Source: an uncultured Desulfobulbus sp.
Lineage (GTDB): Bacteria > Desulfobacterota > Desulfobulbia > Desulfobulbales > Desulfobulbaceae
Length of the DNA: 64,000 nucleotides
Reading direction: 5' to 3'
Assembly (NCBI RefSeq): GCF_963664075.1
Contig: NZ_OY760916.1
Span: 4,498,710-4,562,709, forward strand
Part shown: piece after piece, positions 1 through 64,000 of the stretch
Layout: every line of letters begins with the position of its first letter
Position numbering within the stretch: position 1 is the first letter of the stretch
Position numbers and translations under genes: made by a program
The notes under the pieces: generated by a model
The model's database searches: none
Seen by the model: only the letters and a program-made list of their open reading frames with translations
What the model was told of the DNA's origin: nothing

Positions 1-74
1 GGCGAGAGGTGGTGCTGTGCGCAAGCACGAGGATCCTCTTGCCGGAAAAGGCACGTCTACCTGCGAGGTTTCCT

Positions 75-317
75 ATGTCTCTTGGTCCCCAAAAACTGCA
101 AATTCTCCGTATGCTCTCCTTGAATCTCCGCAATCCCCAGCCGGAACCTGTCAGTTCGGACACCATCGCCCGAAGATTGCAGCTCAGTCTGCCGGAGACC
201 GTTCTCCTGATTAAGGTGATGAATGATATGGGGGTGATCCAAAGTAATATGGAACATCATCTCTGCCTGATTACCCGTAAAGGAATGGATTGCCTCAAGC
301 TGGCCGAGGTGCAATGA
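75..317 (+). CDS. small winged-helix-like protein
   Basis: An 80-residue product with helix-turn-helix character: residues 25-55 (SSDTIARRLQLSLPETVLLI and following) look like a recognition segment and the end resembles a wing. I chose the ATG at 75; an in-frame GTG at 9 would add 22 residues that look unrelated to the fold. The stop overlaps the start of the GAF-ANTAR gene as ATGA, so the two are probably translationally coupled. It may be a small DNA-binding partner of that regulator. I cannot name a family with certainty. Confidence 0.6.
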   Translation: MSLGPQKLQILRMLSLNLRNPQPEPVSSDTIARRLQLSLPETVLLIKVMNDMGVIQSNMEHHLCLITRKGMDCLKLAEVQ

Positions 318-1045
318 CTGCGCAGCAGGGCGTGGAGCCTGATTCTCCAAGTTATGATCACTATATCAAAGCATTGACCGATATCAGCAGGGCCATTACC
401 TCGGATCTTTTCCTGGAAGACGTATTTAAGTTGATGGTGATGGTGGTCGCTCGGGTGACCGGGGTGGATATCTGCTCCTTATGGCTGCTCGACAACGATG
501 CAGATCCTCCTGTACTCCGTCTTAAGGCGACCCAGGCGATCGAAGCGGAATACATGATTGACCGAACCCTTGCGGTAGGGGAGGGAGTGGTCGGGCATGT
601 GAGTTCAACAGGACAGCCCTTGGTTATTGCTGATGTCTTACAATTTGAAATTTTTAAAGAAAAAGAAATGGCGCGAAAGCTGGGGCTGGTCTCCATGGCC
701 GGGGTGCCGTTGCTTGGAAAAAAACGACAGGTGGTCGGTGTGCTCAACTGTTTCACCCTGGCGGCCCACGAGTTTTCACCAACGGATCTCAACCTCTTGT
801 CCGCTGTTGCCAATCAGGCAGCCCTGGCTATTCATACTAGTGAACTCGTTGTCCGTACCCGATTGATTGAGGAGGAGCTGAAATCGCGCAAAACCATTGA
901 GCGTGCCAAAGAAATTGTGATGGAGCGGTTGCAGATCAACGGAGAAGAGGCCTATCGCTGGCTGCGGAAGCAGAGTATGAATGGAAGGAGAACGCTTCTC
1001 GAAGTCTCTGAGGCTGTCCTCTTGTCTGTAGAATTGAGCGTGTGA
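314..1045 (+). CDS. GAF-ANTAR transcription antitermination regulator
   Basis: A 243-residue two-domain protein. Residues about 20-175 form a GAF sensor domain (DICSLWLLDND, GEGVVGHVSSTGQPLVIADV, SMAGVPLLGKKRQVVGVLN). Residues about 180-243 form an ANTAR RNA-binding domain of three helices (SRKTIERAKEIVMERLQ, GEEAYRWLRKQSMNGRRTLLEVSEAVL). ANTAR proteins bind tandem hairpins in nascent RNA and prevent formation of a downstream terminator, typically for nitrogen genes. The gene begins at the ATGA overlap with the previous gene. The next gene downstream is a glutamate synthase with a terminator hairpin in its leader, so a local target is likely. The GAF ligand is unknown. Confidence 0.9.
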   Translation: MTAQQGVEPDSPSYDHYIKALTDISRAITSDLFLEDVFKLMVMVVARVTGVDICSLWLLDNDADPPVLRLKATQAIEAEYMIDRTLAVGEGVVGHVSSTGQPLVIADVLQFEIFKEKEMARKLGLVSMAGVPLLGKKRQVVGVLNCFTLAAHEFSPTDLNLLSAVANQAALAIHTSELVVRTRLIEEELKSRKTIERAKEIVMERLQINGEEAYRWLRKQSMNGRRTLLEVSEAVLLSVELSV

Positions 1046-1152
1046 TTCATTTTTAATTATTTATTGACTTATTAGTTCATTTTAAATAAAAAAGAGCGAT
1101 GTGTTGGCCACAACGGCGTGTCCAGCAAACAGCGACGAATATTCGGACAATG

Positions 1153-1195
1153 GCGTCTGTCCCCTGGGGTTCACGGGGGGATAGGCGCTTTTTTT
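1153..1195 (+). terminator. intrinsic terminator in the glutamate synthase leader (probable ANTAR target)
   Basis: The arms GCGTCTGTCCCC (1153-1164) and GGGGATAGGCGC (1177-1188) pair and are followed by seven T residues. The hairpin lies between the GAF-ANTAR gene and the start of the FMN glutamate synthase at 1233. It could end the regulator transcript or act as an attenuator. Just upstream, TGTCC/GGACA (about 1119-1149) and GCC-ACAAC-GGC (about 1108-1118) can form the hairpins expected of an antitermination leader. I could not fit the exact ANTAR dual-hexaloop consensus by eye. Confidence 0.8.
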
Positions 1196-1232
1196 GTGTC
1201 GAAGCTTCTCACATACCTGATGAGGGAGAACT

Positions 1233-2870
1233 ATGCGATTTTCGAAAAACAATGATGTTCTTGGTACCATCAATAGAGGCAACCCTGCGGAATCCGGTCT
1301 GTGTACACTCTGCCGGGCAGATTGCAAAGGGCAGTGCGAGACCTGGAAGTCCAGTCTGGTGGGACGGAAATTACTCTACCCCCGGGATTTCGGTGTGGTG
1401 ACGGCGGGCGCCAATAACACCACCCATGTCGGAGTTTCCTACAACTCTTTGCGTATTCAGGGGTATGCCTATGGTGCTCACGGCATGGCACAGGGACTCT
1501 CTGCCAACTCTAATACCTGTATTTTTCCCAATGTTGATTTAACCACCGAATTTGGCAGCTCGGTGAAAACCAAAAGCCGTTTACCGTTGATGACAGGAGC
1601 CCTCGGCTCGACCTTTATTGCAGCAAAATACTGGGATTCATTTGCAGTTGGTGGTGCCCTGGTGGGCATACCGATCGTTGTCGGTGAGAATGTGGTCGGT
1701 GTGGATAAGGCGGCTGAAATCAAAAACGGACGCATCATTAAAGCACCCGAGCTGGATCGGCGTATTGATACCTATCTCCGCTATTTTGATGGATACGGTG
1801 CGATTATCGTTCAATTGAATGTGGAAGATACCCGTAATGGCGTTGCCGAATATGTCGTCGAGAAATACGGGGAACAGTGTATCGTCGAGCTGAAGTGGGG
1901 GCAGGGGGCTAAGGATATCGGTGGTGAGATTCAGGTCGCCAATATCAACTATGCCCAGTTTCTCAAAAATAGGGGCTACATCGTTGATCCGGATCCAACC
2001 TTGCCGGAAGTACAAATGGCCTTTGAAAAAGGGGCTATCAAGTCCTTTGCCCGTCATAGTCGTCTTGGCGGGACGGACCTGGCGAGCGTGGATCTGGTCC
2101 GCGAGGATTTTTTGAAGTCGGTGGATTATCTGCGTAAAATTGGCTTCAAGCGTATTTCGCTTAAAACCGGTTCCTACGGCATGGAAGAGCTGGCCATGGC
2201 GATCAAGTTTGCCTCCGAGGCTCGGCTTGATCTGCTGACCATTGACGGCTCCGGTGGCGGGACAGGCATGAGCCCTTGGAATATGATGCAGAGCTGGGGG
2301 GTGCCTTCGATTAACCTCCATGCCAAGGCCTATGAATATGCCTCGTTTCTCGCTGCACAAGGAAAACCGGTGGTGGATCTCTCCTTTGCTGGCGGCTTTG
2401 CCTTGGAGGATTCGATTTTTAAAGGGTTGGCCATGGGAGCACCATTCACCAAGCTGATCTGTATGGGACGCGGCCTGATGATTCCAGGATTCCTGGGGGC
2501 CAATATCGAAGGGGCTCTGCATCCGGAGCGGCGCGAGCGCCTCAACGGCAATTGGGACAAACTGCCGACAAGCATCAGCAGCATGGGGACGTCGCCAGAG
2601 GCTATTTTTGCCTCCTATTATGATCTGGAGAAAAAGGTCGGGCGAGAGGAGATGAAAAATATCCCCTATGGCGCGATAGCTATGTGGACCATGGCGGATA
2701 AGCTCGCCTGTGGTCTGCAGCAGCTTATGGCCGGGGCACGGAAGTTTCAGATAAACAAGATCGGACGCAGCGACATCTTTGCGGGAAATCGCGAGACAGC
2801 GCGCGAAACCGGCATCACCTATATGACCGATTCTCGTGATGAAAGCGCGAGAAAGATCCTGATGGGCTGA
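1233..2870 (+). CDS. FMN-binding glutamate synthase-like protein
   Basis: A 545-residue stand-alone version of the synthase (FMN, alpha-subunit C-terminal) domain of GltB. Visible motifs include GSSVKTKSRLPLMTGALGST, KWGQGAKDIGGE, the TIM-barrel lysine segment RISLKTGSYG and the FMN-phosphate loop DGSGGGTGMSPWNMM. The N-terminus is cysteine-rich (CTLCRADCKGQCETW, residues 28-42) and may bind a metal or FeS cluster. There is no N-terminal glutaminase domain, so the ammonia donor or redox partner must be a separate protein. A GAGGGA ribosome site precedes the ATG. It lies behind a leader terminator and an ANTAR regulator gene, which suggests nitrogen-responsive control. Confidence 0.88.
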   Translation: MRFSKNNDVLGTINRGNPAESGLCTLCRADCKGQCETWKSSLVGRKLLYPRDFGVVTAGANNTTHVGVSYNSLRIQGYAYGAHGMAQGLSANSNTCIFPNVDLTTEFGSSVKTKSRLPLMTGALGSTFIAAKYWDSFAVGGALVGIPIVVGENVVGVDKAAEIKNGRIIKAPELDRRIDTYLRYFDGYGAIIVQLNVEDTRNGVAEYVVEKYGEQCIVELKWGQGAKDIGGEIQVANINYAQFLKNRGYIVDPDPTLPEVQMAFEKGAIKSFARHSRLGGTDLASVDLVREDFLKSVDYLRKIGFKRISLKTGSYGMEELAMAIKFASEARLDLLTIDGSGGGTGMSPWNMMQSWGVPSINLHAKAYEYASFLAAQGKPVVDLSFAGGFALEDSIFKGLAMGAPFTKLICMGRGLMIPGFLGANIEGALHPERRERLNGNWDKLPTSISSMGTSPEAIFASYYDLEKKVGREEMKNIPYGAIAMWTMADKLACGLQQLMAGARKFQINKIGRSDIFAGNRETARETGITYMTDSRDESARKILMG

Positions 2871-2890
2871 TAGCGCCGCCCCTCACAAAG

Positions 2891-2928
2891 CCTTAAGTCG
2901 TGCAGAAACCTTCCTGCACGACTTAAGG
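2891..2928. terminator. long perfect hairpin between convergent genes
   Basis: A 15-bp perfect stem (CCTTAAGTCGTGCAG and its complement) with an 8-nt loop lies between two converging genes. The T-tracts are weak on both strands, so it may be a bidirectional transcription stop of modest strength or an mRNA-end stabiliser. Confidence 0.7.
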
Positions 2929-2933
2929 GTGTC

Positions 2934-4241
2934 TCATCCCTGCAATTTTATCCACAAAAGCTCTGCCGTTGTCTCGCCGTTATTTTCCCATTGTTCTGGC
3001 ATCTCCTTGCGGAGGTAAATCAGATCGCCGGGATGTGCCTCTTGCGCTGCACCGTTGACCAGGAGGGTCAGCGATCCCTGGAGAAGATAGCCTGCCTCTT
3101 CTCCTTTATGATTGAAGAAGTGGGTCGAGAGTTTGCGCCCCGGTTCGATGCGGAGAAGATACGGATCGGCAACCGTGTCGGTGATATCCGGTGGCAGCAA
3201 CCGTTGCCCGGCAATCGTTCCCTTGGCCCCTTTAGCAAAGGCCACTCCCACCCCGTCCAGTCCGGAAAAGACACAGTTGCCCTGAAGAGCAGAGGCGCCC
3301 TCAAAGAAGGTCGTTATGCTGACGGCAAGGCTTTCCGCAAGCCGAAAGAGCGCTGGAATAGAGGGCGAAATCAGATTTTTTTCGATCTGGGAAATACTGG
3401 AGGGGGTCATACTCGCGCGTTTCGCCAGTTCTTTCTGGGACAATCCCTGTTGTTGCCGCACAGCCTTAATCCGGCCTCCTAAGTCAAAACGATCGGAAAA
3501 ATCATGGGAACTGTCAAAGGTGATCTCGCCTTGTTCACAGGTAAAGGGGTGCGCTTTGTTGATGGAGGCAGAGGTTCGTTTTTCAGCTTTGAGGATCTTG
3601 CACAGTGATTTCCCTTCCTTGACGGAGAGGTCGATCACCACCTGGGCGATTTTATTAATATTGGCCTTGAGACGGCTGGAGTGGGCACCTTTTTCAACAA
3701 TCCAGTAGGCGATGGTATCCAGTTCGTAGAGCCGGGGACAGGTGCGGGCATAAAATTTGGTGACCGGCTCTTCACCGCCCCAGAGATCCTGCATGCCGGT
3801 CAGGCTGTCGATGATAAAACGGATATCTCCGGAAAGCGTAGCATGCAACCCATAGATTGCCTCACTGACCTGGGAGGGGTGCTCGGGGGCATTGACCTTG
3901 ATGACCTGATAGGGCCATTGCGCCCCATCCTTCTCATAGAACTTGTTGAAGACCTCGGAGCCGTCCCCCTTACCATTGGTAAAGCAGTCGAGGACGGTCA
4001 GGTTTTGGTTTTGTGCCAGAGGCCCGAGGAAGGTCACCACATTTTTAGGGGAGCGGTCAAAGCTGACATAGATCACCGGTTTTTTTTCCAGCAATGACTG
4101 GCGAATGAAATGGAAGCAGAAGGCCGATGAAAAGCTCCCTGCATCCTCGTACCAGAGGACATTGTCACCGATGAAGAGGTCGCCGAGCAGTTTGTCGAGC
4201 TTGGTAACACCGGAGGAGACTCGTTTTTTGATGTGATCCAT
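2934..4241 (-). CDS. KaiC-like / XRE helix-turn-helix / cupin fusion regulator
   Basis: A 435-residue protein of three parts. Residues 1-235 resemble the KaiC/RecA-like ATPase fold (GVTKLDKLLGDLFIGDNVLW, RFIIDSLTGMQDLWGG), but the P-loop position reads EDAGSFSSAF with no GKT/S, so nucleotide binding is doubtful. Residues about 250-315 form an XRE-type helix-turn-helix (RIKAVRQQQGLSQKELAKRA, SSISQIEKNLISPS). Residues about 340-435 form a cupin barrel (HKGEEAGYLLQGSLTLLVNG, HPGDLIYLRKEMPEQW). XRE-cupin regulators are common; the KaiC-like N-terminus is an unusual addition. It is probably a DNA-binding sensor protein with unknown ligand and targets. Confidence 0.85.
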   Translation of the reverse strand: MDHIKKRVSSGVTKLDKLLGDLFIGDNVLWYEDAGSFSSAFCFHFIRQSLLEKKPVIYVSFDRSPKNVVTFLGPLAQNQNLTVLDCFTNGKGDGSEVFNKFYEKDGAQWPYQVIKVNAPEHPSQVSEAIYGLHATLSGDIRFIIDSLTGMQDLWGGEEPVTKFYARTCPRLYELDTIAYWIVEKGAHSSRLKANINKIAQVVIDLSVKEGKSLCKILKAEKRTSASINKAHPFTCEQGEITFDSSHDFSDRFDLGGRIKAVRQQQGLSQKELAKRASMTPSSISQIEKNLISPSIPALFRLAESLAVSITTFFEGASALQGNCVFSGLDGVGVAFAKGAKGTIAGQRLLPPDITDTVADPYLLRIEPGRKLSTHFFNHKGEEAGYLLQGSLTLLVNGAAQEAHPGDLIYLRKEMPEQWENNGETTAELLWIKLQG

Positions 4242-4547
4242 AGATGTGCAGCAGTCAAAGATAAAGTGGATTTCCCTCGATACGGGCAGGTGAAAGGGAT
4301 GACGTCCTTTTCGTCGCGAGATTTTCTAGCAATCCATTTTTAAACATAGATTGGGCTGGTTATGCAAGGCTCCATGGTCAGGATTACTCGATCTGTACCG
4401 AAGCACCGGTTCATCGCTTCTGTGGTGGTGGGCCAGCAGATGGGCGCTCACCTCAATTTGATCATGACGATAGGACTCAGCAAGAAAGAAATTTTGCTTA
4501 GATACAAAAGGGGGAAAGAAGGGAGAGGGGCAAATACAGAAAGCGGA

Positions 4548-4570
4548 CATCGGGTAAGAGCCACCCGATG
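4548..4570 (-). terminator. hairpin downstream of cbiH, in the 4242-4603 gap
   Basis: CATCGGGT and ACCCGATG form an 8-bp stem just past the end of the cobalamin operon on the minus strand. The following bases are pyrimidine-rich but lack a clean T-run. It is the likely operon end. The rest of the gap (4242-4547) shows no gene I can support; a short minus-strand reading frame there has no recognisable start or motif. Confidence 0.6.
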
Positions 4571-4603
4571 CCCGTCGTGTGTACGAGAAAAAACTGCAGC
4601 TGC

Positions 4604-5374
4604 TTACAGACCGTACTTTTTACTGTAGCCGCGGGGGGTGATCATCTTGTCCTTCCAGACAAAGGTCTGGGAGTTACCGATGATGACCGTAGTCTGCATG
4701 CCGATCTCTTCATTGAGCATGTTCTCAAGTGTGCTCAGGCGCACGGTCTCATGCTCGCGGGTGGCACCGCTGACGATACCCACCGGGGTCTGGGGATCGC
4801 GGCTTGCCAACATGATCTCACGGGCGCGGACGATTTGATCGGTGCGTTTTTTGGATTTGGGATTATAGATCACCACCACAAAATCTGACGGAGCGACCGC
4901 TTCCAGACGTTTTTCGATCAGCTCCCAGGGGGTCATCAGGTCTGAAAGGCTGATGGCGGCAAAGTCATGCATCAGGGGCGCGCCTAAAATGGCGGCACAG
5001 GAGTTGAGCGCGGCAATACCGGGGATGATATCGATGGGCACGGTGGCGTTCTCAGATTGCGCCAGCTCATAGACCAGCCCGGCCATGGCATAGATACCTG
5101 GGTCGCCGCCGCAGACCAGGGCCACGCGTTTACCGGATTCGGCCAGCTCCAGAGCCTTACGGCAACGGTCGATCTCCTGCATCATCGACGAGGAAAGGAT
5201 CTCGGTCTCAGGTCGGAGGCAGTCACGAACCAGATCGAGATAGGTGCGGTAGCCAACCACAATTTCTGCATCGGTCAATGCCTGCAGAGCTCGCGGAGCC
5301 ATAAGATCGTTTGCGCCGGGACCGAGTCCCACCACCATCAGAGAGCCGGTTGCACTGTCCTGTACTGTTGTCAT
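4604..5374 (-). CDS. cbiH: precorrin-3B / cobalt-factor III C17-methyltransferase
   Basis: A 256-residue SAM-dependent tetrapyrrole methylase that methylates C17 and contracts the corrin ring. Family motifs are clear: the N-terminal GLGPGANDLMAPRA, YRTYLDLV typical of CbiH/CobJ, the SAM loop CGGDPGIYAMAGL, IIPGIAALNSCAAILGAPL, and NPKSKKRTDQI. It is the last gene of the cobalamin operon and starts 3 nt after the cbiG stop. The length is normal for the family. Confidence 0.93.
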   Translation of the reverse strand: MTTVQDSATGSLMVVGLGPGANDLMAPRALQALTDAEIVVGYRTYLDLVRDCLRPETEILSSSMMQEIDRCRKALELAESGKRVALVCGGDPGIYAMAGLVYELAQSENATVPIDIIPGIAALNSCAAILGAPLMHDFAAISLSDLMTPWELIEKRLEAVAPSDFVVVIYNPKSKKRTDQIVRAREIMLASRDPQTPVGIVSGATREHETVRLSTLENMLNEEIGMQTTVIIGNSQTFVWKDKMITPRGYSKKYGL

Positions 5375-5377
5375 GGT

Positions 5378-6421
5378 TTATGTATTTCCTTGTTGTATTT
5401 GAGGGAGAGTCGCCATCTCCGCAATGGCGGTGGTGGCATCAACCCATTTCATTTTGGGGACCAGCAGACGGGCTCCCTCTCCAGCGCTGAGCAAGGCCGC
5501 TGGTTCGGCGACCCCCTTGGCTCCGGTGGCTTTGAGCACCGCCGCTGAAGTCGAGACCTCGTCAACGCCGTTCAACTGGTCTTTGTTGTAAAAATCTATC
5601 TCCAGCCCCAGCTCTCGGGCTGCGGCAAGCAGGCCGATTTCATCCTGCTTGAGATCAATGGAGGCCAGGCGGCCAATGGCCTGGGGCAGCAGCCCCTGTT
5701 CTGTGCAGCTCTGCTCGATGACCTTGGCGATCAGTTCGACAGGCGTGCCTCGATTGCAACCAACTCCCACGATCAGTGTTTTGGGGATCAGTATGGCTTT
5801 GTCTGCCACATGCTCTGCCCGGCAATCGACAATGAGATCAGCCTGGAGATCACTCTCCACCAGGTGCAGATCACTGGGCAGGGGACCCAGGGGATAGGGA
5901 CTCCAGATGTTGAGTGTTCCCTGATCGACCAGTTTGCCCATGGCGCGGGTAAAGAGCGCTTTGTCGGCCACAAGAAAACCACGATCCCTAGCCCAGAGAT
6001 CAAGCGCGGTCTTCCCCAGCACGTCCGAGGCTGTGGTCAGGACAGCCTGTCCGCCAGTGGCCGCAGCGACCTGCTCGGCCAGCACGTTGGCCCCACCCAG
6101 ATGTCCCGAGATCAGGGAAATGGCAAAGCGTCCCCGCTCGTCACAGACCACAAGGGCTGGGTCTCGGTACTTATCCTTGAGCAGCGGCGCAATGGTACGG
6201 ACCACGATGCCGGTGGCCATGATGCAGATGATCTGGCTGTACTCCTGAAGGCACCGGGCCATCTCCTGAGCTAAGCGTCCCTTGCAGGCAACGAAATCGC
6301 CCCCCAGCTTCTGGGCAAGTTCCTGGCCAAGGGTGCAGCCGCCTGAAGAGAGGGCAAGGATGGCCAAACGCGCAGCGGGCCGGCGAGCTGAATCAGCGAT
6401 ACTCGTGGCGGAAGGCGGCAT
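5378..6421 (-). CDS. cbiG: cobalt-precorrin-5A hydrolase
   Basis: A 347-residue CbiG, which opens the lactone and releases acetaldehyde from cobalt-precorrin-5A in the anaerobic pathway. Motifs include IMATGIVVRTIAPLLKDKYRDPALVV, SLISGHLGGANVLAEQVA and, in the C-terminal domain, VGVGCNRGTP and KATGAKGVAEPAALL. CbiG is diagnostic of the oxygen-independent route. Its start lies inside the end of cbiF (29-bp overlap). The N-terminal alanine/arginine-rich 18 residues could be trimmed if a later start is used. Confidence 0.93.
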   Translation of the reverse strand: MPPSATSIADSARRPAARLAILALSSGGCTLGQELAQKLGGDFVACKGRLAQEMARCLQEYSQIICIMATGIVVRTIAPLLKDKYRDPALVVCDERGRFAISLISGHLGGANVLAEQVAAATGGQAVLTTASDVLGKTALDLWARDRGFLVADKALFTRAMGKLVDQGTLNIWSPYPLGPLPSDLHLVESDLQADLIVDCRAEHVADKAILIPKTLIVGVGCNRGTPVELIAKVIEQSCTEQGLLPQAIGRLASIDLKQDEIGLLAAARELGLEIDFYNKDQLNGVDEVSTSAAVLKATGAKGVAEPAALLSAGEGARLLVPKMKWVDATTAIAEMATLPQIQQGNT

Positions 6422-7172
6422 CGTAGAGTTTAGAAGCTATAGTGGATTCCTCTCCGAGAGCCGGACCGACCACGATCATCGCGGTCTTGCGAATGGCGGA
6501 TGCTTTGATGATCTCAGCAATGGTATTGAGTCGGCCCCGCACAATCTGCTGATCCGGCCAGCTGGCTTTTTCCACAACCGCGATGGGCGTCTCAGGGGGA
6601 TAGCCACCTTCGATCAGGTCCTTGACCACGGTCTCGATCAGGGAGACACTGAGGAAGATGCACATGCTGGCCCCAATGGATGCCAGGTTGCGCAGCGATT
6701 CGTTTTCCGGCACCGGAGTGCGTCCCGCCTGACGGGTGAAAATTACGGTCTGGGTTACCTCAGGCACGGTCAGCTCCACCTGCAGTGCCGCAGCACTGGC
6801 AAAGGCAGAGCTCACGCCGGGGACCACCTCATAGGGGATCTGACGTGCATCGAGCCACTGCATCTGCTCACGGATGGCACCGTAGATGGCCGGGTCGCCG
6901 GTATGCAGACGGACAACCTTTTTCCCCTGTTGGTAGCCCTCGGCCAACAGGTTCATGATTGCTTCCAGATCCAGGCTTGCCGAGTCGTGGCAGGCCGCCT
7001 TGACCCCGTCGAGTAGGGCCACGTTGACCAGACTGCCGGCGTAGACGATCACGTCGGCCTCATCAAGCAGACGACGTCCTTTAAGGGTAATAAGCTCCGG
7101 ATCGCCAGGGCCGGCACCAAGAAAGACGACTGAATGACAGCCCGATTCAGGCTGAGATTGCGCTGATTGCAT
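6393..7172 (-). CDS. cbiF: precorrin-4 / cobalt-precorrin-4 C11-methyltransferase
   Basis: A 259-residue SAM-dependent methylase. Motifs are VVFLGAGPGDPELITLKGRR, DVIVYAGSLVN (the CbiF/CobM signature), the SAM loop RLHTGDPAIYGAIREQMQWL and VPGVSSAFASAAALQVELT. The last is where this subfamily differs from CbiH and CbiL. It overlaps cbiL by 26 bp at its start and cbiG by 29 bp at its end. Length and motif order are typical. Confidence 0.93.
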   Translation of the reverse strand: MQSAQSQPESGCHSVVFLGAGPGDPELITLKGRRLLDEADVIVYAGSLVNVALLDGVKAACHDSASLDLEAIMNLLAEGYQQGKKVVRLHTGDPAIYGAIREQMQWLDARQIPYEVVPGVSSAFASAAALQVELTVPEVTQTVIFTRQAGRTPVPENESLRNLASIGASMCIFLSVSLIETVVKDLIEGGYPPETPIAVVEKASWPDQQIVRGRLNTIAEIIKASAIRKTAMIVVGPALGEESTIASKLYDAAFRHEYR

Positions 7173-7935
7173 GGGACACCTGTACCTTTTTTTTGCGGAT
7201 AACCATGGTGGAAAAGTAGTGCAGTTTCTGGCCTCGGGTTTCGCGAATATCGGTGAAGACCCGCTCTTCCGGCATGCCCGAGCGCTCGATCAGCACCGCT
7301 GCATCCACAAGCCCCAGCTCTTCAATCAGGTCCACCAGCTCATCGATACGCTTGTGCACCTTCATCAGGACCACCGCATCCAAGGTGGTGAGTATTTCAC
7401 GGAGGCGATCATCTTCAAAGGCAGCCGGAACCACGGCCAGGACATCATTGCCCAGAGCCAGCGGGTAGGACTGGGAAGCGGCGCAGGCCGCCATGGCGGT
7501 GATGCCGGGCACGACTGTGACCCCTATCTCCGGGCGTTGTTCCTGAATGATCGCCAGGAGGTAAAAGGCGGTGGAGTAGAGCGTGGCGTCGCCGAGGGTA
7601 GGGAAGGCGACATCGTTGCCCTGATCAAGCTGGGCGATCACTTCATCGGCAGCCTGTCTCCAGGCATCCAACTGCTGATCATCGGTTTCCTGGCCCAGGT
7701 AGACCTTTTTCATGATGAAATGGAGGGGAAGAATGGTGCGTTCCCCGTCGGGAACGATCTGTTCCGCGATTCGCTGTGCACTGCTCGGCCCATTTTTTTT
7801 GGCTGTGGGCACAGCCCAGACCTTGGCCTTGGTGAGAATACGGACAGCTTTATAGGTCATCAGTTCCGGGTCGCCGGGACCAACGCCGACCAGATAGAGG
7901 TGCCCGGTTGATGAGGTGGAAGATTCGCTGTTCAT
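7147..7935 (-). CDS. cbiL: precorrin-2 / cobalt-factor II C20-methyltransferase
   Basis: A 262-residue SAM-dependent methylase acting on the product of CbiK. Motifs are YLVGVGPGDPELMTYKAVRI, AVPTAKKNGPSSAQRIAEQI (typical of CbiL/CobI), FPTLGDATLYSTAFYLL and VPGITAMAACAASQSYPLAL, with VVLMKVHKRIDELVDLIEEL near the end. It is coupled to cbiET by a 4-bp ATGA overlap. Confidence 0.93.
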   Translation of the reverse strand: MNSESSTSSTGHLYLVGVGPGDPELMTYKAVRILTKAKVWAVPTAKKNGPSSAQRIAEQIVPDGERTILPLHFIMKKVYLGQETDDQQLDAWRQAADEVIAQLDQGNDVAFPTLGDATLYSTAFYLLAIIQEQRPEIGVTVVPGITAMAACAASQSYPLALGNDVLAVVPAAFEDDRLREILTTLDAVVLMKVHKRIDELVDLIEELGLVDAAVLIERSGMPEERVFTDIRETRGQKLHYFSTMVIRKKKVQVSHAISAISA

Positions 7936-9143
7936 TTGTCGCCTGTGATAAGGGTTATGGGGTTAAATGTTTGGGGTTCGCTGTCCGCAGACGAGCTGCG
8001 CGTCACCGCCAGGGTACTGGTTGCGACCTTCAGGCCCAGCTGCTCAAGGCACAGCAGGGCGGTGGTTCGGGTCTGTTCAAGCACTGCGTTGATAACGATG
8101 CGGCCACCGACGGGAAGGCGCTCAACCGCTGCCTCGATAATGGCGGGGAGCCGTTTACCGCTGCCACCGATAAAGATGCGATCCGGCCTGGGGAGATCGA
8201 CGATTGCCTCGGGGGCCTCACCACTGACAAGATGCATGGTGTAGGTGCCAAAGGTGCGAATATTTGCCCGAATATTGGCCTGCTCCTCTGGCTTTTTCTC
8301 GATGGTATAGATCGAGAGCTCTGGACAGAGCCGGGCGGCTTCCAGGGAGACCGAACCCGAGCCACCTCCAATATCCCAGAGGACTCCCTCGGGCGGCAGG
8401 CGCAGCGTGTGCAGGGTGGCAGCCCTGACTTCACTTTTGGTGATCAGGCCTCGAGAGTGTTGGATTTCCTCTTCAGTGAGGCCAAAGGCAAAATCGCGTC
8501 GAATGGGAAAGCTCTGCTCCATGAGCATCATGTTCAACGGGGCAAACTGTTTCCCGGCAATTTCAGCCAGACTTCCCTGGGTAAGATGTTCCTCAGAAAG
8601 GCCTAAGTTTTCGGCCACCCGCAGGGTAATGGCGCCGATACGCTCCTGATCATCACAGGCCTCCAGAGTCGCAAGAATACTGGCCGCAATGGAGTCGGGG
8701 GTGTTTTTGTTATCGGTGAAGAGCATCACTCGTTGGTGTTGGAGCAGGCGGCCGGGAATATCCTGGAGGGTGCGTCCATGCAGGCTGATAATGGTGAGAT
8801 CGTCCCAGGTGGTACGAAAGCGGGCGCAGGCAAGCTGGACCGCTGAGAGTGCCGGGTGGATACGAATGCGTTCCGAGCCAAATTCTCGTATCAATGTGCG
8901 GCCAATGCCATAAAAGAGGGGATCTCCGCTGGCCAGCAGGGCCACATCCCCCCCTTGGAGGGCCTCGGCCAGTTTAGGGATCATCTCGGCCACCGGGGAG
9001 ATGTCCAGCATCGGACAGTTCAGTCCATTGACTAGAGGCTGGTGCCGTTTAGAGAGGATGACCGCTGAGCAGCGGCGCAGGATTGGCCACTGTTCAGCCG
9101 TGAGTGACTGGCCACTGACTCCTATGAGTTCAATGCGTGACAT
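7932..9143 (-). CDS. cbiET: CbiE-CbiT fusion: cobalt-precorrin-7/6B methyltransferase and decarboxylase
   Basis: A 403-residue fusion comparable to CobL. Residues 1-200 are the CbiE C5-methylase (LLASGDPLFYGIGRTLIREF, IISLHGRTLQDIPGRLLQHQ, LTDNKNTPDSIA type). Residues about 215-403 are the CbiT C15-methylase/decarboxylase with a Rossmann SAM site (GVLWDIGGGSGSVSLEAARL, PDRIFIGGSGKRLPAIIEAA). The start lies 14 bp inside cbiD. Fusion of E and T is common in bacteria. Confidence 0.92.
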   Translation of the reverse strand: MSRIELIGVSGQSLTAEQWPILRRCSAVILSKRHQPLVNGLNCPMLDISPVAEMIPKLAEALQGGDVALLASGDPLFYGIGRTLIREFGSERIRIHPALSAVQLACARFRTTWDDLTIISLHGRTLQDIPGRLLQHQRVMLFTDNKNTPDSIAASILATLEACDDQERIGAITLRVAENLGLSEEHLTQGSLAEIAGKQFAPLNMMLMEQSFPIRRDFAFGLTEEEIQHSRGLITKSEVRAATLHTLRLPPEGVLWDIGGGSGSVSLEAARLCPELSIYTIEKKPEEQANIRANIRTFGTYTMHLVSGEAPEAIVDLPRPDRIFIGGSGKRLPAIIEAAVERLPVGGRIVINAVLEQTRTTALLCLEQLGLKVATSTLAVTRSSSADSEPQTFNPITLITGDK

Positions 9144-10218
9144 GGACCACTCCCTCTTCAGAGCTCACAAGATACACGGTGACAGGGAGTCCGGACCACT
9201 GTTCGGCCTGGTCTTTTGCCCGTTGGCTCACTGCCGTGATGAGGTCGTTTCGTTTCATTGTATGGAGATAATCATAGATTTCACGGGCAGTATTGGCCGT
9301 GTGGAGTTTTTTGCTTGTTTCTGCGTCCAGTCCCAGAGATTCGAGTAAATCAGCCGCATGATGGGTCTCGAGTGCGCCATTTCGGACATGGGTCTGTGGG
9401 ACACCTAGGGCAGCTTTGACCAGTTTTGCCCACATTTCGGCCAAATGGATTTTCTGAAAGCCATGGCGGCCCGCAGCCTCCAGGGCGTACTTGAGATAAT
9501 CCCCCATCATCACCTGGGATTCCTCGGCAAGCCCCAGATAGCTCTGGACAGCCGCCTCGGAGGTGCGGCCGGTGGCAAGAATGACTTCATTCAAGCCAGC
9601 GGCCCGCGCGACCTGCATGGATGCGTCAATGGTGTCTGTCCAGGCCTTGGCCGAGATGGGGCGGACAATGCCGGTGGTCCCCAGGATAGAGATGCCGCCT
9701 AGAACACCCAGACGACGGTTGAGCGTTTTTTCCGCCAGGATTTCACCGTCGCGGACAAAGATCTGCACTTCAAGCGGGCCAGGGTGCTGGGAACATTCCT
9801 GGAGCGCCTCGGTAACGGCTTCGAGGATCATTGTGCGGGGGACCGGGTTGATTGCCGGTTCCCCTACTGCAATAGGCAGGCCAGGTTTGGTCACGCGGCC
9901 CACTCCTGGGCCGTTGATCAGGTGTATGCGCTCTGAGCTCTGGTTCTCATTCCAGCGGACCTGCGCCCCAATTTCAGCCCCATTGGTCACGTCCGGATCA
10001 TCGCCCGCGTCCTTGACCACGGTGGCCATGGCACCGCCGTCCTCTGTGCGCTGAAGGCGGCAGAGTGCAAAGCTGTGGCGGGATGCATCGGGAAAGGGGA
10101 TCTCGATCGACTCGTCCTGGTGGCCGAGCAGGCAGCGCACCGCCGCCTTGGCCGCAGCCGCAGCACAGGCACCGGTGGTATAGCCGCTGCGCAGCGGTTT
10201 GTTCCGTGGAGGTGCCAT
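9130..10218 (-). CDS. cbiD: cobalt-precorrin-5B C1-methyltransferase
   Basis: A 362-residue CbiD, the C1-methylase of the anaerobic route. The N-terminal KPLRSGYTTGACAAAAAKAA is the family signature; HLINGPGVGRVTKPGL, GGISILGTTGIVRPISAKAW and GDYLKYALEAAGRHGFQKI follow. I use the ATG at 10218, because the longer open frame to 10359 runs through cbiC in another frame and lacks similarity. The start lies 7 nt after the cbiC stop. Confidence 0.92.
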   Translation of the reverse strand: MAPPRNKPLRSGYTTGACAAAAAKAAVRCLLGHQDESIEIPFPDASRHSFALCRLQRTEDGGAMATVVKDAGDDPDVTNGAEIGAQVRWNENQSSERIHLINGPGVGRVTKPGLPIAVGEPAINPVPRTMILEAVTEALQECSQHPGPLEVQIFVRDGEILAEKTLNRRLGVLGGISILGTTGIVRPISAKAWTDTIDASMQVARAAGLNEVILATGRTSEAAVQSYLGLAEESQVMMGDYLKYALEAAGRHGFQKIHLAEMWAKLVKAALGVPQTHVRNGALETHHAADLLESLGLDAETSKKLHTANTAREIYDYLHTMKRNDLITAVSQRAKDQAEQWSGLPVTVYLVSSEEGVVHVTH

Positions 10219-10225
10219 GATTTTT

Positions 10226-10846
10226 TCAGACCAGGCGCAGCAGGGCGTTGACCATGGCCACCGCCACCGGGGTGCCCCCTTTGCGGCCAAGGGCGGTGAT
10301 ATAGGGAAAGTCCTTTTCCACCAGGATATCCTTGGATTCTGCTGCATTGACAAAGCCAACCGGCACGCCGATCACCAGGTCCGGTGCGAACGTCCCCTGC
10401 TCAATGAGCTCCATCACCTTGAGCAGGGCTGTGGGCGCATTGCCCACGGCGACAATGCCGATATTGTCGTTGACGCTTAAGGCCATGGCCGCATCGGAGC
10501 GGGTGGTTCCCTCTGCCTTGGCTTTGGCAACGGTTTCTTCGTCGGCCACCTTGCAGATGACCTTGCCGCCAAATTTGGCGAGTAGGCCTTTGGAGATACC
10601 GCTTTTCCCCATGTTGACGTCGATGAGGATATTCTTGCCGCTTGTGAGTGCAGAGAGGCCGGCTTCTATGGCCTTGGGGTGAAAGCGAATGTTCTCAGCA
10701 AAGCTGAAGTCGCCGGTGGCATGAATGGAGCGACGTACCACGGCAAACTCTTCCGGGGAAAAATTAGTGGGGCCGAGTTCGCGCTCGATGATACGAAAAC
10801 TCTCTGCTTCGATTTCTTGGGGTGCGATCTGTTGCAGGGTAACCAT
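10226..10846 (-). CDS. cbiC: precorrin-8X / cobalt-precorrin-8 methylmutase
   Basis: A 206-residue CbiC, which moves the methyl group from C11 to C12. Seen are IEAESFRIIERELG, VVRRSIHATGDFSFAENI (with the catalytic histidine in IHATGD), NILIDVNMGKSGI, VGNAPTALLKVMELI and IGVPVGFVNAAESKD. The ATG at 10846 opens exactly where CbiC homology begins; the longer frame upstream is a shadow of cbiA. Confidence 0.94.
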   Translation of the reverse strand: MVTLQQIAPQEIEAESFRIIERELGPTNFSPEEFAVVRRSIHATGDFSFAENIRFHPKAIEAGLSALTSGKNILIDVNMGKSGISKGLLAKFGGKVICKVADEETVAKAKAEGTTRSDAAMALSVNDNIGIVAVGNAPTALLKVMELIEQGTFAPDLVIGVPVGFVNAAESKDILVEKDFPYITALGRKGGTPVAVAMVNALLRLV

Positions 10847-10854
10847 AGGTATTC

Positions 10855-12198
10855 TCAAGAGTGTTGACGGCAGGCCTGGGCAAAGCGGGCTGCAGCCTGC
10901 GGCGTGCGCCCCCAGTGCAGATGGATGTAACCTGCCAGAGTATTGTTGACTAGAAAACCCTCTCCACGCCCATCGGCCAAGTGGTAGGCAACTGGGGGAG
11001 GCGCCCCTTCCTCGATGGTGGAGTAGTGAAATTCGTGGCCATGCAGCACCGTGCCCCGGGGAGCAAGGAGGCAATCGGTCTCAACCATGGGCTGACGGTA
11101 GCCCAGGCTACGCAGTCTTGGTTGCATGCGTGCGCTGAACGGGTAGAGCCCCACCATGGGAAATTGTACCCCCTCCTGGTCGGTGATCGCCTGGCAGAGG
11201 TACATGAATCCACCGCACTCGGCATACACCGGATGGCCAGCCTGGGCAAAGGCGAGAATCTCTGTGCGCAGCCGCTGGTTGTGACTGATGGTGGCCGCAT
11301 GCAGTTCCGGATAGCCACCGCCAAGATACAATCCCTGAAGATTCGTCGGTAAGCCCGCATCTTCCAGGGGGCTGAAAAAGATGAGCTCCGCCCCTGCGTC
11401 TCTGAGCAGGTCCAGGTTGTCTTCATAGTAAAAACAGAAGGCCGCATCCCGGGCCACGCCAATGCGGACAGGCGCGCCCGCTTCGACAAGGGGAGCAATG
11501 GGGGCGGATTCCATGGTTGTCGGGCGTTGTCGGGCGATCCCCAGCATGCGCTCCAGGTCAAGATGCCCCTCGATCAGACTGACTAACTCCTCAAGCCCCT
11601 CACCTTTGAGCGGGTGTTCTTCCCCCATATGCAAGCCAAGGTGCCGGGAGGGGATGGAGACCGCCTCATTGCGGGGCAGAAAGCCAAGGACTGGAACCTC
11701 GCAAAAGGTTTCAATGGCATCGGCGATCATCTGGCGGTGTTTGGCCGAGCCCACCCGGTTACAGATGACACCGGCCAGGCGCAGGCTGGGATCCAGCGTA
11801 GCAAATCCATGGGCAACCGCAGCAACACTTTCTGCCGCAGAGCGGACATCAATCACAAGAAAGACAGGAAGGTCAAGTGTCTTTGCCAGGTGGGCGGCCG
11901 AGCCTTCACCACCGTCGAAGAGCCCCATGACCCCTTCAACCACCGCACAGTCGCAACCAGCGCCATTTTTTCTAAAGCTGCGGCGGACAAAGTCAGCGCC
12001 GCACATGCGCACATCCAGGTTGCGGGAGATACGCCCGGTCACCATCTGGTGGAGGCTGGGATCGATGAAATCCGGGCCGCACTTAAAGGGCTGGACCGCA
12101 AGCCCTCGACGCGCCAGGGCCGCCATCACGCCCAGGGTCAGGGTGGTCTTGCCGCAACCCGAGTGGGTCCCGGCGATGAGCAGGGCAGGAAAGCTCAT
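10855..12198 (-). CDS. cbiA: cobyrinate a,c-diamide synthase
   Basis: A 447-residue glutamine-dependent amidase. The N-terminal DTBS-like ATPase has IAGTHSGCGKTTLTLGVMAA and VEGVMGLFDG. The C-terminal class-I glutaminase has the GGGYPELHA region and the nucleophile segment VYAECGGFMYLC, plus FHYSTIEEG and YIHLHWG. It overlaps the binding-protein gene upstream by ATGA and is followed closely by cbiC. Length is normal. Confidence 0.94.
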   Translation of the reverse strand: MSFPALLIAGTHSGCGKTTLTLGVMAALARRGLAVQPFKCGPDFIDPSLHQMVTGRISRNLDVRMCGADFVRRSFRKNGAGCDCAVVEGVMGLFDGGEGSAAHLAKTLDLPVFLVIDVRSAAESVAAVAHGFATLDPSLRLAGVICNRVGSAKHRQMIADAIETFCEVPVLGFLPRNEAVSIPSRHLGLHMGEEHPLKGEGLEELVSLIEGHLDLERMLGIARQRPTTMESAPIAPLVEAGAPVRIGVARDAAFCFYYEDNLDLLRDAGAELIFFSPLEDAGLPTNLQGLYLGGGYPELHAATISHNQRLRTEILAFAQAGHPVYAECGGFMYLCQAITDQEGVQFPMVGLYPFSARMQPRLRSLGYRQPMVETDCLLAPRGTVLHGHEFHYSTIEEGAPPPVAYHLADGRGEGFLVNNTLAGYIHLHWGRTPQAAARFAQACRQHS

Positions 12199-13127
12199 AG
12201 GCGTATAATCCCCTTCTGGGCATAGTCGGGATAGAGCAGCGACTTGACAAAAGCGATACCGTCAAGCAGCTCCAGGGTGGGGCGGGAAACCATCTCCTCG
12301 GCAACCAGAAATACCTGGCCATCTCGGACCGCCTTGATTACGGAGAATCCCGGTTCGTGCATGATGTCATCCACGCTGACCGGGTTCATCCGACCGGTCT
12401 GGGCCAGATAGAGGTCAATTGTATCGGCCTTGGCGAGGATGCGTTCTTTGCCGTAAGCCGCGATATTGGTCTGGCGCATGCGGTCGGCGTCGGTGGCCAC
12501 GTTGACCCCTCCGGCAGACTCCAACACAAAGATGGCCATGGAGGTGGGGGCAAAGGTTTTCATCTGACGGTGAATCGACTCAAAATAGACACGCTTGCGC
12601 TGGTTGTCGGGAACCAGGCGAAGCTGGCCTTTAATCGCGCTCAACCGATCGGTAAAGGTTGTGATCATGCCCTCGGCCTGTTCTTCATGGCCGCTTAGGC
12701 TGCCCAGGTCCCGCCAGTACTGGTAGAGTTCAGCCGCCTTTGTGGGCTGGAGGGAGACCACGCGCACGTTGTGGCGCTCTAAAATACGTACCAGGTTCGG
12801 GTAGGCCCGGCTGATCATGGGGCGAATCAGCACCAGGTCGGGAGCGAGTGCCAGAAGACGTTCCGGATCATCCTGAAAACGGACCTTGGGGCAACCCGGC
12901 AACTGATGATCGCTGGGGCTGCAACCGACGATCTCTTTTTGCACCCCCATCTGCAGCAGGTTGGTGGTATGCGCCGAGTAGAGCGAGATGATACGTTTGA
13001 ACGGTTTGTTAAAGACAATGGTCTTGTTTTCACTGTCTGTGATGGTGGCGGCTGTGGCTGTTGTGGCAACCAGCAGCAGGGCTGAAATCAACAATGATGC
13101 AAGAGATGAATGACGCATAGTGGGCAT
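12195..13127 (-). CDS. periplasmic corrinoid/metal-chelate binding protein (BtuF/FecB type)
   Basis: A 310-residue solute-binding protein. A signal peptide covers about residues 8-27 (LASLLISALLLVATTATA). The helical-backbone fold of the BtuF/TroA-like family is shown by KRIISLYSAHTTNLLQMG, LLALAPDLVLIRPMI and YFESIHRQMKTFAPTS. Its place between cbiA and the ABC ATPase inside a cobalamin operon suggests uptake of corrinoid, or possibly of a cobalt or iron chelate. Two starts are possible (13127 or 13118); neither has a strong ribosome site. Confidence 0.85.
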   Translation of the reverse strand: MPTMRHSSLASLLISALLLVATTATAATITDSENKTIVFNKPFKRIISLYSAHTTNLLQMGVQKEIVGCSPSDHQLPGCPKVRFQDDPERLLALAPDLVLIRPMISRAYPNLVRILERHNVRVVSLQPTKAAELYQYWRDLGSLSGHEEQAEGMITTFTDRLSAIKGQLRLVPDNQRKRVYFESIHRQMKTFAPTSMAIFVLESAGGVNVATDADRMRQTNIAAYGKERILAKADTIDLYLAQTGRMNPVSVDDIMHEPGFSVIKAVRDGQVFLVAEEMVSRPTLELLDGIAFVKSLLYPDYAQKGIIRL

Positions 13128-13130
13128 TGA

Positions 13131-13946
13131 TTATGGGGTCATGGGCAGACGAAAACTGACCTGCCGACAGTTGGTAAAGGAATTGGGCCGGACTTCGGCT
13201 TCGACGCCGTAGACCGTTTTGATGTTTTCTGAGGTCAGTACCTCTTCAGTGGGCCCCTGGCAGATGATCCGGCCCTTTTTCAAAAAGATCAGTTGATCAC
13301 AGAAAAACGAGGCCAGGTTCAGGTCGTGCATCACCGCCACCACCTGCAGGTCCTGCTGTTCAAAGCGGGAACGGATCAGATGCAGGATCTCCAGGCTGTG
13401 ATGAATATCCAGGTTAGAGGTGGCCTCATCGAGCAAAAGGACCTTGGGCTTCTGGGCAAGTGCCCGGGCCACGGCCACGCGTTGTTTTTCTCCACCGGAG
13501 AGGCGGGTAACCGGACGCTCGGCCAAATGACTGATCCCTGTCACCCGCAGGGCCTCGTCGATGAGTTCCTGTTCGTTCTCAGTAGGGGCCGCGAAGCGAT
13601 GGAGATGCGGGTGCAGCCCCATCTCCACCACCTCCCGAACCGGATAGCCGAAACGCACGGTGAATTCTTGGGGAACCAGGGCCAGTCGTTGGGCCAGTTC
13701 TTTTTTGGGCCAGGCTGGAAGTGACCTGCCCAAAAACTCTATTGTCCCGCTGCCGGGCTGGAGCAGCCCGCCCATCAGGTCGAGTAGGGTGGTTTTGCCG
13801 CTGCCGTTGGGGCCCAAGATACCGTAACTTTGGCCCCGTCTGAGCTCCAGGTTGATCGTCTCCAGTACGGGCGTACCATTGTAGCCGAATTGGACATCAG
13901 CAAGCCGCCAGAGAATATCCTGATGTTCAGAAGTCACTCTTGCCAT
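13131..13946 (-). CDS. ABC transporter ATPase (BtuD/FecE type)
   Basis: A 271-residue ATPase with Walker A GILGPNGSGKTTLLDLMGG, Q-loop LALVPQEFTVRFGYPVREVV, signature RLSGGEKQRVAVARALAQ, Walker B VLLLDEATSNLD and switch histidine VVAVMHDLNLAS. This is the FecCDE/BtuCD family. The start overlaps the permease gene by 20 bp. It powers the transporter formed with its two neighbours. Confidence 0.93.
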   Translation of the reverse strand: MARVTSEHQDILWRLADVQFGYNGTPVLETINLELRRGQSYGILGPNGSGKTTLLDLMGGLLQPGSGTIEFLGRSLPAWPKKELAQRLALVPQEFTVRFGYPVREVVEMGLHPHLHRFAAPTENEQELIDEALRVTGISHLAERPVTRLSGGEKQRVAVARALAQKPKVLLLDEATSNLDIHHSLEILHLIRSRFEQQDLQVVAVMHDLNLASFFCDQLIFLKKGRIICQGPTEEVLTSENIKTVYGVEAEVRPNSFTNCRQVSFRLPMTP

Positions 13947-14967
13947 CCTGTTGCCTTTTTTTAAAAAGGATGCAGAAAAAAGGGCCCCCCAGGAGGGCGG
14001 TTAAAACCCCGATGGGCACCTCGACCGGCAGGATCGCCCGGGTCAGGGTATCGGCGATCAGCAGCAGGAGGCCGCCGGTAAAAAAAGAAAGCGGAATCAG
14101 GAGACGGTTATCAGGTCCCACCATGTGGCGCAGCATATGGGGGACGATCAGGCCAACAAAACCGATGATGCCTGAAACCGAGACCGCAAGGGCGGTCATC
14201 AGGGTGGAGACCGTGAGTAAAATTGTGCGCAAGCGGACCGTGTTGATCCCAAGCGAGGTGGCGGCGCGGTCACCGGTTGCCATGATATTGAGGTCCCGAC
14301 TGTAATACACCCCCACCAGGGTGCCGAAAAGCCCGGTCGGAACCAACAGGGCCAGACTGGACCAGGAAGAGCCTGCCAGGCTGCCCATGAGCCAGAAGAT
14401 AATCAGGCCGACCTGCTCATCGGCCAGAAATTTGAGAAAGCCAATGGCCGCCGAGAGGATCGCCGAGACAATGACCCCAGCCAGAATGAGGCTTGTGGAG
14501 GAGAGGCTTCTGTCTCCTGCGGCCAGATAGAGGACCATCCCCAGCGTTGCCGCTCCCCCCAAAAAGGCGAAGACCGGTATGGAGGCCCCGGTGGGCAGGC
14601 TGAGCCCAAATATCTGGAGCACAATCACCAGAGAGGCGCCAAAGGCTGCCCCGGTGGAGATGCCCAGAGTGTAGGAATCGGCCAGGGGGTTGAGTAAAAT
14701 AGCCTGAAAGATTGCACCGCTCACGCCAAGCAGGCCGCCCACCAGAACCGAGCAGAGAATCCGGGGCAGGCGCACATCCGCCACCACTGTCGCCGCGACG
14801 GCCTCGATTCCCTGGGGCTGGGCCTGGCCAATGAGTTTGGCCCAGATGATAGTGAAGACATCAGGGATGGAGACATGAAGAAAGCCAAGCGTTGCCGAGA
14901 GCGCTATGGCAAAGACCAGGGCCGCAAGCAGGGGCAGAAAAAATATATGGCGGCGATCAAATGACAT
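13927..14967 (-). CDS. ABC transporter permease (BtuC/FecD type)
   Basis: A 346-residue integral membrane protein with about ten hydrophobic segments. Family signatures include RLPRILCSVLVGGLLGVSGA, NPLADSYTLGISTGAAFGAS, VSGIIGFVGLIVPHMLRHMV (the coupling region) and EVPIGVLTALLGGPFFCILF. The start codon overlaps the cbiK stop as TAATG. It is the membrane channel for the transporter inserted within the cobalamin operon. Confidence 0.92.
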   Translation of the reverse strand: MSFDRRHIFFLPLLAALVFAIALSATLGFLHVSIPDVFTIIWAKLIGQAQPQGIEAVAATVVADVRLPRILCSVLVGGLLGVSGAIFQAILLNPLADSYTLGISTGAAFGASLVIVLQIFGLSLPTGASIPVFAFLGGAATLGMVLYLAAGDRSLSSTSLILAGVIVSAILSAAIGFLKFLADEQVGLIIFWLMGSLAGSSWSSLALLVPTGLFGTLVGVYYSRDLNIMATGDRAATSLGINTVRLRTILLTVSTLMTALAVSVSGIIGFVGLIVPHMLRHMVGPDNRLLIPLSFFTGGLLLLIADTLTRAILPVEVPIGVLTALLGGPFFCILFKKRQQDGKSDF

Positions 14968-15863
14968 TAATGGAGCTCCATTCCCGCCTCGGTGGCCGCC
15001 TGGGAAAGATGTTCGACAAAGATTGAGGCGACCTGGGGACCAAGTCCCTTGACCTCGGCTGCGACAGTGAATCCCTCTGCCTCCAGGATAGATTGCCAGG
15101 AGTCCTCATCATCCCCGACCAAGTCATTGATTGCGTGGTCACCGGCAACGATGAGAAAGGGCTTGAGCAGCACCCGGTTGATCTTATGCTGGCGCAAACT
15201 CTCGATCACCTCATCCAGGCTGGGGAAACCTTCCACCGTGCCGATCAGGGTGAGCACTTCGGGGTAGAGCTTGCGCATCTGGGCGGCAAACTCCAGGTAC
15301 AACCCACCCGAGGGGAAATGATGGTTGCCGTGGCCCATGTAGACCAGGGCCGCATTCTGGCTCTGGGCCAGCGCCGCGTCTGCTGCCAGCGCCTCCGCTG
15401 TCCGGCAGATATCATCGGCATAACTGTGTTTGAGACTGTAGGTGCCCAGCAGGGGGCGGCCAAGAGCGATGGCCTGAAAGGGCTGCCAGCGGGGCTTCAT
15501 GGTGCGGATGGAGGCAAGGCTGCGTACGTACGCACCCAGATCATGAAACTCTTCGGCGGGAGCAATGTGGGTCGGCTGGACGACCTGGGCAAGGTAGCCC
15601 CGATCCTGGAGATTGGCTATGGTGGCAAGGATGCCCTGGACCTGGAGAATTTCTTCGGGAATATCGGGATGGGCTTTGAGGTACTCGGGATCAGCCGCCC
15701 GCTTGTGCCATTTGCGCCGAATCTGGTTGGAGGTAAAGGCGATCTTGATCGGGGTTTTAGGGTAGGCTGTTTGGACTGCCGCGTGGATCGCCAGCAGATC
15801 CTGCAGTGCCGATTCGACGGTTGTGCCAAACATGGCCAAAACTATTGCCTCGTTGTGTTGCAC
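14967..15863 (-). CDS. cbiK: sirohydrochlorin cobaltochelatase, CbiK type
   Basis: A 298-residue chelatase that inserts cobalt into sirohydrochlorin, the entry step of the anaerobic pathway. Metal/active-site histidines are in VYMGHGNHHFPSGGLY and KPFLIVAGDHAINDLVGDDE; THIAPAEEFHDL is also typical. I start at the GTG at 15863, which has GGAGG six bases upstream; the ATG at 15974 lies inside the leader terminator and cannot be the start. So the protein has no signal peptide, unlike periplasmic CbiK forms known in Desulfovibrio. First gene of the operon. Confidence 0.9.
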   Translation of the reverse strand: MQHNEAIVLAMFGTTVESALQDLLAIHAAVQTAYPKTPIKIAFTSNQIRRKWHKRAADPEYLKAHPDIPEEILQVQGILATIANLQDRGYLAQVVQPTHIAPAEEFHDLGAYVRSLASIRTMKPRWQPFQAIALGRPLLGTYSLKHSYADDICRTAEALAADAALAQSQNAALVYMGHGNHHFPSGGLYLEFAAQMRKLYPEVLTLIGTVEGFPSLDEVIESLRQHKINRVLLKPFLIVAGDHAINDLVGDDEDSWQSILEAEGFTVAAEVKGLGPQVASIFVEHLSQAATEAGMELH

Positions 15864-15949
15864 CTGGTGCCTCCAGTGAGTGAGATGGGGGATTGCATGC
15901 TGCGGTGCGGTACCGAAACCGCCCGCCTTGACCCTGCTGACCCGCGAAC

Positions 15950-15982
15950 AAAAAAAATCCCGGATCATGATCATGATCCAGG
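15950..15982 (-). terminator. intrinsic terminator of the cobalamin riboswitch
   Basis: On the minus strand a near-palindromic stem (CCTGGATCATG paired with ATCATGATCCGGG) is followed by a run of eight T. It sits between the riboswitch aptamer and cbiK and is the likely expression platform: cobalamin binding would favour this stop. Confidence 0.85.
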
Positions 15983-16049
15983 ATGTCCCTTGTTTGCCAC
16001 TGGAATCTCTTCCTGATTAAGTTGCCGTACTTAGATCAGGTTCTGTGTT

Positions 16050-16350
16050 CAGGCAGGTCTTCTGACTCCCGGTTCAACCTCGTCCCACGCCTTCCCGTAC
16101 AAAACAGTGGCAATCTTGAGGGAATCATGAATAATTGCTTTTTCTGCCAATCTCAGCGTCATGCTTAAAATTTTTTCCTCGGAATATTAAACATATGCCT
16201 GCGGAAAAATTTTTCGCAATCCTTGACCTTGATTGAAAAATCTAATTATTCAAGATGCCCCGAGTGGAATTTGTCCCCGGCTACAGCGGTGGGCCCGTTC
16301 CGGCTTCTAACCGGATTCCCTTTTCATCCGAATCAACGGACACCTAAACG
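16050..16350 (-). promoter_or_regulatory. cobalamin riboswitch upstream of cbiK
   Basis: Read on the minus strand, the conserved blocks appear in order: an upstream GGTG-type block near 16345, GGGAATCCGGTTAGAAGCC, CGGGCCCACCGCTGTAGC, a variable arm, the B12 box GCCACTG (16105-16111), GGGAAGGCGTGGGACGAGG and the terminal AGACCTGCC (near 16058). It precedes a terminator and the cbi operon. The variable arm is enlarged by a dispersed repeat (16113-16256). Confidence 0.93.
16113..16256 (-). repeat. dispersed repeat, copy A, inside the riboswitch variable arm
   Basis: This 144-bp segment starts ATCTTGAATAATTAGA and ends TCAAGAT on the minus strand, giving short terminal inverted repeats (TCTTGA/TCAAGA). 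It shares the blocks CAATCAAG, AAAATTTT, TATG, AAAATTTT, TGACG and AGAAAAAGCAATT, in the same order, with copy B at 20307-20455. Two AAAATTTT-type tracts flank a short internal stem. It looks like a non-coding, MITE-like dispersed element. Confidence 0.75.
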
Positions 16351-16465
16351 ATTGTGCGGCGACATCGTACCTGCCGTTTTGTGCGAAGTCAAGCCGCGAT
16401 TCATTGCAGTCCAGGAAAACCAGGCCGCATACGGAGATGAGGAAGAGAGAAGGGGGAAAAGTTGG

Positions 16466-16578
16466 GTAGGGTGGGCACGTTTTGTTGTGCCCACCGGAAG
16501 GGCTGTCTATCTTTACGAGTTCAATCAAGCGTATATCAATGAACCGGTGGGCAGGAAACAACCCTCTGCCCACCCTAC
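16466..16578. repeat. palindromic repeat pair (GTAGGGTGGGCA family)
   Basis: A 113-bp unit bounded by the perfect inverted repeat GTAGGGTGGGCA ... TGCCCACCCTAC, with inner GTGCCCACCGG and CCGGTGGGCAGG arms. The layout is that of two head-to-head REP-like sequences. A RAYT transposase remnant is present at about 30 kb, but no link between the two is shown. No gene is seen in 16351-16648. Confidence 0.8.
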
Positions 16579-16648
16579 AAAAGCGCATCGCCTGTATCTG
16601 ATTCTGGGTTGCGTCGTTAGCTCTTCCCCGCTGTCACTGATTCAGGTT

Positions 16649-18661
16649 TTATTTTTCAAACTTAACCAGCACCTGATCCGCTTCAACTGCCTGCCCACTT
16701 TCAACACAGACCTCTGCAACCACGCCGTCAATGGGTGATCCGACTCCGCTTTCCATCTTCATGGACTCGAGGATCACCAGGTTCTGACCACGGAAGACCC
16801 GGTCTCCCTTCTGAACCAGAGCGTCCACCACCAGGCCGGGCATGGGGCAGAGCAGGACATTGTTCTGGGTTGTGGACGCCTTGTGCGGCATGAAGCTCAT
16901 CATAGCCCACTCTTTGGGCGAGTAGACCTCAAAAAGCCGCGACATGCCGTTGAAGGACACCCAAAGAAAAGATGCATCCAACTGAATCCGGAACCGGTAC
17001 ACCTGGCCGTTGATCACCAGCTTCAATCGACGGCGGAAAAACTCAAAGTGGGGGATTTCAACCTCATAGAGGTTGCCGTCCACACGAATTGAGCAGCTGC
17101 TGCCTGAGATCGGAGGCTGTTCAAGGACAACATCGAAGTTGTCTTCCTCACAGCGGACCATGTATTCGGGGCCCCGTGCCGGCTTGCGCACGCCACCAAT
17201 ATTGGAGACCATGTGACGCATGGATTCGCGGACAGCAACTTCGCGGGTATGGTAGGTTAACCCGGCAACCAAAGCCGCCAGACGCATGGAATGGACAGCG
17301 GGCGAGCGTTTGGAGACTCCCCCGTCAAAATGCTGCTCAATAAAGCTGGTGGACATGTTGCCTTCGGCAAACTCCGGCAAACAGAGCACACTGGTGGCAA
17401 AGTCGATATTGGTGGACACGCCTTCAATGTGATAGCCATTGAGCGCCTCGATCAGGCTGCGGCGGGCATCTTCACGGGTCTTGCCGTGGCAAATGACTTT
17501 GGCCAGCATAGAGTCGTAATAGACATCAATCTTTGAGCCGATGTTGACGCCGGAGTCAACCCGGGTTCCGGTACCGCGCGGTGCGTAGTAGCGGGTGATC
17601 ATGCCGGTTGAGGGGATGAACCCTCTGCCCGGATCTTCAGCGCAGATGCGTGCCTCGATGGCCCAGCCGTTAAAGCGGATGTTTTCCTGCTTGAAGGGCA
17701 GAATCTCGCCGCTGGCGATGCGCAGCTGCCACTCAACCAGGTCCAGCCCTGTGACCATCTCCGTCACAGGATGCTCAACCTGAAGGCGAGTGTTCATCTC
17801 CAGAAAATAAAAATTCTGTTGGCTGTCGAGGACGAATTCCACGGTCCCGGCGTTGTAGTATCCGGCCTTGCGGGCAAGGTCACAGGCGGCCTGGCCCATG
17901 CGCTCGCGCAGCTGCGGGGAGACCGCAGGTGAGGGGGATTCTTCGATGACCTTCTGGTAGCGGCGCTGAATGGAACATTCACGTTCACCCAGATGGACCA
18001 CATTGCCGTGGCTGTCCGCCAGGACCTGGATCTCAATATGGCGCGGTTGTTCGATATAACGCTCAACAAAGACGCGGGTATCGTTAAAGGCCTTCTGGGT
18101 CTCTTTGCGGCTAGCGGCCAGGGCCTCTTTCATGTCCTCTGCTTTACGGACAATGCGCATGCCCTTGCCACCGCCACCAGCAGCGGGTTTGAGCAGAATG
18201 GGGTAGCCGATTTCGTCGGCCAGTCTGATGGCCTCTTCCTCGTCCTTGACCGCATCGATGTGGCCGGGAATGACGGGAACGCCAGCGTTCTTGGCCAGTT
18301 CCTTGGAGGTGATCTTATCCCCCATGACATCAATGGCATCGGCTGAAGGGCCAATCAGAACCAGGCCCGCCTTCTCGATGGCCTTGGCAAAGTCGGCCTT
18401 TTCCGAAAGGAAACCGTAGCCGGGGTGAATGGCCTGGGCACCGGTCTGTTTGGCGGCAGCGATGATTTTATCGATATCCAAATAGGATTGCTGCGACTGG
18501 GATGGACCGATATGGACCGCTTCGTCGGCCAGGTGGCGGTGGAGACTGCGGCTGTCTGCGTCGGAGTAGACAGCAACCGTATTGATCCCCATGCGGTTGC
18601 AGGTCCGGATAATGCGAATAGCGATTTCGCCACGGTTGGCGATGAGAATTTTATCAAACAT
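16649..18661 (-). CDS. acyl-CoA carboxylase alpha subunit (biotin carboxylase + biotin carrier)
   Basis: A 670-residue protein. Residues 1-450 are biotin carboxylase (FDKILIANRGEIAIRIIRTC, KPAAGGGGKGMRIV, RHIEIQVLADSHGNVVHLGE, FLEMNTRLQVEHPVTEM). A linker domain follows. The last 80 residues are the biotin carrier with the lysine in ILESMKMESG (serine where alanine is usual). It charges biotin with bicarbonate, or accepts CO2 from the substrate in the reverse direction. It lies 8 nt after the carboxyltransferase gene. Propionyl-CoA/methylmalonyl-CoA is the most likely substrate in this type of organism, but this is inference. Confidence 0.9.
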   Translation of the reverse strand: MFDKILIANRGEIAIRIIRTCNRMGINTVAVYSDADSRSLHRHLADEAVHIGPSQSQQSYLDIDKIIAAAKQTGAQAIHPGYGFLSEKADFAKAIEKAGLVLIGPSADAIDVMGDKITSKELAKNAGVPVIPGHIDAVKDEEEAIRLADEIGYPILLKPAAGGGGKGMRIVRKAEDMKEALAASRKETQKAFNDTRVFVERYIEQPRHIEIQVLADSHGNVVHLGERECSIQRRYQKVIEESPSPAVSPQLRERMGQAACDLARKAGYYNAGTVEFVLDSQQNFYFLEMNTRLQVEHPVTEMVTGLDLVEWQLRIASGEILPFKQENIRFNGWAIEARICAEDPGRGFIPSTGMITRYYAPRGTGTRVDSGVNIGSKIDVYYDSMLAKVICHGKTREDARRSLIEALNGYHIEGVSTNIDFATSVLCLPEFAEGNMSTSFIEQHFDGGVSKRSPAVHSMRLAALVAGLTYHTREVAVRESMRHMVSNIGGVRKPARGPEYMVRCEEDNFDVVLEQPPISGSSCSIRVDGNLYEVEIPHFEFFRRRLKLVINGQVYRFRIQLDASFLWVSFNGMSRLFEVYSPKEWAMMSFMPHKASTTQNNVLLCPMPGLVVDALVQKGDRVFRGQNLVILESMKMESGVGSPIDGVVAEVCVESGQAVEADQVLVKFEK

Positions 18662-18669
18662 ATCCTACC

Positions 18670-20223
18670 TCACAGGGGAATATTTCCGTGTTTACGATCC
18701 GGGCCTTGGACTTTTTTGGAATCCAGCATCTGCAGGGTACGAATGAGATGCGAGCGGGTGTCCCGGGGGAAGATAACATCGTCGATATAGCCCCGTTTGG
18801 CTGCCAGGAAGGGGTTGGCAAAGGTCTGCTTGTACTCTTCCATCTTTTCGTTGAGCACGGTCTCCGGATCATCGGCCGCCGCGATCTCTTTTCTGTGGAT
18901 AACCTCAGCCGCCCCTTTGGGGCCCATGACCGCGATTTCGGCGGTGGGCCAGGCGTAGTTGACATCGCAGTGGATGTGCTTGGAGTTCATTACCAGATAG
19001 GCACCGCCATAGGCCTTACGGATGATGACTGAGATACGGGGTACCGTGGCCTCGGTGAAGGCATAGAGCAGTTTTGCGCCGTGGCGAATGATGCCGCCGT
19101 GCTCCTGATCCGGGCCGGGCATGAAGCCGGGGACGTCGACCAGGGTGATCAGGGGGATGTTAAAGGCATCGCAGAAGCGGACGAAACGTCCTGCTTTGTA
19201 GGATGCATCGTTATCGAGAACCCCGGCCAGGACCGCTGGCTGATTGGCCACCAGGCCGACCGTCTGGCCCCCCAGGCGGCCAAAACCGCAGATAATGTTG
19301 CGGGCAAAACCGGCATGTACCTCCATGAACTCTGCCCCATCAAGGATAGAGTGGATCAGGACGTTCATGTCGTAGGACTGAGTAGGATTACTGGGTACCA
19401 GAAAGTCCAAGGCAGGATCGGTACGATCGGGTGCATCGCTGAGGTCAAGGATGGGAGCCCGCAGTTTATTGTTTGAAGGCAGATAGCTGATCAACCGGCG
19501 TACCTCGCGCAGGGCCAGGACATCGTTATGTACCGTGAAGTGAGCCACGCCGCTTTTGGACGCATGGACACTGGCACCGCCGAGGTCCTCGGAGGTGATT
19601 TCTTGATGGGTCACGGTCTTGACCACGCTGGGGCCGGTAACGAACATATAGGAGGAGTCCTCCACCATGAAAACGAAATCGGTAATGGAGGGGCTGTAGA
19701 CCGCGCCACCGGCACAGGGACCCATGATGCAGGAGATCTGCGGGATCACCCCGGAAGAGCGGACGTTGCGATGAAAGATTTCACCGTAAGAGCCCAGAGC
19801 ATCGACACCTTCTTGAATACGGGCACCGCCCGAGTCGCTGAGTCCAATGATGGGCGCCCCCACCTTCATGGCTAGGTCCATGACCTTGCATATTTTCTGG
19901 GCATGGGCCTCGCCCAGGGATCCGCCGAGGACCGTGAAATCCTGGCTGAAAACAAAAACCTCGCGGCCATCAATGGAGCCATGCCCCGTAACGACGCCGT
20001 CACCAAGGTAACTCTTTTCCCCGCCAAGACTGGAACCCCGACTGATCTTGAGTACGTCGAACTCTTCAAAAGATCCATCGTCAAGCAGCAGGTTCAAGCG
20101 TTCCCTGGCGGTCAGCTTGCCTTTCTTGTGCTGCATTTCCAGTTGTTTCTCCCCGCCAGCGGAAACGGATTCCGCCCGTAGCCGCTCTAGGGTTTCCAAG
20201 GTTGCCTGGTATTGTGTATCCAT
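18670..20223 (-). CDS. acyl-CoA carboxyltransferase (propionyl-CoA carboxylase beta / methylmalonyl-CoA decarboxylase alpha type)
   Basis: A 517-residue carboxyltransferase. The two crotonase-type halves carry [61 protein letters not shown] and [14 protein letters not shown]. Length and motifs fit PccB/MmdA. It transfers the carboxyl group between biotin and an acyl-CoA. It is the first gene of a two-gene operon with the biotin carboxylase; oadB/oadG lie upstream behind a terminator, so a functional sodium-pump link is possible but not required. Confidence 0.9.
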
Positions 20224-20306
20224 ATGATCCCATTACCTGGTGGCGGAATCTTCCCGTGCCTTAGCAAAGAGACCGGTCAGATTCACTGGTTTATGTCTGT
20301 TGGGTG

Positions 20307-20455
20307 TCTTGAAGAATGAGATTTTCAATCAAGCTCAAGGCGCGCGCAAAATTTTACCGTAGGCAGAGGTATGACCCTCCAAGGATAAAATTTTGAGAGT
20401 GACGAGCTACGCGTCAGACTCCGTGAGAGTGGAAGAAAAAGCAATTTGTCAAGAT
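20307..20455 (+). repeat. dispersed repeat, copy B, in the carboxylase leader
   Basis: A 149-bp segment bounded by TCTTGA and TCAAGA and colinear with copy A in the cobalamin riboswitch, here on the opposite strand. Shared blocks include TCAATCAAGCTCAAGG, AAAATTTTACC, GTAGGCAGAGGTATG, AAAATTTT and AGAAAAAGCAATT. It begins 84 bp upstream of the carboxyltransferase start. The rest of 20224-20640 holds no gene I can see. Confidence 0.75.
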
Positions 20456-20645
20456 ACCCTGTAGTCCGTCGAACTCAGGCCCGACGGATAGAGTCGGTAG
20501 TCGATTTCCCCGGTTGGATCACCGTACTTGCTTTGCATTTCTGTCAGCGCACGGTGTTGAAACGGGCTGGTTCCTCGTGTTGAGTTGGGGCGCCCGCAGG
20601 TCATAATATAATTAATCTAGCACAGATGGAAAGGGGCCGTCTCTA

Positions 20646-20690
20646 AAAAAAAGAAAGACTGGCAGGAGTGATTCCTGCCAGTCTTTTAGG
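20646..20690 (-). terminator. strong terminator after oadB
   Basis: On the minus strand AAGACTGGCAGGA pairs with TCCTGCCAGTCTT around a 5-nt loop and is followed by TCTTTTTTTT. It separates oadGB from the carboxylase operon. Confidence 0.93.
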
Positions 20691-20784
20691 AAAGGCGAAA
20701 AAATTAGGGGATAGATAATACTCTGCTCCCTAAAAAAATGTAGGTATGGGTATGAAGTCGGCGGCAACTGGGCTCGCAGGCCCC

Positions 20785-21912
20785 TTACCCCATAAGAAAA
20801 CTCCACAAAATACCCGCACACACCGCTGAGCCTATAACGCCTGAGGAGTTGCAGGCCATGGCGTGCATCAGGAGATAATTGTTGGGATCGGCTTTGAGTC
20901 CCATAAGGTGGACCTCACGGGCAGAGCCGGGGACAGCGGAAACCCCGGAAGCTCCCAACAGCGGGTTGATTTTTTGTTTGAGAAAGAGATTCATGAATTT
21001 AGCAAACAACAGACCCGACGAGGTGGCGATGCTGAAGGCGACGGCTCCAAGGGCAAAGATACCCACGGATTTGGCGTTGAGAAAGACATCGCCTTGGGTA
21101 GAGGCACCCACAGTCAGGCCCACCAGAATGGTTGCCGTATCGATGATTGCAGTACGGGCGGTGTTGGCCAATCGGTCAACCACACCGCTCTCTTTCATGA
21201 TATTACCAAAGAAAAAGGGCCCGAGCAGGGGGATAGAGGCCGGGGCGAGAAAGGTACAGAGAATCATGCCGACAACCGGGAAGATGATCAGCTCTTTTTT
21301 CGAGACCTCGCGCATCTCAGGCATGCGGATTTTCATATCCTCCTTACTGACCAAAAGCTTCATGATCGGCGGCTGAATAATTGGAATCAGCGCCATGTAG
21401 GAGTAGGCAGCGATGGCGACCGGGCCAATGAGATGCGGTGCCAGTTTAGCGGTTAAAAAGATTGAGGTCGGGCCATCAGCGCCACCGATAATGGCGATGG
21501 ATGAGGCTTCAAAGGGATCAAATCCCAGTGCCAGCGCACTGAGATAGGTAAAAAAGATACCCATCTGGGCGGCGGCACCCAACAACATCAGTTTAGGATT
21601 AGCCAGAAGGAAGGAAAAGTCGGTCATGGCCCCCAGGCCAAGGAAGATGATCGAGGGGTAGACACCGCTGGTTACTCCAAAATAGAGGTAATGGAGAACC
21701 GAGTTGGCCTCATAGATGCCGATGCCAAATCCTTTGAAAAAAGGAATGTTGCCAAGAATAACGCCAAAACCGATAGGAAGCAGCAAAAGCGGCTCGTATT
21801 TTTTGGCAATGGCCAGGTAGACGAGCAGTATACCCACCGCAATCATGATCAGATTGCGGTAATCGGCAAGGCCGAAACCTGTATTGTGTAAAAACTGTAG
21901 AAAAAGATCCAT
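20785..21912 (-). CDS. oadB: sodium-pump decarboxylase beta subunit
   Basis: A 375-residue integral membrane protein of the OadB/MmdB/GcdB family, with about nine to eleven membrane segments. The sodium/carboxybiotin region GGADGPTSIFLTAKLAP (about residues 143-159) and ILVGLTVGASTQGDVFLN are conserved. It couples decarboxylation of carboxybiotin to outward Na+ transport, or the reverse. A GGGGGA ribosome site precedes the ATG. oadG lies 35 bp upstream and a strong terminator follows. The carrier-protein partner is probably the biotin subunit at 16649-18661. Confidence 0.92.
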   Translation of the reverse strand: MDLFLQFLHNTGFGLADYRNLIMIAVGILLVYLAIAKKYEPLLLLPIGFGVILGNIPFFKGFGIGIYEANSVLHYLYFGVTSGVYPSIIFLGLGAMTDFSFLLANPKLMLLGAAAQMGIFFTYLSALALGFDPFEASSIAIIGGADGPTSIFLTAKLAPHLIGPVAIAAYSYMALIPIIQPPIMKLLVSKEDMKIRMPEMREVSKKELIIFPVVGMILCTFLAPASIPLLGPFFFGNIMKESGVVDRLANTARTAIIDTATILVGLTVGASTQGDVFLNAKSVGIFALGAVAFSIATSSGLLFAKFMNLFLKQKINPLLGASGVSAVPGSAREVHLMGLKADPNNYLLMHAMACNSSGVIGSAVCAGILWSFLMG

Positions 21913-21947
21913 GAATAGTCCCCCTTGGTACTAGATGGTGGTCGAAA

Positions 21948-22346
21948 TTAAGCTATAAAGCGAAAGATACCGTCTCCCAATGGCTGCAATTTGCCGGATT
22001 CGATCAAGGAACGAATGGACAGGTGGGGGTGGGGGACATGATATTTTTTCGCAAGGATATAGAGTTCGGCCAGTTCGAATTCAGGGTCCAACTCATCGAT
22101 CAGAGGTTGAAAACGGGTGATCGAAATAGTGATATCGGTGGGACTGTCAGGAAGCGGTGGAATAGCGGGCTTTTCTTCCTGAATAACGGCAACTTTGGCT
22201 CTGGGCGGTCGGTCAATTAAAGCGACCAGTTTATGCAATTGGGAAATAATAAAAGAAAGCAATGATAGCCCACTAAAAACGATACAGGCACCAGTCGCTG
22301 CAGCGACCCAGCCGTTGTGGTGTGAAATCGCTTCGAACCCGATCAA
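21948..22346 (-). CDS. OadG-like gamma subunit of the decarboxylase pump
   Basis: A 132-residue protein with one N-terminal membrane segment (about residues 12-40, WVAAATGACIVFSGLSLLSF) followed by a proline-rich stretch and a small soluble domain (ISITRFQPLIDELDPEFELA). This layout is that of the poorly conserved OadG family, which holds the complex together. The start is TTG at 22346 with AAGGAGG six bases upstream. It precedes oadB in the same transcript. The C-terminal 70 residues are longer than the usual acidic tail and I cannot assign them. Confidence 0.75.
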   Translation of the reverse strand: MIGFEAISHHNGWVAAATGACIVFSGLSLLSFIISQLHKLVALIDRPPRAKVAVIQEEKPAIPPLPDSPTDITISITRFQPLIDELDPEFELAELYILAKKYHVPHPHLSIRSLIESGKLQPLGDGIFRFIA

Positions 22347-22824
22347 TTGAAACCTCCTTCAGCCAAATATTTATTCTAGGTCTCAGCGAACGCCGAGAAA
22401 TTGAGAACACTGATGAGAATTCAGCACCCTCTAATTACACAAAATTGAGCTAAAGTCAAATTGTTAGTTATTGGTTTGCTTTTGATCTTTGCCAGATTCA
22501 TCCTTGCAATGTTCATCTTGAAAAAAACGATACTCCCGCTTGAGATGAATTGCCAAAACGGAGATAAAAGCTTCATTGCCGCTCACCAGTGGTACTCGTT
22601 TGTGCTAAAAAGTGATGCATATTCGATGGAGAATTGTCGAAAAACGGACGAGGTGGTCAACCATGTGAAGGATTATTGATTTTTTACAAAATCTCCGTTT
22701 TAACGTGGTAAACTGTAGGCAAGTTGTGGTACAGAAAACCACCCATCAGCAGAGGTGGGAACCAGGAGAATCCTGCTGTGGCAGAGTGTCAGTTATCCAT
22801 CCGTTTTCGTAAAGGAGAGAATGC
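22347..22824. other. intergenic region between oadG and the CBS gene
   Basis: A 478-bp spacer between divergent genes that must hold both promoters. A 72-residue plus-strand frame (22461-22679) has a TTG start with no ribosome site and no family resemblance, so I do not call it. A GGAG ribosome site (GTAAAGGAGAG, 22808-22818) belongs to the CBS gene. Confidence 0.6.
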
Positions 22825-23289
22825 ATGCAATTATTCGCCCGCGACATCATGACGAAAAATTTTGATACCATTTACATGGATGCTCCAGTGGAGCAGGCGA
22901 TTAAACGAATTCTCAGCGCCAAAGTCCGACCCACCGGGCATAAAACCGTCAGCCTCATGGTTGTCGATTATGATAACGGCCTGGTTGGTACCATCAGCAT
23001 GTATTACATTCTCTACCACCTGCGTCCCTCGTACCTGAATTACGGGGTGGAAGGGTATGATGTGAATTGGACCGGCGATCTTGACGAGTTCGTTGCCGAG
23101 CTCAAACACAAAAAGGTGGTGCACGTCATGAATGATAACCTCATGAGCGTAGCCCCGGATGAGCCGCTGATGTCGGTTCTGGATCGGTTGATTAAAAACA
23201 ACCTCCGCCGTATTTCAGTCGTGGATAACGGTCGTTTGGTTGGCGTTGTCTATATGTCTGATATTTTTTATCATCTTTTTGCGGAATAA
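22825..23289 (+). CDS. two-CBS-domain protein
   Basis: A 154-residue cytoplasmic protein made of a tandem CBS pair. CBS1 covers residues 5-70 (ARDIMTKNFDTIYMDAPVEQ, VDYDNGLVGTISMYYILYHL). CBS2 covers about 95-154 (HVMNDNLMSVAPDEPLMSVL, NLRRISVVDNGRLVGVVYMS). Such pairs bind adenine nucleotides or SAM and act as energy sensors or partners of other proteins. It is a monocistronic gene with a strong ribosome site and a downstream terminator. The partner is not evident from context. Confidence 0.9.
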   Translation: MQLFARDIMTKNFDTIYMDAPVEQAIKRILSAKVRPTGHKTVSLMVVDYDNGLVGTISMYYILYHLRPSYLNYGVEGYDVNWTGDLDEFVAELKHKKVVHVMNDNLMSVAPDEPLMSVLDRLIKNNLRRISVVDNGRLVGVVYMSDIFYHLFAE

Positions 23290-23330
23290 GAACTGCCCAG
23301 TACTGATCATTTCCCCAAACACCGTTGATA

Positions 23331-23369
23331 AAAAAAGCCGAAGGCCATATGCTGGTTTTCGGCTTTTTT
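23331..23369. terminator. bidirectional terminator after the CBS gene
   Basis: AAAAAAGCCGAA and TTCGGCTTTTTT form a stem with A- and T-runs that can stop transcription from either side. Confidence 0.92.
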
Positions 23370-23402
23370 GTATGACGACCCCTGTAATTCAGCTAGTCTA
23401 TT

Positions 23403-23484
23403 TGTCGCGGGCAAGGCCCGCCTCCTTGTATCTACAAATTCGAGGATAACTGAGGGGCTGTAGAAGCGGGCCTTGCCCGCGACA
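23403..23484. repeat. REP doublet (REPIN-like)
   Basis: TGTCGCGGGCAAGGCCCGC (23403-23421) recurs as its perfect reverse complement at 23466-23484. Each arm is itself palindromic (GCGGGC-AAG-GCCCGC). This is the arrangement of a REPIN. A degenerate relative is seen near 53.74 kb. Confidence 0.88.
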
Positions 23485-23559
23485 GAGGGCCACAATTTAC
23501 CGAAACATCATTGGTTTGCAGCTGATATTTATTGAGCTCACCGTTGTTACAGTGTCAGC

Positions 23560-23910
23560 TTAAAAATTAAAGACCTTGGCTTCGGCGGCCATATCGATCA
23601 GGTGCGGGCCGCCATCAAGGGCCATGTTAGTGTGGAATTGAGCCTCATCAAGCTGGCGATTTTTAGCGCAGGGGGTACAGATACCTGTCTGCACTTCGTT
23701 TTCCACCAGGTAGGGCAGGTAATCGTTGACGCAGTCGCCGGTCACGGTTTTTTCACTCCCGTCTTTGTCTTTCATGGCCCAGTCAACACCGCTGTCGATG
23801 AAGAAGAGGTTGACGGTATGGCCCTTGGAATGAGCAATTTTAGCGAACTGAAAGCAGCGTGTTGCTTTCTCGAAATGGTTATCCCGTAATACAAAAAGAA
23901 AATTTGCCAT
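23560..23910 (-). CDS. DsrE/DsrF-like sulfur-relay family protein
   Basis: A 116-residue DsrE-fold protein (MANFLFVLRDNHFEKATRCF, VNLFFIDSGVDWAMKDK, GICTPCAKNRQLDE). The two cysteines in ICTPC lie where DsrE-type proteins often carry sulfur-binding residues, so persulfide binding is possible. The gene stands alone, not in a dsr operon. A GGAGGAGA ribosome site precedes the ATG. Function in sulfur trafficking is an inference from the fold. Confidence 0.82.
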   Translation of the reverse strand: MANFLFVLRDNHFEKATRCFQFAKIAHSKGHTVNLFFIDSGVDWAMKDKDGSEKTVTGDCVNDYLPYLVENEVQTGICTPCAKNRQLDEAQFHTNMALDGGPHLIDMAAEAKVFNF

Positions 23911-24071
23911 GCTGATATCTCCTCCTGATCATTGGAACTTTTAAAATGGGCGGGCAGAGAGCGACTTACCTGTCCGTAATGATATTCACGGAAATTTCCG
24001 TTTTAAATGGTCGATCATAACCAGGAATGTTCCTCCTCGGCAACGGGAAAAAATATAAGAAGAACAAAGCG

Positions 24072-25052
24072 ATGAGTAATAAAGACCACATTGAAGGACA
24101 GCAGGCTGCCTCGGATCTCACACCTCCTTGGTGGTTGCGCAGCCCCCATCTGCAGACCCTCTGGCCCAAGTTTTTTCGCCATCAGCCACAGCTGGAATTG
24201 CGGGAAGAGCGGCTGGAGCTCGCTGATGGAGATTTTATCGATCTCGCCTGGGTGGAAAAAGCCCAAGGCCCTATTGTCCTTATGTTGCATGGCTTGGAAG
24301 GGAATCTGCGCTCCCATTACGCGCGTCCGGTTCTCTCCACTCTGGCTCAGTCTGGGTTTCAGCCTGTCTTTATGTTTCTTCGGGGCTGCAGTCATGAACC
24401 CAATCGCTTATCCCGCACCTACCACTCCGGTGCGGCAGAGGATCTGGCCGAAGTGCTTGCGCTGTTGGCAGCAGACGGGCGTGCGGTTTCGGCAGCTTTG
24501 GGATTTTCTCTGGGCGGGAATCTTCTGCTTCGTTATTTGGGGCTGTACGGAGACAAGGCCCTTGTCCAGACGGCCATGGCTGTCTCGGTCCCCTTTGTCC
24601 TGGCAGATGCGGCCAGGCGCTTGGAAAAAGGGCCATCGCGCATCTATCAGCGCTACCTGATGAACAAGCTCAAGCGTTCCTACCTGCGCAAGTTTGCCCA
24701 GACGCCCTCGCCTATCAAGGTCGACCTGGATCACATTCGTACCCTCTGGCAGTATGACGAACAGATAACTGCACCCCTCAACGGCTTTGCCGGTGCTGAT
24801 GCCTACTATCAGCAGTGCAGCTCCATTCACTATCTCAAAGGCATTACCGTGCCGACCCTGATTTTACACAGCCAGGATGATCCCTTCATGTATCCGCATA
24901 ATGTGCCGAGGCAGGAACAGGTGGGGCCGGGGGTGGAGTTAGCCATACAGCAGTATGGGGGGCATGTCGGTTTTATAGAGGGGGCACGACCGGGAGCAAG
25001 GGAGTGTTTGATTGATCGGTTGGCTCCGGTGTTTTTTCGGAAACATTTGTGA
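24072..25052 (+). CDS. YheT-like alpha/beta hydrolase
   Basis: A 326-residue hydrolase of the YheT/ABHD1-3 family. Seen are WWLRSPHLQTLWPKFFR (family N-terminus), DFIDLAWV, IVLMLHGLEGNLRSHYARPV (oxyanion region), FLRGCSHEPNRLSRTYHSG and the nucleophile elbow ALGFSLGGNLLLRYLG. The catalytic aspartate and histidine are probably in LHSQDDPF and GGHVGFIEG. I use the ATG at 24072; an upstream ATG at 24027 is in frame but with a ribosome site almost touching it. Substrate unknown; esterase or lipase activity is likely. Confidence 0.9.
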   Translation: MSNKDHIEGQQAASDLTPPWWLRSPHLQTLWPKFFRHQPQLELREERLELADGDFIDLAWVEKAQGPIVLMLHGLEGNLRSHYARPVLSTLAQSGFQPVFMFLRGCSHEPNRLSRTYHSGAAEDLAEVLALLAADGRAVSAALGFSLGGNLLLRYLGLYGDKALVQTAMAVSVPFVLADAARRLEKGPSRIYQRYLMNKLKRSYLRKFAQTPSPIKVDLDHIRTLWQYDEQITAPLNGFAGADAYYQQCSSIHYLKGITVPTLILHSQDDPFMYPHNVPRQEQVGPGVELAIQQYGGHVGFIEGARPGARECLIDRLAPVFFRKHL

Positions 25053-25099
25053 TGATTGGCAGGGGGTACTTGGATTTGAGCACGGTCGTGGGGGGGCGC

Positions 25100-25360
25100 G
25101 TCGCAGGTGTTTACTTTGGGTCTCCTCGCCGGAGGGGCACCCTTTTCTTTGCTTGCCCAAAGAAAAGGGCGAAAAGAAAGGGCAGCCGCGCCGCTGAGAA
25201 AACCCCGGGTGGTAGGGCTTGCAACCGGCGGGAGTACAAACTCGCTGGTAAGCGATCGCGGGGCACCGAATCTGCGGTGTTATCGGCCTGCTTACGTACA
25301 GCTGTACGCTGCACTGGCCGATGCCTAGCATCTCCGGCACCCCGCAACCGCTTACAGTTT
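25100..25360. repeat. repeat containing a CTTTTCTTTGC palindrome
   Basis: CCCTTTTCTTTG-CTTGC-CCAAAGAAAAGGG (25139-25168) is a palindrome of a type that recurs widely in proteobacterial genomes and is followed here by a GC-rich tail containing GTACAGCTGTAC. Overlapping frames exist on both strands but their products are low-complexity, so I treat the whole stretch as non-coding repeat. It fills most of the 430-bp gap 25053-25482. Confidence 0.6.
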
Positions 25361-25482
25361 CGATGAAACGATTTTTTTTCAGGGAGTACCCTCTGATCGC
25401 TTAAACCCGCTGTACTCCAATAGTTAATCTCTTCTTACTTGTTTGCCTAAATCCCCGGCTCTACCACGCTGAGAGGACATGC

Positions 25483-25941
25483 CTATTTTTCGTCAATGGC
25501 AACCTTGACGATGACTTTATGGATGATGCCCGAAGAAAACATCGCCATATGTGCATCCTCAGGGAAGAAAATCGCATAATAATTTGGAGGAACAGCAAAC
25601 CAGCCATCTGGTTTATCGGTAAAATTTTGCGCATCACTTTCTTCGTCAAAATCATCTGCTGGATTGGTGCAGAGGGCCTTGGGCTTCCACCCCATTTCGT
25701 CTGTTCCAGAGAGGACAAGCTGGATATCGACATACTTGCGATGTACCTCCAGGAGTCCTGCTTCTTTCGCTGTCTCGCCAAGCTCATTCACAATGATGGC
25801 AAAAATTCGATCCTCGTCAATTTCATATTTTCCAGTGGCTAAATTGCTCAAATCTTTTCGAGAGAGAAAGCCAAATGCTTTTTCAAAACCACTGTTTAAA
25901 CCGTAATAGGAAGGCAAATTTTCAAGAGAATCAAGAATCAT
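25483..25941 (-). CDS. YhcH/YjgK/YiaL family protein
   Basis: A 152-residue cupin-like protein of the YhcH/EbgC family. Key parts are MILDSLENLPSYYGLNSGFE, GKYEIDEDRIFAIIVNE, EVHRKYVDIQLVLSGTDEMG (metal-site histidine and family motif) and FAVPPNYYAIFFPEDAHM. Members are proposed to handle sugar anomers or sialic-acid-type compounds. I chose the ATG at 25941 because homology begins there. No sugar genes lie nearby, so the role is unclear. Confidence 0.88.
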   Translation of the reverse strand: MILDSLENLPSYYGLNSGFEKAFGFLSRKDLSNLATGKYEIDEDRIFAIIVNELGETAKEAGLLEVHRKYVDIQLVLSGTDEMGWKPKALCTNPADDFDEESDAQNFTDKPDGWFAVPPNYYAIFFPEDAHMAMFSSGIIHKVIVKVAIDEK

Positions 25942-26139
25942 AGGTATTAGTTGGTAAAGATGTTGAACGCCTTGTTCAGTTGCGGCTAGGGGAAACAGAA
26001 TTCTCAAGCAGCCCAAGGTTGTTAAGCCGATACGGTTGTGTAATTATTGAGCCCACCCACCCCTGGAGTCGATTCTAAACAAAATGTCGGGGGGAGCATC
26101 CGCTCTTTATGGCAGAGAGATCTGCAACAAGCTTCAAGT

Positions 26140-26300
26140 TCTGATTAGAGATCCCTCACATTCGTTCGGGGATGACAGAGACTGGAAGTGTTGAGCTCTG
26201 GCATGGGCAATATTGTTGTCCTATCAGACAACCAGAGCGTGCCCCTTTTAAGCAAAGGATTCCGGCATCCGTCATTTCGACCAAAGGGAGAAGTCTCAGC
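26140..26300. repeat. dispersed repeat with ATTCGTTCGGGGATGACAG motif
   Basis: The segment joins CACATTCGTTCGGGGATGACAG-like sequence (from 26158) with TCATTTCGACCAAAGGGAG (from about 26271), both of the sort that recur between genes in many genomes. A related ATTCGTTCGGGATG string occurs at about 51727. The gap 25942-26452 otherwise holds no supportable gene; a 103-residue minus frame across it is made of these repeats. Confidence 0.5.
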
Positions 26301-26452
26301 ACTATTCAGTCTCGCATTCAGATATTCCATAAGCTTCGGATGCTCCCAATAGAAGTTCTCTAGCTCTCCTGAGTTTTTCTGCACGATATAGTTAAAAATC
26401 AAAAATAGACTTGATCCCTTTGCGCTGTAAGTATCAGATGCTCCAGTTGCAA

Positions 26453-27781
26453 TCAATTCTTAAGAAGCAGTGGGATCCATGGCATAGCCTTTCTCGATTT
26501 TACGGTAATATACCCTGCTTTCGTTTCTGTTACAGATCCCGCTGATCCGGTCACGGTCAAGCTGACTGGATATACCCCTGCTTTTACGTACACATGACTT
26601 GGATTTTGTTCTGTACTTGTCGCCCCATCTCCAAAATTCCATGCCCATTGCGTAATGTCTCCTGATGATTGATCACTGAAATTGACCGTCAAGGGGGCAA
26701 ACCCACTCTTCGTTTCAGAGTTGAACTCAGAGAGAGGCAGTGGTACAGAGACCTCTATGGTCACCTGGAAAGAGTTGTCGGTCTCATTGCTTTCAACCAC
26801 TGAGTCGGTAGGATCCGCCACTATTTGTATCTGATGAGAGCCTGCAGAAAGCTGCCCAAGTGAATAATCATTGAGCGGCGTATAGTAACCAGCAGGAAGT
26901 GAACTTGTGAGTGACCAGGCGTGCTCTTCCACACCATCCAGGTACAGTTTGCAAAATACAAAATTTTCACCACTGTCCGCACTACCATTATTACTCACGG
27001 CCCAGTCGATGTAGAGCGTGTCCGTGGTCAACAACTGGTCGCTATTGGTATGAGTTTCCTTCACATTTGATACCACGATTGGCCCCGACCAGCCAGTAGG
27101 TGTGTAGGGAATGAAATTAGCTTGATCCTGGACGATGGGTATCAAAATGAAATTGAGATCGTTTTGACTCGAGCTGACGGTATACGAGGAATCGGTATAG
27201 GGGGTATAATCCGTTGCGCTGATGCTTAAGGTGTAGGTACCTCCTGGAATACCAGAGATACTGAAAGAGCCATTTGCGTCGGTTGAGTCTGTTTTTCCAG
27301 CTATTGAAATGGTTGCTCCCTCCACGACCGATCCACTGGTACTCTCCGAATAGACTCTACCACTCAATATATAGGTTTCTTTTTGAAGTGTAATATCTGA
27401 GCCACCACGACAGGACCAGTAACCGTCGGTCCATGTCCATGCAATGGTCCCTTGCCCTGAGCTGCTCGAAGACAGAGTGAAATTTACAGTTTCAGTCAGC
27501 CTGCCTCCATCTTCATAATATGAAGCAGACAGAGTGTAACTGGAACTACTGACTGTACCACTGTATGTCACTCCAGTATTTGCATCGTAAATAGTAGCAC
27601 TATTTCCCTCTTGCGTTACTTCCGCCGAGCTCGACCAATTGTAATTTGACTCATCGCAAGTATTCCAACTATTATTTGCTGAATAATCCCACGTTCCAGT
27701 GGCGTCGTATGTTGCCGAGCTAGCGTAACTGCACCAAAAAACAGCTAATAAAATTGCTAAAAATATAAAAATTTTTTTCAC
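26453..27781 (-). CDS. secreted protein with carboxypeptidase-regulatory-like, CARDB-like and PKD domains
   Basis: A 442-residue exported protein. The start is GTG at 27781 with GGGGGAGAGAG just upstream; the longer frame lacks a signal. The signal peptide covers residues 1-24 ([20 protein letters not shown]). Then come a serine/threonine/tyrosine-rich beta region, a carboxypeptidase-regulatory-like domain ([40 protein letters not shown]), a CARDB-like domain ([35 protein letters not shown]) and a PKD domain ([20 protein letters not shown]). It is probably cell-surface or secreted. The C-terminal [10 protein letters not shown] resembles the tail of the protein at 28689. Confidence 0.82.
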
Positions 27782-28013
27782 AGCTCTCTCCCCCTTTTCT
27801 CTTGGCTTGACGATCTCCTGATATTTAATTCGCAAAATTTTACAAATCTTTCGATACATTACCGAAAGACTAAAAAAAATACCGCTAAAAACTATAATGA
27901 GGGGGCAGCTTGAGACTTTTACCTGAATTCATCCAAAATCTTCGTCATATTTAAATGCGTACATTTTTCTTAAGTCTCATGACGATATTGATTTGGCACG
28001 AAGCGCCACATCA

Positions 28014-28113
28014 TCAGGCTGGAGCGAGGTCTCTAAAATGGGATTGGAGTACTGCCCGCAGTTCTTCAGTTATGGGCGCAGAGCGCTGGTTTTGAAAGTC
28101 AAAATGGACCAGG
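28014..28113 (-). pseudogene. 3' fragment of a thioesterase gene (duplicate of 43508-43912)
   Basis: The minus strand encodes the last 33 residues of a thioesterase, LVHFDFQNQRSAPITEELRA and on to FRDLAPA then stop, nearly identical to the end of the intact gene at 43508-43912. DNA similarity extends a little past the stop (from about 27989). No start or 5' part is present. It marks the left side of the accessory region. The rest of 27782-28306 shows nothing I can support. Confidence 0.9.
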
Positions 28114-28306
28114 TCCGTGAGCATTCATAAGTGCGTCAGTTTCGTTGTTTGTGACATGCCGATTAAAGTAAACTTTATCAGTGTGTTACAGGCAAATGAA
28201 CACGCGTGCTGTACTCCGATGATTGCTCACGGATTATGACCTTAGTGGAAGTGTGACCGCATTTTTATTGCAGGCAGGTCGAAGTCCTGTACCAAGGGCA
28301 AACAAT

Positions 28307-28537
28307 CTACTTTGGACTGTTCATGCCTGCATGTATTTCATACACCGCTTGGTTAACAAATTTTAGGGCACGGGCTCGGTGGCCCTGCGTATCCTCTGGA
28401 GCCTGCTGTAACTCATGTCTGGCATTTTGGAGCAGTGCCATCGCGTTCTGCATGTGGAGTTGCGCTCCAACAGCGATGCCAACAGAGAATATGGTTCCAA
28501 TCGCGAGTCCAATCACGATAAATTTTTTGATTTTCAT
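28307..28537 (-). CDS. small membrane-anchored or exported protein
   Basis: A 76-residue protein with an N-terminal hydrophobic segment (residues 5-25, KFIVIGLAIGTIFSVGIAVG) and a charged helical tail (MQNAMALLQNARHELQQAPE). I use the ATG at 28537, preceded by AAAAAGGAGAG. The tail could form an amphipathic helix; no family is recognised. It sits downstream of the secreted repeat protein. Confidence 0.65.
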   Translation of the reverse strand: MKIKKFIVIGLAIGTIFSVGIAVGAQLHMQNAMALLQNARHELQQAPEDTQGHRARALKFVNQAVYEIHAGMNSPK

Positions 28538-28688
28538 TGTACTCTCCTTTTTCCATTGAAAAAAAGCCTGAATCCACGAGCGCATGGCAATGCACCAATG
28601 AACGCGCACGGATGCTGGTAAAAGCCAGGCAGCACGGGGAGGGGGCTGTCGGCAAAGGTGTAGCAAAGTGTGTTGATCCTCTTAAATA

Positions 28689-29717
28689 TTACTGCAGCAG
28701 AAGTTGAATAATAGTTGGTATGATTATTTTGGCTGAAGAAGTGTTGTTCTGAGTTCCTGTATCACTGTCATCATCGGAACACTCTGCAGTATCCGCTCCA
28801 TCAGGGCACCCGCATGTTGATTCATACGATGCCGAGTCAGCATTTTCAAAATATTCCCAGGTCGAATATGTAATGTACGTGGAGTCAGATTCTATTGTCT
28901 GGCCGCTAAAAGTTACAGAGCTATGAGATTGAGTCTCGGTTTTAATTACATTGCCATAGATATCGTATGTGTAGGTGTAACTGGAGAGATATTGGCTGGT
29001 CTGGCTTATGCCGTAATATTCATATGAGTTGATGCTTTCCATCTGGATGATCAGCCCTTTTTCGTTGTATGTACTTGTGATTATAGATTCAAAATTACCA
29101 TCATTGTCATCGTCAGATTTTTGTTCTATTAGATGGCACTGCGAATCATATGTGGAGTAGGTGATCTCGTCAATATTGCCATCAGCATCCTCGTCATATT
29201 TCCATATGGATTCGTTGCAGTTATTATCATATGTATAGTATGATATAGATTCTAAAGCCCCATTCCCGTCATATGCTCCTGTCCCTTCATAATTTTTCAT
29301 GATTGTAGGAAGGGGGAGGCAATTGAATTTCGCATATGAGTTAGTGTCAATAGTACCATCAGCATCATTGTCATACTCAGTTATACTGACTGCTCCGTTA
29401 TCTGTGCTTGAAAAATACATGATTTGATCGATGTTTCCATCGGCATCAGAATCTAATTTGCATATCTCCTCATATCCGTCGGTGTTGTAAAGGAAATAAG
29501 AGATATAGTCTATGGTGCCGTCAGCATCATCGTCGCCTCTGGTTTCTGTTAAGATGCCATCAGTATCGTAAATTTGATAGAATATGAGATCGATAGTTCC
29601 ATCCCCATCGCTGTCATATTCAGTTTTTGTTTCCAGCCAAGCTCCAGCTAAGGCATTAGACGACAAAAATAACAAAACAAAACCGATTGCAAAATAGTTC
29701 CAGCACAATCTATTCAT
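28689..29717 (-). CDS. secreted protein with DxDxDGxxD calcium-type repeats
   Basis: A 342-residue exported protein. The signal peptide covers residues 1-25 (FAIGFVLLFLSSNALAG). Residues 30-200 contain repeats of about 30 residues built on DSDGDGTIDLIFYQ, DDADGTIDYISYF, DSDADGNIDQIMYF and DNDADGTIDTNSY, which look like EF-hand/thrombospondin-type calcium loops, each followed by a YxxYDxxG-type strand. A Cys/Asp-rich part (ESTCGCPDGADTAECSDDDS) precedes a hydrophobic C-terminus IIIPTIIQLLLQ. Probably a calcium-stabilised surface protein. AT-rich relative to the core genes. Confidence 0.82.
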   Translation of the reverse strand: MNRLCWNYFAIGFVLLFLSSNALAGAWLETKTEYDSDGDGTIDLIFYQIYDTDGILTETRGDDDADGTIDYISYFLYNTDGYEEICKLDSDADGNIDQIMYFSSTDNGAVSITEYDNDADGTIDTNSYAKFNCLPLPTIMKNYEGTGAYDGNGALESISYYTYDNNCNESIWKYDEDADGNIDEITYSTYDSQCHLIEQKSDDDNDGNFESIITSTYNEKGLIIQMESINSYEYYGISQTSQYLSSYTYTYDIYGNVIKTETQSHSSVTFSGQTIESDSTYITYSTWEYFENADSASYESTCGCPDGADTAECSDDDSDTGTQNNTSSAKIIIPTIIQLLLQ

Positions 29718-29785
29718 AGTCAGATTCCTTCTTGATTTCGTATTTTTTTGGGTTGTCTGAGGGGTCGGGCCAAGTCAACCCCCTG

Positions 29786-30321
29786 TTATTTCAGTTTTTC
29801 ATTCCCTAAATGAGAGGAATAGGAGGCTTGTGCCTCGCGAAGATGGAATGATTTCCCAGACTCTACAATCTTCCTCCCCAACACCATTGTACCCATCGTT
29901 TCCTTCAGTTCTTCGATAAAACGCTCGCTTCCGACTGCCACAGAGCGACTCCACTTGTCATCGCGAAGAGGAATTCCTTCTTTGAGGCAGCTCTCAAACC
30001 ATTGTCGGTGAGTCGCTTGCAAGGTACCATAGGTGTCGAATCCAAGAAGCTCTTGTAAGCGATCATAATCTATCAATACATTTTTACGTTTTGGTTGCTG
30101 GATTTCATTGTATCCGGAAAAAAACATTCGGAAGGGTGCTGCACAACTCCTGCTCTCACCATGTTCAGATCGATATACACAGCGCATTGCAGCAAATGAT
30201 CGCCACTCTCAACTGCAGTAGCGTGATACCGATCTTCCCAATAGGCCCCTTTCCTTCCCTTCCGCTGGTTGAATTCCTGGCGGGTGCATCCGATACTTAT
30301 GGCAAATTGCTCTCGCTGCAC
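29786..30321 (-). pseudogene. RAYT (REP-associated tyrosine transposase) remnant, frameshifted and 5'-truncated
   Basis: Two overlapping frames encode the C-terminal part of a RAYT transposase: GAYWEDRYHATAVESGDHLL, AVYIDLNMVRAGVVQHP in one, then YNEIQQPKRKNVLIDYDRLQELLG in the other, with a frameshift near 30.12-30.15 kb. The N-terminal part with the HUH motif is missing. Just upstream, GGGTGCATCCGATA (about 30284) recurs inverted at about 30390, framing the truncated end. Confidence 0.85.
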
Positions 30322-30517
30322 TTCATGTAGTGCTCAGCAAGAAAAAGTAGCCCCAATATATAGCGGCAATCCTTTAAATCCCATAACTATCGGATGCACC
30401 CTTTGCGGGGTTCGTGTGTAGTCGGTTGTTGGACGAAGCCGCTGCGCGGCAGAATAAAAAACAGTGTATACTCGTGTAAGAGTTTAATTTTCAAACACTT
30501 ACAGCAAGGAGTATACT

Positions 30518-31033
30518 ATGAACAAAGCCGAAATTAAACGATTCGAGTCCCTCTATGAGCGCCACCTGCAAAAGCTTGCGCTACAAGGGAAAAGCGCCAA
30601 AACAATCGACGCCTATGGCAGGGCTGTGCGTCGGTTGGTCTCGTATTTTGATCGTTGCCCCGACAAGCGTTACGTCTGCTCTGGCGTGAACACCAGCACC
30701 CGAAGTTGTTGTTACCCAATTACCGTGGATCAATGGAAACAATCCGCCAGGCAACAAACCACATGAATAATGGCGGTGCTCAGCAGGCCATGAAGGCCGT
30801 TGTCACCTCCTGTGGAATTAAAAAAAGTCTCGATCTACAGCCTTCGTCACAGTTTCGCTACACACCTGCTTGAGTCCGGCCTGAGCCTGCGGCATATCCA
30901 GGCATTGCTTGGTCATGCCAGCCCCACAACCACAGCCCGTTACACCCACCTCACCGATGTTGCCGAACTGGACAGCCACTCAACGATCAATGCCTTGGTC
31001 AACTCGCTGCAACTCAACCCGGCAGGGAGGTGA
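30518..31033 (+). pseudogene. tyrosine recombinase of the IS91-like element, deleted copy
   Basis: The N-terminal 50 residues ([20 protein letters not shown] ... SYFDRCPDK) match copies 2 and 3, then about 390 bp are missing. The C-terminal catalytic part ([34 protein letters not shown]) remains, after an A7 run (30820-30826). Not expected to be active. Confidence 0.9.
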
Positions 31034-31035
31034 CC

Positions 31036-31758
31036 ATGGATCTAGCCACTCTTGTTCACCAGTATTACGATGCCTTCATGGCCAGGTTCGGCAAAACTCT
31101 TCTGCCTGATCAACGCAAAGCTCTTGATGCGATTCTACGTTGTCGGACGCCTGCCGCCGGAGAACTCTACGTGCAGTGCCCTGACTGTCAGCATGGTCAG
31201 TGGCGCCCACTATCCTGTGGCAACCGCCATTGCCCACGCTGCCAAAATCACCTGCCTGTACCCTATTTCATGGTGACCTTCACTTTGCCCTATCAGCTGC
31301 GTCCGTTGGCCTGTCATCACCAGAAAGCAAACAAAGTCCCGAAAAAATGGGTGGTCCACTGCGACCATATGGGCACCGGCGCACCTGCCTTGAAATACCT
31401 CGCAAGGTATTTATACCGAGGCGTAATCGGAGAAAAAAACATTATTGCCAACACCAATGGCGAAGTGACCTTCAGGTACCGGGACAGTTCTACAGGGGCA
31501 ATGCAGAAGAGGACGCTTAAGGGAGAAGAGTTTCTGCGTCTCCTTCTTCAACATGTCCTGCCAAACGGGTTCAGGCGGCTGCGCGAATATGGATTCCTGC
31601 ACGGGAATGCGAAAAAAATCCGTATGCTGGTCCAGTTGGTCCTGCACGTCGTTATCAGGCCGCAGCCGCCTCGCCCCCGACCAGTGTTTGCCTGTCCGCA
31701 CTGCGATCAAGCGATGCGTATTGTGTGTTTTAGAAATGACTACCGTCATCCCGGGTAA
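31036..31758 (+). pseudogene. IS91 Y2 transposase, deleted copy
   Basis: A 240-residue frame that keeps the zinc-finger part (VQCPDCQHGQWRPLSCGNRH) and the Y2 segment (KYLARYLYRGVIG) but lacks the HUH segment FHPHIHVL and the WIDKQREKL stretch because of in-frame deletions. It cannot be a working transposase. Confidence 0.9.
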
Positions 31759-32009
31759 CCTTTAAGCGAGGCGCCGCTTTACCGCCAAGAAACACACGGG
31801 AGGAAAACTCTTTTATGAGCATCGAGCCGCTTTTTAACGCCTGATACAGGCGAATGCATTCCTGCGTCTTGCGTTCAGCACTACCATCCTGGTAGCGCTT
31901 CCAGCATATTCCAGAGCAATATTTATTTCCTTTGTGAGACCGGGCTTGTCCAGCCCCGGATAAGATTGTGGTTCGTTCGTGCCTCACTCACACAATCTAT
32001 CCTTGTTCG

Positions 32010-32848
32010 TTAGGCTTCTTTGCCCATGAAAATTGCTACACGTTCAAGCCCTGCATCGCGGTGGACTTCACCTTTGTGAAATTCTTCGCTTTCAATCGTG
32101 GCTAGAAGGGTGCGACGCTGAGGATAACGAACAAATATAAAATGATCCCAATGCTCCGCTAGCATACAATCCTTGTGACCGCTGAATAAACAAATAGGCT
32201 TTCCACCATAAACTGGGTATGCCCCTCTTCTCAGCAATTCAAAACCTGCAACTTTGGAATAGCGATCATATGCTTCCTTTTCGCTAACATTTTTACTGTC
32301 TTCGCTAAAACCTCTGTACTCGGCGACCGGCTTATATTTATTTAGATTGTAAACAAATAGTGTCTCATCCAGATTTTGAGCTCTTGCTACTTCCATTTGC
32401 TTGTCATCTGGCCAAACAGCAATATTATCAGCGCTCCAATTAGCGCTAGGTGTACCTTTATCGGTAGTCCCTTTGAACAACCTAATAAGCCATGACATCC
32501 ATTTAACCATATGAAAAACAATCGATGGTTCCGGCTTAATTGCTAAGATGACATGCTCAGAACAAAACCGTTCTAGAGCACCACCGAAGGTGGACAAGGA
32601 ATTGAGCCCCTCTTGTAATGAGGAAAATTCGTCGATCAAAATTTCATCCACCAACATTCCTTCTCGAGCAACTGGGTCAGCCTTAACTCGATATAATCTT
32701 TTGCCACTAAAGCTATGCTCAGTTTCTTTCAGCCATTTCTTGTAGTCTTCAATATCTTTAACTTTCAGATGATAGACAATCGACTTGCCCCTTCCTCTTC
32801 TATGGCTTTAAGGCACGATTCTTTATCTAGTGTGGTAAAAATGTGCAT
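32010..32848 (-). pseudogene. cassette gene, DUF1330-like dimeric alpha/beta-barrel protein, frameshifted near its start
   Basis: The clean frame runs from 32010 to about 32790 and encodes two barrel-like halves (KVKDIEDYKKWLKETEHSFS ...; CMLAEHWDHFIFVRYPQRRT, RDAGLERVAIFMGKEA). Upstream, an ATG at 32848 opens MHIFTTLDKESCLKAIEEE in another frame; joining needs a one-base shift in a purine run (about 32785-32797). A shorter protein could start at 32657. The stop codon TAA lies inside the attC R'' GCCTAAC, as is usual for integron cassettes, and the cassette begins TTAGGC at 32870. Confidence 0.65.
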
Positions 32849-32870
32849 TGATTTTCCTGATGATGCCTAA

Positions 32871-32924
32871 TCGCGGAGCTGACGAAGTCAGCTCCGCGAT
32901 TCTTGGCGACGAAGTCGCCAAGAA
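32871..32924 (-). repeat. 54-bp gene-less double-hairpin unit (S4)
   Basis: The unit consists of two perfect hairpins, TTCTTGGCGAC-TTC-GTCGCCAAGAA and TCGCGGAGCTGAC-TTC with its complement. On the minus strand it follows the G of an attC site and ends A before the next cassette start TTAGGC. It is the short form of the 157-bp units S1-S3. Confidence 0.85.
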
Positions 32925-32984
32925 CACCAAGGTCACGGGGCCTGTAGCGCCAGCGGAAGGCTCCCGTGCACCTACTGGTTGTGC
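32925..32984 (-). other. attC recombination site (intact)
   Basis: On the minus strand R'' GCACAAC (32978-32984) is complementary to the first bases of its own cassette, TTGTGC at 33918. Between them GGTGCACGGG and CCCCGTGACC form imperfect inner arms. The site ends G/TTCTTGG at 32925/32924. Length 60 bp; the gene stop TAG falls inside it. Confidence 0.85.
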
Positions 32985-33898
32985 TTTTTTTTCATTTTGA
33001 ATGACTTGGCTATCGTTTGAAAAATAGGAATAAATGTGCTTTTCTCTGTGGATGGTGTTATTCCCTGAATCACGCAGTATCCCGCTGTGTCAAACAAAAG
33101 AACTTGATAGATTGTAAGAGGGGTAGCTGTATCATCACCCTCTCCTTTGGCTGTAGTCGCATAGCCTGATAGATCGCCAATTTTGATAGGAGTGCTCTGA
33201 TCAACACTGATATTATTAACTGTGGCGGTTTTCATTACACGGCTTTCAGAAAATGCTTTTTTATTTGATATAGCTAAATCCTCTGATGCGGATAGCCCTA
33301 AAATCATGAACGGAATATTTTCATCCTTCACTGGGAAACGTCCGCCTGGTGCCAGAATCATATTCTGCCCAAAGACCTTGGCCATCTTTAGTGGAGGCAA
33401 TGGTGTTACACTGAAGGTGAGAGCATCAGCAGGATCGGTTTCTTTACCGAAGGTGGCAGAGAGAACTGCTTCTTTAAGAAGTATCCCTTGCTTTGCCATA
33501 ACTTCAGGGTACGTAGCAACAATGAGGGTTGTAGCCCCGGAACGGTCTACGGCCACCATCCATTTTTTGAAGAGAGTACCATAAGCAGTCTGTTCGACGT
33601 GAAGCAACATTCCGGAAAGGCCATTAATTTTGACATGGGTCTTGCTCAGAAGCGAAATACCTTGGGCTCGCATTCGATTATGATCAGCGAATCCTGCTGT
33701 TACTTCAACGTATGGACCAGGGATCTCAGAAACCATGATGGAGGAACCGGTGGCTTCATTCATGAACCCTGGGAAACGGTCGGCTTCGACGAAACCATTT
33801 GGGGGAGTTATATTCACCGAAGTGCCTGGGACCTGTCCAGCCATTGCATTTGAAGCAATTAAACTTAGAAATACAAAATACTTAATAAATCTCAGCAT
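32972..33898 (-). CDS. cassette gene: exported protein of unknown function
   Basis: A 308-residue protein with a signal peptide (residues 1-20, LRFIKYFVFLSLIASNAMAG). The rest is soluble with alternating beta/alpha character (VNITPPNGFVEADRFPGFMN, MAKVFGQNMILAPGGRF, IPFMILGLSASEDLAISNKK). No family is recognised. The start is ATG at 33898, 20 nt into the cassette (TTGTGCAGAAGGAAATTATT), with AAGGAA as ribosome site. The stop lies within its attC. Typical single-gene integron cassette. Confidence 0.8.
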   Translation of the reverse strand: MLRFIKYFVFLSLIASNAMAGQVPGTSVNITPPNGFVEADRFPGFMNEATGSSIMVSEIPGPYVEVTAGFADHNRMRAQGISLLSKTHVKINGLSGMLLHVEQTAYGTLFKKWMVAVDRSGATTLIVATYPEVMAKQGILLKEAVLSATFGKETDPADALTFSVTPLPPLKMAKVFGQNMILAPGGRFPVKDENIPFMILGLSASEDLAISNKKAFSESRVMKTATVNNISVDQSTPIKIGDLSGYATTAKGEGDDTATPLTIYQVLLFDTAGYCVIQGITPSTEKSTFIPIFQTIAKSFKMKKKHNQ

Positions 33899-33918
33899 AA
33901 TAATTTCCTTCTGCACAA

Positions 33919-34075
33919 TCGCGGTGCTGACCAGCGCCGTGTGCAGCGCAAGCAAACGTAGCTTGGTTGTGATGTGCACGGTGTCTGGTCAAGCTCCTTG
34001 TTCCGGCGCAAGGCGCCGGGGCAAGGAGCTTGACGAAGTCAGCACCGCGATTCTTGGCGACGAAGTCGCCAAGAA
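33919..34075 (-). repeat. 157-bp gene-less multi-hairpin unit (S3)
   Basis: The unit starts TTCTTGGCGACTTCGTCGCC and ends CACCGCGA on the minus strand. It has the same outer hairpins as S4, but the second is opened by 103 bp carrying nested stems (GTCAAGCTCCTTG with its complement; CCGGCGCC-TTG-CGCCGG; CCGTGCA ... TGCACACGG). It is close to S1 and S2, with several compensatory changes (GGTGC for GGAGC on both arms). Confidence 0.85.
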
Positions 34076-34128
34076 CGATTAAGGTCACCGGCGCGCGTTA
34101 GCGCGTCCGGTGCACCGCCTTGTTGGAC
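34076..34128 (-). other. attC-like site at the left end of IS copy 2
   Basis: On the minus strand GTCCAAC (from the element end, 34122-34128) is followed by AAGGCGGTGCACCGG, a GCGC stem, CCGGTGACCTTAATC and G/TT at 34076/34075. The inner arms GGTGCACCGG and CCGGTGACC have attC form with an extrahelical base. Confidence 0.8.
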
Positions 34129-34139
34129 GAAGCCGCTGC

Positions 34140-34214
34140 GCGGCAGAATAAAAACCAGTGTATACTCGTGTAAGAGTTTAATTTTCAAACACTTACAGCA
34201 AGGAGTATACTATG
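34140..34214 (+). promoter_or_regulatory. palindromic leader of the recombinase gene in the element
   Basis: GTATACTC and GTAAG recur inverted as CTTAC and GAGTATAC, the second arm overlapping the AAGGAG ribosome site and touching the ATG at 34212. The structure may be an operator or an RNA hairpin that hides the ribosome site. The same sequence is present in copies 1 and 3. Confidence 0.6.
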
Positions 34215-35116
34215 AACAAAGCCGAAATTAAACGATTCGAGTCCCTCTATGAACGCCACCTGCAAAAGCTTGCGCTACAAGGGAAAAGCGCCAAAACAAT
34301 AGATGCTTATGGCCGAGCTGTGCGTCGACTGGTCTCATATTTCGATTGTTGCCCCGACAAGCTCAGCGTGCAAGAGCTGGAAGAGTACTTTGCCAAATTG
34401 GTCAAGGGGTACTCTTGGAGCACAGTCAAGCTGGACCGGCTCGGTCTCATGTTTTTCTGGAAACATGTTCTGGAGACGGATTGGCAGTGGCTCAACATCG
34501 TCAAAGCACCTGTCGTTAAAACCATTCCGGATATCCTGACCCGCGAAGAGATCGGCAGGATCATTCATGGCTGCCGGGAGCTCCGCTATCGCGTCTTTCT
34601 CTTCACCACCTATTCCATGGGGCTTCGCCTGGAAGAGGCTTTGTCTCTTCAGGTCGGTGATATCGATACCGGCCATATGAAGGTCCATATCCGTCGCGGT
34701 AAGGGGCATAAAGATCGTCTTGTCCCGTTGCCGAACCGCACCTTGGAAGCGTTACGCCTGCTCTGGCGTGAACACCAGCACCCGAAGTTGTTGTTTCCCA
34801 ATTACCGGGGATCAATGGAAACGATCCGACAGGCGACAAACCACATGAATAATGGCGGTGCTCAGCAGGCCATGAAGGCCGTTGTCACCTCCTGTGGAAT
34901 TAAAAAAAAGTCTCGATCCACAGCCTTCGCCACAGCTTCGCTACCCACCTGCTCGAGTCCGGCCTGAGCCTAAGGCATATCCAGGCTCTGCTGGGGCATG
35001 CCAGCCCCACGACTACTGCCCGTTACACTCATCTCACCGATGTTGCCGAACTGGATAGCCAGGCAACGATCAATGCCTTGGTCAACTCACTGCAACTCAA
35101 TCCGGCAGGGAGATAA
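34212..35116 (+). CDS. tyrosine recombinase of the IS91-like element, interrupted at an A8 run
   Basis: The first frame (34212-34967, 251 residues) gives a core-binding domain ([20 protein letters not shown]) and the first catalytic arginine ([10 protein letters not shown]) and lysine ([10 protein letters not shown]). At A8 (34902-34909) the frame is lost. The other frame continues with [26 protein letters not shown] and the tyrosine in TTARYTHL to a stop at 35116. Six or nine A residues would restore one protein, so slippage on the A-run could make the full enzyme; otherwise it is dead. It lacks obvious IntI-specific features. The transposase follows 2 nt later. Confidence 0.8.
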
Positions 35117-35118
35117 CT

Positions 35119-36168
35119 ATGGACCTGGCCACTCTTGTTCACCAATATTATGATGTCTTCATGGCGCGGTTCGGCAAAACCATCCTGCCAGAACAACGCA
35201 AGGCCCTTGATGCGATTCTCCGTTGCCGAACGCCTGCTTCCGGGGAACTCTACGTGCAGTGCCCTGACTGCCATCATGGCCAATGGCGGCCTCTCTCCTG
35301 TGGTAACCGCCATTGCCCGCGCTGCCAAAATCACCTGACCAGTCTCTGGATCGACAAACAACGGGAAAAGCTCCTGCCTGTGCCCTATTTCATGGTGACC
35401 TTTACCTTGCCCTATCAGCTGCGTTCGTTGGCTTATCGTCACCAGGGAGAGGTCTATTCGCTCATGTTCCGGTGTGCTGCCGAAGTCCTGCGTTCATTCG
35501 CCCGCAATGCAAAATCTTTGGGCGCCGAGATCGGCATGACCATGGTCCTGCACACCCATTCAAGGAGATTGGAATTTCACCCGCATATCCACGTCCTGAT
35601 CCCTGGAGGTGGCATTGACCAACAGGCTCGGGTTTGGAAAAAGCTATCGGGGAAATATCTCTTCAACGGTTTTGCCTTGGCCAAAGCCTTTCGCGGTAAG
35701 TTCCTGGCCGGAGCAGATGCTATCGGCTTGCGGATCACAGACAAAGTTCCGAAAAAATGGGTTGTCCACTGCGACCATATGGGCACCGGCGCACCGGCCT
35801 TAAAATACCTCGCAAGGTATTTGTACCGAGGCGTGATTGGAGAAAAAAACATCATTGCCAATACCAACGGCGAAGTAACCTTTAGGTACCGGGACAGCGC
35901 TACCGGGACAATGCAGAAGAGGACGCTTAGGGGAGAAGAGTTTCTGCGTCTGCTTCTTCAACATGTCCTGCCAAACGGGTTTAGGCGGCTGCGCGAATAT
36001 GGATTTCTGCACGGGAATGCGAAAAAAATCCGTATGCTGGTCCAGTTGGTCCTGCACGTCGTTATCAGGCCGCAGCCGCCTCGCCCCCGACCAGTGTTTG
36101 CCTGCCCTCACTGCAATCAACCGATGCGCATTGTGTGCTTTAGAAATTCTTACCGCCAACCCGGGTAA
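35119..36168 (+). CDS. IS91-family Y2 (HUH) transposase, copy 2
   Basis: A 349-residue rolling-circle transposase. The N-terminal zinc-binding domain has VQCPDCHHGQWRPLSCGNRH then CPRCQNH. The HUH motif is FHPHIHVLIPGG (about residues 155-166) and the two-tyrosine segment is ALKYLARYLYRGVIG. The C-terminus has a second CxxC pair (FACPHCNQPM). The recombinase stop lies 2 nt before its ATG. The gene appears intact and matches copy 3 closely. Confidence 0.93.
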   Translation: MDLATLVHQYYDVFMARFGKTILPEQRKALDAILRCRTPASGELYVQCPDCHHGQWRPLSCGNRHCPRCQNHLTSLWIDKQREKLLPVPYFMVTFTLPYQLRSLAYRHQGEVYSLMFRCAAEVLRSFARNAKSLGAEIGMTMVLHTHSRRLEFHPHIHVLIPGGGIDQQARVWKKLSGKYLFNGFALAKAFRGKFLAGADAIGLRITDKVPKKWVVHCDHMGTGAPALKYLARYLYRGVIGEKNIIANTNGEVTFRYRDSATGTMQKRTLRGEEFLRLLLQHVLPNGFRRLREYGFLHGNAKKIRMLVQLVLHVVIRPQPPRPRPVFACPHCNQPMRIVCFRNSYRQPG

Positions 36169-36357
36169 CCTTTAAGCGAGACGCCGCTTCACCGTCAAGA
36201 AGACCACGGGAGGAAAACTCTTTTATGAGCAGCGAGCCGCTTTTTAACGCCTGATACAGGCGAATGCATTTCTACGTCCTGCGTTCAGCACTACCATTCT
36301 GGTAGTGCTTCCAGTATATTCCAGAGCAATATTTATTTCCTTTGAGAGGCCGGGCTT

Positions 36358-36425
36358 GTCCAACCCCGGATAAGATTGTGGTTCGTTCGTGCCTCACTCA
36401 CACAATCTATCCTTATTCGTTATAC
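36358..36425 (-). other. composite attC-like site at the right end of IS copy 2
   Basis: On the minus strand the R'' GTATAAC (36419-36425) belongs to the neighbouring cassette, whose start is TTATAC at 36852. The remaining 61 bp come from the element: GAATAAGGATAGATTGTG ... CACAATCTTATCC, GGG, then G/TTGGAC. The stem has one extrahelical A. Equivalent 68-bp sites lie at 31948-32015 and 40708-40775. Confidence 0.8.
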
Positions 36426-36440
36426 TATTTTGTCATATAT

Positions 36441-36815
36441 TTAGTACTTTACAGATATATTGAAATAACTAAAGAATTCTTCTCCAAAAGAAAACGCATA
36501 TATTATTGAAGGCAACAAACATGCAAAAGAAAGATTTGATATGAATTTACTAAATTGTGAGCTTATAAGACCAATAAGTAAATATGGCATAAGAAATGTG
36601 TATATTGTTTTAAATGCAAAATACATATTGTCTACCTCTTGATCAGCAAATGATCTGTAAAAAAAATACTGCAATATCAGAGGAGTAATTAAAGAAATGA
36701 GTACTATTACTATCCATTTCCAAATTGGGAGATTTAGATGGAACAATTTGTAAAATCCCATTACCCCAAGTAAAGGGTGAGCCAAAATTCCCAGTAGCAT
36801 AGCTAAAGAAAACAT
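36441..36815 (-). CDS. cassette gene: small multi-pass membrane protein
   Basis: A 124-residue, very hydrophobic protein with about four membrane segments (FSLAMLLGILAHPLLGVMGF, WIVIVLISLITPLILQYFF, TFLMPYLLIGLISSQFS and a last one). No family is recognised. AT-rich, as many cassettes are. The cassette begins TTATACGTAAAAACTAC with the ATG 37 nt further on, and ends in an attC whose R'' is GTATAAC, the exact complement of its start. Confidence 0.7.
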   Translation of the reverse strand: MFSLAMLLGILAHPLLGVMGFYKLFHLNLPIWKWIVIVLISLITPLILQYFFYRSFADQEVDNMYFAFKTIYTFLMPYLLIGLISSQFSKFISNLSFACLLPSIIYAFSFGEEFFSYFNISVKY

Positions 36816-36852
36816 GAAGTTACCTTTGTGAAATTGTAGTTTTTACGTATAA

Positions 36853-36932
36853 CGCCAGCCATAACCGGACTCAAAATGCGAAGCGAAGCGCAGCGCAGCT
36901 TTTTGGGGTCCGAGTTTATGACATTGTTAGCC
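36853..36932 (-). other. attC recombination site (intact, 80 bp)
   Basis: On the minus strand R'' GGCTAAC (36926-36932), outer arms CATAAACTCGGAC and GTCCGGTTATG (imperfect, with extrahelical bases), a GCTTCGCTTCGC-rich tip and G/TTATAC at 36853/36852. The stop TAA of the upstream TIR-like gene lies inside R''. Confidence 0.85.
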
Positions 36933-37639
36933 CTCGGATACATCATTTGAATCTTCCTCTTCCATCTCGCGCGCAATATCTCTAGCAAACTCCTTTATTG
37001 CGCGAGATGGACCTTTGCCCTCCAATATTTCTTCAATGATTTCTGGGGGGAGACCTTGTTCAAGAAGATTTCGAATTTCTCTCCGTAGCGCCCCAGGGCT
37101 CATAAAACGGTGCTTTCTTTCACGTTCCATATCTATAACATCACTTGATCGTTCCATTGTTCTTACTCTTCGATCAAGAGAGCGAATGGTGCGCAACACT
37201 TCAGACAAAATACTTTCCTCCGAACGAGCAGGAATGTGCTCACCAGCAGGGTTATCAGTCAACGCTAACTGGAATTTCTCTTCAAACTGAGGCCAGTAGG
37301 TATCGAATACTTGCTCAAGAACCTTTTCTCGAAGCGCGTGCTCACCCAATGAAGAATTGAGCGTGCGAACCAACTCATATACGCCATCCCTATTTGGCAT
37401 CGTATGATTGAATTGAGCTAGAGGATTTCCCACATCAGTTGGTTCGAGATCGATCAGGAAAGTGCATACTCTTGCACTTGACAGTCCTTTCGCGAGCGCT
37501 CCTGACTCAAATAGTATCCAGGGCTTCTCTTGATTGTCTTTAGAAAGACAAACAATCCCTATCTTGGTGTCTTTTAGTTGATCAGATATTTCCGAGAACC
37601 AAAGAGAGCCTCTGTCTATATCTTTGCGGTGATATTTCC
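36927..37639 (-). pseudogene. TIR-like domain protein, 5'-truncated cassette gene
   Basis: The open frame starts at the edge of a palindromic repeat at about 37640 and has no start there. It encodes the second half of a TIR-like fold (SEISDQLKDTKIGIVCLSKD, KPWILFESGALAKGLSSARV, CTFLIDLEPTDVGNPLAQFN) and a helical, charged C-terminal part. An internal GTG at 37433 could give a 168-residue product without most of the TIR core. TIR proteins of this kind often act in phage defence, but this copy is probably inactive. Confidence 0.7.
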
Positions 37640-38229
37640 GGGGACATAATACCTATTCTGAGTTTTCTCTTAAAATCAGTATTATGTCCCCTGATATTTA
37701 TAAAAGTGTAAAGGCTTTTTGCATTTGTATTGTGCTTGATAATGTTGAGTTCAGTTTCAGAGCATAATTCCTCAAAGCGAGCAACACTTTCTTTGTGTTT
37801 GTCGGTAAATCTATATCGCAGGCTATCTGATTCCATGTACAGAAGAAATGACAGCGGAATTACCCATACTGCATGCAAGGCCCCGATGCCAATTTGATTT
37901 AGAAATAAGAGAAATGATCCCGCATTTTTTTTACGCTTATTAACAAAGAATGAAAATATGACAAAAGTTCCCCCCGCGCACAATGGCAGGATGAGAGTGG
38001 TAGCAAGGCGCTTAATTAATGCGGAGAAGTCTGTACTGTTTCTAAAAGGAAAAAGTTGTATGGCCCACCATGTTGTAGCCGCACAAATAATGATGCCTGC
38101 AATTATTCCAGCTATTTTGATTGTGGAGTGTTTTTCACGTTTTATTGCAAATTGCTTGCAAAGAAATAAGGCAATGAAAGCTGCAATCAGAAAGGACGGG
38201 ATGTACCCTATTGCGAATGCGATACCCAA
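37582..38229 (-). CDS. cassette gene: membrane protein with altered C-terminus
   Basis: A 215-residue frame with four to five membrane segments (GYIPSFLIAAFIALFLCKQF, AGIIAGIIICAATTWWAIQL, LILPLCAGGTFVIFSFFV, IGALHAVWVIPLSFLLYM) and a cytosolic tail. The start is TTG at 38229 with AAGGA upstream, 26 nt into a cassette that begins TTATAT. The last 35 residues are encoded by the palindromic repeat at 37640-37691 and out-of-frame TIR-gene sequence, so the original C-terminus and attC are lost. Function unknown. Confidence 0.6.
   Translation of the reverse strand: MGIAFAIGYIPSFLIAAFIALFLCKQFAIKREKHSTIKIAGIIAGIIICAATTWWAIQLFPFRNSTDFSALIKRLATTLILPLCAGGTFVIFSFFVNKRKKNAGSFLLFLNQIGIGALHAVWVIPLSFLLYMESDSLRYRFTDKHKESVARFEELCSETELNIIKHNTNAKSLYTFINIRGHNTDFKRKLRIGIMSPEISPQRYRQRLSLVLGNI
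37640..37691. repeat. GGGGACATAATAC palindrome
   Basis: A 52-bp unit with perfect 13-bp inverted ends (GGGGACATAATAC and GTATTATGTCCCC). It sits exactly at the junction of two truncated cassette genes, so its arrival, or a deletion ending at it, fused two cassettes and removed an attC. Confidence 0.8.
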
Positions 38230-38255
38230 GGCAACAGTTCCTTTTTAAAATATAA

Positions 38256-38412
38256 TCGCGGAGCTGACCAGCGCCGTGTGCCGCGCAAGCAAGCGCAGCT
38301 TGATTGTGTGGTGCGCGGTGTCTGGTCAAGCTCCTTGTTCTGGCGCGAAGCGACAGGGCAAGGAGATTGACGAAGTCAGCTCCGCGATTCTTGGCGACGA
38401 AGTCGCCAAGAA
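38256..38412 (-). repeat. 157-bp gene-less multi-hairpin unit (S2)
   Basis: Same structure and length as S1 and S3, beginning TTCTTGGCGACTTCGTCGCC on the minus strand and ending CTCCGCGA, immediately before the cassette start TTATAT. Confidence 0.85.
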
Positions 38413-38478
38413 CGCCAAGCTCACCGGTAAATTGGGAGCGTAGCGAGTAATTTATCCGCGTGCAGCTTTTTGTTGGAC
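38413..38478 (-). other. attC-like site at the left end of IS copy 3
   Basis: On the minus strand GTCCAAC (element end), AAAAAGCTGCACGCGGATAA, a short tip, AATTTACCGGTGAGCTTGGC and G/TT at 38413/38412. The arms GCTGCACGCGGATAAATT and AATTTACCGGTGAGC pair with extrahelical bases. Its inner sequence differs from the equivalent site of copy 2, so it derives from a different attC. Confidence 0.8.
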
Positions 38479-38561
38479 GAAGCCGCTGCGCGGCAGAATA
38501 AAAACCAGTGTATACTCGTGTAAGAGTTTAATTTTCAAACACTTACAGCAAGGAGTATACT

Positions 38562-39466
38562 ATGAACAAAGCCGAAATTAAACGATTCGAGTCCCTCTAT
38601 GAACGCCACCTGCAAAAGCTTGCGCTACAAGGGAAAAGCGCCAAAACAATAGATGCTTATGGCCGAGCTGTGCGTCGACTGGTCTCATATTTCGATTGTT
38701 GCCCCGACAAGCTCAGCGTGCAAGAGCTGGAAGAGTACTTTGCCAAATTGGTCAAGGGGTACTCTTGGAGCACAGTCAAGCTGGACCGGCTCGGTCTCAT
38801 GTTTTTCTGGAAACATGTTCTGGAGACGGATTGGCAGTGGCTCAACATCGTCAAAGCACCTGTCGTTAAAACCATTCCGGATATCCTGACCCGCGAAGAG
38901 ATCGGCAGGATCATTCATGGCTGCCGGGAGCTCCGCTATCGCGTCTTTCTCTTCACCACCTATTCCATGGGGCTTCGCCTGGAAGAGGCTTTGTCTCTTC
39001 AGGTCGGTGATATCGATACCGGCCATATGAAGGTCCATATCCGTCGCGGTAAGGGGCATAAAGATCGTCTTGTCCCGTTGCCGAACCGCACCTTGGAAGC
39101 GTTACGCCTGCTCTGGCGTGAACACCAGCACCCGAAGTTGTTGTTTCCCAATTACCGGGGATCAATGGAAACGATCCGACAGGCGACAAACCACATGAAT
39201 AATGGCGGTGCTCAGCAGGCCATGAAGGCCGTTGTCACCTCCTGTGGAATTAAAAAAAAGTCTCGATCCACAGCCTTCGCCACAGCTTCGCTACCCACCT
39301 GCTCGAGTCCGGCCTGAGCCTAAGGCATATCCAGGCTCTGCTGGGGCATGCCAGCCCCACGACTACTGCCCGTTACACTCATCTCACCGATGTTGCCGAA
39401 CTGGATAGCCAGGCAACGATCAATGCCTTGGTCAACTCACTGCAACTCAATCCGGCAGGGAGATAA
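38562..39466 (+). CDS. tyrosine recombinase of the IS91-like element, copy 3, interrupted at an A8 run
   Basis: Identical in layout to copy 2: a 251-residue first frame (38562-39317) with [10 protein letters not shown] and [10 protein letters not shown], an A8 run at 39252-39259, then the catalytic H-x-x-R, H and Y in the next frame up to the stop at 39466. That both full-length copies share the same A8 argues for recent copying of one version. Confidence 0.8.
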
Positions 39467-39468
39467 CT

Positions 39469-40518
39469 ATGGACCTGGCCACTCTTGTTCACCAATATTA
39501 TGATGTCTTCATGGCGCGGTTCGGCAAAACCATCCTGCCAGAACAACGCAAGGCCCTTGATGCGATTCTCCGTTGCCGAACGCCTGCTTCCGGGGAACTC
39601 TACGTGCAGTGCCCTGACTGCCATCATGGCCAATGGCGGCCTCTCTCCTGTGGTAACCGCCATTGCCCGCGCTGCCAAAATCACCTGACCAGTCTCTGGA
39701 TCGACAAACAACGGGAAAAGCTCCTGCCTGTGCCCTATTTCATGGTGACCTTTACCTTGCCCTATCAGCTGCGTTCGTTGGCTTATCGTTACCAGGGAGA
39801 GGTCTATTCGCTCATGTTCCGGTGTGCTGCCGAAGTCCTGCGTTCATTCGCCCGCAATGCAAAATCTTTGGGCGCCGAGATCGGCATGACCATGGTCCTG
39901 CACACCCATTCAAGGAGATTGGAATTTCACCCGCATATCCACGTCCTGATCCCTGGAGGTGGCATTGACCAACAGGCTCGGGTTTGGAAAAAGCTATCGG
40001 GGAAATATCTCTTCAACGGTTTTGCCTTGGCCAAAGCCTTTCGCGGTAAGTTCCTGGCCGGAGCAGATGCTATCGGCTTGCGGATCACAGACAAAGTTCC
40101 GAAAAAATGGGTTGTCCACTGCGACCATATGGGCACCGGCGCACCGGCCTTAAAATACCTCGCAAGGTATTTGTACCGAGGCGTGATTGGAGAAAAAAAC
40201 ATCATTGCCAATACCAACGGCGAAGTAACCTTTAGGTACCGGGACAGCGCTACCGGGACAATGCAGAAGAGGACGCTTAGGGGAGAAGAGTTTCTGCGTC
40301 TGCTTCTTCAACATGTCTTGCCAAACGGGTTTAGGCGGCTGCGCGAATATGGATTTCTGCACGGGAATGCCAAGAAAATCCGTATGCTGGTCCAGTTGGT
40401 CCTGCACGTCGTTATCAGGCCGCAGCCGCCTCGCCCCCGACCAGTGTTTGCCTGCCCTCACTGCAATCAACCGATGCGCATTGTGTGCTTTAGAAATTCT
40501 TACCGCCAACCCGGGTAA
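39469..40518 (+). CDS. IS91-family Y2 (HUH) transposase, copy 3
   Basis: A 349-residue transposase, essentially identical to copy 2: zinc-binding N-terminus, HUH motif FHPHIHVL, Y2 motif YLARYLYRG. Intact reading frame, 2 nt after the recombinase. Confidence 0.93.
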   Translation: MDLATLVHQYYDVFMARFGKTILPEQRKALDAILRCRTPASGELYVQCPDCHHGQWRPLSCGNRHCPRCQNHLTSLWIDKQREKLLPVPYFMVTFTLPYQLRSLAYRYQGEVYSLMFRCAAEVLRSFARNAKSLGAEIGMTMVLHTHSRRLEFHPHIHVLIPGGGIDQQARVWKKLSGKYLFNGFALAKAFRGKFLAGADAIGLRITDKVPKKWVVHCDHMGTGAPALKYLARYLYRGVIGEKNIIANTNGEVTFRYRDSATGTMQKRTLRGEEFLRLLLQHVLPNGFRRLREYGFLHGNAKKIRMLVQLVLHVVIRPQPPRPRPVFACPHCNQPMRIVCFRNSYRQPG

Positions 40519-40793
40519 CCTTTAAGCGAGACGCCGCTTCACCGTCAAGAAGACCACGGGAGGAAAACTCTTTTATGAGCAGCGAGCCGCTTTTTAACGC
40601 CAGATACAGGCGAATGCATTCCTACGTCCTGCGTTCAGCACTACCATTCTGGTAGTGCTTCCAGTATATTCCAGAGCAATATTTATTTCCTTTGAGAGGC
40701 CGGGCTTGTCCAACCCCGGATAAGATTGTGGTTCGTTCGTGCCTCACTCACACAATCTATCCTTATTCGTTAGGCATAGTCGGGGCAAGCTCC

Positions 40794-42965
40794 CTATTTT
40801 AAGCAGCACTTCTTGTGTTTTTTCCCACTACCACATGGGCACCTTTCATTACGCCCAATCTTCTTAGATTTTCTAGTTACTGTGTTAAAATTAACCTTAT
40901 TTTTTCCTTTCAATGACTGAGGCTTAGGAAGACCCTTAGTCGCCTTGTCCATTTCATCAGACTGTTCCCATTTAAACTCTTTATTAACACCAAATCTCAA
41001 CCTTTGGGAACTGGTGCCAATGCACACACCGAACCATTGGTCAGCCTTCTGATCATATTTCCTGACCTCACAATGACGATCTAACCTCTTCGCAGCCTCG
41101 GCATCTGAGTCATTGTTACAGTGAATAGTAAGCCCCGTACTTCCTTCACTTATGCCAAGTGTTAAATCATGATGTTTACCATCTTTTTTCCCCAATTCAA
41201 CTAGCTTCGATATCCCGTCATTAATCATTTCGATTGTGTCGCCACTAAGTGTCAATAGCATAAAACCAAAATCTACAGTGCCTGAATGATCACGCAATTC
41301 AATGTCTTTAACCAATCTGTCGAAGTGCGTTCCTTCGTACTTTGTTAATATCCCATCTGGAGTCTCACTACCAGGAATGCCATCTCGTCTCGTCAGCATT
41401 GCAAGATCTAAGTCAGCGCAAATGTCATCTCCTAGCTGCATCATTGTGTATTCACCATCCATCCAGAGATTTTGTTTTAGATGGTATGACAAGATCGTTA
41501 GCTCGTGAGTGGATAATATTTTATCGCCATACAGCGTTCTTCTGTTGACGTAGCTTAGGAAGTGCAAAGGAGAACTTAGCATCTCTGTTACAACATCCAA
41601 GAAGAAAACATCCATCACAAATGCTGGTTTGATAAAATCAGTAGGATTTTGCTTGAGGAACTGCCTGGCTTGAAATGACAAAGCGGGATAATGATCAGAT
41701 ACCACGCAGAAGGGGTAGATTTCTTTAAATTCTCTTCTGATGGTTATTTCATTACCCTGTTCGTCTAAGAGCTTATAGTTATTGTCAGATAAATAATTTG
41801 AACATGAAAAGGCTTGGTCATATGCATCTTGAACGGCTTTTTTAAAGTCATCTTTTAGAGATAAGTCGTTCCCTTTGCGGGCAGCTATAGTCAGTTTCTT
41901 TGACTTTGCCTGCAATACTATTGCTCTATTTGCAAACACTACAAGAACGTCTATTTCACCAGCTTTATTGCGCTTCGCATCTACAATATCAACATTCTGA
42001 AAAACTCGTTTTTCTCCGAAGACTCGCACAAGCCTTCTGTTTGAAAATTCTTCTGTAAATTCGCCGCGATGTCCCATCGCAATACTTCTGTACGCCGCAT
42101 CCGAATTGAACCAAAAGAATGGCGTTTCGTATAACGCCTCTACCAAGCTGTAATTCTGAAACAGTAAGTATTTATCTTCTTCAAGCTTTATTATTGGATA
42201 GGCATTTATTGGGTTAAAGTCATCTAAGGATTTGAAGTCGTTTTGGTCAATTGGCGAAACAAAGGATTCAATAAAACTCCTACAAGCCTCAACATCCAAT
42301 CCGGACTTATCGGCTATTTCTCTTAAGGAAAAGGTATAAGCTTCAAAGAAAGTCCATTCGTTTGGATGTTTATCTGCTAAACCAACAAGAGCATCATTAA
42401 TCTTGTCGTTCTGTAACACCTGAATTGCTGATACAACAGACATGGCTTGCTCAAGTGAATAGCCTTTGTTTTCAATTAGCCATGCGTTATCTTTTCTATA
42501 CTTATCTTCAGCTAGATCCCTATACTGAAAGTGGTATGCTGATTCACCCCCATAAAAAATTGATTCTCTTAGTACAGCGCCAGAATTGAAAGGGTTAAAG
42601 TCATCATCACCAATTTTATTTGGGTCAAATATCTCTTGCATTGGCGGCATCATGGAATGATGCAACTCCTGAAGTAAAGCATCTGTTCCACTAATATATT
42701 CTTGCATCACTTCTGGCGAAGGTATTGTTGCATCTATATCCTTTTTACTTGCCAGTCCAATTAGTGTAGATATTTCTGTTCTTACCAAACGCTCCATTGA
42801 GAATTGTTGCAATACATCTTCAGGCTTCACTTCATCAGCGTATCTGATGGTGTTATCTCGAAAACAGAAATATGCGATTGCGTGGATGTAACCGGGAGAT
42901 TGGCAAAGAACTTCTAGTTCTTTAAATACTTCGCTTTCCTTTCTGGCTATTTTATTTTCCGGCAT
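40794..42965 (-). CDS. cassette gene: large PD-(D/E)XK-like protein with SEC-C zinc motif
   Basis: A 723-residue protein, unusually large for a cassette gene. Residues about 315-350 read FQNVDIVDAKRNKAGEIDVL then VVFANRAIVLQAKSKKLT; the E-I-D ... Q-A-K-S-K spacing is that of a PD-(D/E)XK nuclease core (NERD/Mrr-like). The C-terminus is a SEC-C zinc motif (NERCPCGSGKKHKKCCLK). The rest is unassigned and mostly helical. The combination suggests a nucleic-acid-cutting defence protein; this is inference. The cassette starts TTAGGC at 42993 and its stop is followed by an attC with R'' GCCTAAC. Confidence 0.7.
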   Translation of the reverse strand: MPENKIARKESEVFKELEVLCQSPGYIHAIAYFCFRDNTIRYADEVKPEDVLQQFSMERLVRTEISTLIGLASKKDIDATIPSPEVMQEYISGTDALLQELHHSMMPPMQEIFDPNKIGDDDFNPFNSGAVLRESIFYGGESAYHFQYRDLAEDKYRKDNAWLIENKGYSLEQAMSVVSAIQVLQNDKINDALVGLADKHPNEWTFFEAYTFSLREIADKSGLDVEACRSFIESFVSPIDQNDFKSLDDFNPINAYPIIKLEEDKYLLFQNYSLVEALYETPFFWFNSDAAYRSIAMGHRGEFTEEFSNRRLVRVFGEKRVFQNVDIVDAKRNKAGEIDVLVVFANRAIVLQAKSKKLTIAARKGNDLSLKDDFKKAVQDAYDQAFSCSNYLSDNNYKLLDEQGNEITIRREFKEIYPFCVVSDHYPALSFQARQFLKQNPTDFIKPAFVMDVFFLDVVTEMLSSPLHFLSYVNRRTLYGDKILSTHELTILSYHLKQNLWMDGEYTMMQLGDDICADLDLAMLTRRDGIPGSETPDGILTKYEGTHFDRLVKDIELRDHSGTVDFGFMLLTLSGDTIEMINDGISKLVELGKKDGKHHDLTLGISEGSTGLTIHCNNDSDAEAAKRLDRHCEVRKYDQKADQWFGVCIGTSSQRLRFGVNKEFKWEQSDEMDKATKGLPKPQSLKGKNKVNFNTVTRKSKKIGRNERCPCGSGKKHKKCCLK

Positions 42966-42993
42966 CCAGTGCTCTCCAGATTGTATTGCCTAA

Positions 42994-43150
42994 TCGCGGA
43001 GCTGACCAGCGCCGTGTGCCGCGCAAGCAAGCGCAGCTTGATTGTGTGGTGCGCGGTGTCTGGTCAAGCTCCTTGTTCTGGCGCGAAGCGACAGGGCAAG
43101 GAGATTGACGAAGTCAGCTCCGCGATTCTTGGCGACGAAGTCGCCAAGAA
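42994..43150 (-). repeat. 157-bp gene-less multi-hairpin unit (S1)
   Basis: Nearly identical to S2. It is preceded by CTTG/TTCTTGG on the minus strand and ends GCGA before the cassette start TTAGGC. It is the outermost recognisable unit of the array. Confidence 0.85.
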
Positions 43151-43507
43151 CAAGTAATTATCTAGTTTCTCGGTAATACCCCTTCCCTCCGCCAAACGGT
43201 CTGGGGCTATATGCAAATGGAAGAGATGTCTTTCTACCAGATTTTCTCAGGTGTACCTGGTTCCCTCAATAAAAACAAATAATTAAAACTTACTCTTGGG
43301 CTAGCTTTAAACAACAATGGGCTAGACCATTCTATTTGTTTGCTCGATAACAAACATCTGAAGCATGTTATAAAGTTTCTCTTTATCTACATATTCGTCC
43401 TTGATGAGTGGCTGGCTCTTCCCAGAGGAGTCAAATTCCTTCCAATTTATCTATTTTCCATACAGGCTCTCGGCTTTTTATGATTCGGCAGCAGAGCCGC
43501 CCCATCA
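43151..43507. other. 357-bp spacer between cassette array and thioesterase
   Basis: AT-rich sequence with no supportable gene. An integron integrase or a primary attI site would be expected near here if this were the array's head; I find no integrase frame. Confidence 0.6.
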
Positions 43508-43912
43508 TCAGGCAGGGGCCAGGTCTCTGAAATGGGATTGGAGTATTGCCCGCAGCTCATCGGTAATTGGCACAGAGCGCTGGTTCTGAAAATCAAAATG
43601 GACCAGGGTGGTTTTTCCTTTGCAACAGAGCCGATCCTTTTGATGCGCTTCCTGGTAGACCTCAAAGCTTGAAGAGCCGATTCTGGAAATCCAGGTTTTG
43701 ATGAGGACTTCGTGTTCGAGGTAGATTTGGGAGAGGAAGTCCACTTCAAAGCGGGCCAGAATGAGGTTCCAGTTTTTGAAGGTGAACTCGGGGTTGAACA
43801 GCTTGTAGACGGGATTGCGTGCCTGTTCGAACCAGCGGGGGAGAATGGTGTTGTTGACATGGCCAAGCCCATCAACGTCGCCAAATTTGGGAGTAATCGT
43901 TATTGCATACAT
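43508..43912 (-). CDS. acyl-CoA thioesterase, hotdog fold (YbgC/4HBT type)
   Basis: A 134-residue hotdog thioesterase. FGDVDGLGHVNNTILPRWFE is the active-site motif with the catalytic aspartate, and LARFEVDFLSQIYLEHEVLI and TLVHFDFQNQRSVPITDELR are typical strands. The cobamide cluster downstream is unrelated. Its 3' end is duplicated as a fragment at 28014-28113, making this gene the right edge of the accessory region. Substrate not predictable. Confidence 0.9.
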   Translation of the reverse strand: MYAITITPKFGDVDGLGHVNNTILPRWFEQARNPVYKLFNPEFTFKNWNLILARFEVDFLSQIYLEHEVLIKTWISRIGSSSFEVYQEAHQKDRLCCKGKTTLVHFDFQNQRSVPITDELRAILQSHFRDLAPA

Positions 43913-43999
43913 TGCACTCTTACCTCAAATCTTTATCCTGCATTCGTGCGGTCCCGATGACTGTTGACGAATTCAGGCAATTAAAAAGGCAAAAATATA

Positions 44000-44614
44000 T
44001 CAAATAACTTGGGCGTCGAGCTGTGGAGCTGTCGCCTGACGCACCATCTCCACCGCCTCCAGGGCATCTTGCAGATCAAAAATTTCACAACAGACCAGCA
44101 GGTCCTGATGGAAAAGAGGCTTGGCGAGCTCCAGGGTCTGTGGATCCAGGGGGAGGTGGTCCTGCCTGCCATCGGTGCCGGAGAGGTGGAGCTCAACAAT
44201 ATGCGGGTGGAAATGTTCGGGCAGCGGCTCGCCCAGGAGACTGTGGGTGAGATCAAAGGTGTAGCGCGGATGGAACTCCACCCGGTTGGTCAGATTTTCC
44301 ATGGCCATGAGTTTGGGCCAGGCTAGTTCCTGCCAGCCGGGGAGGGGATGCAGGGTCATGTTGAGTAAGGGAAAGCCGCTTGCCGCAAAAAAGTTGGCCG
44401 CAGCCAGGGCGTTTTGGGCTGTATCCGTGGGCAGGTGGAGGCTGTACTCCAGATCAATCCCCACCAGTTCATCAAGCCAGCGGCCGACTTTCTCTTGCCA
44501 CTCCTGGTTCCAGGTATAGACCAGGAGTTCGATAAAGTCGGCTCTGCCAGCGACGAGGCGGGCGTTATTGGGGAAATTTTCCCCGGTAAGCCATGATGTG
44601 GTCCCCAATTTCAT
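44000..44614 (-). CDS. probable cobamide-remodelling enzyme CbiR (AP-endonuclease-2/xylose-isomerase TIM barrel)
   Basis: A 204-residue TIM-barrel-like protein. LGTTSWLTGENFPNNARLVA, DFIELLVYTW, EYSLHLPTD, MENLTNRVEF, YTFDLTHSLLG and HIVELHLSGTDGRQDHLPLD place histidine/aspartate/glutamate ligands as in AP_endonuc_2 barrels. CbiR of this superfamily hydrolyses cobamides so that the lower ligand can be replaced. It overlaps cobT by 50 bp at the end of a nucleotide-loop assembly operon, which fits. I start at ATG 44614. A general sugar-phosphate isomerase-like role is the alternative. Confidence 0.65.
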   Translation of the reverse strand: MKLGTTSWLTGENFPNNARLVAGRADFIELLVYTWNQEWQEKVGRWLDELVGIDLEYSLHLPTDTAQNALAAANFFAASGFPLLNMTLHPLPGWQELAWPKLMAMENLTNRVEFHPRYTFDLTHSLLGEPLPEHFHPHIVELHLSGTDGRQDHLPLDPQTLELAKPLFHQDLLVCCEIFDLQDALEAVEMVRQATAPQLDAQVI

Positions 44615-45659
44615 CGCGTGTTTTCCCCAGGGCCTCAAACGTGCCCATTTCTTCAATCATGCGCAGGGCGGCCTCGATGATGGAAAAGACCAGGGCGCAG
44701 CCCGTGCCTTCTCCCAGGCGCATATTCATATCCAGCATCGGTTCCAGGCCGGTGATCTCTTTGAGCAGTTTGGCGCCTGGCTCAAAGGAGATATGGGAGG
44801 GAATCATGTACTGGACCGATTCAGGGTGCAGTCGCATGGCGGTCAGCGCAGCCACGTTGGAGATGAGACCGTCGGTGACCACCGGAATCTTGCGGGCGGC
44901 ACAGGCCAGGTAGACGCCGGCCAGACCGGCGATATCCAGACCGCCCACCTTGGTCAGCACATCCAGCGGATCTTTCGGGTTGGGCTGGTGTCGGTCCACC
45001 GCCTCTTTGATGACCTGCTTTTTGCGCTCGTAGGCCTCGTCGGTTAAGCCCGCACCCCGGCCAACCACCCGGTCGATCGGTGCCTGGGTAAAGCCGTAGA
45101 GCACAGCGCTGGAGGCGGTGGTGTTGCCGATACCGATCTCACCGGTCCCGATGAGGTCGTAGCCGTCATCGATGGCCTTGTTGGCGATTTCAATGCCCAC
45201 TTCAATGGCGCGGATCGCCTCTTCGCGGGTCATGGCCTCTTCTTTGAGAAAATTGGCCGTGCCGTAGCGAATCTTGCGATTAACCACCTTGGGCAGATCC
45301 ACATCCACCTGAATCCCTATATCCACTGCAATAATATCGGCCCCGGCGTAATTTGCGAGAAAATTCACACCCATCCGTCCGGAAGTGACAAAATCGGCGC
45401 CAATACGGGTGACATCCTGGGGATACATGGCCACTCCCTCGGAGTAGACCCCGTTATCCGCCATCATCACGATGATCGCCTTTTTCTGGATCTCGTTATG
45501 GACCTTGCCGGTGATCCCTGCGATCTGGCGGGCGATATCTTCAAGTTTACCGAGACTTCCCGGAGGTTTGAGGCAGTAATCGATCTCTTTTTGCGCCTTG
45601 GCCATGATCTCTTTATCAGTGGGGCCTATGGCGGCCAGGGTCTGTTCAAGTAGTTGCAT
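44565..45659 (-). CDS. cobT: nicotinate-nucleotide--dimethylbenzimidazole phosphoribosyltransferase
   Basis: A 364-residue CobT. It activates the lower-ligand base by transfer of phosphoribose. Motifs are CLKPPGSLGKLEDIARQIAG, VMMADNGVYSEGVAMYPQDV, DLIGTGEIGIGNTTASSAVL, RVVGRGAGLTDE, SHISFEPGAKLLKEITGLEP and the general-base region LGEGTGCALVFSIIEAAL. The ATG at 45659 is where family homology begins. It follows cobC by 8 nt. Confidence 0.95.
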   Translation of the reverse strand: MQLLEQTLAAIGPTDKEIMAKAQKEIDYCLKPPGSLGKLEDIARQIAGITGKVHNEIQKKAIIVMMADNGVYSEGVAMYPQDVTRIGADFVTSGRMGVNFLANYAGADIIAVDIGIQVDVDLPKVVNRKIRYGTANFLKEEAMTREEAIRAIEVGIEIANKAIDDGYDLIGTGEIGIGNTTASSAVLYGFTQAPIDRVVGRGAGLTDEAYERKKQVIKEAVDRHQPNPKDPLDVLTKVGGLDIAGLAGVYLACAARKIPVVTDGLISNVAALTAMRLHPESVQYMIPSHISFEPGAKLLKEITGLEPMLDMNMRLGEGTGCALVFSIIEAALRMIEEMGTFEALGKTRDEIGDHIMAYRGKFPQ

Positions 45660-45667
45660 GGCGACTC

Positions 45668-46267
45668 CTAACGGTAGTTGAAGCGGGTGAGGATGGGCAG
45701 CTCGCCCATGAATTCGATTGCAGTGAGGGTGGCGTTGTCGACTTTGAATTGCCAGTATCCTTTGGAAACCGATTCTGAGAAAAAGTGGGCCAGCAGGGTA
45801 CGGATGCAGCCGCCGTGGGAGACGATGGCCAGATGCTTGCCAGCATGGGTGCGGAGCAGTTCTTCCACCATCTCTATCACCCGTTGCTTGAAGCCTGCAA
45901 AGGACTCGGCGCCCGGGATCTGGGTTTGCTCCCAGTCGGTGAGCCACATTTTCCAGATATCGGGATACTGTTTGGAGATTTCTTTGAAATGCATGCCTTC
46001 CCAGTCACCAAAATGGAACTCCTGCAGGTTGGCGTTGGGGATGATCTCAGCCTCCTGACCAAAGACGATGGAGCCGGTTTCCATGGTTCGGCAGAGGGGG
46101 CTTGCACAGATGAGGTCAACCTCAAGCCCCTGGGTACGCTGGTGCAGCTCGGCTGCCTGGGCTCGTCCCTTGTCGTTGAGCGGGGTGTCGGTACTCCCCA
46201 TGAGGACGCCTGTTTTGTTGGCCTCTGTTTCACCGTGGCGCACGATATAGAGGGTGGTATTGGTCAT
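45668..46267 (-). CDS. cobC: alpha-ribazole phosphatase
   Basis: A 199-residue histidine phosphatase. The RHG motif is in LYIVRHGETEANKTGVLMGS, with ICASPLCRTMETGSIV and the second histidine in AIVSHGGCIRTLLAHFF. It removes the 5'-phosphate from alpha-ribazole phosphate or from the cobamide phosphate. It overlaps cobS by ATGA; context fixes the substrate. Confidence 0.92.
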   Translation of the reverse strand: MTNTTLYIVRHGETEANKTGVLMGSTDTPLNDKGRAQAAELHQRTQGLEVDLICASPLCRTMETGSIVFGQEAEIIPNANLQEFHFGDWEGMHFKEISKQYPDIWKMWLTDWEQTQIPGAESFAGFKQRVIEMVEELLRTHAGKHLAIVSHGGCIRTLLAHFFSESVSKGYWQFKVDNATLTAIEFMGELPILTRFNYR

Positions 46268-47040
46268 AGCAGGTGTCTCCAGACAAGCGTTATTACAAAA
46301 AAACTGACCATCTCAGCGAGTTCGATGGAAGCGCCGATGGTATCGCCGGTGATGCCGCCAAGACGGTACTTGAGGTACTGGGCAAATCCGGCAGCCAGTC
46401 CAATAGTGGGCAGCAGCAGGAGCATGGCCACGGCGACGATGATGTTGCCGCTCACGCCAAAGAGCGCCAGTAGAAGCAGGAGCAGAAGAAAAGAGAGCCC
46501 CGTGGCTGCCAGGGCCTGGGTGAATCCCATCTGGTTGACGTAGTCGCCGATGCCCCGAACTTCGCGGGCGTAGCGGGCGCAGGCGGAATGCCAGGTCAGT
46601 GCTGTGCGCCCGAGGATCGGGGTGGCCAGCACCGCAAACAGAGCACCCTGGCCGGGAATATGGGAGAGCAGGGTAAACTTGACCAGCACAGTGAGAACAA
46701 GGGCGATCACCCCGTTGGTCCCCAGGGTCGAGTCGCGCATGATCTCCAGCATCCGTTCACGGCTGCGGTAGCTGAACAGGCCATCGGCAGTATCGGCGAT
46801 GCCATCAAGGTGCAGACCTCCGGTAACGGTTATCAGCATGGTCACCGCGAACAGGGCTGCCGTGTCTCGGCTGAGCCAGGTGTCGGCCAGGAAGAAGACC
46901 AGCGCACCAGGAAGGGCTGCCAGCAACCCGACCAGGGGCATCCACTTCATGCCCTGGACAAAATGAGTGGCGGTAAACTCGACAGAGATCGGGATGGGGA
47001 AGCGGGTCATGAACTGGATCATGAGAATGAGCGCTTTCAT
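46264..47040 (-). CDS. cobS: adenosylcobinamide-GDP ribazoletransferase (cobamide synthase)
   Basis: A 258-residue membrane enzyme with six to seven hydrophobic segments. LILMIQFMTRFPIPI is the family N-terminus; GGLHLDGIADTADGLFSYRS and RERMLEIMRDSTLGTNGVIA carry the conserved acidic metal-binding residues. It joins GDP-cobinamide to alpha-ribazole. Its start overlaps cobU by 4 bp. Confidence 0.95.
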   Translation of the reverse strand: MKALILMIQFMTRFPIPISVEFTATHFVQGMKWMPLVGLLAALPGALVFFLADTWLSRDTAALFAVTMLITVTGGLHLDGIADTADGLFSYRSRERMLEIMRDSTLGTNGVIALVLTVLVKFTLLSHIPGQGALFAVLATPILGRTALTWHSACARYAREVRGIGDYVNQMGFTQALAATGLSFLLLLLLLALFGVSGNIIVAVAMLLLLPTIGLAAGFAQYLKYRLGGITGDTIGASIELAEMVSFFVITLVWRHLL

Positions 47041-47606
47041 TGTGCTGCTCCTTTGACCTGCATCGGAATCCCCGCAACCACAAGGTAGACTTCGGCCGCC
47101 GCTGCTGCCATACGCTGGTTGACCCGTCCGGCGCAGTCACGGAAAAAGCGGGAAAGGGGAACTGAGGGGACGATGCCGTAGCCGACTTCGTTGGTCACCA
47201 CCACCAGATCGGCCTGGCTTGCCTGAGCAGCCTCAATCAAGCGGCTGATTTGTTCTAAGATATCCGCTTCGATTGCGTTCAACTGGCTCACCGCAGGCCG
47301 GTCCCAGTCGATCTCATGGCCAAGAATTCGGTTGGTGATCATCACGGTCATGCAATCCAGCAGCAGGGCATCGAACTGGTTCCCTTGCTCCATGAGTGTT
47401 TGGGCCGGATCTGTGGGGGCTTCAAAGGTTTGCCAGGTAGAGGGGCGCTGCAAGCGGTGTTTGGCGATGCGATCTTCCATCTCGGCGTCAAAGGGCCGGG
47501 CTGTGGCGATATAGCCTATGTTTTGTCCACGCTTGGCAATGAACTCTTCGGCAAAGGAGCTTTTGCCACTTCTTGCCCCACCTGTGACCAGGGTCAGGCT
47601 TCCCAT
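47037..47606 (-). CDS. cobU: adenosylcobinamide kinase / guanylyltransferase
   Basis: A 189-residue CobU. P-loop TLVTGGARSGKSSFAEEF, YIATARPFDAEMEDRIAKHR with the guanylylated histidine in KHR, and TNEVGYGIVPSVPLSRFFRD are diagnostic. The ATG at 47606 precedes the P-loop at the normal distance; the longer frame reads through the riboswitch. First gene of the second cobamide operon. Confidence 0.95.
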   Translation of the reverse strand: MGSLTLVTGGARSGKSSFAEEFIAKRGQNIGYIATARPFDAEMEDRIAKHRLQRPSTWQTFEAPTDPAQTLMEQGNQFDALLLDCMTVMITNRILGHEIDWDRPAVSQLNAIEADILEQISRLIEAAQASQADLVVVTNEVGYGIVPSVPLSRFFRDCAGRVNQRMAAAAAEVYLVVAGIPMQVKGAAQ

Positions 47607-47679
47607 ACGAGCACCTCGGAAAGTAGCCGGGCGCAGGTGGCCACGGCATTGTTGCTGAGAATAAGTGTGTCGCCAGGAA

Positions 47680-47825
47680 AGGAGAGTGCCGCTTGGCAGC
47701 GCCTTGTCTTTTTCCGCGAAGACACAGGGAGCGAGGAGTATCTGGCTTATCCGCGGGGCGGAATTACAGTTGCGGGACAGCACGGGATTTGCGCCCGTTT
47801 CCTCCGATAGGTGGTGTCGTCTGTG
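47680..47825 (-). promoter_or_regulatory. cobalamin riboswitch upstream of cobU
   Basis: On the minus strand the core blocks are CGGGCGCAAATCCCG, TGCTGTCCCGCAACTGTAAT, GCGGATAAGCCAGATACTC, in the order and spacing of a cobalamin aptamer. No T-run follows, and GGCGACAC, GCGCCCGG and the cobU ribosome site region lie close, so control may be at translation. It differs in sequence from the first riboswitch. The rest of 47826-47956 holds nothing I can support. Confidence 0.88.
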
Positions 47826-47956
47826 TTGACACGCAGCAAGCTATATATCGTATTTGTTCCGAAAAAGACATAGCGCACTCGAGATAATTGATTTTTCTGA
47901 GTGTTCCTTTGGAATAGATCTACCGGGAGAAGATAGTGTGCTTGCTGCTCTATTTC

Positions 47957-48394
47957 TTAATGGCAGGCAAAAAATGTGACGAATGAACCTACCTTGGCCA
48001 GACCTACGGAGCGAATTTCTGGATTGAGCATGTTTTCATCGTGCCCTTGGGATGTGCGCCAGGCATCGAATTGTTTAAGGGGGGCACTGTGATTGTGCCC
48101 TACATTTTCCACGCAGCTGCGACTGCCGGACTGGCGAAAACGTGTTTTGAAATTTGCATGGCTCAACCGTTTTTGACGAAACATGGAAAAACTGTGCCGG
48201 CGGGCCAGGCGAGTCAGGTGCTTGTTGATCCGTAGGGGAGGAAGATCAACGAATTTTCGGTAGGTGTTGATCTGGTTGAACAAGGTCGTTTCATAGGGGG
48301 GCAGGCCATGGCTACTGAGCGAGCGACAGCTCGCCAGGATGGGGCAAACGAAAAAAAAGCAGGATACAAGAATGGATAATTTTAAAATACGCAT
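47957..48394 (-). CDS. CAP/SCP-domain lipoprotein
   Basis: A 145-residue protein with a lipoprotein signal (LKLSILVSCFFFVCPILASC, lipobox LASC at about residue 23). The CAP domain follows: FNQINTYRKFVDLPPLRINK, LTRLARRHSFSMFRQKRLSH, CVENVGHNHSAPLKQFDAWR, HDENMLNPEIRSVGLAKVGS. The conserved histidine and glutamate are present. Bacterial CAP proteins are extracytoplasmic with largely unknown roles. The start is ATG at 48394. Confidence 0.85.
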   Translation of the reverse strand: MRILKLSILVSCFFFVCPILASCRSLSSHGLPPYETTLFNQINTYRKFVDLPPLRINKHLTRLARRHSFSMFRQKRLSHANFKTRFRQSGSRSCVENVGHNHSAPLKQFDAWRTSQGHDENMLNPEIRSVGLAKVGSFVTFFACH

Positions 48395-48669
48395 AAGAAT
48401 TAAATGGTTAGAAGTTGTTCCTCGGTGAAAAGGAAAGGCGAGCTGAAGGGTGTCTTTGTCTTTTCGGTGGTTGCCGCACAGAGATGTAGCTGAAATGTTA
48501 GTAGGTGTCATACCTGAGAATAAATATTTTTTTAAGCCCAGAAAAAACCGGAATTCATTGCACGTGCTATCTTTTTAACTAACTGAATTTTATTGTTTTT
48601 CCTGCTTTGTAGCCGGGGGCATCTGGCATGTTCACCTCTAGAGTGACGAGTTAAATTGTGTCAGGAGGG

Positions 48670-48698
48670 TTGTGACTTGGGTACATATTTCATATAAT
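48670..48698 (+). promoter_or_regulatory. sigma-70-type promoter of the betaine transporter operon
   Basis: TTGTGA and a perfect TATAAT are separated by 17 bp, about 50 bp before the proV start. This is the only clear signal in the 48395-48749 gap. Confidence 0.8.
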
Positions 48699-48749
48699 AA
48701 AAGTTTATGCATATAAATATACAACCGAAAAGTTAGACCGGGAGCCATT

Positions 48750-49937
48750 GTGAAACTACGAGTGAAAGATCTCTATAAAGTTTTTGGCGCCAACCCGGAA
48801 AAGGGCGTTGCCGCAGCCAAAAAGGGCATGAGTAAGGATGAAATCATGTCCCGCTATAAGTTGGCTGTAGGCGTAAACGACGTCAGTTTTGAGGTGGGCG
48901 CCTCTGAAATTTTAGTCATCATGGGACTGTCCGGAAGCGGTAAGTCCACCCTGGTGCGTTGTATCAATCGCTTGATTGAACCGACTGCCGGGCTGGTGGA
49001 GATCGATGGAATCGATATTACCAAACTCTCAGAAAAAGAGTTGCGACTGCTTCGGATGCAAAAAATAGGGATGGTTTTTCAGAACTTTGCCCTCTTCCCC
49101 CATCGGACTGTACAGAAAAACGTCGAATACGGTCTGGAAATCCAGGGCGTAGCGCTGGAGGAACGCGCAGAAAAAGCGAAAAACGCCATTGACCTGGTTG
49201 GTTTGGCAGGCTGGGAAGACTATCGCCCTGAGAATCTCAGTGGTGGTATGCAGCAACGCGTTGGTCTGGCCAGAGCACTGGCATCGGGCGCAGATATCCT
49301 GCTTATGGATGAGGCTTTTAGTGCCCTTGATCCTCTCATTAAACGAGAGATGCAGGATGAGTTACTTGCCCTGCAGGGTCGTGTCGGCAAAACCATCATA
49401 TTCATCACCCACGACCTGGATGAGGCGCTGAAACTTGGCGATCGGATTATCATCATGAAAGATGGTCGGGCGGTGCAGGTTGGTACGCCTGAGGAGATTT
49501 TGACCAACCCTGCCAACGACTATGTCGAAAAATTCGTGCAGGATGTCGATATTACCAAAGTCCTGACAGTCTCACGGGTTATGCGTAAGGCAATCAGTGT
49601 GACCTATCCCAAGGATGGTCCCAAAACCACGGTCCACAAAATGAAGGAAGAGGGATTCTCTCGCCTGATGGTGGTTGGAAAAGACCGTAAATTCCTTGGG
49701 GTGGTTGAAGTCGAGGCAGTGACTGCAGCCATCAAACGGGGGGAAACTACCCTCGAGCAGGTCATAGATAAGGATGTGCCCATTGTCCACCCCGATGACA
49801 ATGTCGGGCTCCTTTTTCCCGAGAAAAAATATCCTGTCGCCGTTGTGAATGACGAGAATAAACTGGTAGGCATTGTCAAGCGGGGCTCGCTCCTCTCCGG
49901 CATTGCTGATTTTGGAGGAACCGATGGAAATGTATAA
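48750..49937 (+). CDS. proV: glycine betaine/proline-type ABC transporter ATPase with CBS pair
   Basis: A 395-residue ATPase of the ProV/OpuAA family. N-terminal LRVKDLYKVFGANPEKGVAA, Walker A IMGLSGSGKSTLVRCINRLI, signature NLSGGMQQRVGLARALASGA, Walker B ILLMDEAFSALDP, then two CBS domains from about residue 275 (VMRKAISVTYPKDGPKTTVH, LVGIVKRGSLLSGIADFGG) that in OpuA sense ionic strength. The start is GTG with GGGAGCC upstream. First of three coupled genes for compatible-solute uptake under osmotic stress. Confidence 0.93.
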   Translation: MKLRVKDLYKVFGANPEKGVAAAKKGMSKDEIMSRYKLAVGVNDVSFEVGASEILVIMGLSGSGKSTLVRCINRLIEPTAGLVEIDGIDITKLSEKELRLLRMQKIGMVFQNFALFPHRTVQKNVEYGLEIQGVALEERAEKAKNAIDLVGLAGWEDYRPENLSGGMQQRVGLARALASGADILLMDEAFSALDPLIKREMQDELLALQGRVGKTIIFITHDLDEALKLGDRIIIMKDGRAVQVGTPEEILTNPANDYVEKFVQDVDITKVLTVSRVMRKAISVTYPKDGPKTTVHKMKEEGFSRLMVVGKDRKFLGVVEVEAVTAAIKRGETTLEQVIDKDVPIVHPDDNVGLLFPEKKYPVAVVNDENKLVGIVKRGSLLSGIADFGGTDGNV

Positions 49938-50766
49938 GATTCCGATCGGGGCATGGATTGAGCAGATTATTGAGTTTTTAACCGATAACTTTGCCTTTCT
50001 AACCCATATCATCTCTTCTGTAATCGAGACCGGGCTTGATTTTTTTGTGGAATGGGTCCTCTTTGTTCCCCCCTGGTTGGTCATTATCCTATTGGCCGTT
50101 GCTGCAGGGTTGCTTTCCAACCGCCGTGTTGCCATTGGCACCTTATTGGGCCTTGGCTTGATCTGGAATCTGGGACTTTGGGAAGCCACCGTGGCCACCC
50201 TGGCTCTGGTGTTGATTGCCACCTGTTTTTCTGTCGTTGTCGGTGTACCCTTTGGTATCATTTCCGCCTTATCGCCGACCGTACGGAAAATTGTGATGCC
50301 GGTGCTCGATTTCATGCAGACCATGCCGGCCTTTGTCTACCTGATCCCTGCTATTCCATTTTTTGGTTTGGGGCCGGTTGCAGCTATTTTTACGACCATG
50401 GTTTTTGCCATGCCTCCAGCTATCCGCATGACCTGTCTGGGAATTCAGCAGGTACCGGAGAACCTGATCGAGGCCGCTGATGCCTTTGGTTCAACCACCA
50501 GGCAGAAGCTGTTTAAGCTGCAGCTTCCCATCGCCGCTCCCACTATCATGGCCGGTATTAATCAGACCATTATGTTGTCGTTGTCCATGGTGGTTATTGC
50601 CGCCATGATTGGTGCCGGTGGTTTGGGTGGTGAAGTCTGGCGTGCTATTCAACGTCTGTGGATGGGGCGTGGTTTTGAAGCGGGGATAGCAGTTGTCATT
50701 ATCGCCATGATTCTTGATAGAACCACGCAGAACATCAATGTAAGTAAACTTTGGAGGAAAGGATGA
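49924..50766 (+). CDS. proW: glycine betaine/proline-type ABC transporter permease
   Basis: A 280-residue permease with an N-terminal periplasmic-facing extension and five to six membrane segments. VGVPFGIISALSPTVRKIVM, FMQTMPAFVYLIPAIPFFGL and the EAA-like loop NLIEAADAFGSTTRQKLFKL are typical. It overlaps proV by 14 bp; the ATG at 49924 has GGAGG upstream. Confidence 0.93.
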   Translation: MEMYKIPIGAWIEQIIEFLTDNFAFLTHIISSVIETGLDFFVEWVLFVPPWLVIILLAVAAGLLSNRRVAIGTLLGLGLIWNLGLWEATVATLALVLIATCFSVVVGVPFGIISALSPTVRKIVMPVLDFMQTMPAFVYLIPAIPFFGLGPVAAIFTTMVFAMPPAIRMTCLGIQQVPENLIEAADAFGSTTRQKLFKLQLPIAAPTIMAGINQTIMLSLSMVVIAAMIGAGGLGGEVWRAIQRLWMGRGFEAGIAVVIIAMILDRTTQNINVSKLWRKG

Positions 50767-51611
50767 AACGTCTGGTCAAAATCTGTACGGTCCTGATTGC
50801 TGTGGGGTGCATGCTGGCAACTCCGGTATTTGCCAAAAAAACCGCACGGCTGGCGTATGTTGAATGGGCCCGTGCTGTTGCCATTACCCATGTGGCTGGA
50901 GAAATTCTCAAGAAGGAAGGTTACAAGGTTAAGCTACAATCCGTAGCCAATGCGGCCATGTGGGCCTCTGTTGCTTCAGGTGATTCTGATGGGTTGCTCT
51001 GTGCCTGGCTGCCTGTGACCCATGCGGATCTTTATGCAAAGTATAAAGACAAAATCGTCGACTTGGGACCGAACTATCTTGGTGCGAAACTGGGCTTTGT
51101 TACCCCGGCCTATGTACCGATTAACTCGGTTAGAGAGATGGGGGATCATCTCAAGGAATTTGATGGCAAGATTGTCGGCATCGACCCAGGTGCAGGGATG
51201 TCCAAATCCATTGAGAAGGCTATTGCCGAGAACACCTCAGGTCTTGGCAAATTCAAATACATCAGCGGGAGCGATGCTATCATGGTCGCCAGCCTTGCGC
51301 AGGCAATCAAAAACAAAGAGTGGATCGTTATTCCCGGCTGGAAGCCACACTGGATGTTTGGTCAGTGGGAGCTGAAAATTCTTGATGATCCGGACGGAAT
51401 CTTTGGCAGCGAGGAGACGATTAATACCATCGTTCGTGCTGGACTTGAGAAGGATGACCCTGAGCTGTTTGCCTTTTTTAAGAAAATTGACTGGAAACAG
51501 CTGCCTCTGGATAGCGTTCTCCTGGACAACAAAAAAGGCATGGATCCGCGTAACAGTGCCAAAAAATATGTTGAGGCAAACTGGGATAAAATTGAGGCGA
51601 TGCTGAAATAA
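50763..51611 (+). CDS. proX: glycine betaine-type substrate-binding protein
   Basis: A 282-residue periplasmic OpuAC/ProX-type protein with a signal peptide (residues 1-24, MKRLVKICTVLIAVGCMLAT). Ligand-cage tryptophans are likely in LAYVEWARAVAITH, LCAWLPVTHADLY and VIPGWKPHWMFGQWEL. The ATG at 50763 overlaps the proW stop and has GGAGGAAAG upstream. Confidence 0.92.
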   Translation: MKRLVKICTVLIAVGCMLATPVFAKKTARLAYVEWARAVAITHVAGEILKKEGYKVKLQSVANAAMWASVASGDSDGLLCAWLPVTHADLYAKYKDKIVDLGPNYLGAKLGFVTPAYVPINSVREMGDHLKEFDGKIVGIDPGAGMSKSIEKAIAENTSGLGKFKYISGSDAIMVASLAQAIKNKEWIVIPGWKPHWMFGQWELKILDDPDGIFGSEETINTIVRAGLEKDDPELFAFFKKIDWKQLPLDSVLLDNKKGMDPRNSAKKYVEANWDKIEAMLK

Positions 51612-51640
51612 TACGCAGCCTTCTTTCCCTGTTTTTGTTC

Positions 51641-51679
51641 AAGCCTTCCTGCACCCGGTGCAGGAAGGCTTTTTTTTTA
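51641..51679 (+). terminator. terminator of the betaine transporter operon
   Basis: AAGCCTTCCTGCAC pairs with GTGCAGGAAGGCTT and is followed by a run of T. Confidence 0.95.
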
Positions 51680-51783
51680 TTTTCCCTGAATTTCAGCTGT
51701 CAGTTGCAAAAGCCGAGGTCACTCAGATTCGTTCGGGATGCCTCCCGAGAGGTTTATTATCTTTGACGTCTTATCTTTTCTTC

Positions 51784-52236
51784 TCATCCTAGCTCGATTT
51801 TCTTTACCTCGGGGTCAAAGGAACTGATGATTTGATCCAGTGAGACAACGATAAAGGCGAGTTTATCAGTGGTAATTTTATTGGCATCAAAAAAGGAGTC
51901 TGTCTCCAGAACCTGCAAAAGTTGTTCTGCATACTGACGACCAGTTTCCGTGAAGTCAATATACACAGTACGTCGATCATGGCTTTGTCGTATCCGTTGC
52001 AGCAGCCCTTTGGTTTCCAGGCGATCAACAATGCCCGTTAAGGCTGAGTTGTTCATGTTGAGCTTACGGGTGAGGTTGGAAAGTGAGGTCGTGCCATGGG
52101 CATGCATCTCATTGAGGCAAAGCAGCTGCGGCAGGGTCACATGGTATTTATTATCCAGATATTTTGAATATTTATCCAGTGCTCTTGAAAGTTTTCTGAT
52201 TCTGGTAATGATTTCAATATGGGGATTGTTCGGCAT
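51784..52236 (-). CDS. MarR-family transcriptional regulator
   Basis: A 150-residue winged-helix protein. VTLPQLLCLNEMHAHGTTSL, LTRKLNMNNSALTGIVDRLE (recognition helix), TKGLLQRIRQSHDRRTVYID (wing with the DRR motif) and TETGRQYAEQLL are characteristic. It is convergent to the betaine transporter. MarR/GbsR-type proteins control such transporters in some bacteria, but no link is shown here. Confidence 0.9.
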   Translation of the reverse strand: MPNNPHIEIITRIRKLSRALDKYSKYLDNKYHVTLPQLLCLNEMHAHGTTSLSNLTRKLNMNNSALTGIVDRLETKGLLQRIRQSHDRRTVYIDFTETGRQYAEQLLQVLETDSFFDANKITTDKLAFIVVSLDQIISSFDPEVKKIELG

Positions 52237-52453
52237 TCTTTTTCCTGCAGCAAACTCTGACGTTCCATACCTTGTGGGGAAACATCCTGTTGTTTCGATC
52301 TTTTACTTGTCAGTCATGCATGATGAAATAATGCTTTAATATACCCGATATATTTTTTTCTCACCAGTCGGTTAATGCATGTACCGCATCCTTCCTGCTG
52401 CCTGGGATAGTTGGGTGTTTAACCCTCCTGTATAACCGAGTAAAAGAACGAAA

Positions 52454-52490
52454 AAAGCTCCATCTGCACAGTTGCAGATAGAGCTTTGGG
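52454..52490 (-). terminator. terminator of small-protein unit 1
   Basis: On the minus strand AAAGCTC, TATCTGCA and their complements form a stem followed by TTTTTT. Confidence 0.85.
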
Positions 52491-52533
52491 GTACCCCAGC
52501 CGTGTAGGGACCGAATGGAAGGCTGTGTTGATT

Positions 52534-52836
52534 TTACTTGGTGACAGCAACCGGTCGCTTTTCTTTGTTAACGTATTTAAAGAAGACGGGAAAGGCGACA
52601 AAGAAGGCGACACATATCAAATATTCAACGCCTTTGATATGGGTATAAAAATCGACCAGGGTGTGCAACGGTTTCATCATGCCCGTGGCCAGCATGTACT
52701 GTCGGGCGAGTTCGCCCACCTGCCAGTTGGCCTGATGCAGCGCGCCAACAAGGGCTGCCGTGACCCAAAGAACGACCAGAGAACCAAAACCAAGGAGAAT
52801 TGTTGTAGCTTTTTTGCTGCTGTTTTTTTCCGACAT
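52534..52836 (-). CDS. small two-pass membrane protein, unit 1
   Basis: A 100-residue protein with two membrane segments (TTILLGFGSLVVLWVTAALV, about residues 11-30, and YLICVAFFVAFPVFFKYV, about 72-89) and a polar linker between them. The start is ATG 52836 with AAGGAG upstream. It differs from its duplicate (53980-54282) at about seven positions, mostly conservative. No family is recognised. It is co-transcribed with the 65-residue protein upstream. Confidence 0.8.
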   Translation of the reverse strand: MSEKNSSKKATTILLGFGSLVVLWVTAALVGALHQANWQVGELARQYMLATGMMKPLHTLVDFYTHIKGVEYLICVAFFVAFPVFFKYVNKEKRPVAVTK

Positions 52837-52917
52837 TATTGAACTCCTTACATGTGAAAATGGTGTTTTGAATTTTCTTGAAACCGTGAGAGCCATGGGC
52901 TCTCACGGTTTAATATT

Positions 52918-53115
52918 TCAGTGACCGATGATGGCGGATATGTAGCCCTGGATAAGGCCTCCGATTCCGCCGCTGGCCAAACCACCGATGAGGCAGGCTA
53001 CAGCCCAGACGCCGATGATGGCTGCCATGGCCATGACCACGCGGACGGTGAACTTGGAGGTTTCTTGGGCGACGTCAGTTTTGCTCTCGGTTTTGTTGAT
53101 AACTTGTGTTGTCAT
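52918..53115 (-). CDS. 65-residue single-pass membrane protein, unit 1
   Basis: A polar N-terminus (MTTQVINKTESKTDVAQETS) is followed by a glycine-rich hydrophobic part (VRVVMAMAAIIGVWAVACLI, GGLASGGIGGLIQGYISAI). The last part could be a second, glycine-rich helix as in small subunits of membrane complexes. It differs at two positions from the duplicate at 54368-54565. The gene has GGAGG upstream and a -24/-12 promoter at 53169-53184. Function unknown. Confidence 0.82.
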   Translation of the reverse strand: MTTQVINKTESKTDVAQETSKFTVRVVMAMAAIIGVWAVACLIGGLASGGIGGLIQGYISAIIGH

Positions 53116-53168
53116 GGTGTCCTCCTTATGGGTGATCGGCTTGCGATGTTTGCTTTTGCTTTATACTG

Positions 53169-53184
53169 AGCAGTAATGATGCCA
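53169..53184 (-). promoter_or_regulatory. sigma-54 (-24/-12) promoter of unit 1
   Basis: TGGCATCATTACTGCT on the minus strand keeps the GG-N10-GC spacing and lies 54 bp before the start codon. The same arrangement precedes unit 2. Upstream (53290-53390) are several TGTTGCGC/GCGCCAC-type half-sites. Confidence 0.75.
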
Positions 53185-53737
53185 GTGATGAGCAAGGGGA
53201 TATTAAATCGATATTTATGCTTTAATTTTTTGATTTTATTATAAAATATTAGATTGGTGCTAATGGGGGGAGTCTAGGTGTCATGCCACGGATATGTGGT
53301 CTGTTGCGCGCTGCGCCACGGTGGTGTTGCGCCTGCTGGGCGAGACTGTGGCGCGAGGCCGCGGTTGTGTTGCGGATTCTGCAGGATAGGTCAGGCTGAA
53401 AATGGTCGAAATTCCATAGGGAAGAAACGAATCTGTTGTATTTGACACTGTCGCGGCACCAGCGTCGCAACAGAGATGTGTGTGGCGCTAAGCTCGAAGA
53501 CTGGAGGGGCCGGGGCTTGCCCGGATCCAGACCGGCATTGAACAGGGAAATCGCCAATAATTTTTTCCTTGGTCCCTCTAAGCTCAGATATCGTTGCTAA
53601 ATTTCACTGTCTGGCTACTCCTGTGTCGCAGGCATGGCCACGCTCCTGTATCCGGAGTGGTTGTAACTATCAGTATTACTGTCTTTAAAATATCTTTTTG
53701 AACATCTTTGATTACTGGGATGTCATCGCTTCTCAGA

Positions 53738-53784
53738 AGAAAAAGCAGAAAGCTGGGATTGTAGGAGACGGGTTTTGCCCTCGA
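53738..53784. repeat. degenerate REP sequence
   Basis: TGTAGGAGACGGGTTTTGCC and CTCGACAG resemble one arm of the REPIN at 23403-23484 (CTGTAGAAGCGGGCCTTGCC), with several changes. No gene is seen between 53185 and 53904. Confidence 0.5.
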
Positions 53785-53904
53785 CAGATATTGTGGGCTA
53801 GCACAAAATACGTGGTAGTCCTATGTAGAGGCTCAAACTCGCAAAATCGAGGTTGAAGGTGACTATGAAATGCTAACAGCAGAGGTACAGGGGGAACTAC
53901 ACAC

Positions 53905-53940
53905 AAAAAAAGCCCACCTGCTTGCTGCAGGTGGGCTCAA
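53905..53940 (-). terminator. terminator of small-protein unit 2
   Basis: On the minus strand GAGCCCACCTGCAGCAAGCA and GGTGGGC form a stem followed by TTTTTTTGTGTG. Confidence 0.92.
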
Positions 53941-53979
53941 CGGGGCGACTTATCTCCCCTTGTAAGGGGAAAATGCAGG

Positions 53980-54282
53980 TTATTTAGTCACGGTAACCGG
54001 GGCTTTTTCTTTATTCACATATTTAAAGAAGATGGGGAAGGCGACAAAGAAGGCGACACAGATCAGGTATTCAACTCCTTTGATGTGGGTGTAAAAATCA
54101 ACCAGGGTGTGGAGCGGTTTCATCATTCCTGTGGCCAGCATATACTGGCGGGCCAGCTCGCCCACCTGCCAGTTGGCCTGATGGAGGGCGCCGACAAAGG
54201 CCGCCGCTACCCAGAGAACGACCAGAGAACCAAAGCCAAGGATGATTGTTGTCGCTTTTTTGCTGCTGCTTTTTTCAGACAT
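53980..54282 (-). CDS. small two-pass membrane protein, unit 2
   Basis: A 100-residue paralogue of 52534-52836 with the same two membrane segments and the identical central stretch QANWQVGELARQYMLATGMM. AAAAAGGAG ribosome site. The invariance of the soluble linker between the paralogues suggests it is the functional, perhaps partner-binding, part. Confidence 0.8.
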   Translation of the reverse strand: MSEKSSSKKATTIILGFGSLVVLWVAAAFVGALHQANWQVGELARQYMLATGMMKPLHTLVDFYTHIKGVEYLICVAFFVAFPIFFKYVNKEKAPVTVTK

Positions 54283-54367
54283 TTGTTGGACTCCTTTTTA
54301 AAATATTTGCTCTCGATATTCGTTTGTACCTGTGAGAACCTTTGGCTCTCACAGGTTGTGCGTATTC

Positions 54368-54565
54368 TTAGTGACCGATAATGGTGGAGATATAACCTTG
54401 AATGAGGCCACCGATCCCGCCACTTGCCAAACCTCCGATGAGGCAGGCAACAGCCCAAACGCCAATGATAGCGGCCATGGCCATGACGATACGGACGGTG
54501 AACTTGGAGGTTTCTTGGGCGACGTCAGTTTTACTTTCGGTTTTATTGATAACTTGTGTTGTCAT
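54368..54565 (-). CDS. 65-residue single-pass membrane protein, unit 2
   Basis: A paralogue of 52918-53115 with two substitutions (VRIV for VRVV, STII for SAII). Same GGAGG ribosome site and -24/-12 promoter. It is the first gene of the duplicated two-gene unit. Confidence 0.82.
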   Translation of the reverse strand: MTTQVINKTESKTDVAQETSKFTVRIVMAMAAIIGVWAVACLIGGLASGGIGGLIQGYISTIIGH

Positions 54566-54618
54566 GGTGTCCTCCTTATGGGGTGATCGGCTGGCGATGT
54601 GTGGTTTTCCTTATACTC

Positions 54619-54634
54619 AGCAGCAATAATGCCA
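54619..54634 (-). promoter_or_regulatory. sigma-54 (-24/-12) promoter of unit 2
   Basis: TGGCATTATTGCTGCT on the minus strand, GG-N10-GC, 54 bp before the start codon. About 110 bp upstream, GCAACAGCTCTGTGG (54737-54751) matches an arm of the large palindrome at 62245-62299 at 13 of 15 positions and may be an activator site. Confidence 0.78.
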
Positions 54635-54955
54635 GAGAGGAAAAAGAGTCTGAAATTGGTTGGGATTTTTTTATAAAATACTGAAATATTTATAATAAAA
54701 TTGTTGATACTGGGTGAGGGTGGCCTTGTATTTTCCGCAACAGCTCTGTGGCACAGTTGAAATTGCGCAACGGGTCTGCGACATTGATGTGGCAAGACTG
54801 TGGTGGCCTGAGGCGATTGTGTTGCAGAGTGGAGCAGATAGGTTGAGCGGTGCTAGGCTTCTCTGTGGCGGGAACATAAAAAACTGTGGCAGCACTCCCC
54901 AGGTTAAGGGAGTGCTGCCACAGGTGTGTAAGAAATGCAAAGGCAGGGAAATGGA

Positions 54956-56386
54956 TCAGGCCACAGATTCGCGGCAGGGGAGTTCGATGATCAGGTTCCG
55001 TTGAGCACCTTTAACCTCTTCATCGAGTGTGGCATTGTGATGCAGCAGCAGTTGCTGGCAGAATGTCCTCTCCGGCCAGAGCATGGGGTCTCCTTCAATC
55101 CAGTTGCCACTGCTGTTACTTACTTCGAGGCGAACGGTTTCTGCCTGGGCCGTTGATTCCAGACGCAGCAGAATTGTCTTTGGCGAGGAATCAGCGTTGT
55201 TTACTTTCTTCAGAGCGCGTCTTCCCTGATTAATGAAGCTTACAAGGATCAACCAGAGATCACCAGCCGGCACCAAGGCCTCGATGGGTGTTTTGAGTGG
55301 GACATCCAAGGTGATGGATTCTGCGCGGAGCGGTTTATCCAGTAAAAGCAGGAGCTGGGAAAAAAGACGCTCGAGAGAAATAGATGAAGGCCGGGTTGGT
55401 TGCCATTGCCCGACCCGTTGCATGATGCCAACCATTTCGGCAGCCCGTTTTTCTTCGTGCAGCAACAGGGGCAAGATATCGTTGCGCAGCTGTTGTCCCT
55501 CTTCTTGCCCCTCCACATCAATCAGGGTCTGGGTATAATTCAGGACTCCGTTGATGCGATTGGTCAGCTCGCTGGCCAGTTCAGTCCCCATCAGGCCATG
55601 CACTGTGCTGCGATACCGTTGTGCCTGGAGAGCTGGATCTTGAGGCTCTTCGGGGACGGGAGCGGTTGGCTGCTGATTGGCCTGTTGCTGGAGCCATTCA
55701 ATCTTTTCCACTAAAGCGATGAACGAGCAGCTGACGCCGTTTTCAACACCGGAGGCATCACAGAGTGCCATCAAGGGTTCGGTGAGTGACTGATTAAGCC
55801 GATAGAGCAGGGTGCAGGAGAGCACCACCATCAACCCCAAGGCTCCTGCTATGATTTTATGGAGTCCCAAGAGAATACGGTGGGTGTGATCCCCGAGTCC
55901 AAAGCGGAACTGTTGCAGCCCCAGGTTCATCTCGCCCAAGGTGCGGATTAGGGCCACTGTTTCCAGTTCGTTTCCCTGAACCTGTTCCTGGATAGAGCGT
56001 AGTTTGACTTCAATACCGACCAGATCAACCCGTGAAGGGAGGGATGCTTTCAATCCTTCGGGAACAAGCAGGTTGGCTGAGAGTTCCGTTACCTCACTAT
56101 TGAGCAGCTGCAGCTCCTTATTGAGGTTTTGCAGGTTGATCTCCTGTCCCTTGACCAGGGACTCGTTCAGGTGATCCTTGACTGTGGTAAATTGGAAGAG
56201 CAGTTGATCGCTTGCTGCCACCGCCTGTTGGCAATGGTTGTAGAGCAGGTATTGACGGACCCCAAGAATGAGAACGACGGAGAAAAAGATCAGCACCAGC
56301 GCTGTGGTGGTCTGAAAAATTCGTTGAAGGGGCCATTTACTGAGAAAGCTCTTTTGGGCTTTGATCCGTGTTGTGGACTCGATCAC
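54956..56386 (-). CDS. membrane sensor kinase-like protein lacking the phospho-acceptor histidine
   Basis: A 476-residue protein with two membrane segments (TTALVLIFFSVVLILGVRQY near residue 27 and IIAGALGLMVVLSCTLLYRL near 178) enclosing a helical periplasmic domain, then a HAMP-like and a kinase-like region. The H-box reads ELASELTNRINGVLNYTQTL where FAHEINNPLxGILxYxQ is expected, so serine replaces histidine. The N-box region (FINQGRRALKKV) and the G-box (SNSSGNWIEGD) are also degraded. It is therefore probably a pseudokinase sensor. It follows the NrfD gene by 130 bp. Confidence 0.78.
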   Translation of the reverse strand: MIESTTRIKAQKSFLSKWPLQRIFQTTTALVLIFFSVVLILGVRQYLLYNHCQQAVAASDQLLFQFTTVKDHLNESLVKGQEINLQNLNKELQLLNSEVTELSANLLVPEGLKASLPSRVDLVGIEVKLRSIQEQVQGNELETVALIRTLGEMNLGLQQFRFGLGDHTHRILLGLHKIIAGALGLMVVLSCTLLYRLNQSLTEPLMALCDASGVENGVSCSFIALVEKIEWLQQQANQQPTAPVPEEPQDPALQAQRYRSTVHGLMGTELASELTNRINGVLNYTQTLIDVEGQEEGQQLRNDILPLLLHEEKRAAEMVGIMQRVGQWQPTRPSSISLERLFSQLLLLLDKPLRAESITLDVPLKTPIEALVPAGDLWLILVSFINQGRRALKKVNNADSSPKTILLRLESTAQAETVRLEVSNSSGNWIEGDPMLWPERTFCQQLLLHHNATLDEEVKGAQRNLIIELPCRESVA

Positions 56387-56518
56387 AGTCTACCTCCACG
56401 AGGAATACGGAATCCGACCAGAGAAGAGGCTGTCTGGCGGCCGGATTCCGCATTCACGCGTTTTTTATTCATACAAGCCTGCACGTTGGGCGCACAGGGG
56501 GAAGAGCTTTACTTCCGC

Positions 56519-57772
56519 TTACTTCTCTCCTTCCCATTCATAGAGAATAGGCAGTCGATAGAGGATAAAGCGGTAGGTGATAAAGTAGAGTCCAAAGATC
56601 ATGAGGGTGATCCAGACCTCTTTCCAGTGGGGGATCTCCTGATAGAGTTTCCAGTTGAAACAGATGAGCGCGGTATTGAGACGATTCCAAACCACGCCCA
56701 GGACACTGATCAGGGCTGCAAAACGAACCATACCCACCAGGTTGTTTTTCACGCCGTAGGCAAAGAGGAACATGGGCAGCAGCACGGCAAGTGCCATCTC
56801 CAGCATGAAGTACTGTCCCCAGCCGGTGAGCAGGTAGGCCCATTCGTTATCATGGGCAATCCCCACCAGTTTGATGACCAGGTAGGTAATCAGGGCATAG
56901 GCACAGCCTTTCCCCAGGCCAATGGTGCAGCGATCAACATTTTCCAGAAACCGATTGTCACAACGCCAGGTCATGAAATGTTTACACAGGGTCGAGGAGA
57001 CAATGACCATGGACAGACCGGCAAAGATGGCGGAGCAAAAGAAATGGATCCATTGAAAGTTGGTTGAGAGCCAGAGCGGGTGGACCTTGGAAGGTGCATA
57101 GGTAAAGAGTGCACCAAGGGCACCCTGATGCAGGGTGGAGAGGATGATACCGGAAACAGTCAGACCAATGGCAATGGATTTGATGAACCGTTTTCCTTTG
57201 AGCCAGCCGATCCACTCAAAGAAGGCAGAGGAAACCTCGGCGACCTGAACGGAGAGGTAAGTGGCAACATGCCAGGCAACCAGGAAGAGGACAGCTGCCG
57301 GTCCCAGAGAGACAAACATGGGGTAATAGAGTCGCCAGGGCATCCCCAGATCGACTTCGAGATAGACAACAGCAAAGAAGTAGCCCAAAAGACCGTTCAG
57401 CAGGGCCAGACGCTCGATGGGCACAAAATCTTTACGGCCAAAAATCTCCACCGTGGTCCCCAAAAGAAAACCGGAGGCAGACAGCGGCACCATACCAAAG
57501 AGACCAAAGCCCAGAAACAAGCCCCAGGGATAGTCATTGGAGGCGTGGGTAACGGTATCCAGACCGAAAAAGTACCGCTGTAAAAGAATCGGGATACCAA
57601 CGGCAAAGAGAATGAACAGGACCCAGTTGACCGGGTTGCGCAGCATCTGGGCCTTGTATTCATCTGGAGTCAGGCCCAGCCAGAGTTTTTCTTTGATCGT
57701 CCATTGGTTCCCATCAGGGTTGTGATGGGAGACAATGGGCACTTCTTGCTTATTTTTGCTGAAAGTGAACAT
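56519..57772 (-). CDS. NrfD/PsrC-family quinone-interacting membrane subunit
   Basis: A 417-residue integral membrane protein with about ten segments (VNWVLFILFAVGIPILLQRY, LGFGLFGMVPLSASGFLLGT, RLALLNGLLGYFFAVVYLEV, AVLFLVAWHVATYLSVQVAE and others). It resembles HybB/HmcC/NrfD-type subunits that exchange electrons with menaquinone. It ends the cytochrome-FeS-NrfD gene set; only 3 nt separate it from the FeS gene. Confidence 0.9.
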   Translation of the reverse strand: MFTFSKNKQEVPIVSHHNPDGNQWTIKEKLWLGLTPDEYKAQMLRNPVNWVLFILFAVGIPILLQRYFFGLDTVTHASNDYPWGLFLGFGLFGMVPLSASGFLLGTTVEIFGRKDFVPIERLALLNGLLGYFFAVVYLEVDLGMPWRLYYPMFVSLGPAAVLFLVAWHVATYLSVQVAEVSSAFFEWIGWLKGKRFIKSIAIGLTVSGIILSTLHQGALGALFTYAPSKVHPLWLSTNFQWIHFFCSAIFAGLSMVIVSSTLCKHFMTWRCDNRFLENVDRCTIGLGKGCAYALITYLVIKLVGIAHDNEWAYLLTGWGQYFMLEMALAVLLPMFLFAYGVKNNLVGMVRFAALISVLGVVWNRLNTALICFNWKLYQEIPHWKEVWITLMIFGLYFITYRFILYRLPILYEWEGEK

Positions 57773-57775
57773 GGT

Positions 57776-58702
57776 TTAGACCTCCCCCTCGGTTTTTTTG
57801 CTTTGCTCCAGTTTGTCCTTACGTGTCGCCAGCAGGTGGATCCCGGTAAAGAGGGCCGGCCAGATGGTCAGGACCATGGGGACAATCGCGAGGAAGTCTT
57901 TGACGAAGTTGAGAATGGGCTCTTTGGGCACGGTGGTGTCCATGCCGACCTTGTCAAAGGGCGCCGGGGAGATATACATCCAGGCGGTTCCACCAGCCTC
58001 ATGTTCACCGTAGATATGATCTTCATATTTTTCGGGATTTTCACGAATACGTTGCCGTCCCATTTTGAGCACGTCGGTGCGGCGTCCAAAGGTCAGTGCT
58101 TCCTGGGGGCAGGCCTCAACGCATGCCGGTGGTTTGCCTTTGCTCAGTCGCGTATCGTAGCAGAAGATGCATTTCATGATCCGCGGGTGAAAGGCGCTGG
58201 AATAGCGGAAGGTGGGAATGTAGAAGGGGCAGGCCACCATACAGGTCCGACAGCCAACACAGACATCGGCGTTGTAAATAACTGCGCCTTCCGGCGTTTT
58301 GGTGTAGGCGTTGACAAAACAGGAGGTCAAACAGGCAGGCTCCTGGCAGTGGTTACACTGGATCTTGCGAAACAGGGGGTGATCCATGCCGGGGACGTCG
58401 TAGCGGTTGACCACGGTGTAGGCAGTCTCATCGGTGCGCCGTTTCTGGCCGTGATGCATCTCGTCGAACACGGAAAAATCGTTAAAGGGTTTTTCCGGGG
58501 TGGGGAGGTTCTGTTCCTGGTTACAGGCAGCCTCACAGCTACGGCAGCCAACACAGCGGGACAGGTCGACCAGGACACCCATGGAGTCGGGGTACCCTTC
58601 AAAATGGGCAGCCTGTGATTTTTTTGCCAGGGAGACGGTTGCCGCAGCAGAAGCGGCGATGCCGCCCTGGAGGAACTTTCTCCGATTGATCAAAGTTTTC
58701 AT
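57776..58702 (-). CDS. Tat-exported 16Fe-16S-type ferredoxin subunit with C-terminal anchor
   Basis: A 308-residue protein with a Tat signal (NRRKFLQGGIAASAAATV). Cluster motifs are CVGCRSCEAACNQEQ, CNHCQEPACLTSC, CVGCRTCMVACPF and CIFCYDTRLSKGKPPACVEA with CPQEAL, i.e. about four [4Fe-4S] sites as in HybA/DsrO/HmcB. A C-terminal membrane segment (DFLAIVPMVLTIWPALFTGI) anchors it, as in HybA. It should link the periplasmic cytochrome to the NrfD subunit. Confidence 0.92.
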   Translation of the reverse strand: MKTLINRRKFLQGGIAASAAATVSLAKKSQAAHFEGYPDSMGVLVDLSRCVGCRSCEAACNQEQNLPTPEKPFNDFSVFDEMHHGQKRRTDETAYTVVNRYDVPGMDHPLFRKIQCNHCQEPACLTSCFVNAYTKTPEGAVIYNADVCVGCRTCMVACPFYIPTFRYSSAFHPRIMKCIFCYDTRLSKGKPPACVEACPQEALTFGRRTDVLKMGRQRIRENPEKYEDHIYGEHEAGGTAWMYISPAPFDKVGMDTTVPKEPILNFVKDFLAIVPMVLTIWPALFTGIHLLATRKDKLEQSKKTEGEV

Positions 58703-58732
58703 GCGATATTCCCTCTAAAGTTGAGTACGTGC

Positions 58733-59254
58733 TTATTCGTGATGTTTTGATCCCTCGGCCTTGCCTTTGACATCCGTGCGGAACATCTTTTTGCCGGCAT
58801 CAGTCATGGCATGGCAGCCTTCGCAGCTGGAAGGCGCGTTCTTTTTCACGTGGCAGGGAATGCAGTTGAGGTGGTAGGCGCCTTTGATCCCCGGCTTGTC
58901 AATGTGATAGAGGTTGGGGTTGTCGATTGCTGTCACCTGCTCTGGGTAAAACATCTTCTTGGTATGGCAGTCCTTGCAGGAGACGACCATCTTCTCAGGC
59001 GAGTTGGCGTGACAGCGGATACAGTTGGGATCCATGTCCTGCTGGCCTGTGGTGTGGTGATGACAGTCTTTGCAGCGGGCAAGCTGGGAATGCCGTTTGT
59101 GGCTGAATTCCACAGGCCCGTACAGCTTGGAAATGGCATCGATGGTCACCGTTTCCGGTGCATCGAGTTGTTCCAGTGCCAGGCCGGTTGTGGGCAACGT
59201 CCCGGCCAGCAGCACGATGGCGGCTGCCAGCACGGCCTTGGGGTTAATGGTCAT
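58733..59254 (-). CDS. periplasmic multiheme cytochrome c (five CxxCH), class III type
   Basis: A 173-residue cytochrome with a signal peptide (residues 1-27, VLAAAIVLLAGTLPTTGLAL). Five heme sites are seen: CKDCH, CIRCH, CKDCH, CIPCH and CEGCH, with many extra histidines for bis-His ligation. c7/c3-like. It overlaps ftsH by 4 bp and precedes the FeS subunit by 30 bp, so it is probably the electron-carrying subunit of the complex. Confidence 0.92.
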   Translation of the reverse strand: MTINPKAVLAAAIVLLAGTLPTTGLALEQLDAPETVTIDAISKLYGPVEFSHKRHSQLARCKDCHHHTTGQQDMDPNCIRCHANSPEKMVVSCKDCHTKKMFYPEQVTAIDNPNLYHIDKPGIKGAYHLNCIPCHVKKNAPSSCEGCHAMTDAGKKMFRTDVKGKAEGSKHHE

Positions 59255-61110
59255 GGGTAAACCTCCGTTTTGTGATGATTGTTCGCTTGATCATGCGTTC
59301 CTCCGTTTTCCGTTAATAAGCGTTCAAGTTCGCGTTCCTTGAGATAGTGGCGATAGACAATATCGACCTGCTCGGCGTCCATGGTTTCATAGAGGAGCAG
59401 GGCCTCGGCGAATTCATGGAGAAACCGGTTGTGCTTCTTTAAAAGATCAATGGCCTGGTCATAACAGCCACCGATCAACTGCTTGATTTCGGTATCAATG
59501 GATTGGGCAATCATCTCGCTGTGTGGCTTCCCTTGGGCAGCATCTCCCAGGAATCCCTCACCACTTCTGCGGTAGGCGATGGGGCCGATGGCTGGGCTCA
59601 TGCCCCATTCACAGACAAGGCGGGTGGCAATTTCGGTGGCGTGTTCGATATCATTGGAGGCGCCGGTGGTGAGTCGGCCAAAGACCACCGATTCGGCCGC
59701 GCGTCCCCCCATGAGGATGGAGATCCGGTTGAGCAGATATTCCCGGGAATAGGTCATGCGGTCATCGATGGAGACCTGCTGGGTCAGGCCCATGGCACGG
59801 CCTCGAGGGATAATGGTGATCTTGTGCAGGGGGTCGGTCTCATCGAGCATCAGGCCGACAATGGCGTGTCCGGCCTCGTGATAGGCGGTGACTCGGCGAT
59901 CCTGCTCACTGACGACGATGGAGCGTCGTTCCAGCCCCATGATGATCTTGTCCTTGGCCAGCTCAAAATCTTCAGCGCGCACCATCTCCTGATCATAGCG
60001 GGCGGCGTTGAGCGCGGCCTCGTTCACCAGATTGGCGATTTCAGCCCCGGAAAATCCTGGGATGGAGCGAGCAATGGCGCCGAGGTCCAGGTTGGGAGCG
60101 GTAACGATCTTACGGGCGTGAACCTGGAGAATTTTCAGCCGTCCTTTGACATCGGGCAGAGAGATGGTGATACGGCGGTCAAAACGGCCAGGCCGGAGCA
60201 GGGCGGGATCGAGGATATCGGGGCGGTTGGTGGCCGCTATCATAATGACGGTATCTTGGGAGCCAAAACCGTCCATTTCCACCAGAAGCGCATTGAGGGT
60301 CTGTTCCCGCTCATCGCTCGAACCAGAGGACTGGCCTCCGGAGCGTCTGCCACCAATGGCATCGATTTCATCGATAAAGATCAGGCAGGGGGTGGATTTT
60401 TTGGCTTCGGTGAAGAGTTCACGCACTCGCGAAGCCCCAACACCGGCGAACATCTCGACAAAGTCAGATCCGCCGATGGAGAAAAAGGAAACCGAGGCTT
60501 CTCCGGCAATGGCTTTAGCGAGCAGAGTCTTGCCGGTTCCCGGCGACCCTTGAAGAAGAACCCCCTTGGGGATTCGCCCGCCAAGTCGGCTGTATTTTTC
60601 TGGATTCTTGAGAAATTCGACGATTTCCTGCAGTTCTTCCTTGGCCTCGTTGATCCCGGCGACATCGGCGAAGGTGACCCGGTCCCCTTTGATGGGAGTA
60701 AAACGCGAGCCCTTGCCGGCTCCGGAAAAGTCGGAGGAGAGTGAACGCTTACTGAAAATAAGCCAGCCGCCGAGGATGAGCACAAAGGGCAGGAGGATTT
60801 TAAAAATCTCAGAGCTTTCCGAAGGCAGGACCGGTTCCCCGGTGATGGTTACCTTATGTTCGACCAAGAGGGGGGTTAAGGCGGCAATATCCGGGACAAA
60901 GGTGCCAAAGGAACGCCCGGCGCTGTCTGTCCCTGTCAGGTCCTGTCCATGCAGGTGCACCGCATTGATGTTGTCCTGGGTCAGATCGTTTAAAAATTCA
61001 TTGTAGGAGCGCTGGGGAGGCGTGTTTTCCCGCAGGTAGACATTGTAGCCAAAGACGGCGATGGCGGTGATGGTTAAGAGCCACAGCCCCCATTGAATAG
61101 GATTTCTCAT
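59251..61110 (-). CDS. ftsH: ATP-dependent zinc metalloprotease FtsH
   Basis: A 619-residue membrane AAA protease. Two N-terminal membrane segments flank a periplasmic domain (residues 7-25 and about 103-122). Walker [21 protein letters not shown], pore loop [20 protein letters not shown], Walker [13 protein letters not shown], arginine-finger region [11 protein letters not shown] and the zinc site [14 protein letters not shown] are all present. It is coupled by ATGA overlaps to the transposase-like gene before and the cytochrome after it, an unusual setting. It may be dedicated to quality control of the redox complex. Confidence 0.95.
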
Positions 61111-62057
61111 AGCGATCTCCCCTTGGCCTGGCGTCCCTGCAGGGGAGCTCCTGACTGAACAATCCGGCGGTAGTCGTTGATCGATTCCGCAAGGACACCA
61201 CCCAGGAGCGCGCGGAACACGGATTGCTGGTCCGGGAGCAGGGAGGCATTGTTGCGAAAACAGAATTCATCAAGATAGAGCTGGAGATGTTTGACGGTGA
61301 CGCCACCACGGTGGACTGTGTGCAGGCAGGTCTCAAAACTGCGCCCGAGTTCTTCACTCCGGCTTGGCTGGCTGGAAGAGGGCGAAGGGGACACCGGTGC
61401 CAGGTTGTAGGCGCCGACCTCGGGCATGAGCTCGACAATGCGCTGATCAGCCGTGAGCAGGGTTGAGTTGGGCTGCACCGAATCCTTGAGAAAGAGCATC
61501 AGAGATTCGTGGTTGAGGCGTTCAATATGGCGCATACGAATGCGGCCGGTGATGTTGAGTGAAAGCACTATTTCCGCTGCCGTAAGGACCTGTGCCCGCT
61601 CATTGCGTTCATGGGCCGGAACCACGGTATCGCAGATCACCTCGACAACGCCTTTACAGTGCACATTGTCCGCCTGCCCCATGGCCAGACGCAGTTTCTG
61701 CAACCAGGTCCAGGCTGTCTGATAGCAGGAGAGGCCGAGAAGCCGTTGCAACTCCTTGGCGCTGACATCCATGGGGGCTGCACTGAACCACCAGATAGTC
61801 AGTAACCAGTCTCGCAGGGGCTTTTTTGCACCATGCATCAAGGTGCCTGTGGTCAGGGAGCTCCGGTTTCCGCAATGGGGACAGACCGGATACCGTTTGG
61901 GCTCCATCAGAGGATGGCGGGTACGGCAGAAGGGGCAGATAAACCCCTGGGGCCAGCGGAGCGGAAAAAGAAATCCGATGCAGGCCTCTTCATCGGGGAA
62001 GAGGCGATCAAAAGCCTGGAGAATGGATTGCTGTTGTTGTGGCTCTGTTTTTTCCAT
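61107..62057 (-). CDS. IS1595/ISXO2-type transposase-like protein, probably domesticated
   Basis: A 316-residue protein. An N-terminal zinc ribbon (FICPFCRTRHPLMEPKRYPV, CPHCGNRSSLTTGTLMHGAK) and the helix LRDWLLTIWWFSAAPMDVSA are those of ISXO2-like transposases. The DDE part is only partly kept: VEVICDTVVP where VEVDE is expected, LLTADQRIVELMPEVG for TDGxxxY, and VKHLQLYLDEFCFRNN. No terminal repeats are seen and the stop overlaps ftsH. It heads an operon with a sigma-54 promoter, which suggests a fixed cellular role, perhaps regulatory. Confidence 0.8.
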   Translation of the reverse strand: MEKTEPQQQQSILQAFDRLFPDEEACIGFLFPLRWPQGFICPFCRTRHPLMEPKRYPVCPHCGNRSSLTTGTLMHGAKKPLRDWLLTIWWFSAAPMDVSAKELQRLLGLSCYQTAWTWLQKLRLAMGQADNVHCKGVVEVICDTVVPAHERNERAQVLTAAEIVLSLNITGRIRMRHIERLNHESLMLFLKDSVQPNSTLLTADQRIVELMPEVGAYNLAPVSPSPSSSQPSRSEELGRSFETCLHTVHRGGVTVKHLQLYLDEFCFRNNASLLPDQQSVFRALLGGVLAESINDYRRIVQSGAPLQGRQAKGRSL

Positions 62058-62110
62058 GCGTCCTGTCCAAGGGGGAGGGGAATGTACCTATCCACTTGGC
62101 TACGGACGTT

Positions 62111-62126
62111 TGCATAGGAGGTGCCA
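62111..62126 (-). promoter_or_regulatory. sigma-54 (-24/-12) promoter of the ftsH-cytochrome operon
   Basis: TGGCACCTCCTATGCA on the minus strand matches TGGCAC-N5-TTGCA at all but one position. It lies 54 bp upstream of the transposase-like gene. Confidence 0.85.
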
Positions 62127-62244
62127 GCTCAAGCCTGTTGCCTGTGATTATGGCAGAGCAAGTTATCTGGTTAATTATGTGGTGAAATGAGGTGGTTGTT
62201 GGCGGCGGGACGTTTAAGGTGAGGGGGAGGAGTGGTAGAATGGT

Positions 62245-62299
62245 CACACCACAGAACCGTTGCAATGCTACACTGTTGTTGCAACGGTTCTGTGGTGTG
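62245..62299. promoter_or_regulatory. 21-bp perfect inverted repeat (probable activator site)
   Basis: The left arm (62245-62265, ending ACCGTTGCAA) and right arm (62279-62299, starting TTGCAACGGT) are exact complements around a 13-nt spacer. Its centre is about 150 bp upstream of the -24/-12 promoter, a usual enhancer distance, and 30 bp after the NtrC-like gene. No T-run follows in either direction, so it is a poor intrinsic terminator. Relatives of the arm occur upstream of small-protein unit 2. Confidence 0.7.
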
Positions 62300-62306
62300 T
62301 GGAGGG

Positions 62307-64000
62307 CTACAGGTCGAGCTGGGAGAGGTCGAGCTGGAGTTCTCGTATTTTACGATAGAGGGTGGTGCGATCAATCCCCAGGATCCGAGCGGCCTTTGCC
62401 TTGTTGCCACCGGACTTGTGCAGGGCCTGAAGGATACGTTCACTAGGGGAGAGATCCTGTTCCGGGACCGGCTGTACGGTTTGAGCTGTGGGTGGTTGTA
62501 TGGTTGTGGCCGAGGCCATATTGATCTGGGGCTGGTCGGGCTGGCGAATTTCCGGTGGCAGCTGTTCGGCCGACAGGGTGGTCCCTTCGCAGAGCACGCA
62601 GGCCCGCTCTATAACATGTTCAAGTTCACGGACGTTTCCCGGCCAATGGTAGTGCAGCAGCAATTGCTTGGTCTGATCAGAGATGCCCCCAAACTGCTTG
62701 CCTACCTTGCTGGCAATCTTTTCGATAAAGTGGTCGGCCAGCACCAACACGTCATCACCGCGTTCACGTAAGGGAGGCAGGATGACATCAATGACCCGCA
62801 GTCGAAAGTAGAGATCTTCTCGGAATTCACCGGTCCGAACCTTTTCTTTTAGATCAACATTGGTGGCGGCTAACACCCGAACATCCACGCGGATGGGGGT
62901 GTCCTGGCCCACGGGGTAAAAGGTGGATTCCTGGAGAAAACGGAGCAGGCGCAGCTGCATCATCGGAGAAATATCCCCGATCTCATCAAGAAAGAGGGTG
63001 CCACCGTCTGCCTGGAGGATGCGGCCCATGCGATCCCGATCGGCCCCGGTAAAGGATCCCTTTCGGTGGCCAAAAAGCTCACTCTCTAAAAGCGATTCTG
63101 GAATGGCCGTGCAGTCCACCTTGACCAGGGGGCGATTGCGGCGATGACTTTCCTGGTGGAGAGCCTCAGCCGCAAGTTCCTTGCCGGTGCCGGATTCTCC
63201 AGTTACCAGTACTGTGAGGTCGACCCGGCCCACATTTTCAATCAGAGTGTAAACCGACTGCATGGCATCACTGCTGCCCAGAAATCGGTGAAACTGCTGG
63301 CGCCTGCCGGAAAGAGATTTTTCCGGCACGGTTAAGTCGCGTATAACCATGACTGCCCCATCGGCCCCACCCGCACCATCTTTTAAGGGGGCCACCGAGG
63401 CACTCAACATTTTTTTCCGCTGCTCATGGTTGCGGCATTCAAAGAGTTGGGCACTGCCCTCCTGGCCGGTTTTCAGCACTCGAAGAACTTCTTTTTTCAG
63501 GGCAGCGCAGTCTTCCTGGCTGCAGAAGGGGACAATGGTGCCCTGATCCAGCAGGCCGGGATAGAGCTCCGTCAACAGCAGTCTGGCTGCCGGGTTGACC
63601 TCTTTGATGTCCAGGTTCTGGTCCAGGGTGATAATGGCATCGGTCACGCTGGTAAAAACGGTCTCTAAAAAAGCGCGGTAGCGTTCCCGTTCCTGCTCGG
63701 CCTTCTGTTGCCCCCGTTCCAGCTGGTACTGCCGCAGGGCGATTCGGGCGGTCTTGAGCAGGGCCTCTTTATCCACCGGCTTGGGTATATAGTCAAAGGC
63801 CCCCAAGCGAACCGCCTCGGAGGCAGTCTCCACGGTGGGGTAGCCGGTGATCATCACCACCGGGCAGGAGAGCCCCATTTCCCGTACCCGTTTGAGAATA
63901 TCAATACCGGTATTCCCGCCCAGGACAATATCGCTGATGATCAGATCGTAGCGTTGTTTACTGATGGCCAGCAGCGCCTCCTCAAAGGTCGAGGCGGTGT
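62307..64000 (-). CDS. NtrC-family response regulator with PAS domain (5' end outside window)
   Basis: At least 564 residues; the frame is open to the window end. The visible part of the receiver has the phospho-acceptor in YDLIISDIVLGGN, PVVMITGYPTVETASEAV and DYIPKPVDKE. A PAS domain follows (FLETVFTSVTDAIITLDQNL), then the sigma-54 AAA domain: Walker A LVTGESGTGKELAAEALHQE, GAFTGA-loop variant GSFTGADRDRMGRILQADGG, Walker B GGTLFLDEIGDI, and a Fis-type HTH (KSGGNKAKAARILGIDRTTL). It very likely activates the adjacent -24/-12 promoters. Serine replaces alanine in GAFTGA. Confidence 0.93.
   Translation of the reverse strand, partial: TASTFEEALLAISKQRYDLIISDIVLGGNTGIDILKRVREMGLSCPVVMITGYPTVETASEAVRLGAFDYIPKPVDKEALLKTARIALRQYQLERGQQKAEQERERYRAFLETVFTSVTDAIITLDQNLDIKEVNPAARLLLTELYPGLLDQGTIVPFCSQEDCAALKKEVLRVLKTGQEGSAQLFECRNHEQRKKMLSASVAPLKDGAGGADGAVMVIRDLTVPEKSLSGRRQQFHRFLGSSDAMQSVYTLIENVGRVDLTVLVTGESGTGKELAAEALHQESHRRNRPLVKVDCTAIPESLLESELFGHRKGSFTGADRDRMGRILQADGGTLFLDEIGDISPMMQLRLLRFLQESTFYPVGQDTPIRVDVRVLAATNVDLKEKVRTGEFREDLYFRLRVIDVILPPLRERGDDVLVLADHFIEKIASKVGKQFGGISDQTKQLLLHYHWPGNVRELEHVIERACVLCEGTTLSAEQLPPEIRQPDQPQINMASATTIQPPTAQTVQPVPEQDLSPSERILQALHKSGGNKAKAARILGIDRTTLYRKIRELQLDLSQLDL

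Follow-up and report, generated by a model that had tools for sequence, protein, structure and literature searches.

Organization of the element and its copies

The window, that is, the whole 64,000-nt stretch of uncultured Desulfobulbus DNA that was analysed, contains three copies of an IS91-type element, all in one orientation (Table 1). The left end GTTGGACGAAGCCGC is present at 30428, 34122 and 38472, on the + strand only, and the right ends at 32008, 36418 and 40768 are followed by the bases GTTAGGC, GTTATAC and GTTAGGC, respectively. Copy 1 is a relic with an internal deletion, the pieces of which align to positions 1-241, 626-1324 and 1617-2304 of a 2304-base query built from copy 3. 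The original prediction was that each copy lies directly before the complement of a cassette R'' box and that remnants of attC remain to the left of copies 2 and 3; the coordinates, flanks and scores agree with both, and the remnants are on the minus strand. The remainder at copy 2 has a predicted DNA fold of -16.2 kcal/mol (z -3.7). No recognisable attC was present in the left flank of copy 1 (geometry score 5, threshold 6.25). The proposed cassette starts need one correction: the preceding base is A, not G, in two of the three. The copies and their junctions represent more than chance, because the same genome has 11 full-length copies in addition to fragments and the same junction type was found again in other genomes.

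Table 1. Element copies, their genes and their flanking sites in the window
Feature	Coordinates	Strand	Details
Copy 1	30428..32008	+	Relic of 1581 bp with an internal deletion; inner box GTCCAGC
Target at copy 1	32009..32015	+	GTTAGGC, complement of R'' of cassette 32010-32657
Cassette ORF beside copy 1	32010..32657	-	
attC remainder at copy 2	34070..34128	-	R'' (GTCCAAC) now supplied by the element; score 9/9
Copy 2	34122..36418	+	2297 bp
IS91 family transposase, copy 2	35119..36168	+	
Target at copy 2	36419..36425	+	GTTATAC, complement of R'' of cassette 36441-36815
Cassette ORF beside copy 2	36441..36815	-	
attC remainder at copy 3	38407..38478	-	Score 6 (strict test, p=0.039); recognised by eye
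Copy 3	38472..40768	+	2297 bp
Left-terminal heptamer, copy 3	38472..38478	+	GTTGGAC; complement GTCCAAC replaces R''; hairpin GCCGCTGCGCGGC next
Tyrosine recombinase, copy 3	38562..39317	+	N-terminal part and start of catalytic domain (Phage_int_SAM_4, Phage_integrase)
A8 run	39252..39259	+	Splits the recombinase frame ahead of the HxLRH box
IS91 family HUH transposase, copy 3	39469..40518	+	Zn_Tnp_IS91, Y2_Tnp; HPHIH at 154
Inner right-end box, copy 3	40708..40714	+	GTCCAAC, complement of left-terminal heptamer
Right end, copy 3	40715..40768	+	Stem with a single bulged A, followed by TTATTC; presumed to be the ori end
Target at copy 3	40769..40775	+	GTTAGGC, complement of R'' (GCCTAAC) of cassette 40794-42965
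Cassette ORF beside copy 3	40794..42965	-	SEC-C and NERD domains

The transposase scores 380.9 bits against NF033538 (cut-off 125) and has the PF04986 and PF14319 domains; by its protein sequence, the element is a member of the IS91 family. The HUH motif is accompanied by candidate catalytic tyrosines at positions 230, 234 and 236, in YLARYLY. With the ISCR_clade_Ia model, the transposase reached only 26.6 bits, far under the cut-off of 925. Upstream of the transposase gene, the element encodes an accessory Xer/IntI-like tyrosine recombinase, the frame of which is split in 43 of the 58 readable distinct clade I copies, including types with many near-identical copies. Against TIGR02249 (cut-off 265), the recombinase of an intact relative (L139) scored 154.4 bits and the N-terminal part from the window 100.6 bits. 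Alignment offsets are about +7 for the N part (P0002) and +46 for the C part (L139) relative to PRK15417, and +36 relative to IntI4 (2a3v), a comparison that suggests that the recombinase has about 40 residues fewer than IntI, ahead of the final portion of the catalytic domain. The family is widespread, mainly in Desulfobacterota and Gammaproteobacteria; one distant relative was found in the viral collection and two in phages.

Element ends

In clade I, the terminal heptamer is GTTGGAC or GTTGAAC and substitutes a new RYYYAAC box for R''; the remaining attC thereby keeps its form. The box of the second clade, CTTGAAC, departs from RYYYAAC. The left heptamer and the inner right box covary in 43 of 52 representatives (permutation mean 20.3, with 0 of 20000 permutations as high), although only four of the seven positions were free to vary, because the end-search patterns required the left heptamer to begin with GTT and the box to end with AAC. 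Another end-reading run with no rule on the box gave the same boxes; at L137 the runs took different elements (clade I versus clade II). Pairing of the heptamer is imperfect in 11 of 68 copies, and the predicted circle junction has a perfect R box in the other 57. On the tree, the left heptamer differs within only four starred independent pairs, with 3.3 changing the same way and 0 the opposite way, which is not significant; starting from the box, there are seven starred pairs, 2.7 the same, 0 opposite and 4.3 without a heptamer change. A GTTGCAC/GTGCAAC combination in L048/L153 was noticed by eye and lies outside these counts. The inner box was also considered as a guide for target choice, an idea that was dropped because target positions, when tested, do not follow the box.

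At the right end, the predicted features are present in part. The inner box GTCCAAC occurs in copies 2 and 3, and copy 1 has GTCCAGC instead. The hairpin with the bulged A, folded for either strand in copies 2 and 3 and for the minus strand in copy 1, does form, though it is weak (-6.7 kcal/mol, z -0.8 to -2.0). Both junctions were expected to resemble attC, and copies 2 and 3 have the arrangement RYYYAAC-hairpin-GTTRRRY, but under the strict attC geometry, for which the threshold is 6.25, their right ends reach only 4.25. Among clade I right ends 42 of 84 pass this geometry, and 26 of 95 right ends are without a perfect stem. Tandem repeats of the right end were seen in L059, L065, L075 and L125; they fit rolling-circle, one-ended events, but this is only suggestive.

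attC insertions on the R'' side

In a fixed attC-geometry test, 26 of 69 left junctions (11 of the 69 from the window's genome) scored above the 99th percentile of 1188 control sites. The total includes L100 and L102, which have identical left flanks; 24 of the 26 attC-like junctions are outside the window's genome, L100 and L102 being probably one place. After deduplication, 24 of 70 clade I junctions were attC-like. Insertion at one fixed attC position is thus recurrent in independent genomes. The mirror geometry was passed by only two junctions (L006, L138), both of which pass the R'' geometry equally well or better. Since 26 of 69 junctions fit the R'' geometry versus two for its mirror image, insertion is on the R'' side, with the element opposite to the cassette. 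In 16 of 19 attC-class and 18 of 30 other junctions, the ORF abutting the right junction is oriented against the element; in two and three, respectively, it has the same direction.

The geometry was read off the good junctions of an earlier stem-score run and fixed after the junctions had been viewed, so that the test is partly post hoc; moreover, visual inspection contributed to assigning L001, L005 and L010 to attC and was the basis for L013. When checked on an annotated E. coli class 1 integron, the test gave 9/9, on the cassette strand, at four cassette attCs, and the empty aadA1 site was likewise detected with 9/9. Four weaker matches (6.5-7.25) in the same stretch were two attC mirror images, one site inside aac(6')-Ib and one at the element's own right end. 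The test is insensitive to the attCs of the host itself, with one match in the window, two in 60 kb around the integron at 1.37 Mb and none in 20 kb around the second intI. A general attC stem score, the first control of which included other attC sites from the same loci, was dropped for low power (18 of 69 above the genomic 99th percentile).

It had been proposed that the element turns itself into a cassette that an integron integrase could mobilise. This found no support: a gene cassette would follow the orientation of the array and be inserted at the G^TT of R', whereas the element is opposite to the cassette, as seen in the ORF orientations, and even for L006 and L138 the R'' geometry fits too. 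Under the polarity rules of IntI, such an arrangement predicts inversion, not excision.

Target preference beyond attC

The notion that the element targets attC holds for the recurrent R''-side insertion in independent genomes, but not in an exclusive sense: attC is preferred, not obligatory. In one genome (G145), where no intI exceeded the cut-off, none of the eight readable left junctions was attC-like. This genome has 13 copies, from which it appears that the element can move without an intI over the cut-off. In the window's genome, six of the 11 full-length copies lie outside attC, judged by flanks and scores. Exclusive targeting is rejected on these two cases.

From 15 non-attC insertions we derived the target motif (Y)AAC|AA-N5-T-N2-A, with AA at +1,+2 in 8/15 (background 7%), T at +8 in 12/15 (background 25%) and A at +11 in 11/15 (background 24%). 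The larger set of 30 non-attC sites has one G145 place twice (L053 = L210), a duplicate of which the later motif run is free. An AAC core is present at all 11 readable right junctions of G145, two of which share one right flank (L212, L214). When 1844 AAC sites are ranked by the non-attC motif, 15 of 26 attC sites are among the best 1% and 22 among the best 5%, versus a median of 12% for the R' counterparts, which have AA in 0/15. Background sites scoring like the median attC site number about 44 per Mb. The intrinsic target motif matches the R''-L'' part of attC almost ideally, and the preference for attC may be mostly a plain sequence preference.

A relative in a class 1 integron

On the E. 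coli plasmid RCS41_p, a relative of the element is inserted in the attC of aadA1, so a class 1 integron of a resistance plasmid has been entered by one member of the family. With the ends of this relative set by comparison with uninterrupted records, the two junctions share only GTT; together with the AAC cores in G145, this represents insertion at a short core with no duplication of the target. The case also confirms, for a relative, the earlier view that GTTGGAC/GTCCAAC is part of the element, save for the shared GTT, and the covariation of the ends suggests likewise.

Possible modes of insertion

Our preferred reading, to which we give a probability of roughly 0.7, is an insertion sequence of the IS91 family that carries an accessory tyrosine recombinase and has a target specificity fitted to the R''-L'' half of attC. 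The joining point is the AAC on the RYYYAAC strand, within a three-base GTT/AAC ambiguity. Of the two enzymes, the HUH transposase is probably the one that cuts. It would nick behind (Y)AAC where the right end meets the target, one strand would be displaced, and transfer would stop after the left-end heptamer, following the ori/ter scheme of IS91. When the ends meet, the inner box, the hairpin and the terminal heptamer could fold into one R-box hairpin recognised by the transposase, and attC (RYYYAAC-hairpin-GTTRRRY) would be a look-alike of this end junction. The recombinase, which in most clade I copies would be whole only via slippage on the A run, might act on the end junction, perhaps resolving circles or dimers. 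The element seems able to inhabit cassette arrays without destroying attC, because its own end replaces the interrupted box.

A simpler account, which we consider somewhat unlikely, is an ordinary IS91 element whose target is just a short (Y)AAC and whose insertions in attC are incidental because attC has YAACAA and cassettes tolerate insertions. The non-attC insertions do show the same AAC core, attC R'' sites rank high on the non-attC motif alone, and insertions into genes are selected against. But the motif extends past AAC even outside attC (T+8, A+11), the clade I heptamer retains the RYYYAAC form, and 26 of 69 junctions are attC-like, while the background sites that score like the median attC site number about 44 per Mb. 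The element's own tyrosine recombinase could instead integrate an attC-like single-stranded circle junction into a simple R''+L'' site, in the way IntI recombines attC, with the HUH enzyme only copying the element out. The recombinase is an Xer/IntI relative present across the family, the motif spans R'' and L'' like a two-box recombinase site, most circle junctions would hold a perfect R box, and a G^TT crossover fits equally well because the boundaries are ambiguous by GTT. Such a role is rather improbable for a protein with a split frame in most clade I copies and seemingly lacking about 40 residues of IntI, and the AAC core agrees with IS91-type target rules.

That the element is taken up as a regular, though unusual, gene cassette by the integron integrase of the host is mostly refuted, and we reject it as very improbable on the orientation and on G145, where 13 copies have accumulated with no intI over the cut-off. 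It could account for the RYYYAAC-hairpin-GTTRRRY ends and for the half of clade I right ends that pass the strict geometry in the element's polarity. Moreover, an intI adjoins the cluster of copies at 1.37 Mb, and near 1.382 Mb a different element with IS91 and recombinase genes follows an attC-like inverted repeat, which could be the cassette orientation. However, the element enters at R'' with its orientation reversed relative to the cassette, none of the junctions fits the mirror geometry better, non-attC sites are used, and the right ends of copies 2 and 3 in the window fail the strict geometry.

Beyond the preferred reading of a transposase fitted to R''-L'', HUH transposons might be a third, independently evolved class of attC specialists, in which the likeness of junction hairpin and attC is convergent, the element sees attC as its own circle junction and restores R'', and the slippage-expressed Xer-like recombinase uses the same hairpin. 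We regard this extension as doubtful; if true, it would naturally link single-strand transposition with integron-type recombination. The analysis in any case yields a testable target rule, raises the question of whether one and the same DNA fold is recognised by HUH enzymes and by integron integrases, and carries the warning that attC predictors may mistake the ends of these elements for attC sites.

Relation to known systems

With gene cassettes and IntI, the element shares the RYYYAAC-hairpin-GTTRRRY ends and a recombinase of the same superfamily. It differs from cassettes in its opposite orientation and its position at R'' rather than R', and its recombinase is under the IntI cut-off and apparently about 40 residues short. 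As in IS91 and IS801, the transposase is over the NF033538 cut-off, there is no target duplication beyond the 3-bp ambiguity, and, going by the description in PMC3189936, the left end has a G+C-rich hairpin and the target core resembles the left end; the IS801 target tetranucleotides given there (GAAC, GGAC, CAAG, CGAC) include its own left end, GAAC. From IS91 and IS801 as described there, the element differs in having the accessory tyrosine recombinase, the longer motif fitting R''-L'' and a terminal heptamer that replaces R'' and pairs with an inner right-end box.

The IS91-like ISShvi3 of Shewanella (PMC9229058) and ISCR28 (PMC12772301) have been remarked on beside attC in passing, in descriptions that carry no target rule, end covariation or survey; according to PMC9229058, none of the IS detected there interrupted attC. 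The present family would account for such scattered remarks on IS91-like genes adjoining attC, and adds an HUH-type branch to the IS1111-type elements and group IIC introns as attC entrants. The IS1111-attC group (Post and Hall 2008, cited in PMC9229058) likewise consists of insertion sequences targeting attC, but is described as having an unrelated DEDD transposase and a seekRNA/bridge RNA, whereas the element here is of the HUH type with presumed single-strand chemistry. Group IIC-attC introns (S.ma.I2 and relatives; PMC9229058, PMC8876359) are described as also entering attC in the orientation opposite to the cassettes, but they are retroelements with no genes in common with the element.

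The copies in the window and in the host genome

The original prediction described three copies of the element inserted in attC sites in one orientation, and this was correct except in small points such as the inner right box of copy 1. Next to each right end lies a heptamer complementary to the R'' box of the neighbouring cassette, the remainder of the interrupted attC could be seen past the left end of copies 2 and 3, and the adjoining cassette ORFs lie on the strand opposite to the element. Both a tyrosine recombinase and an IS91-family transposase are encoded in copies 2 and 3.

Element copies in the window
Feature	Position	Strand	Start	Length (bp)	Inner right box	Directly following	Remark
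Copy 1	30428-32008	+	GTTGGACGAAGCCGC		GTCCAGC	GTTAGGC	Internally deleted relic
Copy 2	34122-36418	+	GTTGGACGAAGCCGC	2297		GTTATAC	
Copy 3	38472-40768	+	GTTGGACGAAGCCGC	2297		GTTAGGC	

Since no integron integrase above the cut-off was found within the window, where the cassette array occupies 30-43 kb, and both intI genes of the genome lie at 1.37 and 2.92 Mb (1371652 and 2921141), the array qualifies as a CALIN-like cluster. Palindromic modules (GATTCTTGGCGACGAAGTCGCCAAGAAC and relatives) are repeated at 32880-32939, 34031-34090, 38368-38427 and 43106-43165, three of the four inside a longer 161-nt repeat, and look like ORF-less mini-cassettes. A 110-nt piece at a thioesterase gene (28004-28113 and 43498-43607, 87%) flanks the array on both sides.

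The whole genome, a single contig of 4.78 Mb, holds 11 full-length copies plus fragments (22 matches); copy 3 and six more share 100% identity (rounded), four are at 95%, and several cluster at ~1.37-1.41 Mb, near the first intI gene. Judged by their flanks, five full-length copies are inserted in attC: L006 and L009 (p<=0.01 in our attC test), L001 and L005 (p 0.039), and L010, which scored low and was called by eye. The other six (L002, L003, L004, L007, L008, L011) lie outside attC, with scores of 3 to 5.25. Three fragments with a left junction scored 7 (L014), 4 (L013, attC-like by eye) and 5 (L019, which is copy 1). A second, distinct IS91 element with a recombinase (L143, L144; ~1381900-1384250) starts ATTGAACTAAACCGC directly after an attC-like inverted repeat, has an apparently intact recombinase (286-aa frame), and may represent an insertion in cassette orientation; copy L008 begins just past its transposase.

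Recurrent insertion at attC among relatives

The element belongs to the IS91 family and its recurrent insertion at attC is real. A genome scan yielded 384 encoding loci, of which the 80 best were kept; most carried the label Desulfobacterota or Gammaproteobacteria, and among the 80 the closest named relatives are from Desulfobulbus rhabdoformis (98 and 97%). Left junctions were scored with a fixed-geometry attC test against 1188 control GTT sites; checked on an annotated class 1 integron, it scored all four cassette attCs at 9 of 9, on the strand of the cassettes, and returned a further four hits of lower score. Among the 69 junctions testable by length (11 in the host genome, 58 elsewhere), 26 exceeded the control 99th percentile (2 and 24, respectively). 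Only two, L006 and locus L138, passed in mirror geometry, and the first geometry fits both equally well or better. A deduplicated, slightly wider set gave 25/81 (24/70 in clade I, which includes the window copies, and 1/11 in the second clade), with 2/81 in mirror. At the right junction, an ORF opposite to the element was found in 16/19 attC-class and 18/30 other cases, and one in the element's direction in two and three. As low-scoring junctions are thus often oppositely flanked, many may be decayed attCs.

Plain sequence preference can explain much of this choice of target. In 15 non-attC insertions (six in the host genome, eight in G145, another genome of the same order, and one in D. rhabdoformis), AAC was followed by AA in 8 (background 7%), with T at +8 in 12 (25%) and A at +11 in 11 (24%). 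Ranking by the motif alone placed 15 of the 26 attC R'' sites in the top 1% of 1844 background AAC sites and 22 in the top 5%. With a motif from 30 non-attC sites (one double-counted), the median of 33 attC sites was 0.16%, a score that background sites match at ~44 per Mb; for the R' side, located in 15 of the 33, the median was 12% and none had AA. Such a preference can therefore account for the choice of R'' over R'.

Nor does the element seem to require an intact IntI or attC in order to move, as judged from G145. In this genome (completeness 99%), 13 copies encode the entire transposase domain, no intI exceeds the cut-off (partial matches only, up to 147 bits), none of eight readable left junctions is attC-like (scores 2.25 to 5.5), and the AAC core is present at all 11 readable right junctions. 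Two of its copies on different contigs, L212 and L214, have identical right flanks and differing left flanks, which hints at rearrangement or a one-ended event.

A natural empty site

Ownership of the end motifs can be read from the E. coli IncC plasmid RCS41_p (NZ_LT985243.1), where a relative (L139) sits between qacEdelta1 and aadA1 of a class 1 integron. On the left, matches of other records stop at 2987, the end of the left-heptamer GTT (2985-2987), with qacEdelta1 and aadA1 under the match in all four listed of 2870 matched records. On the right, in the six listed of 971 records, matches start at 5319, two bases ahead of the right GTT at 5321. NZ_CP022735.1 carries an uninterrupted aadA1 attC of equal length (59 nt). 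It follows that the inner box and the final four bases of the left heptamer are the element's own, and that GTT is common to both junctions with no other duplication. The proposal that GTCCAAC/GTTGGAC belong to the element thus holds for those bases in this relative, the GTT being shared with the target. At megablast sensitivity, a search of 72,556 plasmid records found the full-length element once, and a search of 5,426 complete E. coli genomes did not find it. Its right end (5273-5327) scores 7.25 in the attC test and may be annotated as an attC by attC predictors.

Covarying ends and the right-end hairpin

The left heptamer and inner right box are perfectly complementary in 57 of 68 distinct two-ended copies: GTTGGAC/GTCCAAC (28), GTTGAAC/GTTCAAC (24) and GTTCAAG/CTTGAAC (5). 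The imperfect pairs are GTTGAAC/GTCCAAC (8), GTTCAAG/CATGAAC (2) and GTTGAAC/GTGCAAC (1). The search patterns fixed GTT and AAC, leaving only four of seven positions free to vary; 43 of 52 representatives are perfect versus a permutation mean of 20.3 (0/20000 permutations reached 43). Along the transposase tree, at least 9 changes are seen in the heptamer and 17 in the box, and in no independent pair do heptamer and box go in opposite directions. Starred pairs are too few for significance: only four differ in the heptamer (box the same way in 3.3) and seven in the box (heptamer following in 2.7).

A perfect stem is present in 69 of 95 distinct right ends, 49 with a single bulge in the 5' arm and 20 without; the commonest bulge, 9 from the box (25), is at the extrahelical-base position of the attC geometry used. 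In the element's polarity, strict attC geometry was passed by 42/84 clade I right ends (mirror 2/84) and 0/10 of the second clade; of the window copies, 2 and 3 were scored and reach 4.25, short of the 6.25 threshold. The claim that the element becomes a cassette an integron integrase could mobilise was unsupported. Tandem repeats of the last bases at the right end of L059, L065, L075 and L125 possibly reflect aborted or repeated strand transfer.

Transposition and the accessory recombinase

The simplest reading would be IS91-type transfer of a single strand that is nicked behind (Y)AAC where the right end meets the target, displaced, and terminated once the terminal heptamer has been passed. 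IS801 is described as using target tetranucleotides among which is GAAC, its own left end, and as giving one-ended products that start at such tetranucleotides (PMC3189936). Joined ends would read inner box, hairpin, TTATTC, terminal heptamer, i.e. RYYYAAC-hairpin-GTTRRRY, the attC architecture. After insertion of a clade I element, its heptamer provides the attC with an RYYYAAC box, and the form of what remains of the site is thereby preserved (34070-34128 folds at -16.2 kcal/mol, z -3.7); the second-clade box, CTTGAAC, does not fit RYYYAAC.

The recombinase is a Xer/IntI relative, under the cut-off of every NCBIfam model matched, and by sequence nearest to the solved structures of XerC-like 4a8e, IntI4 2a3v and XerA 5hxy. 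Of 58 distinct clade I copies that could be read, 43 have the recombinase frame split just ahead of the HxLRH box (13 intact, 2 between; 35 further unreadable), with an A7-A9 run at 39 of the 43 (in the window, 39252-39259 and 34902-34909). The second clade has 10 intact frames and 6 unreadable ones. The same split is seen in G145 elements, at 46% identity between the transposases, which suggests that it reflects programmed slippage and not decay. With frames worked out by hand, a -1 shift is needed in the window type and apparently a +1 shift in the G145 type, which makes transcriptional slippage a candidate.

Comparison with known attC specialists

No description of an attC-specific IS91 group was found in the literature searched, and an earlier one is possible in subscription journals or ISfinder/TnPedia. 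IS1111-attC elements and group IIC-attC introns are attC specialists whose chemistry differs from that of the IS91 element.
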